This document shows positions 1-64,000 of a DNA stretch of 64,000 bases, piece after piece (position 1 is the stretch's first letter; the number at the start of each line of letters is the position of its first letter). Source of the stretch: Rudanella lutea DSM 19387 (GTDB taxonomy: Bacteria; Bacteroidota; Bacteroidia; Cytophagales; Spirosomataceae). The DNA lies in NCBI RefSeq assembly GCF_000383955.1, contig NZ_KB913013.1, forward strand, positions 4,855,694-4,919,693, read 5' to 3'. Both the position numbers and the translations under genes were made by a program. Below the pieces are notes generated by a model that saw nothing but the letters and a program-made list of their open reading frames with translations, had not been told where the DNA came from and did not search any database.

Positions 1-765
1 TGTCTGCTGGTGCAGGTCTTGTTGTGGGCCGAATTTGCGCTTGGCGCACCCCACTGGCAGTCGATTACACCCGTTGTGAATGGGCAAACGATAGCCTTGT
101 TTGGTCTGGCATTTTTAGTGCCGATAATCGGGTGGGTATTCTTGAAGAAGCCGCTACAGGACGCTACACAGGTCTTCCCGTTACGCCGGGAATTGCAGCG
201 TGCCAAATTTAATCCCGAATACGTCGAAAGCCTATTTACTAGACAACCGCAGATGCCTCCCATTTTTGAGGGTATGCGGGTGGTAACGATGGGCAACCCC
301 GAAGCCGAACATACGCTGACCGTTGTGACCAACCCGCTTTGTGGCCCCTGCCGACGGTTGCATCCCCAACTGGAAGCATTGGTAGAACGCACGGACACGA
401 TCAATTGTCAGTTTGTATTTATTGGATCAGCAGAATCAGTGGCTGTTACCCAAAAACTACTGAGTTTGTCTCCTGACGATGCCGAACGAGCCATGCACTT
501 GTGGTACACCCGGAATGACCATGATAGCATAGAGTGGCGTAAAGGAATAAGTCCTTCTGAGGAATTTGTCGATGCCAGGCAGCAACTACAACTGCACGCC
601 CGATGGAGCGAGTTGGCGCAGGTAGTGGGTACACCTACCCTTTACCTGAACGGACGGCAAATCCCGCTGACCTACACCCTCAACGATCTAGAAAACCTGT
701 GCCGCAATTTACGGGCGGCACCCCAACCAACGGAATTGGCCGATTCATATAAATCAATTGTTTAA
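1..765 (+). CDS. VKOR-thioredoxin fusion, C-terminal part (5' end outside window)
   Basis: The frame is open from base 1, so the gene begins upstream; the GTG at 10 is not a convincing start. What is visible is a membrane segment (about codons 30-50), a basic linker with the FNPEY signature, then a thioredoxin-fold domain with a CGPC redox motif at 340-351 and a cis-Pro region (VGTPTLYLNG) near 630-655. This layout matches the C-terminal half of vitamin K epoxide reductase proteins fused to thioredoxin, which oxidise exported cysteines to disulfides at the periplasmic face. It sits 20 bp before a cysteine-rich double-glycine peptide gene and in the same direction as a C39 exporter, so its likely job is to fold that peptide. 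The VKOR four-helix core itself is not in view, so the fusion is inferred from the linker and domain pattern. Confidence 0.82.
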   Translation, partial: CLLVQVLLWAEFALGAPHWQSITPVVNGQTIALFGLAFLVPIIGWVFLKKPLQDATQVFPLRRELQRAKFNPEYVESLFTRQPQMPPIFEGMRVVTMGNPEAEHTLTVVTNPLCGPCRRLHPQLEALVERTDTINCQFVFIGSAESVAVTQKLLSLSPDDAERAMHLWYTRNDHDSIEWRKGISPSEEFVDARQQLQLHARWSELAQVVGTPTLYLNGRQIPLTYTLNDLENLCRNLRAAPQPTELADSYKSIV

Positions 766-785
766 CTTTCAAACGAATCAAAACG

Positions 786-1037
786 ATGTTAGCAAGATTT
801 GCAGATGCCGCTCTGACAAGGTCAGAGATGAGGAATTTAAGAGGGGGGACATTTATGTGTTCAACGAGTGCAACGTACACTGTCACCCTGCATGGTGAGA
901 AGGTTGAACAACGTTTGTTTATACAAAATCAAGGCTGTGCATTATCGAGTACCGAGCTGTGTCAAGCAAAAACAACACAAATTTGTAAGTCCTGGGGGGT
1001 TAGCAGTTGTTACGCGGAATGTCATTGGCAATATTAA
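786..1037 (+). CDS. Double-glycine leader peptide precursor, Cys-rich core
   Basis: An 83-residue protein. Residues 8-21 (ALTRSEMRNLRGG region) match the double-glycine leaders of Bacteroidetes secreted peptides, which C39 peptidases cut after GG, here predicted between Gly21 and Thr22. The remaining 62-residue core has six cysteines (25, 51, 59, 67, 75, 79), enough for three disulfides, and ends in an aromatic tail HWQY. I recognise no family for the core. It lies between a VKOR-thioredoxin gene and a TlpA-thioredoxin gene, upstream of a C39 ABC exporter and HlyD, which is the context expected for its oxidation, cleavage and export. No radical-SAM or lanthionine enzyme is nearby, so disulfide folding rather than thioether formation is favoured. 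Function (bacteriocin, signal or other) cannot be read from sequence. A 73-residue frame overlapping it has no leader and is rejected. Confidence 0.75.
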   Translation: MLARFADAALTRSEMRNLRGGTFMCSTSATYTVTLHGEKVEQRLFIQNQGCALSSTELCQAKTTQICKSWGVSSCYAECHWQY

Positions 1038-1043
1038 TCAATT

Positions 1044-1070
1044 AAGAAATCCCACATTGTGGGATTTCTT
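1044..1070 (+). terminator. Hairpin after the peptide precursor gene
   Basis: A 27-nt near-perfect palindrome, arms AAGAAATCCCACA and TGTGGGATTTCTT around one base, starting 6 bp after the precursor stop. There is no long T tract, so it may be a processing or mRNA-stabilising hairpin or a leaky terminator that keeps precursor expression above that of the downstream export genes. Confidence 0.6.
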
Positions 1071-1108
1071 GGAAGTCTTATTACGGTAATCAAATCAATT
1101 CTTACACA

Positions 1109-2551
1109 ATGTGCATTATGAGAGCGACTCTACTTATAATAAGCATCTTTGTCGTTTTTCTTGGGCTCATCGACTACTGTGTGGCTCAATCGAATGGTGA
1201 TGTAGCTACCCTTGTAATTACTAATGAGTCTGGAGGTCCAATATCTATGCACTATAATGACTATTTTAATCATTTAAGAAGACAGCCTATTGTAAAAGAA
1301 AGAAGAACAGGTTTGCCCGACACTGTGAAAATAAATTTAGAAAAGCCTACAGAAGTCGTATTTACTACAAGTGACAATCGAGATTATCCAGTTTATGTAA
1401 TGCCAAACGATTTAATTAATGTGCATTACTCGTTTAACAAGATCCAAAAATTTACCTTCTCTGGAACGTATTTGCACGAACTGAATTTTTTGAGTTTTAT
1501 GTCAATAAAAGGGTATGGCATTAGCCAACCTGATCTGACGAATTTATTCTGGACTGAAAAGCTTGATGTTGCAGTTGTGATTGAAGAATATGAGCGATTA
1601 TATAACGAAAGGCTGAAAATTCTAAAAAATTACTCTGATTCGTTGAGCCTGAACAAAAAGTACCATGATGTTTATTTGTATCAAATAAAGCTAATGTATT
1701 TAATTGATATGATGCAGCCTTTTTATAGGGTAAGTGACAAAACAAGATTACCAGAAAACTATTTAAAAACGCTCGATTCTTTTAAAGAATGGATCAATAC
1801 TAGTGACGATATAATCTACAGCCAATGGTATCCTTTTGCGATTCGTAGTTACCATATGTATTTGAATCGTAGCATAGATGATCCTAATGATTTTTTTAGG
1901 AAGTCATATTTCTCTGCGCGAGAAATATATAATGAGAAAGTTGCTAATCTACTTCAATTCAATATATTACATGATAATAGAGAAAAACCTTGTAATTTTT
2001 ATGAAGAATGTTTGGCTGATTTTCGAACAAATTGTCTGATTGAGGCATATACGAAGCATCTTGAAAGCGAGTTTAAAAGCGTGAAACAAGCTAAAGATTC
2101 GTTAGTTCAGGCTAAAACATTCACTGACGAAGTACTCATTGGTATAGATGAAAAAAAAACGTCTTGGGGAGATGTACTTAAAAATGGACAAGGTAAAATT
2201 TTGTACATAGATATATGGGCAAGCTGGTGTGCACCTTGTAGGGGTGAAATGCCAAGTTCCATTAAATTACAGAACGAGTTATCGAAAGAGTTATACTCTT
2301 TTGTCTACATATCAATTGATACCGATAAACACAAATGGACTAAAGCTATTAAGGCTTTAAAATTAGACAATCCCTCCAGTAAGCATTTTTTACTTAACCC
2401 AAATTCTAATTTGGCTCGCTTTATAACGTCGAATAGTGTGCCAAAATATGTATTAATTGGAGATAAGAGTCAGGTGATAACTTTAGATGCCAATAGGCCA
2501 TCAGATCCAACACTCAAAGAAATTCTCAGTGATTTGACCAAAAATAAATAG
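1109..2551 (+). CDS. TlpA-like thioredoxin-fold protein, exported
   Basis: A 480-residue protein. An N-terminal hydrophobic stretch (residues about 6-26) ending in VAQ looks like a signal peptide; ATG at 1118 is an equally possible start. Residues 30-330 have no motif I recognise and resemble the variable N-terminal part of Bacteroidetes TlpA proteins. Residues 335-480 form a TlpA/AhpC-type thioredoxin domain with WCAPC at 373-377 (Cys374, Cys377) and a cis-Pro region (SVPKYVLIG). Such proteins reduce or isomerise disulfides in the periplasm. Beside a Cys-rich exported peptide and a VKOR fusion it probably corrects or resolves disulfides. Base composition is strikingly AT-rich (one line, 1681-1740, has 17 G/C in 60), unlike the exporter downstream, which suggests separate acquisition. 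Confidence 0.8.
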   Translation: MCIMRATLLIISIFVVFLGLIDYCVAQSNGDVATLVITNESGGPISMHYNDYFNHLRRQPIVKERRTGLPDTVKINLEKPTEVVFTTSDNRDYPVYVMPNDLINVHYSFNKIQKFTFSGTYLHELNFLSFMSIKGYGISQPDLTNLFWTEKLDVAVVIEEYERLYNERLKILKNYSDSLSLNKKYHDVYLYQIKLMYLIDMMQPFYRVSDKTRLPENYLKTLDSFKEWINTSDDIIYSQWYPFAIRSYHMYLNRSIDDPNDFFRKSYFSAREIYNEKVANLLQFNILHDNREKPCNFYEECLADFRTNCLIEAYTKHLESEFKSVKQAKDSLVQAKTFTDEVLIGIDEKKTSWGDVLKNGQGKILYIDIWASWCAPCRGEMPSSIKLQNELSKELYSFVYISIDTDKHKWTKAIKALKLDNPSSKHFLLNPNSNLARFITSNSVPKYVLIGDKSQVITLDANRPSDPTLKEILSDLTKNK

Positions 2552-2557
2552 TATAAC

Positions 2558-3637
2558 ATGTTAATCTCTGCAAAGTATAAATTGCTAACCATGAATAATA
2601 AGTGGGGAGTTAGATGGCGTGTATTTATTGGTAAATTGAGGTACTGTATGATGAAATTTTACACAATAATTTCAGTGCGTAATATTTCCAATGACAAAAT
2701 ATTTAATAATAATGAAATACGGCTCTTTGCTATTATGCGAAACGAGTCATTACGATTACCTCACTTTTTTGAATATTATAAGAGCCTGGGTGTAGATCGT
2801 TTTTTTCTGATTGATAATAGTTCAACTGACGATTCAGTACAAATTGCTTTACAATGCCAGGCAGTTCATGTTTTTCGAACTACCGATAGTTACGTAAATC
2901 ATTGGTACTGGATGGAGCATTTGCTGGAAAAATACGGTAAAGGGTACTGGTGCGTAGTGGTTGATATTGACGAGCTACTATATTTCCCTCAAGCTGAAAA
3001 ATTATCAATACCAAAATTTTGTCAGTTTCTTGAAGAAACAGGCAGTACAGCTTTTCGTGCTTTGCTGTTAGATATGTATGCTGATAAGCCAGTTAACAGT
3101 AGTAACTACACTCCAGGTCAAAACCCGTTGACAGTAGTTTCAAACTTTGACAAAGAATATGAGAAAATTCAGTTTTCATTCTTTGATCGCCTACGCTGGC
3201 AATTCTTTGAATCAATAATTTTTACGGGCGGCATGAGAGACCGTGTTTTCGGTAAAAGTACACCACCCTCCATCCTGTCAAAAATCCCCCTCTTCAAATA
3301 CCTACCTGATACATATTTAGTTCAGGGGATGCACGCTATTAATGGGGCGCAAATTAGTGATCTACAGGGAGTGGTGATTCATACAAAATTCATACACGAT
3401 TTTATTGAAGAGGTGCGAGAAGAGTGTGTTCGGGAGCAACACTATGGAAATGCGTTTTATTACAAGCATTTTAATCAACGTATTACGCAAAATCCATCAT
3501 TGAATTTATCTTTTTCGGGTTCAGTTCGCTTCCAGGATTCGGCTCAGTTAGTCGAGTTAGGTTTGATGAAGACGAGTGAGCAATTTGAAGAATTTGTCCG
3601 CACACAAACAGAAGCAGAAAACACGCCATCAACATGA
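2558..3637 (+). CDS. Glycosyltransferase family 2-like protein in peptide export operon
   Basis: A 359-residue protein with the GT-A signature of the Glyco_tranf_2_4/GT92-like group: FAIMRNE near residue 57 (nucleotide-sugar binding loop), a central IDNSSTDDS segment (85-93), and a DxD-type motif VVDIDE at 134-139 (Asp136, Asp138) that would bind the metal and sugar nucleotide. There is no clear membrane anchor, so it should act in the cytoplasm. It starts 6 bp after the TlpA gene and its stop overlaps the exporter start (ATGA), so it is co-translated with the exporter. Glycosylation of the secreted peptide before export is an attractive inference but unproven; it could instead modify a surface polymer. 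AT-rich like the preceding gene. ATG at 2591 is an alternative start. Confidence 0.8.
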   Translation: MLISAKYKLLTMNNKWGVRWRVFIGKLRYCMMKFYTIISVRNISNDKIFNNNEIRLFAIMRNESLRLPHFFEYYKSLGVDRFFLIDNSSTDDSVQIALQCQAVHVFRTTDSYVNHWYWMEHLLEKYGKGYWCVVVDIDELLYFPQAEKLSIPKFCQFLEETGSTAFRALLLDMYADKPVNSSNYTPGQNPLTVVSNFDKEYEKIQFSFFDRLRWQFFESIIFTGGMRDRVFGKSTPPSILSKIPLFKYLPDTYLVQGMHAINGAQISDLQGVVIHTKFIHDFIEEVREECVREQHYGNAFYYKHFNQRITQNPSLNLSFSGSVRFQDSAQLVELGLMKTSEQFEEFVRTQTEAENTPST

Positions 3638-6024
3638 AACCTTTTCCTCACTATACGCAACTCGATCAGATGGATTGTGGCCCTACCTGCCTGCGGATGG
3701 TGGCCAAACATTATGGTCGGTCGTACACGGTGCAGTCGTTGCGCGAAAAGGCGCAGATAGGTAAGGATGGCGTATCGCTGTTGGGCATTGCCGAGGCCGC
3801 CGAAGCCATTGGCTTCCGGTCGATGGGCGTGAAGCTCTCGTTTGAGAAACTGGCCCATGAAGTCCCTCTGCCCTGCATTGTGCATTGGCAGAAGAATCAT
3901 TTTGTGGTTGTCCATGCCATTAAAGGGACGGGCAAAAGCTGGTTAGGGGCCATCAAAGGAGGACGTAACGTACCCAAATCGGGGGCCGACATAGGTAACG
4001 TACAGCAGACACCGTTCGCGCCTTCGTTACAGATCGGCGCGGAGCAAATCATTATTCCACCCGTTCAACGGCCGCCTATGCCCACGCCCCCAACCCCGCC
4101 TGTTGCGCGTAAAGGAACCGTCTGTGTCGCTGACCCGGCAAAGGGACTGGTTACGTATTCGGCGGAGGAGTTCTGCCGGGGGTGGTTGTCGGCCCGCACT
4201 TTAGGGGACGATTCGCAGGGCCGCGAGGAAGGTGTAGTACTACTGCTGGAACCTACCCCTGCATTCTATGAACAGGAGGATGAGCCCACTTCGGGTTACG
4301 GTTTTGGGCGGGTGCTGGGTTACCTGTGGCAATACAAGCCCTTGCTGGCGCAATTGGTGCTGGCGTTGGCCGTCGGGAGCGGGCTGCAACTGCTGTTTCC
4401 GTTCCTGACCCAATCGGTGGTCGATATTGGGGTCAATACGCAGAACCTGCCGTTTGTGTATCTGGTGCTGGGGGCGCAACTGATGCTGATGGTCGGGCGG
4501 CTGTCGGTCGAGTTTATTCGGAGCTGGATTCTGCTACACATCAGCACAAGGGTAAACCTCAATATTCTCTCCGATTTTCTCATCAAACTCATGCGGTTGC
4601 CCGTGACCTTTTTCGACAGCAAGAATTTTGGCGACATCATGCAGCGCATCGGCGACCATCATCGGATTGAAGCCTTCTTAACCGGACAAACGCTAACGGT
4701 GCTGTTCTCGCTGGTCAACCTCGTTATTTTCGGGGTGGTGCTGGCTCTGTATAACCTCACCATTTTTGGTATTTTCATGGGAGCCAGTGCGTTGTATGTG
4801 GCCTGGGTGTTGTTGTTTCTGCGGCAACGACGGAAACTGGACTTTCGGCGGTTTGATGTGTCGGCCAAGAACCAGAGTAGTCTGGCCCAACTGATTCAGG
4901 GCATGCAGGAAATCAAGCTGGCCGGGGCCGAGCGGCCCATGCGCTGGGCGTGGGAGCGGTTGCAGGTGCGGTTGTTCCGGTTGCAGATGCGGGGATTGGC
5001 CCTGAGTCAAATTCAGACGGGCGGTGCATTTGCCATCAACGAAGGCAAGAACATCCTGATTACGTTTCTGGCTGCGCAGGCCGTCATCAGCGGGCAATTG
5101 ACCCTGGGAGCCATGCTGGCCGTGCAGTATATCATTGGGCAGATGAACAGTCCCGTTGAGCAACTTGTGGGGTTTACGCAGGGCTTACAGGATGCCAAAA
5201 TCAGTCTGGAACGGCTAAACGAAATTCATACCCTACCGGATGAGGAACCGGCTGACCGCCCACACATAGACTCGTTACCCGTTAACAAAGCCCTGCAACT
5301 ACGGCAGGTTTCGTTTACCTACGTCGGCGCGGGCAACGAACCCGTACTGCGCAACATCAATCTACTGATCCCAGAAGGACGTACTACGGCTATTGTGGGT
5401 ATGAGTGGCAGCGGCAAAACGACCTTGCTTAAACTGTTACTTAAATTTTACGAACCCGGCAAAGGTGAAATTCGCTTAGGCGAGGCTGCCTTGCGGAACG
5501 TAGGACACGCGATGTGGCGCACTCAATGCGGTGTTGTCATGCAGGATGGGTTTATTTTTTCCGACACGATTGCCCGCAACATCGCTGTGGGTGTCGACCG
5601 CATCGACGCCAGGCGGCTCGACCACGCCGTTCGGGTGGCCAATTTGCGCGAGTTCGTCGACTCGCTTCCGTCGGGTTACCACACCAAAATTGGGGTCGAA
5701 GGTAACGGCATCAGTCAGGGGCAACGACAACGGATTCTGATAGCCCGCGCCGTTTATAAAGACCCGCAGTATATCTTCTTTGACGAAGCAACTAACGCCC
5801 TGGATGCCAATAATGAAGCAATCATTATGAGGAACTTAGATGATTTTTTTGTTGGTCGCACAGTCGTGATTGTGGCCCACCGGCTAAGTACCGTTTGCCA
5901 TGCCGATCAGATTGTGGTACTCGACAAAGGCGAGATAACCGAAGTTGGCACCCATACCGAGTTAGTGGCCCGCCGGGGCGACTATTGGCAATTGGTTCGT
6001 AATCAGTTGGAATTAGGTACGTAA
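3634..6024 (+). CDS. C39-peptidase ABC exporter with proline-rich insert
   Basis: A 796-residue peptidase-containing ABC transporter that cleaves double-glycine leaders and exports the product. N-terminal C39 domain: QLDQMDCGPTC with catalytic Cys15, NHFVVV with His89, and the VADPAKG segment with Asp167. His and Asp are 78 residues apart, against roughly 15-20 in ordinary C39 domains, because of an insert at about 100-160 that ends in a proline-rich run. Next come an exporter-type membrane domain (about 228-520) and a nucleotide-binding domain: Walker A GMSGSGKTT at 589-597, signature ISQGQ at 693-697, Walker B with FFDE (Asp717, Glu718), and H-loop VAHRLS. GC-rich (4381-4440 has 33 G/C in 60), unlike the two genes before it. 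HlyD follows after 28 bp. The peptidase triad appears complete, so it is probably active. Confidence 0.92.
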   Translation: MKPFPHYTQLDQMDCGPTCLRMVAKHYGRSYTVQSLREKAQIGKDGVSLLGIAEAAEAIGFRSMGVKLSFEKLAHEVPLPCIVHWQKNHFVVVHAIKGTGKSWLGAIKGGRNVPKSGADIGNVQQTPFAPSLQIGAEQIIIPPVQRPPMPTPPTPPVARKGTVCVADPAKGLVTYSAEEFCRGWLSARTLGDDSQGREEGVVLLLEPTPAFYEQEDEPTSGYGFGRVLGYLWQYKPLLAQLVLALAVGSGLQLLFPFLTQSVVDIGVNTQNLPFVYLVLGAQLMLMVGRLSVEFIRSWILLHISTRVNLNILSDFLIKLMRLPVTFFDSKNFGDIMQRIGDHHRIEAFLTGQTLTVLFSLVNLVIFGVVLALYNLTIFGIFMGASALYVAWVLLFLRQRRKLDFRRFDVSAKNQSSLAQLIQGMQEIKLAGAERPMRWAWERLQVRLFRLQMRGLALSQIQTGGAFAINEGKNILITFLAAQAVISGQLTLGAMLAVQYIIGQMNSPVEQLVGFTQGLQDAKISLERLNEIHTLPDEEPADRPHIDSLPVNKALQLRQVSFTYVGAGNEPVLRNINLLIPEGRTTAIVGMSGSGKTTLLKLLLKFYEPGKGEIRLGEAALRNVGHAMWRTQCGVVMQDGFIFSDTIARNIAVGVDRIDARRLDHAVRVANLREFVDSLPSGYHTKIGVEGNGISQGQRQRILIARAVYKDPQYIFFDEATNALDANNEAIIMRNLDDFFVGRTVVIVAHRLSTVCHADQIVVLDKGEITEVGTHTELVARRGDYWQLVRNQLELGT

Positions 6025-6052
6025 AACGGTTCAACGCCGACCCGATACGTCT

Positions 6053-7348
6053 ATGTCGCATACCACCCATACGTTCATTGAACTTCGTTCAGAGGAGGTG
6101 CAGGAAGTGCTCTCCCGTCCGCCAAAATGGATACTCCGCTGGGGTGTTTCGGTCGTGTTTGCCGTTCTGGTGCTGGTATTTTTGGGGGCGTGGGTTATTC
6201 GATACCCAGACCTGATTAAGGCATCGTTTCGGCTTACATCGGCCAACGCCCCCAAAGCGGTACTGACCCGCACCGAAGGCAAACTCACCCGCCTACTGGT
6301 GCAGGAAGGGCAGGTGGTAAAAGCCGGTACGGTGCTGGCTTACTTAGAAAGCACGGCCCGGCACGATGAGGTGTTGAAACTTTCGGACGAATTAGCCAAA
6401 GCCTGGACGGTGGTTGGCAGGGGGAATCTGGAAAACCTGAGCCAACTTAGCCTGTCCGACTATCATCAGTTAGGCGAGTTACAAACCGCCTATCAGACGT
6501 TTGAGCAGAGCCGAATCCAACTGCGGGCGTACCTGGCTAATGGCTTTTATAGCAAGAAACGGGCATTGCTGCAACAGGAAATCATAGACTTACAGGCATT
6601 GGCCGACAACCTGCGCGAACAACACCAAATTCAGGCGCAGGACATCCAACTGGCACAGGAAGACTACGACGTCCAACAGCGGTTATACCAGGAAAAGGTC
6701 ATTGCCCGGCTGGACCTGAAGCGCGAGGAAAGTAAGAACATTGCCCGCCGATTACCCTATCAGCAAACGGCATCGGCCTTGATCACAAACCTGACCGCCC
6801 AACGAGCCAAACAGAAAGAGATTCTGGAATTAGACAAACAGGTATCTGAGGAACGCGACAAGTTTTTACAAGCGCTCAACACCCTACGCAGCGCGGCCGA
6901 TGCCTGGATCATGAACTATGTGCTGACGGCCCCCGTAGCCGGGCGGGTATCTTTTCCCACCACCTTGCAGGAGAATCAGGCCATGACCACAGGGCAGGAG
7001 TTACTGTACGTGGCCCCACCGGGTAGCGATTACGTGGGCGAACTGCGCGTACCGCAGCAGAACGCCGGTAAAGTACAGGTTGGGCAGGCCGTACTGGTCA
7101 AATTTGCTGGATTTCCCTACCAGGAGTTCGGTGCCGTACGCGGACGCATTACGGCCATTGCCGATGTGCCGGTCAAAGACAGCGTTTTTCTGGCTAAAGT
7201 CACGTTGCCCAATGGTCTGAAAACGACCTATGGTCAATCGCTGACGGTAAAAACGGGTATGGCTGCGTCTGCCGACATCATCACCGATGATAGTCGGTTG
7301 CTCGAAAAACTGTTTTATCAGCTTCGTAAAGTAGCCGGAGGGCGGTAG
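6053..7348 (+). CDS. HlyD-family secretion adaptor
   Basis: A 431-residue membrane fusion protein. It has a short cytoplasmic N-terminus, one membrane helix (about residues 28-48), a split biotinyl-lipoyl domain (TRTEGKLTRLLVQEGQVVKAG near 81-101, and TAPVAGRV near 290) flanking a long coiled-coil hairpin (about 110-270), and a C-terminal beta-barrel segment. It would bridge the C39 ABC exporter to an outer-membrane channel, so the peptide leaves the cell in one step. It lies 28 bp downstream of the exporter and ends the + strand operon; the next gene is convergent, 29 bp away, with no obvious terminator between them. No TolC-like gene is in the window, so the outer-membrane partner must be encoded elsewhere. 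Confidence 0.92.
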   Translation: MSHTTHTFIELRSEEVQEVLSRPPKWILRWGVSVVFAVLVLVFLGAWVIRYPDLIKASFRLTSANAPKAVLTRTEGKLTRLLVQEGQVVKAGTVLAYLESTARHDEVLKLSDELAKAWTVVGRGNLENLSQLSLSDYHQLGELQTAYQTFEQSRIQLRAYLANGFYSKKRALLQQEIIDLQALADNLREQHQIQAQDIQLAQEDYDVQQRLYQEKVIARLDLKREESKNIARRLPYQQTASALITNLTAQRAKQKEILELDKQVSEERDKFLQALNTLRSAADAWIMNYVLTAPVAGRVSFPTTLQENQAMTTGQELLYVAPPGSDYVGELRVPQQNAGKVQVGQAVLVKFAGFPYQEFGAVRGRITAIADVPVKDSVFLAKVTLPNGLKTTYGQSLTVKTGMAASADIITDDSRLLEKLFYQLRKVAGGR

Positions 7349-7377
7349 GGAGCTGCCCGTCAGCCATTAGCAACCAA

Positions 7378-8775
7378 TCACTCACTCAGCCGGAGTTGCA
7401 TAATCTGAATAAACCGGCCTTCTGGGCCCGCTACGTATCGGTTGTACACGAGCCGGTTGCCTTTGTTAGACCAAACCACGCCGTTGATGGGCCGGGTTTC
7501 GTCGGTTGAGCGGGGGGTAAGTCGTGTCGCCTGTCCGCTGTTCAGGTCGGTAACAAACACACTGTTGTCGGCTGCGTAAGCCACCCGGCTTCCGTCGGGG
7601 CTGAACGAAAACGGCGTCTGAATCGAGTGAGGCTGATGGGTGAGTTGCCGAATAGCCCCGCCGTTGGGCGACACCCCAAATACCTGCACCTGCTCGTTTT
7701 TATCCTTTGCCAGAAAGCCAATAAGCGCCCCGTCGGGGGTGGAGCGGAGCCAATGCCGGGGCCCTTCAATACCGCGTTCGGTAAACGTAATCCGGCGTTG
7801 TACGGTGCCAACGGGCGGGTTTGGGCGGGTGGTCGAGGTGCCTTCGAGGGGTTGGCCGGGCGCGGCAAGGGTGAGGTTGTCGGGCAGGTCGAGGACAAAC
7901 ACCTCGGTCACGGTTTGGTTGGCCCCGTTGCGCACATTGCCCTGAAACGCCAACGCCCGATGTTGGCGGCTGCCGTCGGGACGGGTGTAGCCCGCCCTGC
8001 CAATCCAGGTCTCGTCGAAGGCCCGATTGATTTCGTCGGTGCCGGGCGTGGGGTTTTCGGTGACGCGCGTTACCACGGCTGCAAACCATTCTCCGTCAAA
8101 GGCATCGGCTCCGTTGTTGTTGGGCACCTTCACGGCCCGCACGGGTGCCATCACGCCCACCATACGCAGGTCGGCCACGGTCGGGTCCGAGGCTGCAAGC
8201 CGTTCCATCACTTCATCGTTGTACGTAAAGCAGACCCATTGGCCGTCGGCACTCCAGCTATGCGCGTGGGTACCGCCCCGCAACGCCCCGGCCGTAAATG
8301 GGGGCGCGGTGTTGCGGCCGTCCAGAAAGTGAGGGTGGCCGGGCTTCTGCGTGTCGATCAGGACACCGGTGCGCCGGGTCATGGCGTAGGGCAACCGGGC
8401 GTCGGCGTTGCGGAGCCCGTGCAGAAACAGCACCTGCGCCTGCGTGGGCGAGAACGTAACGGCCCCCGCGCCCGGCCCGTGCGGAGTCTGGTTGGGGGTT
8501 TGGTACAGCAGCCGGTCTTCGCCCGTGTGTACGTTGACCATGCGGATACAGCAGGTTTGCCCCAGGTTGGTATCTACGTTGCGGGTATCGTACACCAACC
8601 ACGCATCATCGGGCGAAAACACCTGAATGTGGTTCAACGTGTGTCCGTGTGGGGCGTGGGTTAGCTGGGTTTCTGGCGGCATTCTGAACGGTCGACTGGC
8701 GAGAAGAAAAAGCAAAAGTAGCCCGCCCGTGAGGGCTTGCCAAACGGAAGCAAACGCGGAGGGCTTTACACTCAT
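7378..8775 (-). CDS. DUF3748/YidR-like propeller protein
   Basis: A 465-residue protein starting at the ATG (8773-8775) that overlaps the previous gene's stop as ATGA; a much longer frame extends upstream but runs through the neighbouring lyase gene and is not used. An N-terminal hydrophobic segment (about 10-30) acts as signal or anchor. The body carries several TolB/PD40-like blades (FSPDDAWLVYD, WSADGQWVCF, STPDGALIGF, SPDGSRVAYA). The overall pattern fits the DUF3748 family (E. coli YidR), whose molecular function is not established. As the last gene of the ceramidase/lyase unit it may bind a substrate or product in the periplasm. YidR neighbours in enterobacteria are also sugar-acid genes, but I cannot infer a reaction. 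Confidence 0.75.
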   Translation of the reverse strand: MSVKPSAFASVWQALTGGLLLLFLLASRPFRMPPETQLTHAPHGHTLNHIQVFSPDDAWLVYDTRNVDTNLGQTCCIRMVNVHTGEDRLLYQTPNQTPHGPGAGAVTFSPTQAQVLFLHGLRNADARLPYAMTRRTGVLIDTQKPGHPHFLDGRNTAPPFTAGALRGGTHAHSWSADGQWVCFTYNDEVMERLAASDPTVADLRMVGVMAPVRAVKVPNNNGADAFDGEWFAAVVTRVTENPTPGTDEINRAFDETWIGRAGYTRPDGSRQHRALAFQGNVRNGANQTVTEVFVLDLPDNLTLAAPGQPLEGTSTTRPNPPVGTVQRRITFTERGIEGPRHWLRSTPDGALIGFLAKDKNEQVQVFGVSPNGGAIRQLTHQPHSIQTPFSFSPDGSRVAYAADNSVFVTDLNSGQATRLTPRSTDETRPINGVVWSNKGNRLVYNRYVAGPEGRFIQIMQLRLSE

Positions 8776-9731
8776 GCGGGTTGTGGCATCAATACGGGTT
8801 CGATGGACAGATCGGCCTCCAGCTGGGCCAGGTCGCGGAGCATGGCATCGACGCGGGTGCAGAGGTCGGGCGTGAGCCGGTCTACTTTCCGGCGTGTGTA
8901 CAGGCTGATGGGGAGTCCGCGTTTCTGTAGGCTGTACTTCGCCAGGGTGGGGTAGGCCGTATGCACTAAGTCCATGGTTCTGTTCAGAAACTGCTGCACC
9001 CGTTTTACGGCTTTCTGCTGCGCAGGGTCGTTGTAATGGTTGCAGAGCCAGACAATCAGTTCGGGGTAAATATTGCCCTGAATGCACGACAGCCCGGCGG
9101 CCCCGGCCTTGAGCGACGATACTGCGTTGACCATGTAGGCATCGTATAGCCCAAACGGGTAGCCCTGTGCCACCGTCAACCGCCGATTTACTTCGGCCAG
9201 GTCGAGGCAGGTGTCTTTGTGGTAGATCAGCCGCCCGGTAGGCAGAATGTCGGCCAGAATGTCGGGGGTGATGAGTCGTTTGTACGGCACCGGGCATTCG
9301 TACATGCCGAGCGGTACGCCCTCGGTTTGGTCGATGAGTTGATGCAACCGGTCCAGAAACACCGCGTCGGACTCTTCGGGTGAGGCCAATTGGCTCGTAA
9401 TCACAATCACGGCCTGTACGCCGGTATCGTAAATGCGTTTTACAAAATCGGCCTGTACGGCAATGGGGCCGCCAAACGTGCCGGTCGATACAACGGGCAC
9501 CCGGCCATTGGTCCTATTAACCACCTGCCGGGTGATGGTGATGCGCTCAAAGCCTGTCAGCTCGTACATCTCGCTCGAAAGGCAGTTGGCAAAGAGGCCG
9601 GCCGCCCCGGTTTGCAGGTAAAAATCGGTGAGCGTAGCCAGACCCGGCAGGTCGACCGCACCCGTATCGGTAAACGGGGTCAGCATGACCGGCACAAAGC
9701 CGCGCGGTAACGAAGAAGGAGGAGTGGGCAT
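8772..9731 (-). CDS. Dihydrodipicolinate synthase / N-acetylneuraminate lyase family protein
   Basis: A 319-residue class I aldolase. The start chosen is ATG at 9729-9731 (MPTPPSSLPRG); a longer frame would add residues encoded only by the intergenic AATGAAC tandem repeat. Family landmarks: PVMLTPF near residue 14, the GAAGLFANCLSSEMYEL substrate loop in place of the usual G-T-T-G-E, a conserved Tyr in MYECPVPYKR, and the Schiff-base Lys in IYHKDT. True DapA is unlikely because the loop differs and the context is catabolic. Next to a sodium:solute symporter, a lyase acting on a 2-keto acid sugar such as a sialic acid or a keto-deoxy acid is plausible. Its stop overlaps the next gene (ATGA), indicating translational coupling. 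Confidence 0.8.
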   Translation of the reverse strand: MPTPPSSLPRGFVPVMLTPFTDTGAVDLPGLATLTDFYLQTGAAGLFANCLSSEMYELTGFERITITRQVVNRTNGRVPVVSTGTFGGPIAVQADFVKRIYDTGVQAVIVITSQLASPEESDAVFLDRLHQLIDQTEGVPLGMYECPVPYKRLITPDILADILPTGRLIYHKDTCLDLAEVNRRLTVAQGYPFGLYDAYMVNAVSSLKAGAAGLSCIQGNIYPELIVWLCNHYNDPAQQKAVKRVQQFLNRTMDLVHTAYPTLAKYSLQKRGLPISLYTRRKVDRLTPDLCTRVDAMLRDLAQLEADLSIEPVLMPQPA

Positions 9732-9758
9732 AGGTATAGGGGGGAATGGAGAATGGAC

Positions 9759-9793
9759 AATGAACAATGAACAGTGAACAACGAACAATGAAC
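9759..9793. repeat. AATGAAC-type tandem repeat
   Basis: Five or six degenerate copies of a 7-mer close to AATGAAC in the 194-bp gap between the symporter stop and the lyase start. The same unit forms the hairpin arms at 23339-23392. No complementary arm was found here, so this looks like half of such an element. Confidence 0.7.
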
Positions 9794-9880
9794 TGGATAC
9801 TGGCTTGATGGGAGCAACGCAATCCTGAGTATCAGTGCGAATATTGGCTACCGGTATGTATGCCACCGGAAGGCCGGCCA

Positions 9881-9925
9881 CCAAAAACGATAAACCAAAA
9901 ACTAAAAACGATAAACCCCAAACCC
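9881..9925. repeat. AAAAACGATAAACC direct repeats
   Basis: Two 14-nt copies (9883-9896 and 9904-9917) separated by related A-rich sequence, next to a GC-rich GGCCGGCC block at 9872-9879. The complement of this unit resembles the GGTTTTTAG tandem at 33338-33387 and the outer flanks of the element at 54350-54570. Confidence 0.65.
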
Positions 9926-11518
9926 CTACGCCGAAGCGGTTGTCTGGGGTTCAGCGGTTTGGGCTTGGGTGCCGCGGCCGCGCAGGCGAGTCAGCAGCAG
10001 GCCCGTCAGAAACAACGTAAGCGTACCCACCACCATAATCATGTTAGGGTGTAGCGGGCTGCGTAATTGCGCCATCGAGTCGGGGAGTTGGGCCGAAAGC
10101 GTCATCCAGACAATCACCAGCACGCCCACGATGGTAGCAATCAGAGCCTCGGCGTTGCGGGTCGTGCGGGAGATGATACCCAGCAGGAAGAGCCCCAGCA
10201 TACCCCCCGCAAAAATGCCCGAGAGCATCCACCAGATGTCGAGTACGCTTTTCACGCCAATCATGGCAATGCCCGTAAACATGCCCAGCACCCCAAACAC
10301 GGTGGTGGCAATGTACAGTACCCGCAACGATTGCTTATCCGTCAGCGCGCCCGACACGTACCGCTGATAAATGTCGACCGAGAAGACCGTAGCCGACGCA
10401 TTCATGCCTGAGCTGATGGTGCTCATGGCCGCCGACATAATGGCCGCCACAATGAGGCCCACCATTCCTGCCGGAACCTTGTTCACCATAAAATGCGGCA
10501 TGACCTTATCGCCCACGTCGGCCACACTGAGCGAAGCCGCCAACTGCCGAATGGCGTCCGGGTTGGCACCGGGCAAACGCTCGGTAGCCACCTGCATCCT
10601 GACGGCATTCAGCAGGTCGGGGTTAGCCTGATAGTAGGCGTACAGACTCGATCCGAGAAAAAAGAACAGCAGCGAGATAGGCACGTACAGGTACACGCAC
10701 AGCCAAACCGATTGGCTCGCTTCGCGCACCGAAGCCGTGGTGTGGTACCGCTGCACGTAGTTCTGATCCATCCCGAAGTTGTTCAGGTTCATAAAAAAGC
10801 CGTAGAGCAATACCACCCAGAACGTGGCCTGTGTAAAGTCGGGCGCGAAACTGCCTAAGCTAAACTTGTTGTCGGCCTGCCCAACCTCCACAATCTTCGA
10901 CAGCCCGCCGGGCATACCATCCACTACCAACCACAAAATCAGCACGGCCCCGCCGGTTTTGATGACACCCTGCGCTACTTCGGTCCAGATCACGGCCTCC
11001 ATACCGCCCAGCACGGTGTAAAAAATGATGCAGCTCCCCACCACCAGCATGATGGTAGCCATAGGGTAGCCGGTGAGGGCTTGCAGACTGAGTGCGATAC
11101 CGAAAAAGATGGATCCCATACGCGCCAGCTGCGTGAGCAGAAAACACACCACGGCGTAGGTGCGGGCCCAGGCCCCAAACCGATGTTCGAGGTGGGTGTA
11201 GGCCGATACCTCGCCCGTGCTGCGGTAAAACGGAATAAAAAACCGCGTGGCTACCCAGGCCGCCAGCGGCATGGAAAGGCTAAACACAAACGAATTCCAG
11301 TTGGAGCCGAAGGCTTTGCCCGGCACCCCCAGAAAGGTGTTGCTGCTCAGAAACGTAGCGTAGATCGACAGGCCGATGGCCCAACCCGGAATTTTGCCCG
11401 AAGCGGTCGTGAACTGATCGGCGTTCTGGTTTTTGCGGGAAAAGTAAATACCCACAGCCACCATCCCGACCAGGTAGGCCGCTATAATGCTCAGGTCTAT
11501 GATGGGGAGTGTCTTCAT
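9926..11518 (-). CDS. Sodium:solute symporter (SSS family)
   Basis: A 530-residue, strongly hydrophobic inner-membrane protein with about 13-14 predicted helices. Typical SSS features are the N-terminal FSRKNQNADQFTTASGKIPGW region, the SNTFLGVPG segment, GGMEAVIWTEVAQ (the family signature around helix 5), and a later SAAMSTISSGMNASATVFSVDIY stretch corresponding to the sodium-binding helix 8 region. It would import a sugar or sugar acid with sodium. Its start overlaps the stop of the PqaA-like gene (ATGA), and a lyase-family gene follows after 194 bp of repeats. Family members near such lyases often carry sialic acid or related acids, but the substrate cannot be read from sequence. Confidence 0.88.
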   Translation of the reverse strand: MKTLPIIDLSIIAAYLVGMVAVGIYFSRKNQNADQFTTASGKIPGWAIGLSIYATFLSSNTFLGVPGKAFGSNWNSFVFSLSMPLAAWVATRFFIPFYRSTGEVSAYTHLEHRFGAWARTYAVVCFLLTQLARMGSIFFGIALSLQALTGYPMATIMLVVGSCIIFYTVLGGMEAVIWTEVAQGVIKTGGAVLILWLVVDGMPGGLSKIVEVGQADNKFSLGSFAPDFTQATFWVVLLYGFFMNLNNFGMDQNYVQRYHTTASVREASQSVWLCVYLYVPISLLFFFLGSSLYAYYQANPDLLNAVRMQVATERLPGANPDAIRQLAASLSVADVGDKVMPHFMVNKVPAGMVGLIVAAIMSAAMSTISSGMNASATVFSVDIYQRYVSGALTDKQSLRVLYIATTVFGVLGMFTGIAMIGVKSVLDIWWMLSGIFAGGMLGLFLLGIISRTTRNAEALIATIVGVLVIVWMTLSAQLPDSMAQLRSPLHPNMIMVVGTLTLFLTGLLLTRLRGRGTQAQTAEPQTTASA

Positions 11519-12882
11519 TTCAGGAATACCTCGTCATTATCGGTCAGAAACATGCGGGTGCTTTCGGTGTAGGTGCCACCATTTGGTGCTTTGTACTTCA
11601 GGTCGACGTAAAAGGCACGATAGCCACTGCCCGGAAACGCTTCGGTCAGGTTTATTTTGGCCTGATTGGCGATCCCCAGCGATTTGCCGGTCCATTTTTC
11701 GTCCTGAAAAATCCGGTCGGCCGAGGTGGCCGACCAGACGGTCACGTCCTGAAGTGCATCGGGTGTGGCGGTCAGGGTCAGGTTTACGCCGGTTTTGGTG
11801 GGCGTTACCGTCCATTGGCAGGCGGGGTACGGCTTTTTGCTCAGGGTAGTCCCGAAAAAGGCGCTCAGGGCACCAAGGGCCTGCCGCTTATCGCCGAGGT
11901 CGTGGCCTACGTTGGGGACATAGTGGATAAAGTTCTGCCCCGGAATCTCGCCGAGGTAGTGCTTCACCGCGTCTACGGTCCAGTACTCATCGTTGGTGCC
12001 CATAAACAGCATTTTGGGCATGGTGAGTTTTTTTCGATAGGCGTAGGGGTCAATCATTTCGGTAACGGCACTGCCGGCCTTACTGTGTACCGTCTGCGGA
12101 ATTTCGAGTTTTACGTAATCTTCAATCTGCTCGCTGTACTTGTTCCAGCTTTTCATCTGGTAGTCGAGGTTCACGGGCATGTTCAGAATATCAATGACCA
12201 TTGGGGCAATGGCTACTACGCGCTTGTCGCTGGCACCGGTGAGCCAGGTGGTCCAGCCGCGTTTCGAGGCTCCCGACACCACAAACCCGTTGATGGGTTT
12301 CTGGAGCGTTTTGGTCGAAAACTCCTGCATGGCGTCCATAGCCCGCACGGCACTTTTTACCATCGGGAACAGCAGTGGCCAGCTGTAGTCGCCATCTTTT
12401 TTGAACTGATGGAGGGTGTACGAGATGAGCGCGTCTTCGGTCAGGTTGTCGTACAACGGTTGGTTGGGGGTTTGGCGCAGCACGGCCACAACGGCCTTGT
12501 TGCCCGTAGCGACCGCACTCATAGCCCGGTTGAATCCGTCTTCGCGGCCATTCCAGCGGGGCTCACCTTCTTTGATGGAGCCGCCCGTAATGAAAAGCAT
12601 GGCCTCCGTATGCTGCACGTCTTTAGGCACCAGAATCGTGAGCTGATGTTTCCAGATGTGGTTACGCCAGTTCTGGGAGGTCAGCAGGATTTCGTAGGCC
12701 GTAATATCGCCATAGGTGTAGCTGTCTTTCTGCTGCCACGCAAAGGTTTGGTCCCCATTGCGGAGGTAGCTTTCGAGGGCTGTCGATGGCGTAATTTTGG
12801 GTTTGGGGGCTGGCCGCTCGAACGCAAAAAGCGCTACCAGCAGGCAACCCAGAATAGACAGGCGTAAGGGGTTCAGGTTCAT
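11515..12882 (-). CDS. PhoPQ-activated pathogenicity-related (PqaA-like) protein
   Basis: A 455-residue exported protein. The N-terminus (LRLSILGCLLVALFAF) is a signal or anchor. The body is a recognisable PhoPQ_related domain: TPSTALESYL, LTILVPKDVQHTEAMLFITGG, the nucleophile-elbow-like VSGASKRGWTTWL, IVIDILNMP-type segment, and a late VPNVGHDL that could supply a histidine. The fold resembles alpha/beta hydrolases, with a C-terminal Ig-like part (VNLTLTATPDA). The family is named from Salmonella and Dictyostelium members, but its enzymatic reaction is not established. It lies 20 bp after the ceramidase-family gene and overlaps the symporter start, so it belongs to the same catabolic operon. 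Confidence 0.85.
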   Translation of the reverse strand: MNLNPLRLSILGCLLVALFAFERPAPKPKITPSTALESYLRNGDQTFAWQQKDSYTYGDITAYEILLTSQNWRNHIWKHQLTILVPKDVQHTEAMLFITGGSIKEGEPRWNGREDGFNRAMSAVATGNKAVVAVLRQTPNQPLYDNLTEDALISYTLHQFKKDGDYSWPLLFPMVKSAVRAMDAMQEFSTKTLQKPINGFVVSGASKRGWTTWLTGASDKRVVAIAPMVIDILNMPVNLDYQMKSWNKYSEQIEDYVKLEIPQTVHSKAGSAVTEMIDPYAYRKKLTMPKMLFMGTNDEYWTVDAVKHYLGEIPGQNFIHYVPNVGHDLGDKRQALGALSAFFGTTLSKKPYPACQWTVTPTKTGVNLTLTATPDALQDVTVWSATSADRIFQDEKWTGKSLGIANQAKINLTEAFPGSGYRAFYVDLKYKAPNGGTYTESTRMFLTDNDEVFLK

Positions 12883-12902
12883 GGTTCAGATTGGTGATAG
12901 GC

Positions 12903-14171
12903 TTACCGGTACGCATCGGCGGCCGGGGCATTGGCAATCAGTTTGAGGGCTTCGTCCATAAAAATCTCGGCGGTGTTTTCGCCTAAGCTCGTGCGACTGA
13001 TGTAGTCATAACGCCGGAAGCTCCTGAAATCTACTTTTGTGAGCATATAGCCGAAGGCATCGTTGGTGAGCCCAAACAGCATAGGGGCCGTAGCGCGCAT
13101 TTGCCGCTTGAGGTAGAAGCCAATATTGGGCAGGGCTTCGCCCGGAATGGTGAGCACCTGCGCCGTGCCAATCGTGAGCAGATTCACCTGCGCGGCCACC
13201 TTGTCGCCGGGCAAAACCGGGTACTTCAGGGGTGAGTTTTTGACAATGTACTTCATCACGTCCGACTCAATCGGAAACGTAACCGACCGGGTGGCACAGG
13301 TGAGCGACGGGTTCGGTTGCGCCGGGGCCGACCCGATAATCCGCAGGGCTTCGTCGGCCAGAAGTTCGCCAATCCGGATGCATTCTTCCCAGGTGTTGGC
13401 TTCTTTGCCCTCGGGCCGCCGGTTGTCGGCCGTGACCATGCCGCCCTGCGCTCCGTTGACAAACAGGGCCACACCCCCAACGTTAGCCTCGATCCGGTCG
13501 TACAGCGGGCCGCAGAGGTCGGGACTCAGAATACCCCGGCCCGATCCAATCACTTCGGGGTGAATGGCGTAGTTCACAAGCGTTGCAATGGGTTTACCCA
13601 CGTCGGGGCCGGTACTGGCTAGGGCCTGAATCACCCCGCAGCGCGGATCGTAGAGGTCGGGGGCATAGTAGTTGTAGGCAATCTGCCCTTTGGCTTCGCC
13701 CACGGCCACGCGCAGGGTTGCCGGGCGGAGGTTGGTGCGGGCTTCGTTGACGGCCTCGGCCATGGCACGCACACACCGGTCCAGGTACGGCATGTCGGCA
13801 AATGACTGGCCTTTTTCGTTTGGAAACGCGTAGGCATCGGGGCCACTGTGGGTGTGGGTAGCCGCAATGAGAATGTTTTCGGGTGGAATGCCCCCAATCA
13901 GCGATCGCGCCCGATTGCCCAGTACCGAGGGCCAGCCCAGGTTATCAATGCTCACTACGGCAACGCGGGTGCCGTTTTTTTCAAACACCACGGCCCGCAC
14001 CCACAGGTCGCCCTGTTTGCGGGTGGCCGGTTGGGGGGTACCAATACCGCCCGAAACGGGTAGCAGTGGGTCTGGGGTGATAAGCCGACGGGCGGCCCCG
14101 GCCTTGAAATCCTGCGCTTCGGTGTTAAGGCTCAGCAGGCAGGCAATGAAATAGACAATCCACGTTCGCAT
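12903..14171 (-). CDS. Neutral/alkaline ceramidase N-terminal-domain protein
   Basis: A 422-residue protein with a signal peptide (ending near TEAQ). It carries the N-terminal domain of neutral/alkaline ceramidases: RRLITPDP, the zinc-site motif AATHTHSGPDAY, a second histidine in VNYAIHPEVIG, and FVNGAQGGM. Neutral ceramidases hydrolyse the amide of ceramide using zinc; full-length enzymes have about 650-700 residues and a C-terminal Ig-like domain that is missing here. Many Bacteroidetes proteins share only this domain and their substrates are not known. Context (SusC/SusD, symporter, lyase family) suggests a glycolipid or an amide-bearing sugar. It begins 146 bp after SusD, past a probable partial terminator. 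Confidence 0.82.
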   Translation of the reverse strand: MRTWIVYFIACLLSLNTEAQDFKAGAARRLITPDPLLPVSGGIGTPQPATRKQGDLWVRAVVFEKNGTRVAVVSIDNLGWPSVLGNRARSLIGGIPPENILIAATHTHSGPDAYAFPNEKGQSFADMPYLDRCVRAMAEAVNEARTNLRPATLRVAVGEAKGQIAYNYYAPDLYDPRCGVIQALASTGPDVGKPIATLVNYAIHPEVIGSGRGILSPDLCGPLYDRIEANVGGVALFVNGAQGGMVTADNRRPEGKEANTWEECIRIGELLADEALRIIGSAPAQPNPSLTCATRSVTFPIESDVMKYIVKNSPLKYPVLPGDKVAAQVNLLTIGTAQVLTIPGEALPNIGFYLKRQMRATAPMLFGLTNDAFGYMLTKVDFRSFRRYDYISRTSLGENTAEIFMDEALKLIANAPAADAYR

Positions 14172-14218
14172 ACGGATGAGAATGGATAATGACCTACAAA
14201 AAGCAACGAGGTCTTATC

Positions 14219-14270
14219 GGACAAAAAAGAACTCAAAGCCGCCCTTGGGTACGATAAGGTCGACTTTGAG
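14219..14270 (-). terminator. Partial intrinsic terminator after SusD
   Basis: Read on the - strand, CTCAAAG (14264-14270) pairs with CTTTGAG (14232-14238), with an inner CCTT/AAGG pair, followed by TTCTTTTTTG. It lies 48 bp after the SusD stop and 48 bp before the ceramidase gene, so it probably lowers expression of the downstream enzymes relative to SusC/SusD. Confidence 0.6.
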
Positions 14271-14273
14271 ATC

Positions 14274-14298
14274 CCCCCTCCTGAGTTTAAGGAGGGGG
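14274..14298. repeat. CCCCCTCCT...AGGAGGGGG hairpin element
   Basis: A perfect 9-bp inverted repeat (14274-14282, 14290-14298) with a 7-nt loop. The sequence, with the flanking GGGTGG tail, is related to the elements at 29608-29745, so it is one of a dispersed C/G-run repeat family. Confidence 0.65.
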
Positions 14299-14317
14299 TA
14301 AGAGGGTGGCGATTTAC

Positions 14318-15961
14318 TTACCAGGGCTTGCCGGTGCCTTGCACGACCCACGGCTTCGACCAGGCACTGTTTTTTCCGTCTGACTGGGAATTGGTGGTCA
14401 TTTCGAGTTTCTCGATGGCCGATGCTGAGTTGGCCTTGTTGAGGTTCAGCTCGTCGCGCATGTAGTAAAACCGGAGCGGAATGGCTTTGCGCTTGGCTGC
14501 CGGTCCCGAATTGAGCGCGGGCAGGCCCGTCCGGCGGTAGTCGAACCACGACTCGGTGGCGCTCGTCCAGCTGGCAATCCATTTCTGACCCATCACCTGC
14601 GCCAGTGTGCCATCGTAGGCAACGCCTTTCTGGGCAATAAACGCATTGTAACTGCTGGCAAGGCCCCAGGCGGTGAGTGAGGCCCGTACACCGGCCTCGT
14701 AATGCGTTTTGGCATCGCCCACAGCCCACCCTTTCTGGGCGGCTTCGGCCAGAATAAACCGAACCTCGGCGGCCGACATGAGCCGGGCCTTGAGCAAGGT
14801 GCCCTTGGCCTGCATATAGATCTCGTTGAGATACGATACGTGCGGGTTCACCGACGTTTGGCCGGGTGTGGGGTTGAAATTATACGTCGACGGAAGCTGC
14901 GAAACGCTCGCGGGCAGGCCCACGTAGTTCGGGTCAGTATCAATTGGAGTGTTGCCCACTTTATCGGGCGAGAGCAACCGGATTCCGTTCACAATTTTAT
15001 CGGTACCCGCGGGTAGGGAAGCATCGACCGACAGCGGCACCTCCACTTTTTTGGCCCAGATAGCCAGGCGCGGGTCGTTGGTTGCCTGCATGGGTTTAAC
15101 GAGGGTAGCCCCCATTTTAATCCGGCGGTAGTTGCTGCCGCTGATGTCAAACACCGTGTTCGACGGCCAGGCATCGTTGGCGTTGTTGCCCACATACGCC
15201 ATCGTGGCATCGGCCGAGGCATCGTCGATAATGGGGTTTTGCGCCAGGTTAGCCATAATCTTCTCAATACCCGCCTTGGCTATATCGGGCTGCTTGGCCG
15301 AAATCCGCATGAAGTACCGAAGCCGGAGCGAGTTGGCGAATTTTTGCCACTTGGCGGGGTCACCAGCGTAGTACACATCTACGTTCTCGACAATGCTGGA
15401 ATAGGCACTTTTGGGTTTCGAGAGCAGGGTGTTGGCTTTTTCCAGATCGGCCAGAATACCCGCGTAAATCGTACCCTGATCGTCGTATTTGGGGGCAATA
15501 AACTCCGTACCCCCCTGCTCACCCTTGAGGGCGTTGGTGTAGGGGGCATCGCCCCAAAGGTCGGTGATGAGGCCAAACAGGTACGACTTCATGACGAGAG
15601 CCACACCCTGCTGAAACTCCAGATTCTGCTCCACAGCCCGCTTGTACAGGAGTTCGTTGTTGCGGAGTTGGTCGTAGTACGGGGTCCAGCTTTGGTCGCC
15701 CCCCCAGTCGTAGTCGTTATGCCCGTTAAACCAGGCATCTTTCTGGGTGTGCTGCACCACCCCGGCAATATCCTGGAACCCTAAGTTGGTGTACAGTTTG
15801 GCCGTTTCGGTGAGCACGGTGGGCATAATCAGGTTGGGGTTTACGGCCCCGGCCTGCACACCGTTGGGGTTGACGTTGAGTTCGGTGAGGTCTTTGCACG
15901 AAACCAGCAGCGTCGTCAGAATACCCAGGCAGGCTATTATTTTTTTCGATTGCGTTTTCAT
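14318..15961 (-). CDS. SusD/RagB-like nutrient-binding lipoprotein (locus 1)
   Basis: A 547-residue outer-membrane lipoprotein. The start used (15959-15961) gives a signal peptide with lipobox LLVSC; a 17-codon upstream extension is not needed. It contains the SusD-like_2 pattern: LNVNPNGVQ after the lipid Cys, GVVQHTQKDAWFNGHNDYDWGG, the LITDLWGDAPYTNALKG segment and the C-terminal WIASWTSATESWFDYRRTGLP motif. SusD proteins sit on top of the SusC barrel and capture glycans or other nutrients. The gene begins 51 bp after the SusC stop, as usual for the pair. The ligand is not evident; the operon contents favour a lipid-linked or acidic sugar. Confidence 0.93.
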   Translation of the reverse strand: MKTQSKKIIACLGILTTLLVSCKDLTELNVNPNGVQAGAVNPNLIMPTVLTETAKLYTNLGFQDIAGVVQHTQKDAWFNGHNDYDWGGDQSWTPYYDQLRNNELLYKRAVEQNLEFQQGVALVMKSYLFGLITDLWGDAPYTNALKGEQGGTEFIAPKYDDQGTIYAGILADLEKANTLLSKPKSAYSSIVENVDVYYAGDPAKWQKFANSLRLRYFMRISAKQPDIAKAGIEKIMANLAQNPIIDDASADATMAYVGNNANDAWPSNTVFDISGSNYRRIKMGATLVKPMQATNDPRLAIWAKKVEVPLSVDASLPAGTDKIVNGIRLLSPDKVGNTPIDTDPNYVGLPASVSQLPSTYNFNPTPGQTSVNPHVSYLNEIYMQAKGTLLKARLMSAAEVRFILAEAAQKGWAVGDAKTHYEAGVRASLTAWGLASSYNAFIAQKGVAYDGTLAQVMGQKWIASWTSATESWFDYRRTGLPALNSGPAAKRKAIPLRFYYMRDELNLNKANSASAIEKLEMTTNSQSDGKNSAWSKPWVVQGTGKPW

Positions 15962-16012
15962 GAGGTACGTGATTTTGGGTTGGTCGTTGTACACTGTACA
16001 GCGTACATTCAT

Positions 16013-19000
16013 TTAGAACGTGAGACCCAGTTTGAAACCGACCGGAATAACCCAGGGGGTTACGTTGTAGCGCTCAATACCCTGCTTAAACTGGGTACCG
16101 GCCTGCGTACCGGCTTGCGGCTGAAACGCCATTTCGGGGTCGATGTTGATCTTGGCCGCCGTCCAGAGAATGATGTTGCGGCTGTACACCGAAACATTGG
16201 CGTTTTGCAACCCAATCGACTTCACGAAGCGGGCGGGCAGGTCGTACCCGAGCGACACTTCGCGCAGCTTCACAAACGACGCGTCGAACATAGCCGCCCG
16301 TGTGAAGTCCCAGGGGTAGTTGTCGCCGTAGGGGATGATGCGGGTACCCGTGCCACCCAGGTTCTCGATGTAGCCCGTAATGTTACCCTTGGCGTCGTAC
16401 TGCGCAATGACACCGGGGTTGAACACACCGTAGGGGTACGTTTTGCCACCAAACTCAAACGGATAGCCGCCGTAATCGGCCGTGGGGCCGCCTACAATCG
16501 GGAAGCGGTTGCCGTTGATGCGGATGTACTCGTCGGCGTTCTCAACCAACCAGTTGCGAAGGGCATCGCCCGTACGGCCGTTGGGGTTGATGAGGTTGTC
16601 GAGGAACCGCTGCGAGCGCAGATCCGACTCCATGTACCGGTACGTTTGCGACACAAAATCACCCCCGGCCCGCCAGTCGAGCGAGAGGTTCAGGCTGAAG
16701 CCCTTGTACGAAATAGAGCTTTGGGCCCCCAGAATGAAATCGGGGTTGAAATTACCAATTTTGTTTTTGCTGGTGCTGGCACTGCGGGCCTGCCACGAGC
16801 CATCGTTGTCGAGAATGGGGTAGCCGAAATACGGCGACTTCTCGTCGGTAACGGTCACGATTTGGGCATCGTAAATATCACCAACTTTATCGCCTACGTA
16901 GGTCCAGGCTCCACCCTTGGCGTCGGTCCAGAGGGTGTAGAAGGGCAATCCGTCGGCCAGTTCCTTAATCCGCGTCACGTTGCGGGTATAGTTGGTGGTC
17001 AGGTCCCAGCGCAGCCCGCCTTTGTCCCAGAGTGTACCGCCGAGCGAGAGTTCAACACCCCGGCTTTCGAGCAAACCAGCGTTGATATTTTTGGTTGTAA
17101 AGCCCGACGATGGCGCAATTTGGGTCGGGATAATCTGGTTTCGGTTGTTCGAGACGTAGTACGTACCGGCAAACCGCAGCCGGTTGCGGAACATGTTGTA
17201 ATCAATACCAACCTCGTACGAGGTCGCAATTTCGGGCTTCAGGTCGGGGAGCAGAATCGCCCCCGGCTTGTTCAGCCGCGTAATGCCGTTCCAGGCCCCC
17301 GCGTCGCCGAGGGTGGGGTAGAGGCTGTACGGGTTGGCATCGTTACCCACCTGCGCTACGCCCGCCCGCACCTTAAACAGGTCCACGTTTTTGAGGGGCA
17401 CCATCTCGTTGATGAGTATACTGAGCGAGGCCGAGGGGTAAAAGTACGACCGGTTGCTGACCGGCAGCGTGCTCGACCAGTCGTTGCGGGCGGTCAGGTC
17501 GAGGTAGATCATGTCTTTGTACCCGAAGTTGGCCGTGCCGTACACGCTGTAAATAGCCCGGCGGAACAGGTAGTTGCTGTATTGCAGGTTGTTGGGCGCG
17601 ATGTTCTGAATCGTAAACAGCCCCGGAATAATCAGCCCGGCCCGGTTGAGGCTGCTCGTGCTGATGTCCGACGACTCCGAGTACCGGTTGTTACCCCCCG
17701 CCGAAATCACCATGCTCAAGTCGCCCAGCCGTTTGTTGTAAGTAGCCAGGAAGTCGGCGTTGCGCTCGTAGCGTTTGAGGTTGATGACCCCGTAGGCACC
17801 GTTGGGCTCACCCGTGTAGCTCCGGGCAATTTTGGTTTGCCGCTGCTCGCTGTAGGTATCCAGTGCGTAGCGGGCCATCAGTTTAATGTCGGGCGTGAGT
17901 TGCCACTCGGCCTTGAGGTTACCAAACAGGCGGTCGCGCACAAAGCTGTTGTTGACCTCGTAGGCCAGAAAATACGGGTTGTTGTAGTTGGCCGGGCTTT
18001 GCGACCGCTGCTGCAAGCCCTCGCGGCCAGGTACCCAGTAGTCGCGCAGCTCGTTGATGTCGATGTGCGATCCCACGGCGTAGGCCCACTGCATGGGGTT
18101 GGTGCCGCGCTCGCCCGCTGGTCGGTTGTTGGAGTTGTTACGGCTAAAATCGAGGTTGGTGCTCAAGGTCAGCTTGTTGTTTACGCGCAGGGCGGTGCTC
18201 ACGGCCAGCGTGTTCTTAAACAGGTCGGAGTTCGGAATAATGCCCCGGCTGCTCATGTTGGCGTACGACAGCCGGTAGGTCACCTTCTCGGAGTTGTTCG
18301 CGATCGAGATGCCGTTGGAGCTGGTGATGCCCGTCTGCACAAAGTCGCGGACGTTGTTGGGGTGCGACACCAGCGGGGTCGGTATTTTTTTGCCGTCGGG
18401 ACCCACCGGGCTGTTCCATTGAATGGCGCTGTAGCCCCGGTCGAGTTCGGGGCCAACGCCCCCGGCCGAGCTTTCGTCGATGGTCAGAACACCGCCGGGG
18501 TAGGGGTTGGCCGTAGGCGTAAAGGGCAGAATCCCGGTGGCAAACCGGCTCGATGTTTTGAGGAACCGGTACGGCTGATCGAACACCGTGTTTGAGGTGA
18601 GCGATACGGTCATTTTCTGTGATTTTGAACCGCTCTTGGTTGTAATCAGCACCACACCATTGCCCGCCCGCGAGCCGTAGAGAGCGGCCGCACTTGGCCC
18701 TTTCAGAATCGAAATGTTTTCGATGTCTTCGGGGTTAATGTCCGAAATAGCGTTGCCGTAATCGACCCGGTTGTCGTTACCAATCTGACTCACGTTGTTG
18801 AGGGTGTTGGCAATGGGCACCCCATCCACCACAAACAGGGGCTGGTTATCCGTGTTGAGCGATTTAGCCCCCCGGATAATCATGCTCACCGACGAACCCG
18901 TGGGGCCTGTCGAGCTGATTTGTACGCCCGGCACCTTACCGGCAAGCGAGTTCAGGATGTTCTCCTGCGCCACCCGGCTGAGGTCTTTACCCTGCACCTC

Positions 19001-19423
19001 GCTCACGGCATAGCCGAGCGAGCGGGCTTCGCGCTTGATACCGAGAGCCGTAACCACCACTTCGTTGAGGACTTCGCTGTTTTCCACCAGCCCTACGTCG
19101 ATCACCGACTGCTTGCCAACCAGGATTTCCTGCGTTTTGTGGCCGATAAACGAGAATACCAGCACGGCGTTGTCGGTCGACACCGTGATCGAGTACTGGC
19201 CTTTCTGGTCGGTCACGGTACCCATCTGCGTGCCCTTAATGAGCACATTGGCCCCCGCAATGGGCTGATTGTTGGTGGCTAAGGTCACGGTGCCCGTGAT
19301 AACCCGGGCGGCTTTGGTACGGGCCGGGCTACCAGCCAGCACCTGAGCCGAGCAAACGACCGCTACCATACCGATAGCCAGCGCATGCCTGAGCATGAGG
19401 AGAAGCGTAAAGATTGATTTCAT
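16013..19423 (-). CDS. SusC/RagA TonB-linked outer-membrane protein (locus 1)
   Basis: A 1136-residue TonB-dependent transporter. Signal peptide (about 1-31), a carboxypeptidase-regulatory-like domain (about 42-115; VITGTVTLATNNQPIAGANV), a linker containing NEVVVTALGIKREARSLGY, a plug domain with the FVVDGVPI and SILKGPSAAALYGSRAGNGV motifs typical of SusC, then a 22-strand barrel ending in Phe (LGLTF). It moves the nutrient caught by SusD across the outer membrane using TonB. It has no STN signalling domain before the regulatory-like domain, so it is not built for classical FecR-type transmembrane signalling, even though a sigma factor gene lies upstream in the same direction. A long open frame on the opposite strand is only a codon-bias shadow. 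Confidence 0.95.
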   Translation of the reverse strand: MKSIFTLLLMLRHALAIGMVAVVCSAQVLAGSPARTKAARVITGTVTLATNNQPIAGANVLIKGTQMGTVTDQKGQYSITVSTDNAVLVFSFIGHKTQEILVGKQSVIDVGLVENSEVLNEVVVTALGIKREARSLGYAVSEVQGKDLSRVAQENILNSLAGKVPGVQISSTGPTGSSVSMIIRGAKSLNTDNQPLFVVDGVPIANTLNNVSQIGNDNRVDYGNAISDINPEDIENISILKGPSAAALYGSRAGNGVVLITTKSGSKSQKMTVSLTSNTVFDQPYRFLKTSSRFATGILPFTPTANPYPGGVLTIDESSAGGVGPELDRGYSAIQWNSPVGPDGKKIPTPLVSHPNNVRDFVQTGITSSNGISIANNSEKVTYRLSYANMSSRGIIPNSDLFKNTLAVSTALRVNNKLTLSTNLDFSRNNSNNRPAGERGTNPMQWAYAVGSHIDINELRDYWVPGREGLQQRSQSPANYNNPYFLAYEVNNSFVRDRLFGNLKAEWQLTPDIKLMARYALDTYSEQRQTKIARSYTGEPNGAYGVINLKRYERNADFLATYNKRLGDLSMVISAGGNNRYSESSDISTSSLNRAGLIIPGLFTIQNIAPNNLQYSNYLFRRAIYSVYGTANFGYKDMIYLDLTARNDWSSTLPVSNRSYFYPSASLSILINEMVPLKNVDLFKVRAGVAQVGNDANPYSLYPTLGDAGAWNGITRLNKPGAILLPDLKPEIATSYEVGIDYNMFRNRLRFAGTYYVSNNRNQIIPTQIAPSSGFTTKNINAGLLESRGVELSLGGTLWDKGGLRWDLTTNYTRNVTRIKELADGLPFYTLWTDAKGGAWTYVGDKVGDIYDAQIVTVTDEKSPYFGYPILDNDGSWQARSASTSKNKIGNFNPDFILGAQSSISYKGFSLNLSLDWRAGGDFVSQTYRYMESDLRSQRFLDNLINPNGRTGDALRNWLVENADEYIRINGNRFPIVGGPTADYGGYPFEFGGKTYPYGVFNPGVIAQYDAKGNITGYIENLGGTGTRIIPYGDNYPWDFTRAAMFDASFVKLREVSLGYDLPARFVKSIGLQNANVSVYSRNIILWTAAKINIDPEMAFQPQAGTQAGTQFKQGIERYNVTPWVIPVGFKLGLTF

Positions 19424-19530
19424 GTTTACTTTGTCTGTGAAAGGTTCGGTAATGCCACTCTAAAAGGCGCTAATAGGCTCAACAAAGAGCCCCCGGTCGG
19501 TCGCGGTGGGCGGCCAACGGTCCGTTGCGT

Positions 19531-19728
19531 TTATCCGGTTGTTTGGGTGGGAGCGGGCGGAGGGCCCTGTTGCTCGATGAGGGTTTTGAAAAAAGTCTCC
19601 AGCACGTCCGAATACGCCTGCAGGTCGTCGGGGTGGTGGAGGCCGGCTAACAATTGATTTAGTTCATCTACCGACAACCGATTGTGGATCAGTTGCTCCA
19701 TCAGGTAGCTGCTGTCGGGCTTCTGCAT
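19531..19728 (-). CDS. Miniature anti-sigma-like protein (FecR N-terminal domain only)
   Basis: A 65-residue protein between an ECF sigma factor gene (87 bp upstream) and SusC (107 bp downstream), exactly where a full FecR-type anti-sigma factor of about 330 residues normally lies. Residues 8-52 (YLMEQLIHNRLSVDELNQLL and what follows) resemble the short cytoplasmic helical domain that begins FecR proteins and binds sigma. It then ends in a proline-rich tail with no membrane helix and no periplasmic domain. No remnant of a longer FecR is visible downstream. It could be a soluble anti-sigma factor or a remnant of one. Similarity is weak and position carries much of the argument. Confidence 0.55.
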   Translation of the reverse strand: MQKPDSSYLMEQLIHNRLSVDELNQLLAGLHHPDDLQAYSDVLETFFKTLIEQQGPPPAPTQTTG

Positions 19729-19815
19729 CCTGTTCGTCCGTTAGTCAGTTTGCCTATACTACTGGACGACCTTGTGAAAAGACTACCGATGTATTGAATA
19801 TTTACCCAACGTGGG

Positions 19816-20361
19816 TTACGAGATGGCTACGTCGACGGTTTCGCGCAGGAGCTGCCGGGCTTTCACCAGCTGGTTTTTGACCGTATTCTTTGAAATGCGT
19901 AACAACTCGGCTATTTCTCCGTACGATTTTCCTTCTTCGATACTCAGGAGCAGAATGGCCTTCCGGCGGTGCGAGAGCCCATCGATAGCCGTTTGCAGTC
20001 GCTGCACCCGGGCCTCTTCGTCGGCGGTGTCTTCGTCGCGGAAAGTTTCCATCCGCTCCAGATACCGCTGTTTAAACTGCTGACTTTTCTCCACTTGCTT
20101 CAGATAGTCGAAGGTCAGGTTGCGGAGGCAGGTAAACAGGAAGGAGTTGAAGTTGAGGTCGGGATTGATCGACGCGCGTCGTTCCCACAGCTTCACAAAT
20201 AGATCGTGCACCATGTTTTCGGCCTCGTCGCGGTCTTTGAGCAAGTGCAGGCAGAACTTCAGAGCCGGTGTCCGGTAGTTGCGGTAAAGCTGAGCAAACG
20301 CAGCCTGATCGCCATGAACAACATGACCAATAAGAGTTCGGGTAGCGAGGTCGACAGTCAT
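19816..20361 (-). CDS. ECF RNA polymerase sigma factor
   Basis: A 181-residue sigma-70 family factor of the Bacteroides expansion type. Region 2 lies at about 20-90 (FAQLYRNYRTPALKFCLHLL, then DEAENMVHDLFVKLWE and a CLRNLTFDYLKQ stretch); region 4 is at about 118-175 with an HTH reading YGEIAELLRISKNTVKNQLVKA. Such factors usually direct transcription of the adjacent SusC/SusD operon. Here the partner anti-sigma gene is reduced to 65 residues and the SusC protein lacks an STN domain, so the usual ligand-dependent release mechanism seems absent and regulation may be soluble or constitutive. Confidence 0.93.
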   Translation of the reverse strand: MTVDLATRTLIGHVVHGDQAAFAQLYRNYRTPALKFCLHLLKDRDEAENMVHDLFVKLWERRASINPDLNFNSFLFTCLRNLTFDYLKQVEKSQQFKQRYLERMETFRDEDTADEEARVQRLQTAIDGLSHRRKAILLLSIEEGKSYGEIAELLRISKNTVKNQLVKARQLLRETVDVAIS

Positions 20362-20805
20362 GGAAAGAAAAGGTAAGGGTTCAGCGGAATAGTTAACAAA
20401 ATAATAATACAGGCCTGTTGCCGGGCTCTATATTTTATATTGTTTTAAGGGTTTAGGTCAAAATTAAATTGGGTGTATCTGGCTTAGGATCAAACAAATA
20501 TAGAGGGTTTGGATCGGACGAATTTTCGCACTTTGCGTAAAAATACCCTCAATTTGCGCAGAATATGAATTGGCTTATATGCTCAGACAGGGCTTTTTTG
20601 AGCGAAATCAATTGGTTGAACGAATGTTGGTAAAGGATAAAAATTTCCTTTTTTGTTAATAGCCTGTTTGATGTGGGTCGGCGTATAGATTACAACACAA
20701 ATCGTAGCCGGAGCCACATTCCGGCAGGCAGTTGGCCGGGCGCGGGCCCGCCGATGTTCAGGCTGCCCATCTTCTATTCATTCATTCCGAAAACACCTTC
20801 CGCTT
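20362..20805. other. Divergent intergenic region, sigma factor / propeller protein
   Basis: A 444-bp AT-rich gap between divergent genes, so it must hold at least two promoters. I found no exact TAnnTTTG element. A small hairpin (20633-20650, AAGGA/TCCTT followed by T's) and GC-rich palindromic sequence at 20737-20752 are present, but nothing I can assign to a factor. Confidence 0.5.
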
Positions 20806-23052
20806 ATGCGATTTCATTCTTTCGGCGCGGCTTTGTTGTTTGGGGGAGCCCTGCTTGTGGGTGCACTCCCGGCCTCAGCGCAGTCCGTTTATCAGGACAA
20901 ACCGTTTGTCCAGGAGTACAGTGTAAAATACTATACCGACAAGCCCGATGCGAGTCTGACGGGCCTCGCCTGCGACCGCAACGGGGTGGTGCAGCTGCTG
21001 TCGGGTACGGGACTGGCGCGGCCCGCCGGGGGGCAGTTTCTGGTGCCGGGGCAGGTGCGCCCCGACCGCAGCTACCGGCCCATGAAAGACCGGAAACTGG
21101 CCGCCATCGGCATGCACGAGGGCCAACTCGTGTACCTCGACGACCGGGCCGTTCTGAGCAACGCCTGGGCGGGTAAGCTCCATGCCGAGCATCAGCTGCC
21201 CGGTGCCCGGCTCTTTGCGGGGGCACCCGATTTTACGTTTCTCGTGTCCGACGGAAAAGCCCTGCATCTGGTGCAGGATAAGACCATTCGCTGGAAAGGG
21301 AGCCTAACCAACGATCAGGTGGTGGCCATTCGGTACCAGCCATCGGCAGGGCAGTTCTGGATTCTGGGCGAGCGGTCGGTGCAGGTGTTGCCCCTGCGCA
21401 ACCCGGCCCTGACGACCGTGTACACCGGTGGCCCGTTTACGGCGTTTGATATTACCGACAAGGGGCAAAAACTGGTGTTGGGTACCACAGACGGGTATCT
21501 GGAGTTCGACCCGGCCACGCGCAAGCCCGTGGGGGCGGTGCGTCGAAAATTGCCCGCTACCGATATTACGGCCGTGGCCGATGTAAACGGGCGGCTCTGG
21601 TTCGGGACATCGCAGGGGGCATTTGCGCTCCGGCCCGACGGGCAGTTTGATTACTACAACGGGGAACGGTGGTTGCCGGGCAACGCTGTGACCCAGATTA
21701 CGGCCGGGCCGGCTGGCTCGGTGCTGATTCTGACTACGGCCGGGCTCACCCGCATGGAGAGCAAACGGATGACCTTATACGACAAGGCGAAATTTTACGA
21801 TGCGCAGGTGCGGTCGCGGCATATTCGTAACGGGTTCAACGCGTCGTTGAGTGGCATGGAGAAAGGCAATATTGATACGGGTTTCCTGGCCGATTCCGAT
21901 AACGATGGCCTGTGGACGTCGATGTACCTGGCGGGCGAAATTTTCCGCTATTCCGTTACCAAAGACAAGGAGGCTCTGCAGAACTGTCGCGAATCGCTCG
22001 ATGCTATGGAGCGCCTGTACACTGTGACGCCGGTGCCGGGTTTTCCGGCCCGTTCGTTTGAGCGCAAAGGCTACATTGCCAGTCTTAGCGACCCCGAACG
22101 CTGGCAACCCTCGCCCCAGCCGGGTTGGGACTTCAAGGCGACCACCAGCAGCGATGAGGTAATTGGGCATATTTTTGCCTTCGGGGCCATGGCCGAGCTG
22201 GTAGACGACCGCAATCTCAAAAGCCGGGCGATTACGCTCATCGACACGCTCATGAGCCACATCATCACCCACGACATGTACCTGATCGATTACGACGGTA
22301 AGCCGACTATGTGGGGCAAATGGAACCCTTCGTACGTCAACGGCTTCCCCACCAACGTTGGCGACCGCAAGCTGAACTCATCGAATATTGTGGCCATGCT
22401 CCAGACGGCCTATCATTTCACCAAAAAAGAGAAATACAAGCAAAAGGCGTTTGAGCTGATGAACAAACACGGCTACTTCGAGAACCTGATGCGGCCTATG
22501 AGCCATATCGGGAAAGCCCCCGACAATGCCGACGAACACAGCAAGCTGATGTCGGACGGATGGAACCACTCCGACGATGAGATGTATTTTGTTGGTTACT
22601 GGGGGCTGTATCGGTACGCCTTCAATGATACCCTCCGCACGCATTTCAAGAAAGCGATCATAGACCACTGGGAAGCCGAGCGACCCGAAAAAGAAGGGGC
22701 CTGGAATATTTTTACGGCCCTCACCGGCACCAAAACGATTGACCTCAACGAGGCCGCCTGGTACCTGCGCGAACACCCCCTCGACCTTATAGACTGGGAC
22801 ATTCGTAACAGCCACCGCAAAGACATTGAGCGGATCCCCGATAATTTCCGTCGGCAAACAACCAAAGAGGTGCTTCCTCCCGACGAGCGGCCTATTCAGC
22901 GGCACAACGGCAACATGTTTACTCTCGACCGCACCCGTAGCAACGGTGTGTCGGAGCACAGCGCGGGCGACATCTGGTTACTGCCTTACTGGATGGGCCG
23001 GTATCTTGGCGTAATTAGTGCGCCCATCGAAGGCCCCGTTGCCAGCAGGTGA
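20806..23052 (+). CDS. Exported beta-propeller plus alpha-helical toroid protein, function unknown
   Basis: A 748-residue protein with a signal peptide ending in ASA (about residue 25). Residues 45-325 have repeated blade-like segments (LTGLACDRNGVVQLLSG, IRYQPSAGQFWILGE, ITAVADVNGRLWFGTSQGAF, ITAGPAGSVLILTTAGL) like the two-component-regulator propellers. Residues 330-720 are helical and look like an (alpha/alpha)6 toroid: TGFLADSDNDGLWTSMYLAG, MWGKWNPSYVNG, SDGWNHSDDEMYF, HSAGDIWLLPYWMGRY. Such toroids occur in glycoside hydrolases and polysaccharide lyases. I cannot assign a catalytic pair with confidence. It is divergent from the sigma factor gene and precedes a phosphatase gene by 375 bp. 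It could be a surface or periplasmic glycan-acting enzyme with a binding propeller; this is inference. Confidence 0.7.
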   Translation: MRFHSFGAALLFGGALLVGALPASAQSVYQDKPFVQEYSVKYYTDKPDASLTGLACDRNGVVQLLSGTGLARPAGGQFLVPGQVRPDRSYRPMKDRKLAAIGMHEGQLVYLDDRAVLSNAWAGKLHAEHQLPGARLFAGAPDFTFLVSDGKALHLVQDKTIRWKGSLTNDQVVAIRYQPSAGQFWILGERSVQVLPLRNPALTTVYTGGPFTAFDITDKGQKLVLGTTDGYLEFDPATRKPVGAVRRKLPATDITAVADVNGRLWFGTSQGAFALRPDGQFDYYNGERWLPGNAVTQITAGPAGSVLILTTAGLTRMESKRMTLYDKAKFYDAQVRSRHIRNGFNASLSGMEKGNIDTGFLADSDNDGLWTSMYLAGEIFRYSVTKDKEALQNCRESLDAMERLYTVTPVPGFPARSFERKGYIASLSDPERWQPSPQPGWDFKATTSSDEVIGHIFAFGAMAELVDDRNLKSRAITLIDTLMSHIITHDMYLIDYDGKPTMWGKWNPSYVNGFPTNVGDRKLNSSNIVAMLQTAYHFTKKEKYKQKAFELMNKHGYFENLMRPMSHIGKAPDNADEHSKLMSDGWNHSDDEMYFVGYWGLYRYAFNDTLRTHFKKAIIDHWEAERPEKEGAWNIFTALTGTKTIDLNEAAWYLREHPLDLIDWDIRNSHRKDIERIPDNFRRQTTKEVLPPDERPIQRHNGNMFTLDRTRSNGVSEHSAGDIWLLPYWMGRYLGVISAPIEGPVASR

Positions 23053-23192
23053 GAAATTGCTGGGGCCGGTTGCCAGCCATCAGTATAGCGACCCCGGTTT
23101 TCTGTTTTACAGAGTGTTTTCTGGCGTTCCCTGATTGAGTGTACAATGTGAGTTCAGTACTGTAGGTTTGTTCAGTACGAAAGAATTGGCAT

Positions 23193-23271
23193 GCGGATGA
23201 CACGGATTAAGCCAATTTTTGCAGGTTGACACAGGGAATCGGCGTACATCTGCCCGATCCGCGTCATCCGC
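23193..23271. repeat. GCGGATGACACGGAT inverted repeat
   Basis: 15-bp arms at 23193-23207 and 23257-23271 with one mismatch, 49-nt loop. The CGGATGACACGGATT word with its CCGCGTCATCC partner is of a type often found dispersed in Bacteroidetes intergenic regions. Confidence 0.6.
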
Positions 23272-23338
23272 GTTCAATTGGCATCGATTGGATAAGTTAA
23301 CTGCTTGATTATTTACCTTTTGCTCGATACTTAGCAAT

Positions 23339-23392
23339 GCAAAATGAACAATGAATACCTGCTGATTATCAGGCATTCATTGTTCATTTTGC
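23339..23392. repeat. Perfect 18-bp inverted repeat, AATGAAC type
   Basis: Arms 23339-23356 and 23375-23392 are perfectly complementary (GCAAAATGAACAATGAAT). The 18-nt loop contains a further CCTG/CAGG pair. The right arm ends 35 nt before the phosphatase start codon. Confidence 0.85.
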
Positions 23393-23427
23393 ACTATTCA
23401 TTATACATTTATTTCACCCTGGTCTTT

Positions 23428-24804
23428 ATGAAATCCCTTTTACTGTGTTTGGGCCTGAGCCTGACAACGGCTGTGGCGCAGGTACACAAAGACTACCCGC
23501 CGGGGCCATACCCCGATCGCCTGATTCTCGGCTGGCAGGCCAACCCCGCTACGACCCAATCGGTCAACTGGCGCACCGACTCCACTGTGACCGGGGCCGT
23601 GGGGGCTATTGCCGAGGCCGACCCCTCCGGCGACTTTGTGGCGAGTGCCAGTGTGGTGGCCGCCACTACCGAGCGTGTGGTGCTAGACGGCCGCACGGTG
23701 TTGTACCATTCGGTGCAGTTCAAAGGGCTGAAACCCGCTACCAAATACAGCTACCGCGTGGGCGATGGTAAGCTCTGGAGCGAGTGGTTTCAGTTTAAAA
23801 CCGCTACCGACAAACCCGCACCGTTTTCGTTTCTGTACTTCGGCGATGCCCAGAACGACATTCGGTCGCTGTGGTCGCGGGCAGTGCGCGGGGCCTACAC
23901 TACGCTGCCCACGGCCAGTCTGATGATTCATGCCGGAGATCTCATTACCACGTCCAACGCTGATTGGCAGTGGGGGGAGTGGTTCGAAGCGGGGGGGTGG
24001 ATAAACGGGATGCTGCCCGCCCTGCCCGCGCCGGGCAACCACGAATATTTCCGGGACGAAACGGGCAAGGTGCGGGTATCGCGGCACTGGCGTCCGTCGT
24101 TTTCACTCCCCGAAAATGGCCCCAAAGGACTGGAAGAAACCGCTTATTTTCTCGATTATCAGGGCGTTCGGTTTGTATCGCTCAATTCGCAGGCCGCCAT
24201 TCTCGACTCGGCCGTGATGCGCCTTCAGGCCGAGTGGCTGAACAAGACGTTGGCCGACAACCCGAATCGGTGGACCATTGTGACGCATCACCACCCGATT
24301 TACTCGACCAAACAGGGCCGCGACAACAACGAGTGGCGCGACCGGATGGAGCCGATTTACAAGAAATACAACGTTGATCTAGTATTGCAGGGCCATGACC
24401 ATACCTACGGCCGGGGTATCAATATGCCGCTGGGCAAGAGCCGCAAACACCCCGACGGCCCCATCTATGTGGTGTCGGTGAGTGGGCCGAAAATGTACGA
24501 TATTGGTTTGCAAACCTGGATGGATCGGGCCGCATCGAACACGCAGCTGTACCAGACCGTCTCCATCGACGGCGACCGGCTGACGTATCAGGCGTACACC
24601 GTAACGGGCGAGAAATACGACTCGTTCGTACTGACCAAAAATGCCAAAGGGCAAAATACCCTCGTGGATCAGGCTCCAGCTTTAGCCCCCGAACGGCTCG
24701 ATTTGCCCGCTGAATATCAGAAACGCTTTACGCCCGAACAGGCCGAGCAATACCAGAAGCGGTTTCAGGAGTACAAAGCCCGCAAGCTGGGTGGCAAAGG
24801 CTAA
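23428..24804 (+). CDS. Purple acid phosphatase-like metallophosphoesterase
   Basis: A 458-residue exported enzyme. The start at 23428 gives a good signal peptide (MKSLLLCLGLSLTTAVAQ); the frame extends 28 codons further up, but those are encoded by the intergenic hairpin. An N-terminal fibronectin-III-like domain (about 25-120; PDRLILGWQANPATTQSVNW) precedes a metallophosphoesterase domain with FGDAQND, HAGDLIT, GNHEYF, a THHHPIY segment and GHDHTYGR, the ordered metal ligands of the dimetal centre. Purple acid phosphatases hydrolyse phosphate monoesters. Position beside the hexosaminidase locus may mean use in phosphate scavenging from glycans, but the gene could be independent. A perfect palindrome serving as bidirectional terminator follows the stop. 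Confidence 0.87.
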   Translation: MKSLLLCLGLSLTTAVAQVHKDYPPGPYPDRLILGWQANPATTQSVNWRTDSTVTGAVGAIAEADPSGDFVASASVVAATTERVVLDGRTVLYHSVQFKGLKPATKYSYRVGDGKLWSEWFQFKTATDKPAPFSFLYFGDAQNDIRSLWSRAVRGAYTTLPTASLMIHAGDLITTSNADWQWGEWFEAGGWINGMLPALPAPGNHEYFRDETGKVRVSRHWRPSFSLPENGPKGLEETAYFLDYQGVRFVSLNSQAAILDSAVMRLQAEWLNKTLADNPNRWTIVTHHHPIYSTKQGRDNNEWRDRMEPIYKKYNVDLVLQGHDHTYGRGINMPLGKSRKHPDGPIYVVSVSGPKMYDIGLQTWMDRAASNTQLYQTVSIDGDRLTYQAYTVTGEKYDSFVLTKNAKGQNTLVDQAPALAPERLDLPAEYQKRFTPEQAEQYQKRFQEYKARKLGGKG

Positions 24805-24810
24805 GAAGCT

Positions 24811-24852
24811 GTTTGTTTGGCCGGACTCAGGCCTGAGTCCGGCCAAACAAAC
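24811..24852. terminator. Perfect 42-bp palindrome, bidirectional terminator
   Basis: GTTTGTTTGGCCGGACTCAG, a central GC, then its exact complement, placed between convergent stops at 24804 and 24858. Flanking AAGCTG and CAGCTT add pairs further out. It ends in A/T-rich runs on both sides, as expected for a bidirectional intrinsic terminator. Confidence 0.8.
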
Positions 24853-24857
24853 GGAAT

Positions 24858-25955
24858 TTACAGCTTAATGAAAATCTTCCGCTGGTAGAGCCAATAAGCC
24901 GGGATGTAGTTGACCGCCACGAAGAACAGGGCGTACAAGAGGCTGGCGAGTTCGGGCTGGAACCCCAGTTTAATCAGCTCCCCCACCGCGAGTTCGTTGA
25001 GGGGGAGACCGCCAAATTTGAGTCGATAGAAAAACAGCGCCAGTACATCGGCCATAACGTATACAGCTATAGCGTTAGCCCCAAACACAATGCCCGGCGC
25101 GGTGCCGTTTCGGTAACCCAACACATCGACCAGAAAGTAAAGAGCCCCCAGCAGCATGGCCGCAAACCCGGAGGTGACGAGTACAAACGAACTGGTCCAG
25201 AGACCTTCATTGACCGGAAACGTAAGCCCCCAGAAATACCCGGCGGCAGTGGTAAAAAAGCCCGCCGTCATCAGATAGGCCACTTTTTCGGTGGGGCTGG
25301 CTGCACTGAGCATCCACCGCCCGGCGAGCAGGCCCGTAATACCCGTGACCGTGGCCGGAAAGGTGCTCAGAATACTCTCAGGGTCCCAGGTGCCCTGCCA
25401 CATCCGGCCGGGCAGAAACTGCCGGTCGAACCAGGCCACCAGATTTTGCCCCGGCTCCAGCGCCACCCGGCCGAGGTCGGGTGAGGGAATGAGCGTGAGC
25501 GCAAGCCAGTAGGCTACCAGCGTGAGCGCGGCAATCCACGCCTGTTGTTTCCAGTTGGTGTTGAGGTACAGCAGGGCACAGAACAGAAACACAAAGGCAA
25601 TGCGGTGGAGGGTGCCGGTCCAGCGGGCATCGGTCAGGTTGAAGTCGGGCATGAGGTTCAGAAACATACCGACAGCGTAAATCTTAAGCGCCCGGACCAC
25701 GATTTTGCGGTACAGCGGCCCTCGCGGCCCGCCCGCGTCGCGCTTGCCCGAATAGGCGAGGGCAATAGATACGCCCACGACAAACAAAAACACCGGGGCT
25801 ATGAGGTCGGTAAACGACAGGCCGTTCCATTTGGAGTGCCGGAGTGTAAAATACACGTGCTCTTCGGTGCCCGGAAAGTTGACCATAATCATGGCCGCAA
25901 TCGTGAAGCCCCGAACGGCATCGAGCGAGATAAGTCGGTTGGTGGGTTGAATCAT
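24858..25955 (-). CDS. NagX-like / HGSNAT-type membrane acyltransferase
   Basis: A 365-residue integral membrane protein of the DUF1624/DUF5009 family related to heparan-alpha-glucosaminide N-acetyltransferase. Markers: RLISLDAVRGFTIAAMIMVN at the start, LRHSKWNGLSFTDLIAPVFLFVVGVSIALA, and VRALKIYAVGMFLNLMPDF. About ten helices follow. HGSNAT acetylates glucosamine ends on the far side of the membrane using acetyl-CoA; bacterial NagX proteins occur in GlcNAc-use loci. The start at 25953-25955 (MIQPTNRLISLD) is preferred over one 7 codons upstream. The GH20 hexosaminidase gene is divergent, 83 bp away, so both may share control. Confidence 0.85.
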   Translation of the reverse strand: MIQPTNRLISLDAVRGFTIAAMIMVNFPGTEEHVYFTLRHSKWNGLSFTDLIAPVFLFVVGVSIALAYSGKRDAGGPRGPLYRKIVVRALKIYAVGMFLNLMPDFNLTDARWTGTLHRIAFVFLFCALLYLNTNWKQQAWIAALTLVAYWLALTLIPSPDLGRVALEPGQNLVAWFDRQFLPGRMWQGTWDPESILSTFPATVTGITGLLAGRWMLSAASPTEKVAYLMTAGFFTTAAGYFWGLTFPVNEGLWTSSFVLVTSGFAAMLLGALYFLVDVLGYRNGTAPGIVFGANAIAVYVMADVLALFFYRLKFGGLPLNELAVGELIKLGFQPELASLLYALFFVAVNYIPAYWLYQRKIFIKL

Positions 25956-26038
25956 AAACGTATAAAAAAGCCGCACGGGCCGAATGGTATTTTTAGTACG
26001 GAACAGAGTACTATAAAGGCTACTGACACGTAAAATTT

Positions 26039-28612
26039 ATGCGCACCATACTGTACTCTGCCCTGATCTGTCTGATTGGGTTGCTGGTTGGCGTAAGTTG
26101 CCAGAAAAACGGGTCGGCCGGGCAGGTCGATCTGAGCTGGGAGCTGGTAAGTAACTTTACGCCGGTGCCCAACGGTTTTGAGGCCCGTTTCGACCTGACC
26201 AACACCGGCGATACCCCGCTCACCGACCGTAACTGGGCCTTGTTTTTCAATATGGCTCCCCGGCCTATGCTCAAGCCCCGTAGCCCGCAACCGGGCACGG
26301 TGCAGCACATCAACGGCGACTGGTACAAACTTACGCCCAATGCGGGCTTCCGACTCGATCCCGGTGCTTCGGTAACGATCCGGTACGAAGGCACCGAAGG
26401 CGTAACCAAAGTGACCGATGCCCCCCTTGGGCCGTATCTGGTCTTGTACGATGATGCCGGCCGCGAAGCGGAGGTGGTGCCCATCGCCAACTATACCATC
26501 CGGCCGTTTGCCCGTAAAGAGCAGCGGCTCCGTGGCCCTGCCGACCGCGAGCCTCCCTACTCGCCGGAGGTAGTATTTGGGCAAAACCAAACGGCTACGC
26601 TGCTCCCGGCAAGTCAGTTGCAGCCGGTGATTCCGGCCCCGGTGCGCCTGTCGACGAGCCCCGGTACACTGGCCCTATCGGCGTCGATGCCGATTTATGC
26701 CGACCCCGGCCTGACCGGCGAAGCCACGTTGCTGGCCGAAAAGCTGAAGCAGATGACCGGCAAAACGTTTCAGATCGTGACCACTCCGCCCACGAGTACC
26801 GCTATTGTGCTCAAAACCGGGCCGGTTCAGGTGGCGGGCAAAAACCGGGAGGCTTACCAACTCCGGATCGATGCCGGGGGAGTAAACATCACCGGTAGCG
26901 ATGCCGCCGGGGTATTTTACGGCACCCAAAGCCTGTTGGCCTTGTTGCCCCTCGAAGCCTACAAAACCCCCGCCGAACCGGTGGCTTTGCCGTTTACCCA
27001 GATCGACGATGCCCCCCGGTTCGGATTTCGGGGACTGCACCTCGACGTAAGCCGAAACTTCCAGACCAAAGAAACTATTCTGCGCGTGCTCGACCTGCTG
27101 GCGTTTTACAAGGTCAATCAGTTTTTGTTTTACACCACCGAAGACGAAGGCTGGCGGCTCGAAATTGACGGCTTGCCCGAGCTGACGCAGGTGGGTGCGC
27201 AACGCCAGCATACGTCGGGCAAAGAGGCACCAGCCCTGCACCCTGCCTACGGCTCGGGGCCAAAGGCGTACGAAGAAGGCAAATACGGCAGCGGTTTTTA
27301 CACTAAAGCCGACTTTGTGGAGATTCTGAAATACGCCCACGCCCGGCACATCCGGGTGATTCCCGAACTGAATTTCCCCGGTCATGCGCGGGCGGCTATC
27401 AAGGCGATGGAGGCCCGTTACCAACGGCTGATGAACGAAGGTAAACCCGCCGAAGCCGCCCAGTACCGGCTCATCGACCCCGCCGACCGCTCGGTGTATC
27501 AGTCGGCGCAGGGGTACAAAGACAATGTGGTGAGTGTGGGCCTCGAATCGACGTACCGGTTTTACGAAAAAGTAGTGGACGAGATAACCCGGATGTACAA
27601 ACAGGCGGGGGTGCCGATGGAAGTAATGCACATTGGGGGCGACGAGGTACCCGAAGGGGCCTGGGCACAGTCGCCGGTGGCGGCTAAGCTCCTGCGCGAG
27701 AATCCGGCCATAAAAGACCCCAAAAACCTACAGGCTTACTTTGTGCGAACGTTGCTGAAACGGCTCGAACCGCGCAAACTCGAAATTCACGGTTGGGAGG
27801 AGGTCGCCCTCACCAAAGCTGCTAACGGCAACTACGTGCCCAACCGAGAGTTTGTGGGCCGCCGGGTGGTGCCTTACATCTGGAACAACCTGTTCGACCC
27901 TGATTTGGGTAACCGGCTGGCCAATGCGGGTTATCCGGTGGTGCTCTGTAACGTATCGAATTTTTACTTCGATCTGGCCTACAACAACGATCCCGAAGAG
28001 CCCGGCCTGTATTGGGCAGGCTATGTAGATACGCGCAGCAACTGGACGTTTGCGCCGTACGACATGTTCAAAACGACGTATAAAACGGCTATGGGCGACC
28101 CGCTTGATTTTACCGGTCGGGAGCGGCTCCGGCCCGACGCCCGCCCGAATATCCGGGGGGTAGAAGCGCAGCTCTGGAGCGAAACCGTGAAAGGGCGCGA
28201 TATGGCCGAGTACTACATGCTGCCCAAGCTGATGGGCTTTGCCGAGAGTGCCTGGGCGCCCGAACGGCCCTGGGAAACCGTCGACGACCGCGTTGCGCGG
28301 GAGCGGGCCATTGCGGCTGGCTGGAACGTGTTTGCCAACACCCTGGCCCAGCGCGACCTGCCTCGGCTGGCCCGGTTCAACGGGGGGTACAACTACCGAC
28401 TGCCTCCGCCGGGAGCCCGCATCCTGAATGGCCTGCTGGAGGCTAATGTCGAGTTGCCGGGGCTTCAGATTCGGTACACGACCGATGGTTCGGAGCCGAA
28501 TAGTACCTCGGCCCTGTACCAGAAGCCGGTACGGGTGAGTGGCCCGGTCAAACTCAAAAGTTTCGACGCGGCCGGTCGCGCCAGCCGGGCTACGGTGCTA
28601 ACACCGCCCTAA
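26039..28612 (+). CDS. GH20 beta-N-acetylhexosaminidase lipoprotein
   Basis: An 857-residue lipoprotein (lipobox region VGVSC at about residues 17-21). Domain order: a chitobiase-like carbohydrate-binding N-terminal domain (about 28-175; WELVSNFTPVPNGFEARFDLTN), a GH20b domain (about 195-325), the GH20 barrel (about 330-780) with RGLHLDVSRNF, the HARHIRVIPELNFPGHARAA stretch and the catalytic pair in HIGGDE (Asp535, Glu536), then a C-terminal CHB_HEX_C domain (IRYTTDGSEPNS). It removes terminal beta-linked GlcNAc or GalNAc from oligosaccharides by substrate-assisted catalysis at the cell surface or in the periplasm. A ROK kinase (57 bp downstream) could phosphorylate the released sugar. Confidence 0.94.
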   Translation: MRTILYSALICLIGLLVGVSCQKNGSAGQVDLSWELVSNFTPVPNGFEARFDLTNTGDTPLTDRNWALFFNMAPRPMLKPRSPQPGTVQHINGDWYKLTPNAGFRLDPGASVTIRYEGTEGVTKVTDAPLGPYLVLYDDAGREAEVVPIANYTIRPFARKEQRLRGPADREPPYSPEVVFGQNQTATLLPASQLQPVIPAPVRLSTSPGTLALSASMPIYADPGLTGEATLLAEKLKQMTGKTFQIVTTPPTSTAIVLKTGPVQVAGKNREAYQLRIDAGGVNITGSDAAGVFYGTQSLLALLPLEAYKTPAEPVALPFTQIDDAPRFGFRGLHLDVSRNFQTKETILRVLDLLAFYKVNQFLFYTTEDEGWRLEIDGLPELTQVGAQRQHTSGKEAPALHPAYGSGPKAYEEGKYGSGFYTKADFVEILKYAHARHIRVIPELNFPGHARAAIKAMEARYQRLMNEGKPAEAAQYRLIDPADRSVYQSAQGYKDNVVSVGLESTYRFYEKVVDEITRMYKQAGVPMEVMHIGGDEVPEGAWAQSPVAAKLLRENPAIKDPKNLQAYFVRTLLKRLEPRKLEIHGWEEVALTKAANGNYVPNREFVGRRVVPYIWNNLFDPDLGNRLANAGYPVVLCNVSNFYFDLAYNNDPEEPGLYWAGYVDTRSNWTFAPYDMFKTTYKTAMGDPLDFTGRERLRPDARPNIRGVEAQLWSETVKGRDMAEYYMLPKLMGFAESAWAPERPWETVDDRVARERAIAAGWNVFANTLAQRDLPRLARFNGGYNYRLPPPGARILNGLLEANVELPGLQIRYTTDGSEPNSTSALYQKPVRVSGPVKLKSFDAAGRASRATVLTPP

Positions 28613-28669
28613 CCGGAGCTGAACGGCACAAGCCGCTAACATACAGACACCAAACCTTGGAATGAGACA

Positions 28670-29509
28670 ATGAAAACGATTGGGGTTGATCTGGGAGGAA
28701 CCAACGTGCGGGTGGGCCTGATCGAAAACGGTACCGTGCTGCATAAAGTGAGTGGGCGGCTCCGGCAAAAAGATTCGCTGTCGGCTACGCTGGGTCAACT
28801 GGTTGAGATGATTCGACCGTTGCTGAGCCCTGAGGTGAGTAGCATCGGGATCGGAGTGCCGTCGGTGGTTGATCTGGAACGTGGCATTGTGTACAACGTG
28901 GCTAATATTCCGTCGTGGCAGGAGGTGCCCCTGCGCGATATTCTGGAGGAGGAGTTCGACCGGCCGGTATTTGTCAACAACGACGTCAACTGCTTTATTC
29001 TGGGCGAACATCAGTTTGGGCTGGCGCGGGGGTGCCGCTCGGCGGTGGGGCTGGCCATCGGTACGGGGCTCGGTTCGGGCATCATCATCGACAACCAGCT
29101 CTACACGGGCAACAACTGCGGGGCGGGGGAGATTGGCCTTTTGCCCTATCGTGACAAAACGATTGAGTCGTATGCCTCAACCCACTTTTTCGAGAGTATG
29201 CACGGTACGTCGGCCTGGGAGGTGAGTCAGTCGGCCCGGCTTGGCGCCCCCGATGCGCTGGCGTTGTGGGCCGAATTTGGCGGACATTTCGGGCAGGCCA
29301 TTAAAGCCGTACTATACACCTACGACCCCGAAGTGATTGTGCTCGGCGGCTCTATTGCCAAAGCGTACCCGTATTTTCGGGCTGGCATGCTGCAAAGTAT
29401 GGCCGATTTTGCGTACCCCACCACCTTACAGCGGTTGCGACTGGTGCAGTCTGAAAACGAGTCTATTGCCTTGTTGGGAGCCTCGGTACTGGTGCATCAG
29501 CTGGCGTAG
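28670..29509 (+). CDS. ROK-family sugar kinase-like protein
   Basis: A 279-residue cytoplasmic protein. The ATP-binding GVDLGGTNVRVGLIENG at the N-terminus, FVNNDVNCFILGEHQFG in the middle and GLAIGTGLGSGIIID mark it as ROK family (glucokinase, N-acetylmannosamine or GlcNAc kinase). The usual zinc motif CxCGxxGCxE is absent: after NNCGAGEIG the sequence goes to LLPYRDKTIESYASTHFF. Family members without zinc are known, but the loss may change substrate range. It sits between GH20 and a XylR-type regulator, all on the + strand, so a role in phosphorylating a released hexosamine is inferred. Confidence 0.88.
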   Translation: MKTIGVDLGGTNVRVGLIENGTVLHKVSGRLRQKDSLSATLGQLVEMIRPLLSPEVSSIGIGVPSVVDLERGIVYNVANIPSWQEVPLRDILEEEFDRPVFVNNDVNCFILGEHQFGLARGCRSAVGLAIGTGLGSGIIIDNQLYTGNNCGAGEIGLLPYRDKTIESYASTHFFESMHGTSAWEVSQSARLGAPDALALWAEFGGHFGQAIKAVLYTYDPEVIVLGGSIAKAYPYFRAGMLQSMADFAYPTTLQRLRLVQSENESIALLGASVLVHQLA

Positions 29510-29607
29510 AATTCGTGATTGGTATAGTAACTCTGGTTTCTTTAAACGAATATTGAGCCGAGAGACATTCGCTATCGGAAGTACTACGTTTTTCTATGTA
29601 TTGGCTT

Positions 29608-29745
29608 GACCACCCCCCAACCCCCTCATGTTTTCAGGAGGGGGAGTTTACTAGACAAACAAAGAGTTATCAGGCATCTTGTTTGTATAGCAAGGTGATC
29701 GTTGCTGTTCCCTTCCTGTTTTCAGGAGGGGGTTAGGGGGTGGTC
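29608..29745. repeat. C/G-run inverted repeat with two copies of GTTTTCAGGAGGGGG
   Basis: 20-nt arms at 29608-29627 and 29726-29745 (GACCACCCCCCAACCCCCTC) pair with one mismatch. Next to each arm lies a copy of TGTTTTCAGGAGGGGG. The right arm ends 17 nt before the XylR-type start codon. Related to the element at 14274-14298. Confidence 0.75.
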
Positions 29746-29762
29746 TCAAACTTCTTTATGTC

Positions 29763-30926
29763 ATGCACAAGGTTATCCTGCTGATCGATTTTGCCGAAGA
29801 CTACAGCAAGAGTCTGCTGAAGGGAATCACCAAGTACTCGCGGGAACATGGCCCCTGGATTTTTTGCCGGATGCCGCTCTTTCACCGCGAAACGCAGGGT
29901 ATCGATGGTATTCTCGACTGGGCCCGCGATTGGGAGGCCGACGGTATCATCGGGCAGTTGTACAACGATGGCTGCGCCGAGAAACTCGTGGAAGCCGGTA
30001 TTCCGGTGATTGCCCAGGACTTTAAGGAACGCTTCACCGAAATTCCGAACATAACCGGTGCCTACCGCGAAACAGGGGCTATGGCGGCCGACTATTTCCT
30101 CAAAAAGGGCTTCCGGCATTTTGCATTCTACGGGTTCAAAAACATTGTCTGGTCGCGGGAGCGGGCCGAGGGGTTTGAGGAACGAGTGGCACGCGCAGGG
30201 CATGAGGTCACGTATTTTGAGCACAACAAGGTGCGGTCGAGCGAGCTTTGGTACTACAAACCGAGTTCGCTCAGCGAATGGCTGCTGTCCTTGCCCAAGC
30301 CCATTGCCCTGTTGGCCTGCGACGACCGGCTGGGGCAGCATATCACCGAGGCTTGTCGGCATTCGGGTATCCGCATCCCCGACGAGGTGGCCGTGCTGGG
30401 CGTCGACAACGACGAGACCCTGTGCGAACTCTCTGACCCGCCCTTGTCGAGTATTGCGCTGGATGCCGAAAAAGGAGGCTACGATGCGGCCCGGCTCCTC
30501 GACCGGCTCATCCGCAAAGACATCGATCAGGCCTACGATATTGTGGTAGAGCCCACGCAGATTATCACCCGGCAGTCAACGGATATTTACGCCACGCACG
30601 ACGAATACATTGCCTTGTCGCTCAAATACATCCACCAGAATATCGACAAAAATCTCCAGGTCGATCAGGTGGTGAAGCAGGTGCCACTCTCCCGGCGCTC
30701 GCTCGAAATGCGGTTTCAAGAGGTGATTGGCTACCCGATTTACAAATACATTCAGAATCTGCGGATCGAAAAATTCTCCAAAAAACTGCTCGAAACCGAT
30801 CAGGCCGTGTTTGAAATTGCGATGGACCTCGGCCTCAACGATACCAAAAATATTGCCCGCCAGTTTAAGCAGATCAAAGGCTGCACCCCACTCGAATACC
30901 GACACCGCTACCTTGCCGGGAAATAG
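29763..30926 (+). CDS. XylR-type AraC-family regulator with periplasmic-binding-like domain
   Basis: A 387-residue transcription factor. Residues 1-270 are a LacI/periplasmic-binding-protein-like sugar-sensing domain (KVILLIDFAEDYSKSLLKGI, GIPVIAQDF, LACDDRLGQHITEACRHSGI, VAVLGVDNDE). Residues 285-385 are an AraC double helix-turn-helix (HQNIDKNLQVDQVVKQVPLS, then AMDLGLNDTKNIARQFKQIKG, PLEYR). This is the architecture of XylR, which binds a sugar and activates catabolic operons. The likely targets are the neighbouring GH20/ROK genes and the convergent putative glycosidase. No operator was identified. Confidence 0.92.
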   Translation: MHKVILLIDFAEDYSKSLLKGITKYSREHGPWIFCRMPLFHRETQGIDGILDWARDWEADGIIGQLYNDGCAEKLVEAGIPVIAQDFKERFTEIPNITGAYRETGAMAADYFLKKGFRHFAFYGFKNIVWSRERAEGFEERVARAGHEVTYFEHNKVRSSELWYYKPSSLSEWLLSLPKPIALLACDDRLGQHITEACRHSGIRIPDEVAVLGVDNDETLCELSDPPLSSIALDAEKGGYDAARLLDRLIRKDIDQAYDIVVEPTQIITRQSTDIYATHDEYIALSLKYIHQNIDKNLQVDQVVKQVPLSRRSLEMRFQEVIGYPIYKYIQNLRIEKFSKKLLETDQAVFEIAMDLGLNDTKNIARQFKQIKGCTPLEYRHRYLAGK

Positions 30927-30951
30927 GAGAGAGGTAACCCGGTCACGCCGT

Positions 30952-33294
30952 TTACTCTAGTTGTTCCCTGATAAGCCAGATGTCAGAAATCCGCGAGTTC
31001 TGACGCCAGTTGAGGTGCGACTCTTCGGGCTGATCAAACGTGACCTGAATCCGGCCGTCCTGCGTGGCCGTGAGCGGCACTACCCACTCTTTTACGGTAT
31101 CAGCCTGCCGGTTATACACGGTCGGTTCGAGCCGTTGCCCATCCACCCGCAGCAGGGCTTCACCAAACCCAACTACGCGCAGGGTGTAGCGGGCGCCGGG
31201 ATCGAGGTTTTCGTAATCGAGGGCCGGGCAGCGCTGAAACGTTTGCGACGATAGCCGCGTCCGGCTGCTGCCATTGTCCCACCAGGCAATGTCGGTGGCA
31301 TCGTCGGAGATAGTTTTGACCCGCGGCCCCTTGCTCACACTCGACACATCGTCGTAAAAACTGCCCGGTCCCGGATTTTCCCAGGTGGCAATTTCGTGCA
31401 GGCGCCTTTGCGCGGCCGCCTTGTCGGGCAGCGAATCAATCCGGGCAAACTGATCGGCCAGCCACCAGCGATTGTTGAGCGGATAGTCGACAAAATCGAG
31501 GACGCAACCCCGTTCAGGACTGCGCGCCTGATGCCGCTCGACACTCGTCTGGAGACCCACCGACGCGAATAAATCGGTACATAACTGCTCAATTCGGCGC
31601 CGGAGTACGGGAGCTGCGGGCTGCTTATCAGCCTGATTGACAAGGGACAGCGCCTGACGCATAGCCGCTTTGGGGTCGGTGGCCCGCAGCAGCAGGGCAT
31701 TGGCTTCCCCTTCGAGCCGTTGCTCGTACAACAGCCGTCGGCGGGTGTAGGTGTCGTAATAGGCCCGCAGCAAAAGCAGTTGCCACCGCCAGTTGGTCGA
31801 CAGGGCCGGTGCGTCCGTTTCCAGCTTCTGCCAGAACGCAAATGACGCTTCGACGCCCCCGTTTTCGGCCAACGGGCCGTGCCAGTTTTGTTCCAGTGCG
31901 GCTATGCCATCGGCTACGGGCTCGGCCAGCGTCGGGCCAAAGAAAAACCGGCTGTATTCGGCCAGAATCTCCCGTACATCTTTGGTGGGGTCCCAGCCGC
32001 GCATACTCCAGACTACCTTGTTCACGTCGTCGTGGCAACCGTCGGAGTACGACACAAATCCGTCGGTAAACGGGGCCCAGGTGGCCTGCGTCCGGGCGAA
32101 GAAAAACGGGCGGGGGTTAGCGGCCTCGCGCCCAAGGGTGAGCGCAAAGGCCTGATCCCACCGTTCGACCGGAAATTCGCAGCGGATGTTGTGCGTAATG
32201 TCGGGGTATTGCCGCATCTGGTATTGCTTAGGCAACCGAAAGCGGGTTTGGGCCAGGGGAGGACTACCCGGCCCGTGCACCAGCCCGGCCAGCCAGGTGG
32301 GTTTCTCGGTGTTCAGGTACCGAAACACGTAGTCCATCTGATCGACGCTGAAGCCCTGCAACGAAAGCCAGACCCGCCCGGTAGGGTGGTAGCGCACCAG
32401 CCGCGTGTGCAGGTCGCGCAGAAACGGCATCAGGTCGCGCGGGTGGTTGTGGCCGGGGTCGCCACCGGGCACAAAAATATGGTTCAGCCGGGGACAGGCC
32501 CGGTAAAAGGCTTCGTGCCGATCCAGCTCGGCCTGTCGTTTGGGCGCGTCGGTGAGGTCGAACGTTGCCGGGGTCCAGACCCAGTGATCAACGTCGTATT
32601 TCTGGCAGATTTCGCCGATGCGAATACGCATTTCGGCCGCCGGGATTTTAAAGTGCGGACTGGGTTTGTCGTCTTCGTGAAACGGAATAGCCTCTACCGC
32701 ATTGGTGCCAAACAGGGCCAGTTCGCGGATGTACTGATCGTATTGGGCCACACTCCAGGCATCGTATGAGTTGGCCGTGGTGCGGTAACCGAGCTGATGC
32801 CCGCGAATGGGGTAGGCCGGGGCCGACACCAGCGCCACCGAACCGGGTAGCTCGGCTTGTTTGGGCGAAAGCCGCAGGTTACGCAGCAGCCAACCCGTAC
32901 CGAACAAAATACCCCGGCTGTCGTGCCCAATGACCCAGATGGTAGTTTGGCGGGGTTGAACGTTGGTCACAATGGCGAAGCTTTCGGGCTTGTCGGGTTT
33001 GTGCGTTGTGGGGACTGAGACGCCGTACAGCTCGGTATCGGTAGCTAGAGCGAAGGCGATTACCGTGTTTTTGGGCCAATCGGTACGCGTCGTCAGCCGG
33101 ATACCGGTGCGTTTGGCTACTTCTTCCTGAAGTACCTGCGGGGCGGTTTCGCGCATGGGGGCGGGTATGCCCGGCGATACCAGTAAGGCGGCCTGTTGTA
33201 GTTGAATAGATTGACTCCGGGCAGTGCCGGAGTCAATCAGGAGGAAGGTGGAAAGGAGTGAAAAGAGCCAGAAAACCGATAAAAAGCGTTTCAT
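30952..33294 (-). CDS. Putative exo-acting glycosidase with GH20b/GH67-type N-terminal domain
   Basis: A 780-residue protein with a signal peptide (about 1-28). Residues 30-150 look like the zincin-like N-terminal domain shared by GH20, GH67 and GH84 enzymes (VLQEEVAKRTGIRLT, IWVIGHDSRGILFGTGWLLRNL). Residues 155-480 have a TIM-barrel-like pattern: YPIRGHQLGYRTTANSYD, the YIRELALFGTNAVEAIPFH stretch, and IFVPGGDPGHNHPRD. The C-terminal part includes a helical region and a beta-sandwich (YTLRVVGFGEALLRVDGQ). I cannot name the family; alpha-glucuronidase-like or hexosaminidase-like are candidates. Convergent with the XylR-type regulator with 25 bp between stops. Confidence 0.65.
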   Translation of the reverse strand: MKRFLSVFWLFSLLSTFLLIDSGTARSQSIQLQQAALLVSPGIPAPMRETAPQVLQEEVAKRTGIRLTTRTDWPKNTVIAFALATDTELYGVSVPTTHKPDKPESFAIVTNVQPRQTTIWVIGHDSRGILFGTGWLLRNLRLSPKQAELPGSVALVSAPAYPIRGHQLGYRTTANSYDAWSVAQYDQYIRELALFGTNAVEAIPFHEDDKPSPHFKIPAAEMRIRIGEICQKYDVDHWVWTPATFDLTDAPKRQAELDRHEAFYRACPRLNHIFVPGGDPGHNHPRDLMPFLRDLHTRLVRYHPTGRVWLSLQGFSVDQMDYVFRYLNTEKPTWLAGLVHGPGSPPLAQTRFRLPKQYQMRQYPDITHNIRCEFPVERWDQAFALTLGREAANPRPFFFARTQATWAPFTDGFVSYSDGCHDDVNKVVWSMRGWDPTKDVREILAEYSRFFFGPTLAEPVADGIAALEQNWHGPLAENGGVEASFAFWQKLETDAPALSTNWRWQLLLLRAYYDTYTRRRLLYEQRLEGEANALLLRATDPKAAMRQALSLVNQADKQPAAPVLRRRIEQLCTDLFASVGLQTSVERHQARSPERGCVLDFVDYPLNNRWWLADQFARIDSLPDKAAAQRRLHEIATWENPGPGSFYDDVSSVSKGPRVKTISDDATDIAWWDNGSSRTRLSSQTFQRCPALDYENLDPGARYTLRVVGFGEALLRVDGQRLEPTVYNRQADTVKEWVVPLTATQDGRIQVTFDQPEESHLNWRQNSRISDIWLIREQLE

Positions 33295-33322
33295 GCAGTC
33301 AAGTGGGTGTATTGGGGTTTAT

Positions 33323-33396
33323 GGCGGCCGGTGTGCCGGTTTTAGTTCTTAGTTTTTGGTTTTTAGTTCTTGGTTTTTAGTTCTTGGCGGCCGGTG
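33323..33396. repeat. GGTTTTTAGTTCTT tandem flanked by GGCGGCCGGTG
   Basis: Two exact 14-nt units (33358-33371, 33372-33385) plus degenerate copies from 33338, bracketed by an 11-bp direct repeat GGCGGCCGGTG (33323-33333 and 33386-33396). The rest of this 244-bp gap has no gene. Confidence 0.75.
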
Positions 33397-33538
33397 ACCC
33401 GGTGCTGGGGTGTGAAAAAGAGCGGTCAAAAAGAGGAAGGAATCCGTATCTACTTGCACTTCAAACTACTTTTCATTCTGTGAATAATTCCAGCCCCGAA
33501 ACGCTCCCCCTGAGGGAAGGGAAAGGGGTGGGGTCAAA

Positions 33539-34795
33539 CTATAAACCGGTCATCGCCTGTTGGATTTTGCGGATGGCATCGGCAAACGCATCCATATCGG
33601 TGCGGGTACCGAGCAGGGCGTGCTGAAAAATCCAGATTCCTTCGTCGGAGCAGGCGTGTTCGGCAACGGGGCAATGTACGGGCCCGTAATCCACCCAGTC
33701 GGGGATGGCGTAGCACATCCAGTTGCGGTTTTGGAATAGGGGCTGTTTGTATAATGGGTGCGGATAACCACCCGAACACGGGACGCCCTCGGCCGCCAGC
33801 ATTTGAACAAATTCGGCTTTGGGCAGGTTGGCAAACGCCTGTTTGTTGTACCGAAACAGATACAGGTGCCGGGCGTGTACGAGGGGCGCGTTACCCCGGC
33901 TCATAGGCCGTATTCCGTCGATGGCACCCAGCAGGGAGTCGAGGTAAAGCCCGTTTTCGTGCCGTCGGCGGGTTTGGTCGTCGAGTCGCTTAAGTTGTTC
34001 AATCAGCAACCCGGCCTGGAGCGGGCTGATCCGGTAATTGCAGCCGGGATTGAAATGGTCGTACCACTGCCCTTCGGGTAGCCTCCCCACGTTGCGCAGC
34101 GATTCGACGGTGCGGTATAGGGCATCGTCGTTGGTAATGACCATACCGCCTTCGCCTGAGGTCAGGTTTTTGGAGGACTGAAAGCTGAAACTGCCCAGAT
34201 CGCCTATCGAGCCGAGTTTGCGGCCCCGGTATTCGGCTCCGTGTGCGTGGGCGGCATCTTCAATAACCCGCAGGTTGTACCGCTCGGCTATGGCCATAAT
34301 AGCGTCCATATCGCAGGGTAAGCCCGCAAAATGCACCGGAATAATAGCGCGGGTACGGTCGGTAATGGCGGCTTCGATGCGAGCCGGGTCGAGGTTGTAG
34401 GTATCGGGGTCGAGATCCACAAAAACCGGGACGCAGTTTACCTCCAGCACCGTTGAAGCCGTGGCAATAAACGTGTAGGGCGGCACAATGACTTCGTCGC
34501 CGGGGCGAACTCCGCAGGCCATCAGCGCCAGCCGTAGCGATACCGACCCGTTGACGCAGCTAATGGCGTATTTGGTGCCGCAGTAAGCCGCAAACTGCGC
34601 TTCAAACTCGGCTACCAGACCCGTGCAGTCGGGGTTGCCCCACTGCCCGCTACGGACCAGGTCGGCCACGGTGTTTACCTCCCGTTCGTCGAAAACAGGC
34701 CACACAAATTGGGACTGCACCGTTTTGGGGCCGCCGTGTAAAGCCAGTTGCACGGTTTGAGCGGGTTCACGCATAATGGACTGTGTTTCGTCCAT
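33539..34795 (-). CDS. DegT/DnrJ/EryC1/StrS aminotransferase
   Basis: A 418-residue PLP enzyme of the sugar aminotransferase family. Landmarks: GTKYAISCVNGSVSLRLAL (cofactor phosphate site, 73-91), DEVIVPPYTF, VDLDPDTYNLD, IEDAAHAHGAEY (Asp180 contacts the pyridine nitrogen), and FSFQSSKNLTSGEGG with the Schiff-base Lys209. These enzymes transfer an amino group to nucleotide keto-sugars, or act as dehydratases when the Lys is replaced by His; the Lys here supports an aminotransferase. Fifty-two bp upstream in the same direction is an epimerase gene, so the two may make an amino sugar. No glycosyltransferase or polysaccharide genes adjoin. Confidence 0.9.
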   Translation of the reverse strand: MDETQSIMREPAQTVQLALHGGPKTVQSQFVWPVFDEREVNTVADLVRSGQWGNPDCTGLVAEFEAQFAAYCGTKYAISCVNGSVSLRLALMACGVRPGDEVIVPPYTFIATASTVLEVNCVPVFVDLDPDTYNLDPARIEAAITDRTRAIIPVHFAGLPCDMDAIMAIAERYNLRVIEDAAHAHGAEYRGRKLGSIGDLGSFSFQSSKNLTSGEGGMVITNDDALYRTVESLRNVGRLPEGQWYDHFNPGCNYRISPLQAGLLIEQLKRLDDQTRRRHENGLYLDSLLGAIDGIRPMSRGNAPLVHARHLYLFRYNKQAFANLPKAEFVQMLAAEGVPCSGGYPHPLYKQPLFQNRNWMCYAIPDWVDYGPVHCPVAEHACSDEGIWIFQHALLGTRTDMDAFADAIRKIQQAMTGL

Positions 34796-34847
34796 AATAC
34801 GCCGGGGGACTGCATTCGGGCTATCGAAAAAAAGAAATTTTGGCGGG

Positions 34848-35819
34848 CTATACGTACCCGTTGGCCCGGAACCAGTCGAATGCGTCGCGGATAGCCTCCT
34901 GAACCGGCGTTTGGGGGAGGTTGAGTTCGCGAATGGCCTTTTGCACCTCGAAATAATGGCCGTCGTTGGCTACGGCCACCATCGCCGGGTTGAGACGGGC
35001 GGGTTTACGGGTTAGGGTGGCCTGAAGCTGACTCAGTTGCCCGGCTACCCAGGCCAAGCCTTTCGGAATCGTCACCGACGGAGCGCGGCAACCCATCACC
35101 TCGGCCATGAGGGCAAAGGCTTCGGCATAGCTCAGGTTCTGATTTCCCAGAATATACTGCTCACCCACGCGCCCTTTGGTTAGGGCGTTGACGGTTGCCG
35201 TTGCTACATCAGCTACGTGTACGTAGTTTTTGCCGCCCACCGGCGTTCCGGCTACCTGCCGTTTATAAAGTCCCAGCAACAGTGCGCCCGACGTAGGTTT
35301 GTGGTCCATAGAACCGAGCATAAACGTCGGGTGTACACTCACGGCCGGCACGCCCGACTGCATTACCCGGCGAGTGGCGGCTTCTTTACTGTCCATGTAA
35401 TCGAGTCCGTATCGGGTACCTACGTAGGGGCTGTTTTCGTTGCCCGGACTCGTTTTTGTCCCGAAGCCAAACACATTGGCTGTACCCACATACACAAGCC
35501 GCTCTACCCCCGTGAGGTGAGCGGCCCGCAGCACGTTCTCGGTTCCGTCGAGGTTGATATCCCAAACGGTTTTGTTACGAGCCGGGTTTACCGACGCCAA
35601 CGCCCCGGCATGGATGATGTACTGGCAATCATCGGCCGCGCGAACAACCGAAGCCCGGTCGCGTAGGTCGCCCGGCACGGGTACAATGGGTAGGTCGTTG
35701 AGGGTAGGGGTGGGGCTATTGGGGCGGAGCAGGGCCCGCACGGTATAGCCCCGCTCGATCAGTTGGCGGGCAATATGGCTTCCGAGAAAGCCATTTGCCC
35801 CGGTCAGCAGCACGTTCAT
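34848..35819 (-). CDS. NAD-dependent sugar epimerase/dehydratase (extended SDR)
   Basis: A 323-residue protein starting at the ATG 35817-35819, which gives MNVLLTGANGFLG with the GxxGxxG dinucleotide motif at the very start; a frame running 101 codons further upstream has no domain. Other features: GDLRDRASVVRAADDCQYIIHAG, a YVGTANVFGFG segment, and RYGLDYMDSKEAATRRV, where the Tyr...Lys pair of SDR enzymes would be Y and K of the YMDSK region. Substrate unknown; nucleotide sugars or a dihydroflavonol-reductase-type substrate are both possible. Located 52 bp upstream of a DegT aminotransferase. Confidence 0.85.
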   Translation of the reverse strand: MNVLLTGANGFLGSHIARQLIERGYTVRALLRPNSPTPTLNDLPIVPVPGDLRDRASVVRAADDCQYIIHAGALASVNPARNKTVWDINLDGTENVLRAAHLTGVERLVYVGTANVFGFGTKTSPGNENSPYVGTRYGLDYMDSKEAATRRVMQSGVPAVSVHPTFMLGSMDHKPTSGALLLGLYKRQVAGTPVGGKNYVHVADVATATVNALTKGRVGEQYILGNQNLSYAEAFALMAEVMGCRAPSVTIPKGLAWVAGQLSQLQATLTRKPARLNPAMVAVANDGHYFEVQKAIRELNLPQTPVQEAIRDAFDWFRANGYV

Positions 35820-36003
35820 GGCAAACGGTTGAGTCGGGTAATACACACCGGTTACGGCCCAATTGGCCCGCTCAGGGTAAGCCCGCAAGCGTACCGGGTA
35901 GAGGTAAAAGCGGGTTAAGCCGCTGATTGTTCCTACGTGCTTTAGGAATGAGCATGATTGAACGGAATAGTAACGAATGTAGATAAAGTGAAATGGAGAG
36001 TGC

Positions 36004-36450
36004 TCAATTAGTTTCCAGCAGGTCGTAATTGTCAGGGCGGTATAGCCGCAAGCCCGGTATCCGCTCGAAGTGTTTCTGGTTGAGCGTGAATACAGGGATA
36101 TCGAAAAATAAGCTAACACCAATCGTGAAACAGTCCCCTAGACCAGTGTCTGGATAAATCCGAGACACTTCAACTGCCAGTTCGATGCATTCTGCGTGAT
36201 TGAGCTGCACATACTTATCGAGTTGTCTCCGAATAAACTCAAACTCTTTTTTGGTGATGGGATCAACCTTGCGCCCACGGATATTAACCAACCATCGCAT
36301 AAGCTCAATATAAATACTGGCTGAAATGACTGGTACGGAGGTATTTGTAAGCTTGGTGTAAGCTTCAGTAATTTGTGGCTTTCCCAAAAGGAAACGACTC
36401 ATTACGCCTTTATCAACCAGCACAAACGAGTTTGGCGGAGCACTGATCAT
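36004..36450 (-). CDS. PIN-domain toxin (VapC-like)
   Basis: A 148-residue PIN-domain protein, the expected ribonuclease toxin of a type II toxin-antitoxin pair. Acidic residues in order: Asp in VLVDKGV (residue 13), Glu in SIYIELMRW (about 49), Asp in TGLGDCFTIG (about 112), with the C-terminal FTLNQKHFERIPG motif. VapC-type toxins cut tRNA or rRNA. It overlaps the upstream small gene by 4 bp (ATGA), standard for a co-translated antitoxin and toxin. Its base composition is somewhat richer in A/T than neighbouring genes, consistent with mobility. Confidence 0.85.
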   Translation of the reverse strand: MISAPPNSFVLVDKGVMSRFLLGKPQITEAYTKLTNTSVPVISASIYIELMRWLVNIRGRKVDPITKKEFEFIRRQLDKYVQLNHAECIELAVEVSRIYPDTGLGDCFTIGVSLFFDIPVFTLNQKHFERIPGLRLYRPDNYDLLETN

Positions 36451-36632
36451 TCGGGGAGTATAGGCGTGGGTATGATGTTTTTGCGTTTAGCCAGTACTTT
36501 TTGAATGGCCAAACCAGGGTCTTCTGCAGGATGCTCTCCAGCGGGGATGATACCCTCAATAATTTTACCCGTTGCATTACGTCCGCGTATCACCAGTGGG
36601 GGAAGGTGTTGGGTTGCTTTACGAACAGGCAT
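36447..36632 (-). CDS. Antitoxin of the PIN toxin
   Basis: A 61-residue basic protein immediately before the PIN toxin with a 4-bp ATGA overlap. Sequence such as LPPLVIRGRNATGKIIEGIIP near the N-terminus could form a small beta hairpin DNA-binding unit, and the C-terminal tail (IIPTPILPE) may block the toxin active site. I do not recognise a named antitoxin family; the assignment rests on size, overlap and position. A TAnnTTTG-type promoter element lies about 25 bp upstream. Confidence 0.65.
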   Translation of the reverse strand: MPVRKATQHLPPLVIRGRNATGKIIEGIIPAGEHPAEDPGLAIQKVLAKRKNIIPTPILPE

Positions 36633-36656
36633 CTTTTTTCGGTTTTGCTATCCTAA

Positions 36657-36664
36657 CAAAATTA
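36657..36664 (-). promoter_or_regulatory. Promoter -7 element for the toxin-antitoxin operon
   Basis: On the - strand TAATTTTG, an exact match to the Bacteroidetes -7 consensus TAnnTTTG, 24 bp before the antitoxin start codon. The -33 TTTG element is not well placed, so confidence is moderate. Confidence 0.45.
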
Positions 36665-36729
36665 GCTTTTTTCTGGCCCAATCCACAGCCGTTTTGTATA
36701 AAAATACCATCAGCCATTTTCGTCCAGAA

Positions 36730-36761
36730 CAAAAAAGCCGCTTTGCGTATGCAAAGCGGCT
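36730..36761 (-). terminator. Intrinsic terminator for the DUF4397 gene
   Basis: Perfect 11-bp stem AGCCGCTTTGC/GCAAAGCGGCT with a 4-nt loop (36736-36761), followed on the - strand by TTTTTTG. It lies 20 bp after the DUF4397 stop and ends the second SusC/SusD unit. Confidence 0.9.
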
Positions 36762-36781
36762 CTGGAAGGTGGCTCAGCTCG

Positions 36782-37540
36782 TTACCGGTTGATATACAGG
36801 TTGATGCCGGGTGCAGCCGTGCCGGTTCGGCCTACTACCCCGCGGGTAAAGATCGTGATTACCCGACCGGCAGCCGTGTTGGTAAGTGTAATCGTGCCTA
36901 GGTTGGCGGTAGTACCCGGTGCGCGGAACACAAACGAAGGCGTGATGGCCGGATCAATGGCGATAAACGACGTAACGCCTTTGAAAGCCAGTGCGGGTGC
37001 TAGCATGGTGCCGTTGGAAAGAGCAAAGTCATACGTCCCCCCCGAAGTCAGGTTGATGAATCGTACGTACGTCTTGGTGGCATCGAGAGCCGAGCCAAAA
37101 TCGTCGGTGAGCAACAGAACCTCAGGCTTGGCCGTGGGGCCTGCCACAAACAGGGAGTAGTACTTGTTGTCGTCCAGCGTGATCGACTGTTCCGTAACTA
37201 CCGTAGCGCTGCCAGCCGTGGTGCTGGCCGGCGCCGAAATGGTGATGGCTGCCTGTCCCGGTGTGACCAGCGCGTAGTTGGCTAAGTTGCCCGGAAATGT
37301 GTTGTTGTAGGGCACACCGGCGGGCGTGCCGGGGTTGGTGGTCGTGGCACCAACGGGCGTGAAGGCGCTGAACTTTTTACCGCCAATCAGCAGGTCGATA
37401 CCCGGCAGGTCGGGGGCCGCGTGAATCAGCTTCAGCCGTGCTCCGGCTCCGACGGGTTCGGTGGGCAGTTGCAGGGCGTTTTTCTCGCAGGAGAACAGCA
37501 ACACCGCAGCCGAGAAGATAAACAGAATATTTTTGAGCAT
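36782..37540 (-). CDS. DUF4397 lipoprotein
   Basis: A 252-residue lipoprotein with signal peptide and lipobox LLFSC (Cys at about 18). The body is a repeat of Ig-like DUF4397 segments: ARLKLIHAAPDLPGIDLLIGG near 33-53, and a second copy around TYVRFINLTSGGTYDFAL. DUF4397 proteins are surface or exported beta-sandwich proteins of unknown function. It is the third gene of a SusC-SusD-DUF4397 operon, 57 bp after SusD, so it may be a surface glycan-binding accessory comparable to SusE/SusF; that comparison is positional only. Confidence 0.85.
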   Translation of the reverse strand: MLKNILFIFSAAVLLFSCEKNALQLPTEPVGAGARLKLIHAAPDLPGIDLLIGGKKFSAFTPVGATTTNPGTPAGVPYNNTFPGNLANYALVTPGQAAITISAPASTTAGSATVVTEQSITLDDNKYYSLFVAGPTAKPEVLLLTDDFGSALDATKTYVRFINLTSGGTYDFALSNGTMLAPALAFKGVTSFIAIDPAITPSFVFRAPGTTANLGTITLTNTAAGRVITIFTRGVVGRTGTAAPGINLYINR

Positions 37541-37560
37541 GATGTCAAATAGTTCGGGCT

Positions 37561-37590
37561 GGGGCTGGTAGCTAAAAAACCACCAGCCCC
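37561..37590. repeat. Hairpin between SusD and the DUF4397 gene
   Basis: Perfect 9-bp arms GGGGCTGGT/ACCAGCCCC around a 12-nt loop containing an A run. No T tract follows on the coding strand, so it is more likely an mRNA stability or attenuation hairpin than a full terminator. Confidence 0.6.
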
Positions 37591-37597
37591 GGCCAGC

Positions 37598-39136
37598 TTA
37601 AGGTTGGGTAAACCAAACAGGTTTGGTGTGATAATCGAGTTCGAGACCACCGAGCGGGCGCAGGGCTTCGAGATTCCAGACGTACTCCGAGTTGTACCGG
37701 GGCCGGATGCGCTGAGCCGGTTTTCCGTTGTTGACGGTCGCTACTGTGGGCAGCTGGAAGCTCGTAAATACCTCCGGGTTATAGTTGTACCGGCGCAGGT
37801 CGGACCACTGCTCCAGGAAGCCCCAGCCCCACTGGGCTATGTACTTCTGCAACATGATCTGGCTCAGCGTCAGTCCGGCGGCCGTAGCAGGCACCACCAG
37901 CGGGTTGCTCAGGTACGCCGTGCGGTCGGCTGCGGGAACGTTGACCCACGAGGCCGTCATGTGCGCTTCGATACCCCGACGGTACGCGGCCAGGGCGGTC
38001 GCTCTGTCGCCTTTGATAAACGCGGCTTCGGCTTTGATAAACTGAAGCTGAGCATAGGTCATAAGCGGAAACGGCCCTTTATCGGTAAAGATAAACTTAC
38101 CCGTAGTACCGGCTGGGGGCAATACCGCCACCTGTGTCCCCCAGGGTGAGGGAACCCGCGTGGGCACAGGCACACTGGTCGCCGTCGACTGCCCCGCGCC
38201 GGGGTTGATGCCCCGGAACGTGCCGTCGCCACTGGCAGCCAGCAGAATAGGCAAGCGGGGGTCGCGCACGCCGGTAAACACGGTGCCGTCCATGAGCCGT
38301 ACCGGAAAGGCTCCCTGCCCGTAGGCCTGCATATTCTGGCGCAGTGGTCCGAAAAACGAGCCATCGGCGGTGCTGAGGCCGTTAAATGTAAACAGGGCAT
38401 CGTCGGCATTGCTCGTGAAGGCACTATCGACGTAGGCAATCACCTGATCGGGCTTGTACAACGACGGTTTGTTGGAGAGATGATGCGCGTTGATCGCCAG
38501 CAGGCCGTACGCAAACTTCTTCCATTTCAGGCGGTCGCCCCCGTAAATCCGGTCGCCCCGGCCGAGCGAGGCCGTTGATACGCGGCCGTCGGCCCGGTTC
38601 AGGTTTTTGATGCCTTCCTGCAACAGCCGCACCACTTCGGCGTACACCGTTTCCTGGGTGTCGTAGTTAAAGGTGTTTTTGTTCGGGTCCTGATCGAAGG
38701 CTTCTTTCAGGATAATCTCGCCGTGCACATCGGTGAGCATCTGCCAGCCCCAGGCTTGCAGTACCTGCCCCACACCGAGGTAATCCCAGCGCTCGTTGGC
38801 CTGGGCATCGGCCATCATGTTGAGGGTGTTGCGGCCCCCGCGCCAGTACACGTTCCGCCAGATTTCGCCCCCGGCATCGCTGTTGACGGCGTAGCTGTGC
38901 AGATCCCACACAACACCGGCGGTTGCGTTGTGCCAGTTCTGCACGTACGAACCGATGTACCGGGCGTCGAACTGAATACCGAGTACATACTGGTTCTGAA
39001 TCGGAGCCAGCAGCAGCGCAGCCTCAACCTGGTCGGGGTTGTTGGGGTTTTTGTTGATGTCTAAGTATTTATCGCAGCTACTGAGCGACAGGCCCAGACC
39101 GGCCAGCAGCAGTGCGGAGAATTTCTTCAGGTTCAT
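37598..39136 (-). CDS. SusD/RagB-like lipoprotein (locus 2)
   Basis: A 512-residue outer-membrane lipoprotein, lipobox LSLSSC (Cys near 21), then DKYLDINKNPNNP typical of SusD-like_2 proteins. Further motifs are YVQNWHNATAGVVWDLHSY, GVGQVLQAWGWQMLTDVHGEI and, near the C-terminus, WGWGFLEQWSDLRRYNYNPE. It would cap the SusC barrel and bind the imported nutrient. Located 12 bp after SusC (read on the - strand) and followed by the DUF4397 gene. There are no degradative enzymes in this unit, so the substrate may be a small oligosaccharide, peptide or siderophore-like compound. Confidence 0.93.
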   Translation of the reverse strand: MNLKKFSALLLAGLGLSLSSCDKYLDINKNPNNPDQVEAALLLAPIQNQYVLGIQFDARYIGSYVQNWHNATAGVVWDLHSYAVNSDAGGEIWRNVYWRGGRNTLNMMADAQANERWDYLGVGQVLQAWGWQMLTDVHGEIILKEAFDQDPNKNTFNYDTQETVYAEVVRLLQEGIKNLNRADGRVSTASLGRGDRIYGGDRLKWKKFAYGLLAINAHHLSNKPSLYKPDQVIAYVDSAFTSNADDALFTFNGLSTADGSFFGPLRQNMQAYGQGAFPVRLMDGTVFTGVRDPRLPILLAASGDGTFRGINPGAGQSTATSVPVPTRVPSPWGTQVAVLPPAGTTGKFIFTDKGPFPLMTYAQLQFIKAEAAFIKGDRATALAAYRRGIEAHMTASWVNVPAADRTAYLSNPLVVPATAAGLTLSQIMLQKYIAQWGWGFLEQWSDLRRYNYNPEVFTSFQLPTVATVNNGKPAQRIRPRYNSEYVWNLEALRPLGGLELDYHTKPVWFTQP

Positions 39137-39148
39137 TCGTTTGTCGCG

Positions 39149-42100
39149 TTAAAAACCAATATTCACCCCAATGTTGAACACGCGCGGCAGGGGTAAGTTG
39201 CCGTAGTCGATGCCCATACCGCCCGAACCGCCGGTTACGGTATTGGCCGCGTTAACGCCCGGATCGCCACCGGTGTAGTTGGTGAGCATAAACAGGTCAT
39301 TGGCCGTAACAAACAAACCTGCCGTTTTGACCACCCGCGACCGTTGCAGCAGCGAGGGGGCAAAGTTGTAGCGCAGGGTCAGTTCTTTCAGGCGCATCCA
39401 GTTCACGTCGCGCTCAATAAACTCCTCGTCGGCCAGGGCCGTATAGAAGCTGTTATTGTAGTACGGCACTACCTGAATCGTGTTGGGCGTTGGGTTGTCG
39501 GTATTTTCGAGTCCGTCTTTCAACACACCCGTAAACGTGTACGGTTTCTCACGATCGAGGGTTTTGGGGCTCAGACCCCGGTTGTAGAGGTACAGCTCGG
39601 TCGCGTTGAATACATCGCCCCCTTTACGCACGTCGATGACGAAGTTGAGGCCAAAGTTTTTGTACGAGAACGTATTCACCAAACCCACTACAAAATCGGG
39701 GTTGCGGTCGCCTACCACGTTCCAGACGGTTTCGGTCAGGGGTAAGCCCGATACGGGGCTGATCAGAATGTCACCCCGCGTGTTGCGCACGTAGCTGTTG
39801 CCGGTGAGGGTTGTCAGCGGGCCGTTCAGGCGGGCTCCGTTGCGTACGTTGCCAAACACCCAGGTGTCGGAGTTATAAAACTCAGACTGACCGCTGGGCA
39901 GCTCGGCCAGGCGGCTGTTGGTCTTGGTGAAGTTGGCCACCAGATTCCAGTTGAAGTTGGCTGTCCGAACGGGTTCGGCATTGATCGACAGCTCGACGCC
40001 ATCGTTCCAGAGCCGCCCGCCGTTGATTACCTTCAGGATAAAGCCCGTACCGTAGCTAATACGCAAATCGCGGATGATCTGGTTAACGCTGTTGGTCTTG
40101 TAATACGCCAGATCGAAGCCGAGCCGGTTGTTGAAAAACTTCATCTCCGTACCTACCTCAAACGACGTTACTTTTTCGGGAACCAGGAACGGGTTGGGCG
40201 CCGTAAAGCCGTAGCTAAAGCCACCGCCCGTGGTGGTCTGGCTTTCGTAGGCCTGCGAGGTCGAATATTCGGGAGCCTCTTTACCCACCTGTGCGGCCGA
40301 AATACGGAACTTACCGTAGCTCAATACATCGCGGAAGCGGCCCTGAGGGATCAGGTCCGTGTACACTAAGCTGAACGAAGCTGAGGGGTAGAAGAACGAA
40401 CGCGACGCTTTCGGGAACGTACTCGACCAGTCGTTACGGCCGGTCACGGTCAAAAACGCGACATCATTATACCCGAGCGTTACGTCGCCAAACACACCCA
40501 CCAACCGGCGCTGCCGTACAAACTCACGCGATTTCTGGGTGAGGGGGTCGGTATTGTTGATCGAAACAAAGTTAGGGTCGAGGAATTTCTCACCCCGCGT
40601 AGCCAGCGAGCGGTAGTTGTAGTCGTAAATAGCCTGACCTACCCGCACCGAGGTGCTCAGCTTGCCAAAGTCTTTCTTGGCCGTGGCAAAATACTGGGCC
40701 GTAAGTGTCCGGTTGTTATCGGTCGATTGGTCGATGGCCCCGCCGATAACCCCGCCCGAGCGGTTCGATTCGGGGTGGTACATAAACATGTACTGCGTTG
40801 AGTACACATCAAGACCCACCCGGCCGGTAAACGTCAACCAGTCGGTAGCGGCAAAATTGGCCCCTACGTTTGTAATCACGCGGTTGCCCCGGTCACGAAG
40901 CTTGTTTTTGTTCACGTCGAAGAACGGGTTTTCAATTTCGCTCGTGGCCGAGGTTACCTTCCGGCGCGACCCGTCGGGGTTGAGATAGCTCGTCATGTCG
41001 TCGCTCGAAGGCCACGACAGAAGGCCCAGCAAAAACGAGTTTGCCCCTTTCGATACCTTCACGTTGTCGGTGTTGATGTACTGCAAGGTCGATTCGAGCG
41101 ACAGTTTGTTGCTCATTTTGGCAGTACCGCCGAGGCTCACGTTTAAGCGTTTGTACTCCGTAGTGGGTACTACGCCCTTGCTATTGAAATACCCACCCGA
41201 AAGCCGGTAGGTGTACCGATCCGACCCACCGTCGAACGAGATGTTGTGCCGCTGCCCGATACCGGTCTGCAAAAACGAGTTGGCGTTGTCGTACAGGGGC
41301 GTGTTTTCGGCATAGCGTGGGCCAAATGCGTTGAAGCTGGTGTTCTGGCTCACCCCGTTGTTGCCCTGGCTGTACACTTTCTGGGTTTCGGGGAGTAGTC
41401 CTACTTTCTGAATCGTGTACGTGCTGGTGTAGTTGATGCGGCCGGCACCGGCTTTGCCTTTCTTGGTCGTAATAACAATGGCACCGTTGGCCGCTTCAAC
41501 CCCGTACAGGGCGGCTGCTTCGGGGCCTTTCAGTACCGTGATGGTTTCGATGTCGTTGGGGTTGATGTCCTGCGCCCGGTTCGAGAAGTCGATGTTCCGG
41601 TTTTCGAACGACTGCCCTGAGATACCGCCCGCTACAAACTGGTTGTTTTGGGCGGTGCGGTTGTCGATAGGCATCCCGTCGACAACGTACAGCGGCTGGT
41701 TGTTACCCGAAATCGAGTTGATCCCCCGAATCTGCACCCCCGACGAGGCACCCGGCATCCCGCTCGACGTACCTACCGTAAGACCAGCTACGCGGCCTTG
41801 CAGGGCATTGATGAAGTTGTCGCGCTGAGAGTTGGCCAAATCAGCCCCTTTCAGTTCTGATACAGAATAACCCAACTGACGTTTTTCGCGCTGGATACCG
41901 AGCGCCGTTACCACGACTTCGTTGAGGCTACCGGCTTCCTGCTCCAGTTTTACGTTCAGCACGGTGGCGTTGCCCACGGTTACGTCCTGGGTTTTGGTGC
42001 CGATGTAGCTTATACGTAGTACCTGACCCCGGCCGGCCTGAATACGAAACGTACCGTTAGCGTCGGTATTGGTACCGCGCGAAGTTCCTTTAACTACCAC

Positions 42101-42238
42101 GCTCGCGCCCGGAATGGGGGCACCGTCTTCGGCAGCTGTTACTTTACCCGTGATGAAGTCATTTTGAGCGTGTGCTCCCAGAGCCACAACGCTAAACACG
42201 ATGAACATCATCAGGAGTTTTCGTAAAGAAAACATCAT
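39149..42238 (-). CDS. SusC/RagA TonB-linked outer-membrane protein (locus 2)
   Basis: A 1029-residue TonB-dependent transporter: signal peptide ending AHA/Q near residue 24, carboxypeptidase-regulatory-like domain (about 28-105; FITGKVTAAEDGAPIPGASV), NEVVVTALGIQREKRQLGY, plug with YVVDGMPIDNR and VLKGPEAAALYGVEAANGAI, and a barrel ending in Phe (GVNIGF). No STN domain. The neighbouring SusC gene on the + strand is a distinct paralogue (different plug and barrel lengths), so this is not a recent duplication in place. Divergent from it across 676 bp. Confidence 0.95.
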   Translation of the reverse strand: MMFSLRKLLMMFIVFSVVALGAHAQNDFITGKVTAAEDGAPIPGASVVVKGTSRGTNTDANGTFRIQAGRGQVLRISYIGTKTQDVTVGNATVLNVKLEQEAGSLNEVVVTALGIQREKRQLGYSVSELKGADLANSQRDNFINALQGRVAGLTVGTSSGMPGASSGVQIRGINSISGNNQPLYVVDGMPIDNRTAQNNQFVAGGISGQSFENRNIDFSNRAQDINPNDIETITVLKGPEAAALYGVEAANGAIVITTKKGKAGAGRINYTSTYTIQKVGLLPETQKVYSQGNNGVSQNTSFNAFGPRYAENTPLYDNANSFLQTGIGQRHNISFDGGSDRYTYRLSGGYFNSKGVVPTTEYKRLNVSLGGTAKMSNKLSLESTLQYINTDNVKVSKGANSFLLGLLSWPSSDDMTSYLNPDGSRRKVTSATSEIENPFFDVNKNKLRDRGNRVITNVGANFAATDWLTFTGRVGLDVYSTQYMFMYHPESNRSGGVIGGAIDQSTDNNRTLTAQYFATAKKDFGKLSTSVRVGQAIYDYNYRSLATRGEKFLDPNFVSINNTDPLTQKSREFVRQRRLVGVFGDVTLGYNDVAFLTVTGRNDWSSTFPKASRSFFYPSASFSLVYTDLIPQGRFRDVLSYGKFRISAAQVGKEAPEYSTSQAYESQTTTGGGFSYGFTAPNPFLVPEKVTSFEVGTEMKFFNNRLGFDLAYYKTNSVNQIIRDLRISYGTGFILKVINGGRLWNDGVELSINAEPVRTANFNWNLVANFTKTNSRLAELPSGQSEFYNSDTWVFGNVRNGARLNGPLTTLTGNSYVRNTRGDILISPVSGLPLTETVWNVVGDRNPDFVVGLVNTFSYKNFGLNFVIDVRKGGDVFNATELYLYNRGLSPKTLDREKPYTFTGVLKDGLENTDNPTPNTIQVVPYYNNSFYTALADEEFIERDVNWMRLKELTLRYNFAPSLLQRSRVVKTAGLFVTANDLFMLTNYTGGDPGVNAANTVTGGSGGMGIDYGNLPLPRVFNIGVNIGF

Positions 42239-42251
42239 AATGAAAGTTGAT

Positions 42252-42282
42252 AAAATATAGAATGATCGGTTTTAGGGCAAAA
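42252..42282 (-). promoter_or_regulatory. Possible promoter for leftward SusC
   Basis: On the - strand TTTTG, 18 bp, then TATATTTT (one mismatch to TAnnTTTG). The implied leader would be under 10 nt, so this is tentative. Confidence 0.3.
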
Positions 42283-42481
42283 TTGGCCTCTTTCCGCCGA
42301 AATAAAAAGGATACAGCCTGGTTAGCGGATGATTTTCGTCAATAATTCTCTCTATATCCGGTAGATTAGTAAAAAGTTGTATTTTCTAAGGAATAAATAA
42401 AAAATGACTAAGGATTTAATTTGGTTAAACATGTAAATGATAAAATTTTGGTCGGCTATTGATAAAAATCATAAAATATAA

Positions 42482-42512
42482 TTTGGATATATAGGATTGA
42501 TGCTTATATTTG
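42482..42512 (+). promoter_or_regulatory. Near-consensus promoter for rightward SusC operon
   Basis: TTTG at 42482-42485, exactly 19 bp, then TATATTTG at 42505-42512. This matches the Bacteroidetes housekeeping consensus (TTTG, about 19-20 bp, TAnnTTTG) at both boxes. It predicts a transcript start near 42519 and a leader of almost 400 nt before the SusC ATG at 42915. Confidence 0.7.
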
Positions 42513-42795
42513 ACGTACAACAAAACCGGCTTACCGCTTCGGCGCTGACTACTGGCCGCACTTGGGTCAGGGCCGACTGAGGTCTCGCTACGATCTGTAC
42601 CACACTCGATGGACAGCCCGGCGAAACCCGCATGAACCGATGCCTCCGTTCGGGGGGCTCCTTCGTACCATTCGTTTCTCGTAACCAACTCAACAACTGG
42701 CTCCTGGAGCCGGGCCGGGTAGATAGTGTCTTCTATTTCTGGCGCTTGGGTTAGGCTGGTCTGCTTTGCCGTACTCACCGGAGTCGGCCAACGGG

Positions 42796-42885
42796 CCTTT
42801 GTCAGACTGCCCGGCTGGGGCGGTTGTGCGCACCGGGCGGCCAGTGTGCGTATGGGTTGCGCCTGCCGGGGCAGTCTGACAAAGG
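42796..42885 (+). promoter_or_regulatory. Long hairpin in SusC leader
   Basis: Perfect 17-bp arms CCTTTGTCAGACTGCCC (42796-42812) and GGGCAGTCTGACAAAGG (42869-42885), enclosing 56 nt that are themselves GC-rich and partly self-complementary. The hairpin ends 29 nt before the SusC start codon, placed to influence translation or to act as an sRNA or protein target. Confidence 0.65.
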
Positions 42886-42914
42886 GATACTCACTTTTCA
42901 AACCGCCTTATCGA

Positions 42915-45900
42915 ATGAAAACAAGACTACTCTCTTTTCTTTTGGGGTTTTTGACGCTGGTAGCCCATGCACAGGAGCGTATGCTGACGGGCACCGTCAC
43001 GTCGGCTGAAGAAGGCGCCCTGCCGGGTGTCAACGTGGTGTTAAAAGGCAGCGAAACGTCGGGCCGTACAACCGGTACGACCACCGATGCCCGGGGGATG
43101 TTTTCGCTACGTATTCCCGACGATAAAGCCATTCTGGTTGTCAGCGCCATTGGCTTCGCCACCGAAGAGATATCGGTAGGTTCCCGCACGAATTTACCCA
43201 TCACGCTTCGCTCCGATAACCGGCAACTGGCCGAGGTGGTGGTAACGGCCTTTGGCATCGCCAAGGAAAAAAAGGCCCTGGGCTACGGGGTGCAGGAAAT
43301 CAAAGGCTCGTCGCTCACTGAAGCGCGGGCTACCAACGTGGCCAATGCGCTCTCGGGTAAAGTGGCCGGTTTGCGCATCGGCAGCAATGGCGGGCCCGGT
43401 AGCGGTTCCAGCATTCAGATTCGGGGGGCTGCGTCGATTTCGGGTAATAACCAACCCCTGATTGTGGTGGATGGCGTTCCGATTCAGCAAACCTCCGAGA
43501 AGCAGTTTGGCGGGGGGCTGTCGGAGATCAATCCGGACAATATCAAGGAGATCAGTGTGCTCAAAGGCCCCAACGCGGCTGCTTTGTACGGCTCGCGGGC
43601 GGCCAACGGCGTTATTCTGGTCACGACCAAAACGGGAGCCGGGGCCAAAGGAATCGGCGTCGAAATCAACTCCAACGTGACCGTTGACCGGGCCTGGATT
43701 TCGCCCGAGTTTCAGAATACCTACGGTGGCGGCAACGGCTACCGGACCTGGTACAACGATGGCTGGAGCGGGGCCATTACCGATCCCAAAGAGATAGCCC
43801 AATACCGGGCGGCCTATGGGCCAAATGCTCCGCTCAACGGCACTGAAGGTACCGACGAGAGCTGGGGAGCACCGATGGACGGGCGGCTGGTGCGGCATTG
43901 GTGGAGTGGGACCGAAGTGGCTCCGCTGACACCCATGCCGAACAACTGGCATGATTACTGGCAAACCGGCAAAACATTCACCAACAGTGTGGCTCTTTCG
44001 GGAGGCAACGACAAGGGCAATTTCCGGCTGTCGCTCGGGCGGCTTACCCAGCAGGGGATTATGCTCTACAACGACTTCCAGCGCGATAACTTCAAGTTTA
44101 ACGGGAGCTACAATTTTACGCCCAAACTGACCGTCACGATTTCGAGCGAGTATGTCAAATCGGGCGGTAACCGGGGCTATCAGGAAGGGCAGCAGTTTAT
44201 CTGGGCGCATCGCCAAACCGACTGGAGCCGCCTGAAAAACTGGCGCGACTACACATCGGTGCATATTCAGCGGGCCCTGCCCGGCCGCCCCGCCGATACC
44301 GACCCGCCCAACTGGCAGCACACGTTTTTCACGAACCCTTATTTCAGTGCCGAAATGCTGCCGTTCACCAACGACAAAGATCGGTTGGTAGGTAACCTGG
44401 CGCTCAACTACCAGCTGATGCCGGGCCTGAGCCTGCTGCTCCGTAGTGGTACCGATTTCTGGACGGATACCCGCATCAATGTGGTCAATTTTGAGCGGGT
44501 GCGCAATGGCAACCGCACCCCCGGCCGCTATTCCGAAGAAGTGCTCCGGCGGCAGGAGACGAACCACGACTTCATGCTGACCTACAACAAAACCATAACC
44601 CCCGACATCACCACCAATGTACAGGTGGGTGGGGTGCAGCGCACCAACTACTACAAACGCAACTACACCTACGTGGGCGAACTGGTGGTAGATGGTCTGT
44701 ACAATCTGGCCAATTCCAACGTGAGCCAGAATGCGGTAGAAAGTGCCATCCAGAAATCGCAGATGAACAGTTTGTTTGCCTCGGCCGAGTTTGGCTGGCG
44801 CAACGCCCTGTTTCTGAACGCAACGGCCCGCAACGACTGGTCGAGCACGTTGCCGTCCAACGCCCGGAGCTATTTCTACCCGTCGGTGTCGGCGTCGGCC
44901 GTGCTGACCGACCTGCTCAACCTCTCCTCAGGTGTGCTGTCGTTCGGGAAGGTGCGGGCGTCGTGGGCGCAGGTAGGCAACGATGCCGACCCCTACCAGC
45001 TGACGCAGACGTTCCGGTCGGGGGGCTCGTGGAATGGTTCGGTGCCGGAGTTTTACGAAAACATCCGCATTGCCAATGCTACCCTCAAACCCGAAATCAC
45101 AACGGGCAAGGAGTTGGGCCTTGATCTGCGGTTTCTGAAAGGCCGCATCGGGCTCGACGTAACCTACTACGATCAGACATCGCGCAACCAGATTCTGGCC
45201 GTCGATATTTCCAAGGCGAGTGGCTACAATCAGCGGGTGCTCAATGCGGGTATGCTCACCAACAAGGGAATCGAGATTGTTTTGTCGGGTACGCCCGTGA
45301 AGCTACCCTCGGGCCTGACCTGGGAAACAATCCTCAACTTTGCCCGCAACCGCAACCGGGTGGTTGAGCTGGCCGAGGGCCTGACAACCTACGTGCTCAA
45401 CGCCCGGCAGGGCCTCAACTCCGAAGCCCGCGTGGGCGAAGCCTACGGCACCCTGTTCGGAATCGGGTTTGAGCGGGCACCCGATGGGCAGATCATCTAC
45501 AACAATGGGTTGCCCGTTGTGTCGACAACGGCGCGGGTGCTGGGCAATATCCAACCCCGCTGGACGGGCGGCTGGCTCAATACACTCAACTACAAAGGGG
45601 TAGTGGTGTCGGCGCTGGTGGACGTAAAAATGGGGGGTGATTTCTTCGACGAAGGCACCGGCACCGCCCGCTGGACGGGTCAGCTGGCCGAAACGGCGGT
45701 GGGCCGAGAGGAGGGCATTATTGGCAAAGGCGTGGTGAACATCGGGACGCCCGAAAGCCCGCAGTACGTACCCAACACCGTGATTGTGCCGGCCACTACG
45801 CTCTACGGCTACAATAACCCCCGGCGCTACCACGAAGCCGCCATCTTCGACGGGTCGTATGTGAAACTGCGCGAGGCATCTATCGGGTATGCGCTGCCAC

Positions 45901-46094
45901 CGGCTCTGCTGGCGGGTAAGTTTATCCGGTCGGCCAAGGTTTCGCTGGTGGGGCGTAACCTGCTCATGCTGTTCCGTAATAACCCCCACATAGACCCCGA
46001 AGTGGACCGTTTTGGCGGCAACGCCCAGGGTTTCGCGTACGGCGAACTCCCCAGCAGCCGAAGCATCGGTGTCAACCTGAATCTCAGTTTTTAA
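42915..46094 (+). CDS. SusC/RagA TonB-linked outer-membrane protein (locus 3)
   Basis: A 1059-residue transporter beginning at 42915 (MKTRLLSFLLGFLTLVAHAQ, a clear signal peptide); the frame stays open 63 codons upstream but that part lies in the leader. Carboxypeptidase-regulatory-like domain (RMLTGTVTSAEEGALPGVNV), AEVVVTAFGIAKEKKALGY, plug with IVVDGVPIQQ and VLKGPNAAALYGSRAANGVI, and a barrel ending in Phe (VNLNLSF). No STN domain. It heads a + strand unit SusC, SusD, lipoprotein, aminotransferase. Expression is probably controlled through the long structured leader described separately. Confidence 0.95.
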   Translation: MKTRLLSFLLGFLTLVAHAQERMLTGTVTSAEEGALPGVNVVLKGSETSGRTTGTTTDARGMFSLRIPDDKAILVVSAIGFATEEISVGSRTNLPITLRSDNRQLAEVVVTAFGIAKEKKALGYGVQEIKGSSLTEARATNVANALSGKVAGLRIGSNGGPGSGSSIQIRGAASISGNNQPLIVVDGVPIQQTSEKQFGGGLSEINPDNIKEISVLKGPNAAALYGSRAANGVILVTTKTGAGAKGIGVEINSNVTVDRAWISPEFQNTYGGGNGYRTWYNDGWSGAITDPKEIAQYRAAYGPNAPLNGTEGTDESWGAPMDGRLVRHWWSGTEVAPLTPMPNNWHDYWQTGKTFTNSVALSGGNDKGNFRLSLGRLTQQGIMLYNDFQRDNFKFNGSYNFTPKLTVTISSEYVKSGGNRGYQEGQQFIWAHRQTDWSRLKNWRDYTSVHIQRALPGRPADTDPPNWQHTFFTNPYFSAEMLPFTNDKDRLVGNLALNYQLMPGLSLLLRSGTDFWTDTRINVVNFERVRNGNRTPGRYSEEVLRRQETNHDFMLTYNKTITPDITTNVQVGGVQRTNYYKRNYTYVGELVVDGLYNLANSNVSQNAVESAIQKSQMNSLFASAEFGWRNALFLNATARNDWSSTLPSNARSYFYPSVSASAVLTDLLNLSSGVLSFGKVRASWAQVGNDADPYQLTQTFRSGGSWNGSVPEFYENIRIANATLKPEITTGKELGLDLRFLKGRIGLDVTYYDQTSRNQILAVDISKASGYNQRVLNAGMLTNKGIEIVLSGTPVKLPSGLTWETILNFARNRNRVVELAEGLTTYVLNARQGLNSEARVGEAYGTLFGIGFERAPDGQIIYNNGLPVVSTTARVLGNIQPRWTGGWLNTLNYKGVVVSALVDVKMGGDFFDEGTGTARWTGQLAETAVGREEGIIGKGVVNIGTPESPQYVPNTVIVPATTLYGYNNPRRYHEAAIFDGSYVKLREASIGYALPPALLAGKFIRSAKVSLVGRNLLMLFRNNPHIDPEVDRFGGNAQGFAYGELPSSRSIGVNLNLSF

Positions 46095-46098
46095 ACGA

Positions 46099-46203
46099 GT
46101 TTTCAGTTTACGGTTTACAGTTTTCAGTTAGCTGACGCGTGCAATAGGCTTCGAAGAATCGTCGCTTCGTGCAACAATTAACTCTAAACCGTAAACTGAA
46201 AAC
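46099..46203. repeat. Perfect 18-bp inverted repeat between SusC and SusD
   Basis: Arms 46099-46116 (GTTTTCAGTTTACGGTTT) and 46186-46203 are exact complements; the arm motif is repeated in degenerate form next to the left arm. The loop core (46131-46147, GCTGACGCGTGCAATAG) resembles the loop of the element at 49534-49634. The right arm ends 13 nt before the SusD ATG. Confidence 0.85.
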
Positions 46204-46216
46204 CCTAAACTAAAAA

Positions 46217-47677
46217 ATGATGAAAGCCTTTTTCCTATTCATAGGGGTCATGCTAACGGTCTCGTCCTGCACGGGCGACTTCGACGCGATGAACACCGAC
46301 CCCAACAACCCCACGGCCCTCAGTCCGCAGTATCTGTTGCCGTACGGGATCGAGAAGGTGATAGACCGCTCATGGGGTGGCCGCGACCGGTTTGAACGGC
46401 TCAACCTCGACGGGGCCATGCTCTGGATGCAGTACCTCACCCGGAATATCTATTCCAACGAAGGTGATAACTACGGGCTTTCTGTGGCGTTTTACAACAA
46501 CAACTGGAAAGCCCTCTACAACGATGGTCTGGTCAATTTTCAGCGGATGGTGAGCTTGTCGCAGCCGGGCGGCAAGTTTCAGAATACCAACTACGAGGGA
46601 ATCGCCATCGTCATGCGGACCTGGACGTTTTCGCTCCTGACCGACCTCTACGGCCCAATTCCGTACACCGAAGCCCTCAAAGGCACCGCCGAACAGCCGG
46701 TTTATTCGCCAACGTACGACGAGATGGACAAGGTGTATGCCGGGATGCTGGCCGACCTCAAAACGGCCAACGAAAAACTGGTAGTGGGTGGTCCGGCCGT
46801 ATCGGGCGATATTCTGTACAACGGCGATATTCTGAAGTGGAAGAAGTTTGCCAACTCGCTCCGCATCCGACTGGCCAACCGGCAGGCGGCCAAAAAAGCG
46901 ACGGAGTCGCGGGCGATTATGGCCGAGATTCTGGGCGACCCGGCCAAATATCCCGTGTTTACAAGCAATGCCGATAATGCCTCGCTCAAATGCACCGAGG
47001 TGCTGTCGAGCAACAATGAGCTGTATCTGGTGATGGTCAACGATAGCCGTACCGACTGGAACGTGAGCAAAACCCTTGTCGACAAGCTCACCGACCTGGC
47101 CGACCCGCGCCTGACCGTGTACGCCCAACCGAACAAAGACGGCAAATATGTAGGCCATGCCAACGGCCTGCCCGATGCTATTGCAACCACCTACCTCGGC
47201 AGCAGCTCCAACATCGGCACGTACTTTATCCAGAAAACGTCGCCCCAGGTGGTTATGACGTATGGCGAACTGAACCTGATTCTGGCCGAAGCGGCTCTCG
47301 ACGGCGACGTTTCGGGGAGTGCCCAAACGTATTTTGAAAAGGGGATGACCGCTTCATTTGAGCAGTACGGTCTCAAAATGACCGATACCTACCTCAAAAC
47401 AGTGGGTACGGTGACCCGCGAGAAGGTGCTGGAGCAAAAGTGGATTGCCTTGTTTGGGCAGGGCCTGGAGGCCTGGACCGAATACCGCCGGACGGGCCTG
47501 CCTGTATTACCGCCCAAAGACCCGCGGGCTGTGTTTGAAAACGACGGGGTGTTGCCTACCCGTTTGCCGTATCCGACCTCCGAAGCCTCGCTCAACAACG
47601 CCAACATGGCTAAAGCGTTGACGATGATCGGCGGAAAGAACGACACGAAGGCTAAACTCTGGTGGTCAGAAAAATAG
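46217..47677 (+). CDS. SusD/RagB-like lipoprotein (locus 3)
   Basis: A 486-residue outer-membrane lipoprotein, lipobox TVSSC (Cys near 18), then FDAMNTDPNNPTAL typical of SusD-like_2. It also has LDGAMLWMQYLTRNIYSNEGDNY, the FSLLTDLYGPIPYTEALKG segment and the C-terminal WIALFGQGLEAWTEYRRTGLP motif. Partner of the preceding SusC, from which it is separated by 122 bp almost filled by a long hairpin, an unusually large and structured gap for a SusC/SusD pair. Both genes are on the + strand and followed closely by a lipoprotein gene. Confidence 0.93.
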   Translation: MMKAFFLFIGVMLTVSSCTGDFDAMNTDPNNPTALSPQYLLPYGIEKVIDRSWGGRDRFERLNLDGAMLWMQYLTRNIYSNEGDNYGLSVAFYNNNWKALYNDGLVNFQRMVSLSQPGGKFQNTNYEGIAIVMRTWTFSLLTDLYGPIPYTEALKGTAEQPVYSPTYDEMDKVYAGMLADLKTANEKLVVGGPAVSGDILYNGDILKWKKFANSLRIRLANRQAAKKATESRAIMAEILGDPAKYPVFTSNADNASLKCTEVLSSNNELYLVMVNDSRTDWNVSKTLVDKLTDLADPRLTVYAQPNKDGKYVGHANGLPDAIATTYLGSSSNIGTYFIQKTSPQVVMTYGELNLILAEAALDGDVSGSAQTYFEKGMTASFEQYGLKMTDTYLKTVGTVTREKVLEQKWIALFGQGLEAWTEYRRTGLPVLPPKDPRAVFENDGVLPTRLPYPTSEASLNNANMAKALTMIGGKNDTKAKLWWSEK

Positions 47678-47703
47678 GATGTCGGCTTTTAACCCTGAAA
47701 AAT

Positions 47704-48240
47704 ATGAAACGAAACTGGCTGAAAAATAACCGTTTGACTGGCCGAATTTGGCTAAATTGTAAAAACCGGCTGTTAGCCTGGGGTTTGGTAGGCATTACCG
47801 GACTGTTGGGGCTTTCGGCCTGTCAGAAGGTCGATGACCCGTTTGTCGATCGGGTAGCGGCTCCGGTGCTGGTAATTATCGAAAACGCTACTGGCGATGG
47901 GGGTGGTCTTACAGGCGAACCCGTGGTATCGCAAAAGGTAAGTGGTACGGTGAGCGTTGGCGTTCGGATTCTGGAGCTGAACAAAGACGGAATCCTGAAC
48001 AACAAAGTAGGAATCGACTCAATTCCGGTGACGGGGCTGGCCCTGAAAGTGACCCTCCGCAACGGCACCGCCCTCGGCGATGTCACAACCGATAGCCGGG
48101 GCCGAGCTACCCTGACCAAAACCTGGTCGGAGCTGGGCGTGGCAACCCCGCGCTCAGGTAGTGTAGTATTACTTACCTGGACCGGGTCGCACAAAAGCCA
48201 GGTCTTCAGTCGGTTATCTCGCGTGCAGGGAATTAATTAA
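47704..48240 (+). CDS. Small surface lipoprotein, function unknown
   Basis: A 178-residue protein starting at ATG 47704, with a basic N-terminus, a hydrophobic core and lipobox LGLSAC (Cys about 41). A frame 14 codons longer overlaps the SusD stop and is less likely. The rest is beta-rich: KVSGTVSVGVRILELNKDG, then VTLRNGTALGDVTTDSRGRATLTKTW, which reads like an Ig-like or carboxypeptidase-regulatory-like sandwich. I recognise no family. As the third gene after SusC and SusD it probably sits on the outer surface as an accessory binding protein; that is positional inference. Confidence 0.65.
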   Translation: MKRNWLKNNRLTGRIWLNCKNRLLAWGLVGITGLLGLSACQKVDDPFVDRVAAPVLVIIENATGDGGGLTGEPVVSQKVSGTVSVGVRILELNKDGILNNKVGIDSIPVTGLALKVTLRNGTALGDVTTDSRGRATLTKTWSELGVATPRSGSVVLLTWTGSHKSQVFSRLSRVQGIN

Positions 48241-48244
48241 ACAA

Positions 48245-48307
48245 CGATGAGCGATGAGTGATGAACGGTTCACAGTTACAAGAGGATTCATCACTCATCG
48301 CTTATCG
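48245..48307. repeat. 21-bp inverted repeat, CGATGAG type
   Basis: Arms 48245-48265 and 48287-48307 pair with one mismatch; each arm is a degenerate tandem of CGATGAG/TGATGAA-like units. The right-hand tandem continues past the arm to about 48325. The arm ends 26 nt before the aminotransferase ATG. Confidence 0.8.
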
Positions 48308-48333
48308 CTAATCGTTCATCACTAACCACGTTT

Positions 48334-49518
48334 ATGCAACACATTAACCGTCGTGACTGGCTACGGGCTGGTCTGATTTCCGGGCTCGGATTGGCCGGTA
48401 TGCCCCTTTCCAACGCGTTGGCCGGTACATCGTGCGAGCCCTGGCTCGACGAAGTGGCTTTCCTGAACGGTGAAGCGCCGGTGGGCGGCCCGCCCAAAAC
48501 GGTGGCTTTGAAAGCCCGCCTGTCGGCCAACGAAAACCCCTATGGACCTTCGCCCAAGGTGCTCAAAGCCATTGGCGAAGCTGCCCCCGATGGGTACCTG
48601 TACGCAATGGAGTACACCCGGCAGTTCAAAAAAATGGTGGCTCAGGAAGAGGGTGTGCCCGAGGAGTGCGTTTTGCTGGGAGCCGGTTCGGGGGAGCTGC
48701 TGAGTGCTACGGCGATGTACTATGCCTACAAAACCCCGGCGGGCAACAATCTGGTGTTTCCGGACCCCACGTTTGAGGCTCTGCCCCGCGCGGCTCTGCG
48801 TCACGGCATGACGGCCGAGCGGGTGCCGTTGGTGGCGGCCGATGGGTACGATCAGAATCTGCAAAAGCTAAGCGACCGGATTTCGGCCAAGACGAGTCTG
48901 GTGTACCTCTGCAATCCGAACAACCCCACGGCTATTCTGACCGACCCGGCCAAACTGCGCAGCTTTATCGGAGCTACGGCCGATAAAACGCCTGTTTTTG
49001 TGGACGAGGCCTATATTGATTACGTAGCCGACCCTAAAGCGGCCTCGATGGTCGATCTGGTGCGGAAAGGAAAGAACGTACTCATCAGCCGGACCTTTTC
49101 GAAAGTACACGGTTTTGCCGGGTTGCGCATCGGGTATCTGCTCGGCAAGCCCGAAACGCTGGCGCAGATTGCCGCTTTCTCGCCCAATGGTGGGGGCATC
49201 AGCATGACGTCGGTGCGGGCGGCCCTCATAAGTATGCCCGACAAAGCATTTTTGAAGTGGTCATTGGGCAAAACGGCCGAATCGAAGGCGTTTCTGGCCA
49301 ATGTGCTCAAAGACAATGGCTACGAGGCCCTGCCCTCCGACGCCAACTTTGTGATGTTCCCGATCCGGATGAAAGGCGAAGATTTCACAGCTAAAATGAT
49401 GGATCAGGGCGTGAGTGTGCGTCAGTGGAAATTCGATGGGCAATACTGGTGCCGGGTGAGCCTGGGCACCATGGAGCAGATGAAAGCCTTCGCCGACGGG
49501 CTGAAAGTGATTTCGTAG
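48334..49518 (+). CDS. Tat-exported PLP aminotransferase (histidinol-phosphate aminotransferase-like)
   Basis: A 394-residue fold-type I aminotransferase preceded by a twin-arginine signal: NRRDWL at 5-10, a hydrophobic stretch and an ALA cleavage region near 28-30. Catalytic features: NENPYGPSP (67-74), AGSGELL (117-123, cofactor phosphate), NPNNPT (194-199), VDEAY with Asp224, SRTFSKVHG with Schiff-base Lys257, and the GLRIGY arginine (265). This resembles HisC-like enzymes, but a cytoplasmic histidine enzyme would not carry a Tat signal. Tat exports folded, cofactor-loaded proteins, which suits a periplasmic PLP enzyme. It closes the SusC/SusD locus 3 unit, suggesting it acts on the imported compound or on a periplasmic amino acid. 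Confidence 0.85.
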   Translation: MQHINRRDWLRAGLISGLGLAGMPLSNALAGTSCEPWLDEVAFLNGEAPVGGPPKTVALKARLSANENPYGPSPKVLKAIGEAAPDGYLYAMEYTRQFKKMVAQEEGVPEECVLLGAGSGELLSATAMYYAYKTPAGNNLVFPDPTFEALPRAALRHGMTAERVPLVAADGYDQNLQKLSDRISAKTSLVYLCNPNNPTAILTDPAKLRSFIGATADKTPVFVDEAYIDYVADPKAASMVDLVRKGKNVLISRTFSKVHGFAGLRIGYLLGKPETLAQIAAFSPNGGGISMTSVRAALISMPDKAFLKWSLGKTAESKAFLANVLKDNGYEALPSDANFVMFPIRMKGEDFTAKMMDQGVSVRQWKFDGQYWCRVSLGTMEQMKAFADGLKVIS

Positions 49519-49533
49519 GAGGAGATAGGAGTG

Positions 49534-49634
49534 AGGAGGTAGGAGATAGGAGATAGGAGTGAGGAGTGAGGAGTTGCTGACGCACGAGTATTGCTTACGC
49601 GTCAGCATCTCCTCACTCCTATCTCCTACCTCCT
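49534..49634. repeat. Long inverted repeat, AGGAGATAGG type
   Basis: Outer arms 49534-49552 and 49616-49634 are a perfect 19-bp match; inner arms GCTGACGC (49576-49583) and GCGTCAGC (49599-49606) match perfectly. Between them the left side has an extra purine-rich repeat copy. The arms are tandem AGGAGATAGGAGTG-like units. The element fills most of the 137-bp gap before aroB. Confidence 0.85.
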
Positions 49635-49643
49635 GTATTCTCC

Positions 49644-49651
49644 TATATTTG
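49644..49651 (+). promoter_or_regulatory. Possible -7 element before aroB
   Basis: TATATTTG, an exact TAnnTTTG match 4 bp before the aroB ATG. If used, the transcript would be leaderless. No -33 TTTG is seen, so this may be chance. Confidence 0.3.
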
Positions 49652-49655
49652 CGCT

Positions 49656-50684
49656 ATGTCTTCGGTAATCATAGCCTCTCTGCCCGAAAGCCTCCCTGCT
49701 TTCATCGCCCAAATCGACCCATCGGCCATTGCTGTTCTGGTCGACAACCATACCTACCGGCACTGCTACCCGGTGCTCAAACCGATTCTGCCTAAACATA
49801 CGCTCATCCGGATTCGGGCGGGTGAAGAACAGAAGCATTTAGCGACTTGCCAAACCATCTGGGATGCCCTCACCCGCGCCAACTTCGACCGGCATGGGCT
49901 CCTGCTTAACCTCGGCGGGGGCGTTATTGGCGATATGGGAGGCTTTTGTGCCGCTACCTACAAGCGGGGCATTGCGTTTGCGCAGTTACCCACTACGCTG
50001 CTCTCGCAGGTTGATGCGAGCGTGGGTGGTAAACTCGGTATCGACTTTCAGGGGCTCAAAAACCATATCGGCGTTTTCAAATTGCCCGATGCCGTACTCA
50101 TTGACCCCGCCATGCTCGCTACCCTGCCCGAGCGGGAGTTGCGGTCGGGCTTTGCCGAAATTATCAAACACTGCCTTATTGCCGACGCCGAACAGTGGCA
50201 GAAAATCCGGCGCCTGGAGCTGAACGACCAAAACTGGCCCGAACTGGTGGCGCACTCGGTGGCCGTGAAAGAGCGGGTGGTGGCGCAAGACCCCACCGAA
50301 AAGGGCCTGCGGAAGATCCTGAACTTTGGCCATACCCTCGGCCACGCTATCGAAACCCATTTTCTGGAAGATTCCCGCCGACGGCTGCTGCACGGTGAGG
50401 CTATTGCCGCCGGGATGGTGGCCGAAGCCTACATCGCGTTTAAAAAAGGAATGATCGACGAAACCTTGCTTACCGAAATCGAAGAGTACCTGTTTGCCGT
50501 ATATGGAAGAACCCGACTAAAGGACGAAGACATGGACCCGATTCTGACCCTGACCCTTCAGGATAAGAAAAATCGGGCCGGACAAGTCCGGATGGCGTTG
50601 CTCGATGGGCGGGGTAGTTGCGCGTTCGACGTACCGGTTACAAAGGCTGAAATGAAGCAGGGCCTATTTTATTATCGCGGGTAA
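49656..50684 (+). CDS. aroB: 3-dehydroquinate synthase
   Basis: A 342-residue enzyme of the shikimate pathway that converts DAHP to 3-dehydroquinate with NAD and a divalent metal. Typical motifs: GEEQKHL (56-62), NLGGGVIGDMGGFCAATYKRG (85-105), the LPTTLLSQVDASVGGKLGI stretch (111-129), GFAEIIKH with a metal-binding Glu, and the histidines of LNFGHTLGHAIE, then LHGEAIAAGM. Length is usual for the family. It stands alone after the intergenic hairpin; no other aromatic-pathway gene is in the window. Confidence 0.95.
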   Translation: MSSVIIASLPESLPAFIAQIDPSAIAVLVDNHTYRHCYPVLKPILPKHTLIRIRAGEEQKHLATCQTIWDALTRANFDRHGLLLNLGGGVIGDMGGFCAATYKRGIAFAQLPTTLLSQVDASVGGKLGIDFQGLKNHIGVFKLPDAVLIDPAMLATLPERELRSGFAEIIKHCLIADAEQWQKIRRLELNDQNWPELVAHSVAVKERVVAQDPTEKGLRKILNFGHTLGHAIETHFLEDSRRRLLHGEAIAAGMVAEAYIAFKKGMIDETLLTEIEEYLFAVYGRTRLKDEDMDPILTLTLQDKKNRAGQVRMALLDGRGSCAFDVPVTKAEMKQGLFYYRG

Positions 50685-50815
50685 GTTTTTGAAATAATTC
50701 CGCGGTATGGGCTTGGTTCTCAAACAACTGATGGGTACATTGCGTTTGAACGGTAGTTGTATTATCAACCTGTAAAATCAGCAGTATCAGTTAAACATTT
50801 ACTTCTCCTCAGGTC

Positions 50816-51376
50816 ATGCGGAAAATCTTTGGCGCTCTCATTGTATTGGCCGTTGTCGGCCTAAGTTCGATTGGCTGTACACCCGGTAAGTTGTTCGTTG
50901 AGCATGATTACAGCTACGAAGGCCATTTCAAAAACTATACGTCCTTTAACTTTCTGGAGTGTGAATTCATTGACTCTACGTTGCTGTGCTCCGATATTCA
51001 GGACGCTATTCGCCATCAGATGGAAGCACGTGGCTATAAAGTGAGCAACCGCAATCCCAATCTGTTGATTTCGTACAATATTTTCCGCTCCGATCTCCGG
51101 TTCCGGGGGTATCAGCAGCCCGTAATCAAAGACTGGGTGGTTCGGGAAGATGACGACGCGACCTACAAACGCATTGATTATAACCTCGACGAGGGAACTC
51201 TGATGATTTCGCTCATCGACGCCGAAACGTATCAGGTAATCTGGAAAGGGTACGCGTCGAAGATGATGCGCAACCCCAACTTCAAGAATAACTACTTCAA
51301 AGGCATCGTCCGATCTATTTTCGATCAATACCCGCTCATGGCTACCACCGAGAGCAGTACCGGGAGAGGGCGGTAA
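50816..51376 (+). CDS. DUF4136 lipoprotein
   Basis: A 186-residue lipoprotein with signal peptide and lipobox region LSSIGC (Cys about 21). The domain follows the DUF4136 pattern: an opening beta strand FKNYTSFNFLE, then DIQDAIRHQMEARGYKVSNRNPNLLISY, a hairpin, and TLMISLIDAETYQVIWKGYASK near the end. The family is an envelope domain of unknown function, common in Bacteroidota and Proteobacteria. The 131-bp upstream gap has no clear promoter box. It is convergent with the carboxyspermidine decarboxylase gene, with a hairpin between. Confidence 0.85.
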   Translation: MRKIFGALIVLAVVGLSSIGCTPGKLFVEHDYSYEGHFKNYTSFNFLECEFIDSTLLCSDIQDAIRHQMEARGYKVSNRNPNLLISYNIFRSDLRFRGYQQPVIKDWVVREDDDATYKRIDYNLDEGTLMISLIDAETYQVIWKGYASKMMRNPNFKNNYFKGIVRSIFDQYPLMATTESSTGRGR

Positions 51377-51394
51377 AAAGCTTGAAGGTGAAAG

Positions 51395-51456
51395 AGCGAA
51401 AGAGTGAATGAGCAACCATGACAACCTGCGCTCTTTCACTCATTCACTCTTTCGCT
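51395..51456. repeat. Perfect 18-bp inverted repeat, GAAAGAGCGAAAGAG type
   Basis: Arms 51395-51412 and 51439-51456 are exact complements (AGCGAAAGAGTGAATGAG). It fills the gap between convergent stops at 51376 and 51458, with a T-rich end for the + strand, and may work as a terminator there. Confidence 0.85.
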
Positions 51457-51457
51457 T

Positions 51458-52606
51458 TTAACTCAGTCTATCCTTAAAGCTTTCGTAGCCGTATTGGCGC
51501 ACGAGGGCAAAGGTACCGTCGGCTTTCAGGATGCCGATGGCGGGTAGACCCACCCCGTTGAAGGTGGTAGTTTTCACCATCGTGTAGTGAATCATGTCTT
51601 CGAAAATAATCGTGTCGCCCACCTGTAGGGGTTGGTCAAACGAGTAATCACCCATGAAGTCGCCGGCCAGGCAAGTCATGCCGCCGAGTCGGTAAGTCGG
51701 TTTGTCGGCAACGGGTTCCTGGTACGCTCCCCGAATCCGGGGTTTGTAAGGCATTTCGAGGGTGTCGGGCATGTGGGCCGCAAACGAGGTGTCGAGCACG
51801 GCCACGTCAATACCCTGACTGTCGAATACGTCGAGAACGGTAGCCGTCAGAACGCCCGTTTGCCAGCCAATGGCCGAGCCAGGCTCCATAATCACCTCCA
51901 CGTTGTATTTTTCCCGGAAGGCTTTCAGGAGCCCAATCAGGTGCTCGGTATTGTAGCCTTCGCGGGTCATGAGGTGGCCTCCGCCCATGTTCACCCATTT
52001 GGCCTGATGCAATAGCGATGCAAAACGGCTTTCGAGGGCTTCGAGGGTCCGTTCGAGGGTGTACGAGTCGTTTTCGCAGAGTGTATGGAAATGGATGCCT
52101 TCCAGGCCATCGGGTAATTGGTCGGGCAGTTTGTCGCGTGTGACACCCAGCCGTGAGCCCGGCACGCAGGGGTTGTACATATCGGTAGCCACCTCCGAAT
52201 ACTGCGGATTGACCCGAATCCCGCACGAAACGCCCCGTTCCCGCGCCCGTTGACCAAACCGCTCCCACTGACTCCAGGAGTTGAAGGTGACGTGACTGCT
52301 GCGGTTAAGGACTTCCTCAAATTCATCGTCGCGGTACGCCGGAATGTAGGCGTGTGCCCGAATGCCCATGTACTCGTTTACGAGCTTGATTTCGTTGAGC
52401 GAGCTTGCCGTGGCTCCGCTCAGGTACTCGCGCACAATCGGAAACGCGCTGAACATCGAAAACCCTTTGAGTGCCAGAATAATCTGTACACCAGCGGCTT
52501 GCTGCACCGAGTCGATCAGTTGGAGGTTTTGGCGGAGTTTATCCTCTTCAAGTACGAAGCAGGGCGAGGGTATGTCGTTGATGATGGATTCGATGGTTGT
52601 ATTCAT
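51458..52606 (-). CDS. nspC: Carboxy(nor)spermidine decarboxylase
   Basis: A 382-residue PLP enzyme of the alanine-racemase-fold decarboxylase group. The start at 52604-52606 (MNTTIESIINDIPSPCFVLEED) matches the family; a longer frame is rejected. PLP Lys47 lies in ILALKGFSMF; later motifs are HFHTLCEND, VNMGGGHLM, EPGSAIGWQTG and GMTCLAGDFMG, including the cysteine loop that contacts the substrate carboxylate. It decarboxylates carboxyspermidine or carboxynorspermidine, the last step of the aspartate-semialdehyde route to spermidine used by Bacteroidota. The matching dehydrogenase gene lies 2 kb upstream on the same strand, separated by two unrelated genes. Confidence 0.93.
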   Translation of the reverse strand: MNTTIESIINDIPSPCFVLEEDKLRQNLQLIDSVQQAAGVQIILALKGFSMFSAFPIVREYLSGATASSLNEIKLVNEYMGIRAHAYIPAYRDDEFEEVLNRSSHVTFNSWSQWERFGQRARERGVSCGIRVNPQYSEVATDMYNPCVPGSRLGVTRDKLPDQLPDGLEGIHFHTLCENDSYTLERTLEALESRFASLLHQAKWVNMGGGHLMTREGYNTEHLIGLLKAFREKYNVEVIMEPGSAIGWQTGVLTATVLDVFDSQGIDVAVLDTSFAAHMPDTLEMPYKPRIRGAYQEPVADKPTYRLGGMTCLAGDFMGDYSFDQPLQVGDTIIFEDMIHYTMVKTTTFNGVGLPAIGILKADGTFALVRQYGYESFKDRLS

Positions 52607-52715
52607 ACCGCAAAGGTAGTCAATCTGGAAACTTGGTAGCCGCCCGGCCGCAAACAGTTCTCCGAATATAGGCTGACCACCAGACAACTCCGGCTCTGTT
52701 TGCACCCGAGCCAAC

Positions 52716-53531
52716 CTACTCCAGCGTGAAGGCGATGGGCAGCGTAAACCGGACCCGCACCGGACGACCCGACTGACGGCCGGGTTTCCAGCGAGGCATT
52801 TGCTGCACCACCCGGCGGGCTTCTTCGTCGCAGCCGAAGCTAATACCTTTCAGAACCTGTACGTCGGTCAGCGAGCCGTCGGAGTTGACCACAAAACCCA
52901 CATACACGCGTCCGCTGATGCCTGCCTGAGCGGCCTGTCGTGGGTATTTGAGGTTGTTTGTGAGGTAACGGGTGAGGGCTTCCAGGCCACCCGCAAACTC
53001 AGGTTGCTGCTCAACGGCCAAAAACTCAGGTTCTTTTTCGGGCGTCACGTCAATGGCCGACTCGGTTTTGGTCGGCGTCACGGCCTCTTCGGGCGGGGCT
53101 ATGATTGCGGTTTCGTCGCCGGTTCCTTCGCGGGTTTGGTCGCTTGGGGTTGCCTCGGCCAATTCCTCCACGGTTGGGGGGAGGTCGGCAGCGGTGACCT
53201 CGTTGTCGGGCAGTACTTCGGGCGGCAGGCTTCGAACCGTTTTGGGGGTTGGCAGCTCCTCTACCGGTGGTAGTTCAACGGGTTTTTCGGCGGGGGGCGT
53301 GTCGAGCCGGGCGTTTTCGAGGGTCACCTCGCGGAGGTATTCCGACGGCCCGGTTTGCGGGTTCAGCCGGGCGTAGAGCGTGGGGGCTGATACCCCCAAC
53401 AAAAACAAACCGACGCCCAAACCCAAAGCGCGGGTAAGCGTCGGTTGGTACCGTTGCCGCAACAGATAGGCCCCGTAGGCCCGGTTGCGCGATTCAAAGA
53501 CAATGTCGTTCAGTGTCGAGGGCGTTTGCAT
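52716..53531 (-). CDS. TonB-family energy transducer
   Basis: A 271-residue inner-membrane protein. The short cytoplasmic N-terminus (NDIVFESRNRAYGAYLLRQR, typical of Bacteroidota TonB proteins) precedes one membrane helix at about 33-54, a proline- and glutamate-rich spacer across the periplasm (about 70-165), and a C-terminal TonB domain (about 180-271; YPRQAAQAGISGRVYVGFVV and DVQVLKGISFGCDEEA). It passes proton-motive energy to TonB-dependent receptors such as the three SusC proteins here, but no ExbB/ExbD genes are nearby and pairing is unknown. It lies 109 bp upstream of nspC. Confidence 0.9.
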   Translation of the reverse strand: MQTPSTLNDIVFESRNRAYGAYLLRQRYQPTLTRALGLGVGLFLLGVSAPTLYARLNPQTGPSEYLREVTLENARLDTPPAEKPVELPPVEELPTPKTVRSLPPEVLPDNEVTAADLPPTVEELAEATPSDQTREGTGDETAIIAPPEEAVTPTKTESAIDVTPEKEPEFLAVEQQPEFAGGLEALTRYLTNNLKYPRQAAQAGISGRVYVGFVVNSDGSLTDVQVLKGISFGCDEEARRVVQQMPRWKPGRQSGRPVRVRFTLPIAFTLE

Positions 53532-53582
53532 AATCCAGCAGATTTTAGCGTGTGTCTGTTGGATGCAGGTGCCCTGTCTATT

Positions 53583-54311
53583 TCACAAGCTGTCGTAATA
53601 CTTCACGATCTGCGCCAGCTCGGCATCGGTTTTGGCGTCCAGTTTTTCGCCTTTGATGTACGTTTCGAGTGGGCCGTTTTTATCGCTCAGTGCCTCTATG
53701 ATGCCCTTTTTGCCTTTTTTGACCTTGGTGATTGTCTGATCGGGTTTGAGTACAAAATAGGTGTACTCGTTAGTGTAGGCATCGTAACGGGTATCGGTCG
53801 AGTAGGGCGACTTAAAATCGGCTTGCCGGAACTCCTTGCCCACGCGCTTGAGCAACGATGTTTTGCCGTCGTACAAAACGAGAAAATAACTGCCCCGGAG
53901 CCTGGTGTCGTCGGTTTTGAGGTCGGCAAAACGTCGGAACAGCCACTCGGCCCCGTCGTCGGAGCGGAGCACAAATTGCTTTACCTGATTGGGGTACACG
54001 ATGATGGAGTCGTTGGCCTGCGGGCGCTTGAGCACCAGATTCTGGCTGTACGCATCGTACTTGATGGGTACGCTCTCGTAATTACGGCCCGTAACCAGAT
54101 CGACCCGGCCGAGGCTCCAGTCGTTCAGAAAATAAGGGCTACCCTGCACGCCTTCGTAGCGGGTGTCTATGCGCTGCATCACGCCGAAGGTGTTGGAGCC
54201 TACCCACTGCTGCATGTTCTGAACTGTGACCGGCGCGGCCGGGGTAGTGGTCTGGGCGAGCGCGGGCAAGGTAAGCAACAGCGCCGGGCAAACCATAAAG
54301 AAGTGTCGCAT
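53583..54311 (-). CDS. Exported protein of unknown function
   Basis: A 242-residue protein with a signal peptide ending LPALAQ (about 20). I see no named domain. It begins with a segment rich in beta strands (NTFGVMQRIDTRYEGVQGSP), and reads as repeated beta units: GSYFLVLYDGKTSLLKRVGK, then YFVLKPDQTITKVKKGKKGI, followed by a helix DAKTDAELAQIVKYYDSL. The C-terminal helix, in which sequence such as ALSDK...LETYIKGEKL precedes it, occurs in many small Cytophagales exported proteins. It lies between TonB and the carboxyspermidine dehydrogenase genes, 51 bp from TonB. No function is proposed. Confidence 0.7.
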   Translation of the reverse strand: MRHFFMVCPALLLTLPALAQTTTPAAPVTVQNMQQWVGSNTFGVMQRIDTRYEGVQGSPYFLNDWSLGRVDLVTGRNYESVPIKYDAYSQNLVLKRPQANDSIIVYPNQVKQFVLRSDDGAEWLFRRFADLKTDDTRLRGSYFLVLYDGKTSLLKRVGKEFRQADFKSPYSTDTRYDAYTNEYTYFVLKPDQTITKVKKGKKGIIEALSDKNGPLETYIKGEKLDAKTDAELAQIVKYYDSL

Positions 54312-54374
54312 GGCAAAAAGAAGCTAATCGTCAGACCAATATAGTGGGTTTGGAGTTTTTGGTTTAGGGTTTAT

Positions 54375-54530
54375 CGGGTGTAGGACAAGTTTATTTTTTT
54401 CGACAGGATTACAGGATGTACAGGATTTTCTTCCTTAAAAATAATCCTGTACATCCTGTAATCCTCCGGGCCGCCGGGCGGTCGAAGAAGCGTCCGGCGA
54501 GCTTATCACAAAGAACTTGTCCTACACCCG
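54375..54530. repeat. Nested inverted repeats (17-bp outer, 23-bp inner)
   Basis: Outer arms 54375-54391 and 54514-54530 (CGGGTGTAGGACAAGTT) are exact complements. Inside lies a second perfect inverted repeat of 23 bp, arms 54405-54427 and 54443-54465, made of ACAGGAT units. Further out, the left flank GTTTTTGGTTTAGGG and right flank CCCTAAACC also match imperfectly. One element appears to have inserted into, or grown inside, another. Confidence 0.85.
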
Positions 54531-54566
54531 TTTATGGTTTTTAGTGAGTACCAAAAACCCTAAACC

Positions 54567-55775
54567 CTAGTACTCGTGCGGCAGGGGTATGTTGATGCGC
54601 TCCTGTACGGGAAGCCCCTGCTTGTTCATTTGCTCGATGAACGGATCTGGGTCGAGTTCTTCGCAGTTCCAGACACCGGCCTTCATCCAGTCGCCCCGCA
54701 GCATGAGCATAGCACCGATCATAGCCGGTACGCCCGTGGTGTAGCTCACGGCCTGTCCGCGCACCTCTTTGTAGGTTTCGGCATGGTCGCAGTTGTTCCA
54801 GATGTAGTAGGTGCGGTCTTCACCGTCTTTCACGCCTTTGATCTGGCAACCGATGCTCGTTTGACCCGAATAGTTTTCGCCGAGGGTATCGGGGGCGGGG
54901 AGTACAGCTTTCAGGAATTCGAGCGGTACAATTTGCTGCCCCTGGAAGTTGATCGGCTGAATGCTCGTCATACCCACGTTTTGCAGCACTTCGAGGTGGG
55001 TCAGATACGCCTGCCCGAAGGTCATCCAGAAGCGCGCCCGCTTCAGGGTCGGGAAGTTCTTCACCAGCGATTCGAGTTCTTCGTGGTACAGCACATACGA
55101 CTCTTTCGGGCCGATTTCGGGGTAGTCGATGGGTTTGTGCTGGCTCATGGCCGGAATTTCGACCCACTCGCCGTTTTCCCAGTAGCGGCCCGGCTGGGTA
55201 ATCTCGCGGATGTTGATTTCGGGGTTGAAGTTGGTCGCAAAGGCCTTTCCGTGGTTGCCCGCGTTGCAGTCCACAATGTCGAGGTAGTGCATCTCGTCGA
55301 AGTGGTGCTTGGCTGCATAGGCCGTAAATACCTGCGTGGCACCGGGGTCGAACCCACAGCCGAGCAATGCCATGATACCCGCCTGCTCAAACCGCTCTTT
55401 GTAGGCCCACTGCCAGCTGTATTCAAACTTGGCCACATCTTTGGGCTCGTAGTTGGCCGTGTCCATGTAGTGCGTGCGGGTTTCCAGACAGGCGTCCATG
55501 ATAGGCAGGTCCTGATAGGGCAGGGCCACGTTGATCACCAGCTTAGGCTCGTATTTACGAATCAGGGCGACCATCTCGGCCACTACGTCGGCATCAACGG
55601 CATCGGTACGGATGGTGACGCCGTGCATCTCCTGAATTTCGGCGGCAATTTTATCACATTTCGACTTCGTGCGGCTGGCCAGGATGATGTCGGTAAAAAC
55701 GTCGCTGTTCATCGCGCATTTGTGCGCTACTACACTGCCGACGCCCCCGGCGCCAATAATCAAAACTCGGGACAT
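54567..55775 (-). CDS. Carboxy(nor)spermidine dehydrogenase (saccharopine dehydrogenase family)
   Basis: A 402-residue NAD(P)-dependent enzyme. The N-terminal Rossmann motif VLIIGAGGVGSVVAHKCA, the early SRTKSKCDKIAAEI (NADP contact), then YMDTANYEPKDVAKF, the LLGCGFDPGATQVFTAYA stretch and TYYIWNNCDHAETYKEVRGQ are features of carboxynorspermidine synthase. It condenses a diamine with L-aspartate semialdehyde and reduces the product, supplying the substrate for the NspC decarboxylase coded at 51458-52606. The lysine-degrading saccharopine dehydrogenase is less likely given that partner. Upstream is panD, divergent. Confidence 0.9.
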   Translation of the reverse strand: MSRVLIIGAGGVGSVVAHKCAMNSDVFTDIILASRTKSKCDKIAAEIQEMHGVTIRTDAVDADVVAEMVALIRKYEPKLVINVALPYQDLPIMDACLETRTHYMDTANYEPKDVAKFEYSWQWAYKERFEQAGIMALLGCGFDPGATQVFTAYAAKHHFDEMHYLDIVDCNAGNHGKAFATNFNPEINIREITQPGRYWENGEWVEIPAMSQHKPIDYPEIGPKESYVLYHEELESLVKNFPTLKRARFWMTFGQAYLTHLEVLQNVGMTSIQPINFQGQQIVPLEFLKAVLPAPDTLGENYSGQTSIGCQIKGVKDGEDRTYYIWNNCDHAETYKEVRGQAVSYTTGVPAMIGAMLMLRGDWMKAGVWNCEELDPDPFIEQMNKQGLPVQERINIPLPHEY

Positions 55776-55779
55776 GAGA

Positions 55780-55890
55780 TTGGTTTATGTTTTGAAGTTT
55801 ATGGTTGGTGGTTTATGGTTGCTCAGGCCGAAACTGCAGCGGGTGGAGCCTCCTGCCTATGAAAACCGATACATGATAAACCACAAACCC
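55780..55890. repeat. Weak GTTTATGG-type inverted repeat
   Basis: Tandem GGTTTATG-like words near 55781-55820 and an 8-bp complementary arm (55809-55816 with 55876-55883). It resembles a decayed form of the GGTTTTTAG/AAAAACC elements at 9881, 33338 and 54350. Confidence 0.45.
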
Positions 55891-55971
55891 GTAACGGCTT
55901 CGCAAAGATAGCCCTTTCGATAGTTCTGCAACCAAAGGCGGGGGGGCGGTGTTTCAGGGGTGCCTGCTTAG

Positions 55972-55993
55972 AGTGGAAAATCCACTACTTTTG
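55972..55993 (+). promoter_or_regulatory. panD promoter -7 element with overlapping inverted repeat
   Basis: TACTTTTG (55986-55993) fits TAnnTTTG exactly, 19 bp before the panD ATG, giving a short leader. A 6-bp inverted repeat AGTGGA/TCCACT (55972-55986) abuts it on the upstream side and could be an operator. No good -33 box is seen. Confidence 0.5.
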
Positions 55994-56012
55994 CCCGGCA
56001 ATTGTCTACTTC

Positions 56013-56366
56013 ATGTTCGTTACCGTATTAAAATCGAAACTGCACCGGGTCCGCGTGACTCAGGCCGAACTCAACTATGTGGGGAGCATTACCATCGACG
56101 AAGATCTTATGGAGGCTGCCGGCATCATGGAAAATGAGCAGGTACACATTGTTAACAACAACAACGGCGAGCGCCTGATTACCTACGTGATCAAGGGCGA
56201 ACGGGGCTCGGGGATCATTTGCCTCAACGGAGCGGCTGCCCGCCGGGCGCAAGTTGGCGACATCATCATCATTATCTCGTATGCCATGATGACCCCCGAC
56301 GAAGCCCGCGCCCACAAACCGACTGTGGTGTTCCCCGACGAAAATAATCGATTAATAAAAGGGTAG
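56013..56366 (+). CDS. panD: Aspartate 1-decarboxylase proenzyme
   Basis: A 117-residue pyruvoyl enzyme that makes beta-alanine from aspartate for pantothenate and coenzyme A. The self-cleavage site YVGSITID puts the cut between Gly24 and Ser25, with Ser25 becoming the pyruvoyl group. Other family residues: Lys9, His11, Tyr22 and [16 protein letters not shown] (51-66), then [21 protein letters not shown]. Length is typical. Transcribed from its own likely promoter, divergent from the carboxyspermidine dehydrogenase gene; both pathways draw on aspartate metabolism. Confidence 0.96.
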
Positions 56367-56370
56367 AAAA

Positions 56371-56431
56371 AGGGAGAAAGGAGAACGGAAAAGGTAGCGT
56401 TATCCATACTTTTCCGTTCTCCTTTCTCCCT
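56371..56431. repeat. Perfect 23-bp inverted repeat, GGGAGAAAGGAGAA type
   Basis: Arms 56371-56393 and 56409-56431 are exact complements (begins AGGGAGAAAGGAGAACGG), loop 15 nt. It fills the 83-bp gap between panD and the flippase-like gene; the pyrimidine-rich right arm and its continuation run up to the next ATG (56450). Confidence 0.9.
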
Positions 56432-56449
56432 TTCCTCCCTTCTCCCCTT

Positions 56450-57478
56450 ATGAAGCAACTTCTCAAATATCTCATCTCTTTGGTGGTGGCCGGTGGGCTG
56501 CTCTGGTACGTTTTCAAAGACATCGACCTCGATGCCATGCTGGTGGCTATCGGGCAGGCCGACTACCGTCCGGTGGCCTTATACGGGGTGTTGATTCTGG
56601 TAGCTCACTGGAGCCGGGCCGTGCGGTGGGGGTTGTTGCTGGAGCCCGTGGTTGGTTACCGGTCATCGGCTACAAACCTGACGTTGGCCGTGCTCACAGG
56701 CTATTTTGCCAACCTGCTCATTCCGCGTATGGGGGAGGTGACCCGTTGCGGTACTCTTAACCGTACCGACGATGTGCCCGTTAACGTGAGCTTCGGAACG
56801 GTGGTGGCCGAGCGCATTTTCGACGTAATCATGCTGGTGTTGCTCATAGGGCTCACCTTTGTGCTGGAGTTTGGTCGGTTGAGTACCTTCCTGACCGAGT
56901 TTCTGGGTAGCAAATTCAATCTGGCTACGTTGCAGGACAATACGGGCTTACTCATAGGCGGGGCCGTGTTGCTTGTGGGCGGGGCTGTGGCTGCCTGGTG
57001 GCTGTTTGGTCGGTACAAAGACCGGCTCATGCAAAACCCCTTGCTGAGCAAGATAATCGGTTTCGGTATGGGCTTGCTTGAGGGGCTGCTGAGTGTCAGG
57101 AAACTACGGAGCCCGGGGCTGTTTCTGTTCCATACGTTGCTCATTTGGGGGATGTATTACGCCACCATGTATGTCTTGTTTTTTGCCATGCCCCAAACGG
57201 CCAAACTCGGACCGTTGGCGGGCCTGACGATTCTGACCATGGGCACCATCGGCATGGCCGCGCCTACGCAGGGCGGTCTGGGTGCGTTCAATATTCTGGT
57301 GGGCTCAGCCCTGGCGCTGTATGGCCTTAGCCCGCAGGATGGGCAGACCCTGGCAACCCTCATGTTGCTGTCGCAGTGGTTGTTTGTGATCCTGTACGGC
57401 GGCATCAGCTTCCTGATTGTACTGGCCAAAAACCGGCGGGGCGTTGCGCCGGTAACGGTTGAAGAGACCTCCCGATGA
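56450..57478 (+). CDS. Flippase-like membrane protein (LPG synthase TM / UPF0104 family)
   Basis: A 342-residue integral membrane protein with about eight helices. Family features: WYVFKDIDLDAM after the first helix, HWSRAVRWGLLLEP, GYFANLLIPRMGEVTRC, FGTVVAERIFDVIML, and the late GTIGMAAPTQGGLGAFNILVGSAL. This is the lysylphosphatidylglycerol synthase transmembrane domain alone (AglD/UPF0104), without the soluble synthase domain, so it is best viewed as a lipid flippase-like protein of unknown cargo. It is the first of a string of + strand genes. Confidence 0.87.
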   Translation: MKQLLKYLISLVVAGGLLWYVFKDIDLDAMLVAIGQADYRPVALYGVLILVAHWSRAVRWGLLLEPVVGYRSSATNLTLAVLTGYFANLLIPRMGEVTRCGTLNRTDDVPVNVSFGTVVAERIFDVIMLVLLIGLTFVLEFGRLSTFLTEFLGSKFNLATLQDNTGLLIGGAVLLVGGAVAAWWLFGRYKDRLMQNPLLSKIIGFGMGLLEGLLSVRKLRSPGLFLFHTLLIWGMYYATMYVLFFAMPQTAKLGPLAGLTILTMGTIGMAAPTQGGLGAFNILVGSALALYGLSPQDGQTLATLMLLSQWLFVILYGGISFLIVLAKNRRGVAPVTVEETSR

Positions 57479-57519
57479 GTACGGATTTTGCGTATCTTGA
57501 ATGAAAATAACCAAACGCG

Positions 57520-58095
57520 ATGCTGACCGAAGCCGAAGTTGAACAAGGGCTGTATCAATTCACGGTGACAGAGTATCACCAGATGGGCGAAGCGGGAATT
57601 TTCACGGAAAATGATCGCATAGAACTCATAAACGGCCGTATCTATACCATGAGTCCGATTGGTAGAAAACATTTTGCCTGTGTCGCCCGACTGACTAAAC
57701 TATTTACCATGCGGTTGGCTGATGCGGCCATCGTCAGTGTGCAGAACCCCGTTATTCTGAATGATCGTTCGGAGCCGGAGCCCGACATTGCTGTGCTACG
57801 CCCACGCGATGATTTTTACGAAGCAGCGCTTCCGAATCCAGCTGATGTCTTGTTGCTGATCGAAGTCTCAGAAGCTACTCTACGTTTTGATAAAGAGGTG
57901 AAATTGCCCTTGTACGCACAGAGTGGGATTCCTGAAGTTTGGATTATTAACCTAAAAACACCCAGTGTGGAAGTGTACACCGATCCGCAGGAAGGTGGCT
58001 ACGGGCAACTGAAAACACTGAAGAGAGGGCAAAATCTGACACCTACAGCCTTTCCGTTGCTGACGTTCGGAGTGAGCGATCTGATGGGTGAATGA
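57520..58095 (+). CDS. Uma2-family (DUF820) restriction-endonuclease-fold protein
   Basis: A 191-residue protein of the Uma2 family. The PD-(D/E)xK-like pattern is visible: IELINGRIYTMSPIGRKHFA at the start, EPEPDIAVL (Asp near 89), then LLIEVSEATLRFDKEVKLPLYAQSGIPEVWIINL, in which Glu-Val and the following Lys would complete the nuclease site. The family is abundant in cyanobacteria and Cytophagales; its biological role is unclear. Its stop overlaps the next gene's start (ATGA), an odd pairing with a lipopolysaccharide gene. Confidence 0.87.
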   Translation: MLTEAEVEQGLYQFTVTEYHQMGEAGIFTENDRIELINGRIYTMSPIGRKHFACVARLTKLFTMRLADAAIVSVQNPVILNDRSEPEPDIAVLRPRDDFYEAALPNPADVLLLIEVSEATLRFDKEVKLPLYAQSGIPEVWIINLKTPSVEVYTDPQEGGYGQLKTLKRGQNLTPTAFPLLTFGVSDLMGE

Positions 58096-58592
58096 AGCCC
58101 AAAAACGAATCTATGACTTCTTCCAAAATACAAACCCGTGAACAGGCCATTCGGCAGGCGGCTGAGTGGCGGGCCGAGGGGCAGCGCATCGTGTTTACTA
58201 ATGGCTGCTTCGATATTGTTCACCTGGGGCACATCGACTACCTCGAAAAAGCCCGCGCCCTTGGCGACCGGCTGGTGCTGGGTCTCAACACCGATGCGTC
58301 GGTGAGCCGGATCAAAGGCCCCCTGCGCCCGGTGGTGAACGAGTACGCCCGCTCCCGAATGATGGCTGCCTTTGAATTTGTCGATCTGGTGACCCTGTTC
58401 GACGAGCCGACGCCCAAAGAGTTAATCGAGCTGATTCGGCCCGATATTCTGGTGAAAGGCGATGATTATACCGTTGCCACCATTGTCGGGGCCGATTTTG
58501 TGCTGGCTAATGGCGGCTCCGTCGAAACCATTCCCCTCGTGAAAGGGTACTCGACCACGAGCCTGATCGAAAAAATAAAGCAGAGCCTGTAA
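58092..58592 (+). CDS. rfaE2: D-glycero-beta-D-manno-heptose 1-phosphate adenylyltransferase
   Basis: A 166-residue cytidylyltransferase-fold enzyme corresponding to the C-terminal half of HldE. Motifs: VFTNGCFDIVHLGHIDYL (HxGH nucleotide site), GLNTDASVSRIKGPLRPV, ILVKGDDYTV and the C-terminal STTSLIEKI. It makes ADP-heptose for lipopolysaccharide core or glycan use. ATG at 58113 (MTSSKIQTRE) is a possible alternative start; the first one overlaps the Uma2 stop by 4 bp. The kinase half (rfaE1) is not in the window, as in other bacteria with split HldE. Confidence 0.93.
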   Translation: MKPKNESMTSSKIQTREQAIRQAAEWRAEGQRIVFTNGCFDIVHLGHIDYLEKARALGDRLVLGLNTDASVSRIKGPLRPVVNEYARSRMMAAFEFVDLVTLFDEPTPKELIELIRPDILVKGDDYTVATIVGADFVLANGGSVETIPLVKGYSTTSLIEKIKQSL

Positions 58593-58614
58593 CACCGCCT
58601 GTCTGCATCAGAAC

Positions 58615-60078
58615 ATGAACCCATCTGCCACCGCCTACGATGCTGTGATTGTGGGGGCTGGCCCCAACGGCCTGAGTGCGGCTATTCTGATGCAGCGGGC
58701 TGGGCTCAGGACGCTGGTGCTCGAAGCCAAACCCACCATAGGGGGCGGCTTGCGCTCCGCCGAACTGACCCTGCCGGGCTTCGTGCACGACGTGTGCTCG
58801 GCGATTCACCCGCTCACGGCTGGTTCGCCCTTTTTGCAGCAGTTGCCGCTGGCGCAGTTTGGGCTTCGGTTTGTAGAGCCTCCCGTGGCGGCCGCGCATC
58901 CGTTCGATGATGGCTCGGCGGCTTTGCTGACTCGTTCTGTCGACGAGACCGCCCGGCACTTGGGCCCCGATGCCGATACGTACCGTAACCTGATCGGGCC
59001 TATTGAACAGGAATGGCCCTCGCTCGTAACGAGCCTGCTGGGGCCGCTGCAAATCCCCAAAAACCCATTCCCGCTGGCTCAGTTTGGGCTTAAGGCTCTG
59101 CCGCCTGTCACGTGGCTGGCCCGGCGGTTCAAGACCGAAGCCGCGCGGGGGTTTCTGGCCGGTATGGCCGCGCATTCGATTCAGCCGCTTACCAACCTCA
59201 CTACCTCAGCCATTGCGCTGGTATTGCTGGCACTGGGGCATCGGCAGGGGTGGCCCTTGCCTGTGGGCGGTGCACAAGCTATTGCCACTGCACTGGCCGG
59301 GTATTATCAATCCATCGGGGGCGAAATTCAGACCGGCCGCCCGGTTCGGACCGCCCGCGATTTGCCGCCCGCCCGCGCCTTACTCTTCGACCTGACGCCC
59401 CGTCAGATACTGCCCATTGTGGGTGATAAGCTCTCCCGTCTGTACCGCTGGCAACTGAACCGGTACCGGTACGGGCCGGGCGTGTTCAAGATCGACTGGG
59501 CGCTGTCGGGACCGATCCCGTTTACCAATCCCGATCTGCACCGGGCAGGAACCGTGCATCTGGGTGGGTCAATGGCCGACATTACGGCTTCGGAGCAGGC
59601 GGCCTACGCCGGTGCCCACCCCAACCGGCCGTTTGTGTTGCTGGCCCAGCAAAGCCGGTTTGACCCGACGCGGGCACCCGCCGGGCAGCATACCGGCTGG
59701 GCGTACTGCCATGTTCCCCACGGCTCAACCGTCGACATGACCCATGCCATCGAGCAACAGGTTGAGCGGTTTGCGCCCGGTTTCCGCGACCTGATTTTGG
59801 CCCGGCACACCATGAATACCGCCCAAATGGAGCAGTACAACCCAAATTACGTGGGGGGCGACATCAACGGCGGCATCCTGGATTTAGGGCAGTTGTTTAC
59901 CCGGCCGGTATGGTCAGCAGAACCTTACTCACTGGGGGGCGGAGGGGTGTACATCTGCTCGTCGGCAACACCACCGGGTGGAGGGGTACATGGCATGTGC
60001 GGGTATCACGCGGCCCGCGTTGCCCTACGCGAACAGTTTGGCCTCACCGCACCCGTATCGCTTTACCCGACTGGCTAA
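58615..60078 (+). CDS. FAD-dependent oxidoreductase, CrtI/phytoene dehydrogenase-like
   Basis: A 487-residue flavoprotein. The N-terminal VIVGAGPNGLSAAILMQRAG (GxGxxG) binds FAD, followed by LVLEAKPTIGGGLRSAEL and GFVHDVCSAIHPLTAGSP, which matches the NAD(P)/FAD-dependent group related to phytoene desaturases and the PYROXD2-type proteins. The C-terminal GGGGVYICSSATPPGGGVHGMCGYHAA closes the FAD site. The reaction is unknown; no carotenoid genes adjoin. It starts 22 bp after rfaE2, and the M28 peptidase follows after 73 bp. Confidence 0.87.
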   Translation: MNPSATAYDAVIVGAGPNGLSAAILMQRAGLRTLVLEAKPTIGGGLRSAELTLPGFVHDVCSAIHPLTAGSPFLQQLPLAQFGLRFVEPPVAAAHPFDDGSAALLTRSVDETARHLGPDADTYRNLIGPIEQEWPSLVTSLLGPLQIPKNPFPLAQFGLKALPPVTWLARRFKTEAARGFLAGMAAHSIQPLTNLTTSAIALVLLALGHRQGWPLPVGGAQAIATALAGYYQSIGGEIQTGRPVRTARDLPPARALLFDLTPRQILPIVGDKLSRLYRWQLNRYRYGPGVFKIDWALSGPIPFTNPDLHRAGTVHLGGSMADITASEQAAYAGAHPNRPFVLLAQQSRFDPTRAPAGQHTGWAYCHVPHGSTVDMTHAIEQQVERFAPGFRDLILARHTMNTAQMEQYNPNYVGGDINGGILDLGQLFTRPVWSAEPYSLGGGGVYICSSATPPGGGVHGMCGYHAARVALREQFGLTAPVSLYPTG

Positions 60079-60151
60079 CCAGCCTGCCGGGATTGTTTCC
60101 CGTTTGGCCGAACTTTCCGAACTTGCCTTTTTGTCACACAAACACGTCACT

Positions 60152-61837
60152 ATGCGCGTAATCGCACTTGCCTGCAAGGCACTGCCTACTGTAATCGGAA
60201 CAACACTCTTTAGTCTGGCCGGAATGGCCCAATCCGGCACGCCCGCCATTCCGGCCGAGGCTCAGAAAGCGGCCAAGGCCGTGCGGCCGGAGGCAATCGA
60301 GGCCCATATGCGGTACCTCTCCGACGATAAATTACAGGGCCGTAAACCCGGCTCGCCCGGTTATGAGCTGGCCGCTCAGTATGTTGAAAGCCAGTTTAAA
60401 TCGCTTGGTTTTACCCCTGTTGGAAAAAGTTACCGGCAGGCTGTGCCGTTGCGCCGGGCGCAGGTGGTGGAAGAGGGGAGTTCGATGAGCCTCACGCGCC
60501 GGGGTGCCGACGGTCTTGATGGCCCTGCTCAGGCGCTGACCTACGGCCGTAACTTTATCCTGAGCCCTCAGTTTGGGCAGGCTACGAGCGAGGTCTCGGC
60601 TCCGGTCGTGTTTGTTGGCTTTGGGGTGTCGGCCCCCGAACTGGGCTACGACGACTATGCCAACATCGACGTGCGGGGCAAAATTGTGGCCTGTTTCAAT
60701 GGGGCACCCGCTTCGTTCCCGTCGAATCAGCGGGCGTATTCGGGTTCGGCCAAGCAGGAGGTAGCCGCAGCCCGTGGGGCCGTGGGTATCATCACGTTTA
60801 GCCTGCCTACCGACATGCGGGCGCGCATCGAGTCGAATGCCCCGCGCAACCGACTGCCAACCTACCGTTGGGTCGACCCGAAAGGGCAGGCACAGCGTAC
60901 CTACCCGCAACTGAAAGTGATTGCGTCGATGGGCGACTCAACGGCCCGCACCCTGTTTGCCGGGGCCGAAAAGACGTTCGATCAGGCACGTATTGCCGCT
61001 ACCCAGAGTAAGCCGCAGGCGTTTCCGCTCAACCTCTCGGTGCGGGCGCGTACGCAAACCGAGCTGAACGACGGGCTGGTGGGCGAAAACATTGTGGGAA
61101 TGCTACCCGGCACCGACCCCCGGCTCAAAGACGAGTACGTGGTGTACGTGTCGCACCTCGACCATCTGGGCATCACCCGGCCGCTCAAAAGTGCCCCTGC
61201 CGACTCGATCAATAACGGGGCGCACGACAATGCCTCGGGCGTCGCTATTAATCTCGAAGCGGCCCGGCTGTTTGCGTCGTTGCCTAAAGCCCCCCGCCGG
61301 TCAATCCTGTTTGTGGCCGTTACGGGCGAAGAAATGGGGCTGCTCGGCTCCGACTACTTCGCCAGTAACCCCACAGTACCCAAAGACAAAATCGTGGCAA
61401 ACCTGTGTCTGGATATGCCCTTTTTCTTCCACCCACTCATCGATATTGTGCCGTACGGCTCGGAGCATTCGAGCATGGTAGGGGCCGTCAACGCGGCCGC
61501 ACAGTTTGTGGGGGTGCAAATTGCCAAAGACCCTATTCCTGAGCAGGCTGTGTTTATGCGTTCGGACCATTTCAGCTTTGTGCGGCAGGGAATCCCGGCT
61601 ATTTACATCAAAAGCGGCTCGACTACCGGCGACACCCGCGACGGCACAAAACTCAACCTCGACTGGCGGGCTACCGTGTACCACACGCCTAAAGATGACA
61701 TGAACCAGCCGTTCGACTGGAGTGCGGCCGCCCGGCACGTGCAGTTGCAGTTTCTGATTGGCTACCTCACGGCCCAGGCCGACGAACGGCCGGTCTGGAA
61801 TAAGGGCGATTTTTTTGGGACAAAATTTGGTCGTTGA
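60152..61837 (+). CDS. M28-family zinc aminopeptidase with PA domain
   Basis: A 561-residue exported peptidase. The start at 60152 gives a signal peptide (about 1-26 ending GMAQ); a longer frame overlaps the previous gene and is rejected. Domain order: N-terminal M28 segment (AHMRYLSDDKLQGRKPGSPG), a protease-associated domain (about 125-245; VFVGFGVSAPELGYDDYANIDVRGKI), then the catalytic part with zinc ligands in order: SHLDHLG, GAHDNASGVA, TGEEMGLLGS, CLDMPF, and a DHFSFVRQGIPAIY histidine. It should trim peptides in the periplasm or outside. A strong terminator follows. Confidence 0.92.
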   Translation: MRVIALACKALPTVIGTTLFSLAGMAQSGTPAIPAEAQKAAKAVRPEAIEAHMRYLSDDKLQGRKPGSPGYELAAQYVESQFKSLGFTPVGKSYRQAVPLRRAQVVEEGSSMSLTRRGADGLDGPAQALTYGRNFILSPQFGQATSEVSAPVVFVGFGVSAPELGYDDYANIDVRGKIVACFNGAPASFPSNQRAYSGSAKQEVAAARGAVGIITFSLPTDMRARIESNAPRNRLPTYRWVDPKGQAQRTYPQLKVIASMGDSTARTLFAGAEKTFDQARIAATQSKPQAFPLNLSVRARTQTELNDGLVGENIVGMLPGTDPRLKDEYVVYVSHLDHLGITRPLKSAPADSINNGAHDNASGVAINLEAARLFASLPKAPRRSILFVAVTGEEMGLLGSDYFASNPTVPKDKIVANLCLDMPFFFHPLIDIVPYGSEHSSMVGAVNAAAQFVGVQIAKDPIPEQAVFMRSDHFSFVRQGIPAIYIKSGSTTGDTRDGTKLNLDWRATVYHTPKDDMNQPFDWSAAARHVQLQFLIGYLTAQADERPVWNKGDFFGTKFGR

Positions 61838-61851
61838 TCGATAAGTTTACT

Positions 61852-61888
61852 GCGCCGGGCTTTGCTGAAATCCGGCGCGTTTTTTTTT
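61852..61888 (+). terminator. Intrinsic terminator after the M28 peptidase gene
   Basis: GCGCCGG (61852-61858) pairs with CCGGCGC (61872-61878), followed by G and nine T's. It starts 15 bp after the stop codon; the next ATG lies 6 bp past the T tract. Confidence 0.9.
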
Positions 61889-61893
61889 AGGCT

Positions 61894-62709
61894 ATGAACG
61901 AACGTTGGGAGCGCATTCGGCACCGGATGCACGAAATCATTTTTGAGGCCGACACCCCGGCCGGCCGGGCCTTTGACCTGACGCTGCTGGTGTTGATTCT
62001 GCTGAGCGTGCTGATTGTGATTCTGGAGAGTGTGCCCGCATTGGCCAGTCAGTTCGGCGCTTTCTTTGAAAAGGTCGAATGGATATTTACCATTCTGTTT
62101 ACGATCGAGTTCGTACTGCGGCTGATCAGCGTCCGCCGGCCGTTAGGGTATCTATTCAGCTTTTTCGGGCTGGTCGATCTGCTGTCTATTTTACCGGGTT
62201 ACGTGGGGCTGTTTATGGTGGGCGGCAACGAGCTGATGGCCGTTCGGATTCTGCGACTCATCCGGATTTTTCGGATTTTGAAGCTGGGCGAGTACACCGC
62301 TGCGGCCCGCTTGCTGGCGTATTCGTTGCGGGAGAGCCGGGCCAAAATCGCCGTATTTTTCGTCACCATTCTGTCGCTTGTGGTGGTGCTGGGGGCCATG
62401 ATGTACGTGGTCGAAGGGCGTACCAACGGGTTCGAGAGTATTCCGCTGAGTATTTACTGGGCTGTGATCACGATCACGACGGTTGGGTACGGCGACATTG
62501 TACCCGCTACGGCGGCTGGTAAGTTTATTGCGACCCTCATTATGATGCTCGGCTACGTGATTATTGCTGTGCCTACCGGCATTGTGGCCGTGAGTATCAG
62601 TGCCGCCAGTAGTCGGTTGGCTGTCTCGACCCAATCGTGCCCCAACTGTAGCCGACAGGGCCACGATCCCGATGCCGTGCACTGCAAATACTGCGGGGCT
62701 AAGCTCTGA
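61894..62709 (+). CDS. Voltage-gated-type potassium channel with C-terminal zinc ribbon
   Basis: A 271-residue six-helix ion channel. S1-S3 lie at about 26-105, an S4-like segment with spaced arginines (RILRLIRIFRILK, 118-130) follows, then S5, the pore loop with selectivity filter TTVGYGD (195-201), and S6 (about 208-235). After S6 the protein ends in CPNC...CKYC (Cys249, 252, 264, 267), a small zinc ribbon where other bacterial channels have a coiled coil or RCK domain. The channel would carry potassium across the inner membrane. The ATG follows a terminator T tract by only 6 bp, so it needs its own promoter, which I could not find. Confidence 0.92.
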   Translation: MNERWERIRHRMHEIIFEADTPAGRAFDLTLLVLILLSVLIVILESVPALASQFGAFFEKVEWIFTILFTIEFVLRLISVRRPLGYLFSFFGLVDLLSILPGYVGLFMVGGNELMAVRILRLIRIFRILKLGEYTAAARLLAYSLRESRAKIAVFFVTILSLVVVLGAMMYVVEGRTNGFESIPLSIYWAVITITTVGYGDIVPATAAGKFIATLIMMLGYVIIAVPTGIVAVSISAASSRLAVSTQSCPNCSRQGHDPDAVHCKYCGAKL

Positions 62710-62850
62710 AAACACCTCCTCCCGGTTTTGAGCCGTTCGGCCATCTGTAGGGCCATCAGTACCGGGTACTGGGGATTTTGGGACAAACCGGCCTACTTTT
62801 TTGTTATACTTGCGATGGGCTTACAACCCTGAACCTAACTTATTCTGAAA

Positions 62851-63537
62851 ATGGCAGGTGCTTATTTAATTGGTATCATCGTTTTCGCAGTCAGTGCTTT
62901 CGTAAGCTGGCGACTGCGGAGCAAGTTCAACGAGTATTCACAGATTGGCCTGAGCAACGGCCTTAGCGGGGCTGAGATTGCCCAACGGATGCTCAACGAA
63001 AATGGGATTTATGACGTGCGGGTACTCTCGGTGGAGGGTATGCTCACCGACCACTATAACCCGCAGGACAAAACCGTAAACCTTAGTGCCGACGTGTATT
63101 ACGGCCGTAGCGTAGCCGCTGCCGCCGTAGCCGCGCACGAGTGTGGACACGCTGTACAACACAAGGTGGCTTACGGGCCGCTGAAGTTCCGGTCGGCCAT
63201 TGTGCCGTTTGTGTCGGTAGCGTCGCAGTATATGCAGTGGGTGATTTTGGCAGGTATTCTGCTCATTAACACCTCGCTTATTCCGCTTACCATCGGGGTA
63301 GCTCTGTTTGCGGCTACTACCTTGTTCAGCTTTATTACCTTGCCCGTTGAGTTCGACGCGAGCAAGCGGGCGCTGGCGTGGGTGCAAACCCGGGGTATTG
63401 TGACCCAGCGCGAGTACGACTACGCTAAAGACGCCCTGTGGTGGGCGGCAATGACCTATGTGGTGGCGGCCATTGGCTCGCTGGCAACGTTGCTCTACTA
63501 CGTGAGTATCCTGATGGGCGCTCGCCGAAACGATTAA
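62851..63537 (+). CDS. YugP-like membrane zinc metallopeptidase
   Basis: A 228-residue membrane protein of the neutral zinc metallopeptidase (Zn_peptidase_2, YugP) family. One N-terminal helix (about 3-20), SGAEIAQRMLNENGIYDVRV, the VNLSADVYYGRSVAAAAVAAHE stretch ending in the zinc motif HECGH (96-100), then three further helices and a final LPVEFDASKRAL motif. Substrates are unknown. The 141-bp upstream gap has a TATACTTG box (62805-62812, one mismatch to TAnnTTTG) 39 bp before the ATG as a weak promoter candidate. Confidence 0.92.
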   Translation: MAGAYLIGIIVFAVSAFVSWRLRSKFNEYSQIGLSNGLSGAEIAQRMLNENGIYDVRVLSVEGMLTDHYNPQDKTVNLSADVYYGRSVAAAAVAAHECGHAVQHKVAYGPLKFRSAIVPFVSVASQYMQWVILAGILLINTSLIPLTIGVALFAATTLFSFITLPVEFDASKRALAWVQTRGIVTQREYDYAKDALWWAAMTYVVAAIGSLATLLYYVSILMGARRND

Positions 63538-63575
63538 GAAGCTATTTAAATCGCGCGTGGCGCGTACCGTTACCG

Positions 63576-63606
63576 AAGTGGCCTGCTATTAGCAGGCCAC
63601 TTTTTT
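63576..63606 (+). terminator. Intrinsic terminator after the YugP-like gene
   Basis: Perfect 12-bp stem AAGTGGCCTGCT/AGCAGGCCACTT with a 3-nt loop, running into six T's. It lies 38 bp after the stop codon. Confidence 0.9.
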
Positions 63607-63675
63607 CATATATTGCCTTGCTCTTTTCCCGGCGCAGGTAGTTTGCCGGGCCATCGTACTTGATTTCAATTTTTC

Positions 63676-64000
63676 ATGGCCTACCTTTCTCCGTACAGTG
63701 CGGTACTGACCGCCAAAACGGCGGCCCATCTGCTCCGGCGGGCAACGTTTGGCCCCACCCCCGCCGAGATTACGCAGTTTACGGGTAAAACGGCCGCCGA
63801 GGCTGTGCAGCTACTCATCGGTAATGCAAATTACAACCCGCCCGCGCCCGTCGACCTGGATAGCACGCAGCCCACCGCCGGTCAAGCGTACATGGGGTTT
63901 GCGTTTAATGGTGATCGGAACTTCGATTTTGGGCATTACATCCGGTACTGGTGGCTGGGGCTCATGCTCGGGCAGAATCAGCCGATAAGCCTGCTCGACA
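63676..64000 (+). CDS. DUF1800 family protein, N-terminal part (runs off window)
   Basis: The first 108 codons of a gene that continues past the window. AAHLLRRATFGPTPAEITQF near residue 15 is the conserved start of DUF1800 proteins, followed by AEAVQLLI and the HYIRYWWLGLMLGQNQP helix. Family members are usually 450-600 residues, often exported, and are commonly followed by a DUF1501 (sulfatase-like) gene; both functions are unknown. No signal peptide is visible in this one. The 138-bp upstream gap contains the terminator of the previous gene and no clear promoter. Confidence 0.87.
   Translation, partial: MAYLSPYSAVLTAKTAAHLLRRATFGPTPAEITQFTGKTAAEAVQLLIGNANYNPPAPVDLDSTQPTAGQAYMGFAFNGDRNFDFGHYIRYWWLGLMLGQNQPISLLD

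What the first reader, a model, noticed from the sequence alone, without database searches (positions are those of the whole stretch)
1..7348. Cassette for an oxidatively folded, possibly glycosylated secreted peptide
In one direction and with tight spacing lie a VKOR-thioredoxin fusion (disulfide former), a double-glycine peptide with six core cysteines, a TlpA thioredoxin (reductase/isomerase), a glycosyltransferase, a C39 ABC exporter and HlyD. Established knowledge: C39 exporters cut GG leaders, VKOR and TlpA proteins handle periplasmic disulfides. Inference: the product is cut, exported and disulfide-folded, and may carry a sugar. The combination with a co-translated glycosyltransferase is not one I can match to a described class such as bacteroidetocins or lanthipeptides.
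Basis: partly seen in the sequence, partly recalled or inferred. Interest (0 to 1): 0.78.

Follow-up and report, generated by a model that had tools for sequence, protein, structure and literature searches.

The report
Glycocin-like secreted disulfide peptide cluster
A bacterium of the Runella group carries a gene set that very probably makes a small, cysteine-bridged, sugar-decorated secreted peptide, built like the glycosylated bacteriocins of Gram-positive bacteria but with different parts, including a dead protease domain that may steer the peptide to its disulfide-forming enzyme.

Summary
It begins left of the window with an XRE regulator, a UGT-like glycosyltransferase (GT1) and the rest of the VKOR gene. 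Order: GT1, C39-like/VKOR/Trx fusion, six-cysteine GG peptide, hairpin, TlpA, GT2, C39 exporter, HlyD. In 200 genomes of the family the GT2 subfamily occurs 8 times, each time in a locus with GT1, VKOR and GG peptide. Foldseek's top six hits for the GT2 model are SunS/ThuS chains. It is not filed as a glycocin: no odd cysteine and no CX6C pair; O-linkage is likelier.
New here: (1) glycosyltransferases of at least four Pfam families occupy the place before the exporter; (2) a strong hairpin follows 48 of 64 GG genes tested against 3 of 93 other genes; (3) the VKOR's C39 domain lacks its catalytic motif in 55 of 55, and the peptide leader covaries with this domain and GT1, but hardly with the exporter's protease domain. 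Glycosylation itself is inferred, not shown.

The parts
1..765 (+). 3' part of the C39-like/VKOR/thioredoxin fusion (whole gene L002:11119-12765, 548 aa); N-terminal C39-like domain without catalytic Cys motif, VKOR with C211, C219, C292xxC295, Trx C408xxC411
   Evidence: PF07884 56.4 bits, PF03412 35.7 bits, PF13462 25.6 bits; Cys conservation; no CG[PA] motif in the first 135 residues of 55 of 55
786..1037 (+). precursor peptide, 83 aa: leader 786-848 (21 aa, ends LTRSEMRNLRGG), core 849-1034 (62 aa, 6 Cys)
   Evidence: TIGR04149 19.4 bits, below its cut-off of 25; six Cys kept in two relatives
1043..1071 (+). RNA hairpin directly after the precursor gene, 13 bp; no uninterrupted T run, though the terminator scan lists it
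   Evidence: (z -3.79); same feature after 48 of 64 GG genes tested
1109..2551 (+). TlpA-type thioredoxin with SWCAPC motif; N-terminal signal-like segment (by eye)
   Evidence: PF13905 42 bits; motif
2558..3637 (+). glycosyltransferase of the PF13704 (Glyco_tranf_2_4) family, DID motif, SunS/ThuS-like GT-A fold
   Evidence: PF13704 74.5 bits; AF2 model; Foldseek top 6 = SunS/ThuS; VIA Z 12.1 and 11.2, behind GalS1 13.2
3634..6024 (+). C39 peptidase-containing ABC exporter (PCAT)
   Evidence: PF03412 105.9, PF00005 95.5, PF00664 93.4 bits; catalytic CGP motif
6053..7348 (+). HlyD-family periplasmic adaptor
   Evidence: PF13437 60.4 bits; TIGR01843 127.9 bits, below cut-off

Best explanation
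A glycocin-like RiPP cluster of Spirosomataceae-type bacteria. The XRE protein regulates it (inferred). The GG precursor is made in excess over its enzymes because a hairpin after its gene stabilises or attenuates the message (hairpin shown, effect inferred). In the cytoplasm the 21-residue leader is bound by GT1 and by the protease-dead C39-like domain of the VKOR fusion (inferred from fold and covariation). GT2 and GT1 put one or more sugars on the core, most likely O-linked to Ser/Thr (inferred). The C39 exporter cuts after GG and passes the core through the inner membrane with HlyD (from established knowledge of these families). On the periplasmic side the VKOR-Trx relay oxidises the six Cys to three disulfides, with TlpA reducing or shuffling wrong pairs (inferred). 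The product is probably a bacteriocin against related bacteria (least certain step).
For: Gene content and order. GT2 subfamily: 8 places in 200 family genomes at E up to 1e-12, all 8 in VKOR loci with GT1 and a GG peptide; a C39 exporter is in the operon in 6 of 8, directly after GT2 in the seventh (L086) and 7.4 kb further on in the eighth (L084). GT2 model: ranks 1-6 of PDB are SunS/ThuS, E 5.8e-7 to 2.4e-6; profile vs SunS hhalign E 3.2e-5, prob 72.8; SunS itself scores 27.1 bits with PF13704, cut-off 27.5. The sublancin locus has the same kinds of parts and an annotated stem-loop right after its precursor. Cys counts: 4 in 25, 6 in 32, 8 in 9 of 73 cores, odd in 3 (63 of 70 distinct cores have 4, 6 or 8). 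Hairpins: 48 of 64 GG genes beat all 40 shuffles against 3 of 93 other operon genes. C39 motif absent in 55 of 55 VKOR fusions, present in 37 of 37 exporters by the same pattern; the domain's model matches PCAT1 and the LahT-leader complex, Z 15.8. Leader covaries with that domain (Mantel 0.39, 0 of 500; 0.30 after control for the VKOR membrane part, 0 of 300) and with GT1 (0.485, 0 of 500), little with the exporter's C39 (0.08, 44 of 500; -0.05 after control). GT1 and other GTs co-occur: both 17, GT1 only 20, other only 3, neither 28, Fisher p 0.0012; in the 50 with exporter 14/13/3/20, p 0.0064.
Against: No glycosylation, cleavage or activity was seen here or found in the papers read. Fold does not fix the acceptor: the best VIA match is the plant protein GalS1 (a galactan synthase, recalled; Z 13.2), and Foldseek TM-scores to SunS are low (0.30-0.34). 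The GT2 sequence finds no PDB relative by sequence. None of the eight cluster proteins matched an immunity family in the scans; the neighbourhood was not scanned for one. 20 of 50 VKOR clusters with exporter have no recognised GT (17 if two DUF families are counted), so sugars are not part of every such peptide. The leader also covaries weakly with the rest of the exporter (0.174, 1 of 500), and in the 24 GT1 loci the dead domain's signal falls to 0.05 after control for GT1. The hairpin is missing after L043, L054, one of two tested L059 peptides and L044. The loci are not independent by descent, so p values are optimistic.
Confidence: 0.7

Rival explanations
1. A bacteroidetocin-like disulfide bacteriocin without sugar; the glycosyltransferases serve another acceptor (envelope glycan or small molecule) and merely share the operon.
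For: Bacteroidetocin regions have a 5-TM protein, GG peptide, thiol oxidoreductase and C39 exporter; 'glycosyl' does not occur in the main text of PMC6671954. 20 of 50 related VKOR clusters with exporter lack a recognised GT.
Against: GT2 subfamily found only in these loci (8 of 8); GT1 covaries with the peptide leader after control for the VKOR C39-like domain (0.37, 0 of 300); GTs of different Pfam families stand at the same place.
Confidence: 0.17
2. GT1 is a self-protection enzyme: like the OleI type macrolide GTs it caps the peptide inside the cell and the sugar is removed outside (mechanism of OleI recalled).
For: GT1 matches the MGT family (76 bits, below cut-off 260) and OleI (34.6 bits, below cut-off 700); no immunity family among the eight cluster proteins.
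Against: None of the eight cluster proteins is a glycosidase by these scans; GT1 is missing from 23 of 50 clusters with exporter.
Confidence: 0.1
3. The product is a signal or a structural surface peptide, not a bacteriocin; the machinery works as in the best explanation.
For: Cores are hypervariable and no immunity family was seen among the cluster proteins; C39 exporters also move pheromones and structural peptides (general knowledge).
Against: Core divergence at a shared chromosomal site (20-37% identity between cores) is more usual for conflict molecules (inference).
Confidence: 0.2

Closest known systems
Glycocin clusters (sublancin of SPbeta, glycocin F, enterocin F4-9, thermoglycocin)
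   Same: Leader-bearing Cys-rich precursor, GT2-type enzyme (SunS/ThuS best Foldseek hits), thioredoxin-like and, in sublancin, DsbB-like oxidoreductases, C39 exporter; stem-loop after the precursor in sublancin
   Different: VKOR-Trx fusion with a dead C39 domain instead of BdbB/BdbA; additional GT1; HlyD; six Cys (even) without CX6C pairs; Bacteroidota. PMC9576775 (glycocin section read) says ten glycocins had been identified by experiment in Bacillota by 2022; it cites Singh and Rao 2021 on glycocin clusters beyond Firmicutes, which is not held, so clusters predicted in other phyla are already in print.
Bacteroidetocins (PMC6671954)
   Same: GG leader, Cys-rich core, thiol oxidoreductase, C39 exporter, Bacteroidetes; gene order TM protein - peptide - thiol oxidoreductase - exporter resembles VKOR - peptide - TlpA - exporter
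   Different: Core 42 aa with 4 Cys; 'glycosyl' absent from the main text; whether their 5-TM protein is a VKOR was not tested
TIGR04149 GG peptides of radical-SAM systems (and the GT of such systems, TIGR04157, recalled)
   Same: Leader type (19.4 bits here, 27.0 bits for L041, cut-off 25)
   Different: No radical SAM enzyme among the eight cluster proteins
RiPP recognition elements (general class, recalled)
   Same: Would be the functional counterpart of the dead C39-like domain
   Different: C39 fold fused to an oxidase, not a PqqD-like fold (recalled)

Membership tests
glycocin | glycosyltransferase of GT-A/GT2 type encoded with the precursor | tested here: met
glycocin | sugar on Ser, Thr or Cys of the core | not testable with these tools
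   needs mass spectrometry
glycocin | C39 exporter/protease in the cluster | tested here: met
glycocin | thiol-disulfide oxidoreductases in the cluster | tested here: met
   VKOR-Trx and TlpA; family differs from BdbB, which is PF02600
glycocin | two CX6C pairs giving nested disulfides (recalled) | tested here: not met
   core Cys at 4, 30, 38, 46, 54, 58, i.e. X25, X7, X7, X7, X3 spacing (counted from the core printed)
glycocin, S-linked type | odd number of Cys, one carrying the sugar (as in sublancin, recalled) | tested here: not met
   10 of 10 GG cores of the 8 GT2 loci have 4 or 6 Cys
bacteroidetocin | 42-aa core with 4 Cys after a 15-16 aa leader, region without GT | tested here: not met
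   62-aa core, 6 Cys, 21-aa leader, two GTs against PMC6671954
TIGR04149 rSAM-modified RiPP | score over cut-off and a radical SAM partner | tested here: not met
   19.4 of 25 bits; no radical SAM among the eight cluster proteins scanned

The most novel reading that the evidence does not exclude
The VKOR fusion is a leader-guided disulfide-forming RiPP enzyme: a dead C39 protease domain serves as the leader receptor. Around it lies a modular glycopeptide platform in which a recurrent GT1 works with a GT place before the exporter that is refilled from different Pfam families (PF13704, several PF00535 types, PF04488, PLOD-type PF25342, GT25-like) while the core is exchanged, so strains vary both peptide and glycan.
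Probability: 0.4. Interest if true: 0.78.

Novelty: new variant of a known kind. Interest (0 to 1): 0.62.

Why it matters
It would bring glycocin-type chemistry, known by experiment from Bacillota as of 2022 (PMC9576775), to Bacteroidota with a different oxidation system and two glycosyltransferases, and would offer GT families (including a PLOD-type GT) as candidate RiPP-modifying enzymes. The dead C39 domain makes a testable claim about how oxidative folding is aimed at one peptide in bacteria.

Tried and rejected
Considered and rejected: lanthipeptide (no Lan enzyme among the eight cluster proteins); radical-SAM RiPP (TIGR04149 below cut-off, no rSAM); plain tight operon without signals (the hairpin breaks it). 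Sequence search of GT2 against PDB gave nothing relevant. Sigma-70 and terminator scans of the region were not clearly richer than shuffles (15 vs 15.7 and 15 vs 11.2, sd 4.2), so no promoter is claimed. Core identity did not covary with VKOR or exporter C39, so only the leader is used in the argument. A first hairpin test used mononucleotide shuffles and no control genes and was repeated with dinucleotide shuffles and control genes. The [KR]Yx[LI]xTW N-terminal motif of slot GTs was found after looking and is not counted as evidence. VIA did not single out SunS: GalS1 ranks first. Literature: among the rows shown by searches (PMC open-licence library only, lists capped) I saw no paper on this cluster type; subscription papers are mostly missing.
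Full report
What is there. The window is G000:C1:4855694-4919693 of an unnamed 6.5-Mb genome. The cassette at the left end of the window continues to the left. In L002 (window position = L002 position minus 12000) the order is: XRE regulator 9146-9553, GT1 9675-11138, C39-like/VKOR/Trx fusion 11119-12765, precursor 12786-13037, TlpA 13109-14551, GT2 14558-15637, C39 ABC exporter 15634-18024, HlyD 18053-19348. GT1 is a UGT/MGT-type enzyme (PF00201 44.5 bits; MGT 76 bits, below cut-off). GT2 is PF13704 (74.5 bits).

The small gene is real. It has a relative of 42% identity directly after a VKOR gene in another genus (L044), and a third, 26% identical, in L043; all six Cys align in the three. Between own and L044 the differences at codon positions 1, 2, 3 are 36, 28, 49; dN is 0.54 and dS could not be computed. 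A profile of the three finds 23 of 200 family genomes at E up to 0.001: three strong places (119-141 bits, the three used to build it) and 26 weak ones (45 bits or less), 14 of these 26 ending before profile position 55. The leader is shared, the core much less.

Survey. The VKOR protein was sought in 200 genomes of the family: 81 have a match at E up to 0.001, many of them weak and confined to the C39-like part in ORFs of exporter size. I fetched stretches around the stronger places and annotated them by BLAST with the window proteins and slot proteins. Of 68 VKOR loci tabulated, 50 have a C39 exporter in the same operon walk; a GG peptide is in 54 of 68 and 41 of 50; GT1 in 37 of 68 and 27 of 50; another recognised GT in 17 of 50; any recognised GT in 30 of 50, or 33 of 50 if DUF6625 and DUF6734 are counted. 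Left out of these counts: L087 (found through GT2), L088 (no VKOR on its contig) and L090, whose VKOR-like ORF scored best to another query. Peptide cores: 73 counted; Cys 0 in 2, 1 in 1, 2 in 2, 3 in 2, 4 in 25, 6 in 32, 8 in 9. Three are duplicates; of 70 distinct cores 63 have 4, 6 or 8 Cys and 3 an odd number. GG peptides were picked by a pattern, so a few may be chance ORFs.

Glycosyltransferase place before the exporter. Between the GG peptide (with TlpA where there is one) and the exporter stand, in different loci: PF13704 (8 loci, see below); PF00535 of the u7 type (L046 at 22.3 bits, just under the cut-off, with L072 and L074 by similarity; in L047, 46.1 bits, it lies after HlyD); a pair of other PF00535 enzymes (L075; L045 by similarity); PF04488 (L051, L053, L101; the L051 contig ends there); PLOD-type PF25342 (L052; L053 by similarity); LicD (L079, between an exporter fragment and the exporter, outside the operon walk and not counted); a PF00535 enzyme beside a 445-aa protein (L097); GT25-like (L112, 24.2 bits, cut-off 24, between VKOR and exporter; the L101 relative, 19.8 bits, lies before VKOR). 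The 445-aa protein of L097 had no Pfam hit and is called GT25-like only by BLAST similarity to L112. Of the 17 counted clusters, 16 have the extra GT before the exporter; in L092 it lies after VKOR, with the exporter upstream. As a yardstick, the own genome has 43 matches to PF00535 in all. The PF13704 subfamily: 8 of 200 family genomes at E up to 1e-12, all 8 places inside VKOR loci that also have GT1 and a GG peptide; 1 of 395 phylum genomes at E up to 1e-60, the own one. TlpA is in 7 of these 8 loci; L041 has a WG-repeat protein in its place. The exporter follows GT2 in 7 of 8; in the Emticicia locus (L055/L084) it lies 7.4 kb on, with another GG peptide and a VKOR fragment between. Named genomes: Runella (3), Telluribacter, Emticicia, a strain called Cellulophaga, a Dyadobacter MAG and a Flavobacterium MAG; the last lies on a 4.2-kb contig without VKOR and its candidate peptides end the leader in GS, not GG.

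Exchange at one site. Six loci of genus g31 (three of them Runella by contig match) share the upstream flank gene u0. L043 and L050 there are 95% identical in GT1, 98% in the exporter, 97% in HlyD and 86% in GT2, but 40% in VKOR, 28% in TlpA and 26% in the core: an inner block has been exchanged. L043 and L075 are 82% identical in VKOR and 85% in the leader, but 24% in the core, and the GT before the exporter differs. Leader and VKOR mostly go together, with exceptions (leader 61-65% with VKOR 41-42% in L042-L050 and L050-L075); the core varies freely.

Hairpin. With dinucleotide shuffles, 48 of 64 GG genes have a downstream hairpin stronger than all 40 shuffles; other genes of the same operons: GT1 1 of 16, VKOR 1 of 28, GT2 0 of 4, ABC 1 of 17, TlpA 0 of 20, second TlpA type 0 of 8. 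Only gaps of 35 nt or more were tested, and the set includes L087 and duplicate loci. Among the GT2 loci plus L044, hairpins are missing after L043, L044, L054 and one of two tested L059 peptides. Sublancin's record also annotates a stem-loop right after its precursor. Simplest reading: differential expression of precursor over enzymes.

Dead C39 domain. The N-terminal part of the VKOR fusion (residues 13-128) scores PF03412 35.7 bits. The CG[PA] motif is absent from the first 135 residues in 55 of 55 full-length fusions and present in the first 60 in 37 of 37 exporters; the redox Cys (211, 219, 292, 295, 408, 411) are kept in 95-100%. The model of the domain of L085 (pLDDT 87.9) matches PCAT1 and the LahT protease-leader complex, Z 15.8, rmsd 2.3-2.5 A over 121-122 residues. 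Across the 44 loci with a full-length VKOR and a usable GG peptide, leader identity covaries with this domain (0.39, 0 of 500 permutations), and still so after control for the VKOR membrane part (0.30, 0 of 300) or the Trx part (0.33, 0 of 300); the reverse controls leave 0.07 (38 of 300) and 0.04 (80 of 300). With 31 non-redundant loci the values are 0.35 and 0.25. The exporter's own C39 domain gives 0.08 (31 loci, 44 of 500); the rest of the exporter gives 0.17 (1 of 500). GT1 gives 0.485 in 24 loci and 0.37 after control for the dead domain; the dead domain's signal then falls to 0.05 in those 24 loci, so the two cannot be told apart there. Some fusions have start codons called too far upstream, which blurs the domain border. 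I read this as leader recognition by both, more surely by GT1 where it exists.

GT2 as a peptide glycosyltransferase. AF2 model pLDDT 84.3, pTM 0.85. Foldseek against PDB ranks six SunS/ThuS chains first (E 5.8e-7 to 2.4e-6, TM 0.30-0.34), before TarP at 2.8e-5. VIA gives GalS1 Z 13.2, ThuS 12.1, SunS 11.2, others 10.5 and below; differences under 1 are ties. Profile against SunS: E 3.2e-5, probability 72.8, over 96 columns through the DID motif. This shows kinship of the catalytic domain, not the acceptor.

What it most likely is. It works like a glycocin cluster, but I do not file it as a glycocin, because the CX6C pairs and the odd Cys of the S-linked type (both recalled) are absent. Even Cys numbers in the 10 cores of GT2 loci point to full disulfide pairing and O-linked sugar, as reported for enterocin F4-9 on Ser37 and Thr46 (start of the abstract of PMC8620827 in the listing). 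The bacteroidetocin backbone (TM protein, peptide, thiol oxidoreductase, exporter; PMC6671954, section 8 and passages) is the other near relative.

Limits. No experiment. Annotation rests on BLAST to chosen representatives plus Pfam scans of 20 slot or operon proteins, so GTs of other families may have been missed and counts of 'no GT' are upper bounds. Loci are related by descent. Papers: PMC12457901 introduction and passages, PMC6671954 section 8 and passages, PMC10352776 section 13 and passages, PMC9576775 passages and the glycocin section; others seen only in listings. PMC10352776 reports GTs in some Bacteroidales RiPP clusters (BGC3, BGC9) and S-glycosyltransferase (GlyS) calls by BAGEL4, so sugar enzymes beside RiPP genes in this phylum are not new in themselves.

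Noticed in passing
N-termini of slot GTs: L047:799-1662, L048, L050, L054, L055, L059, L075:7053-7916: A short N-terminal motif like [LI][KR]Yx[LI]xTW occurs in slot GTs of different Pfam families (7 of 794 ORFs of 200 aa or more, all 7 slot GTs). Found after the fact; could be a docking helix.
   Followed up: partly
L087:14838-16860 and 10001-11077, 16921-17982: Dyadobacter MAG: an ATP-grasp (RimK-like) and a SPASM protein, as in grasp-with-spasm systems (name recalled), stand with two copies of the GT2, GT1 and VKOR.
   Followed up: partly
L095:8264-9154: The VKOR/GT1 pair also sits beside a lantibiotic dehydratase C-terminal domain protein (PF14028 113.5 bits), so it may serve other RiPP classes.
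   Followed up: no
L079:2449-3639: A LicD family protein (PF04991) and a protein that looks like a cytidylyltransferase (by eye) lie between an exporter fragment and the exporter; possible phosphocholine-type decoration.
   Followed up: no
L065, L075, L098, L106: VKOR is in two ORFs in these loci; L042 keeps no cluster gene after the GG peptide, whose core reads only two residues.
   Followed up: no
L052:12740-13549, L053:5828-6637: Bacterial PLOD-type glycosyltransferase domain (PF25342, 102.5 bits for L052) in a RiPP-like operon; eukaryotic relatives glycosylate collagen hydroxylysine (recalled).
   Followed up: partly
cores in L047, L048, L050-L053, L055, L059, L077, L078, L099: A recurring C-terminal core motif [YW]CCxxC, in several followed by xxSW, links otherwise unlike cores.
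   Followed up: no
L057, L069, L102, L108, L109, L111 (DUF6734); L104, L113 (DUF6625): Two Pfam families of unknown function stand in or beside these clusters where GTs stand elsewhere; they may be glycosyltransferases.
   Followed up: no
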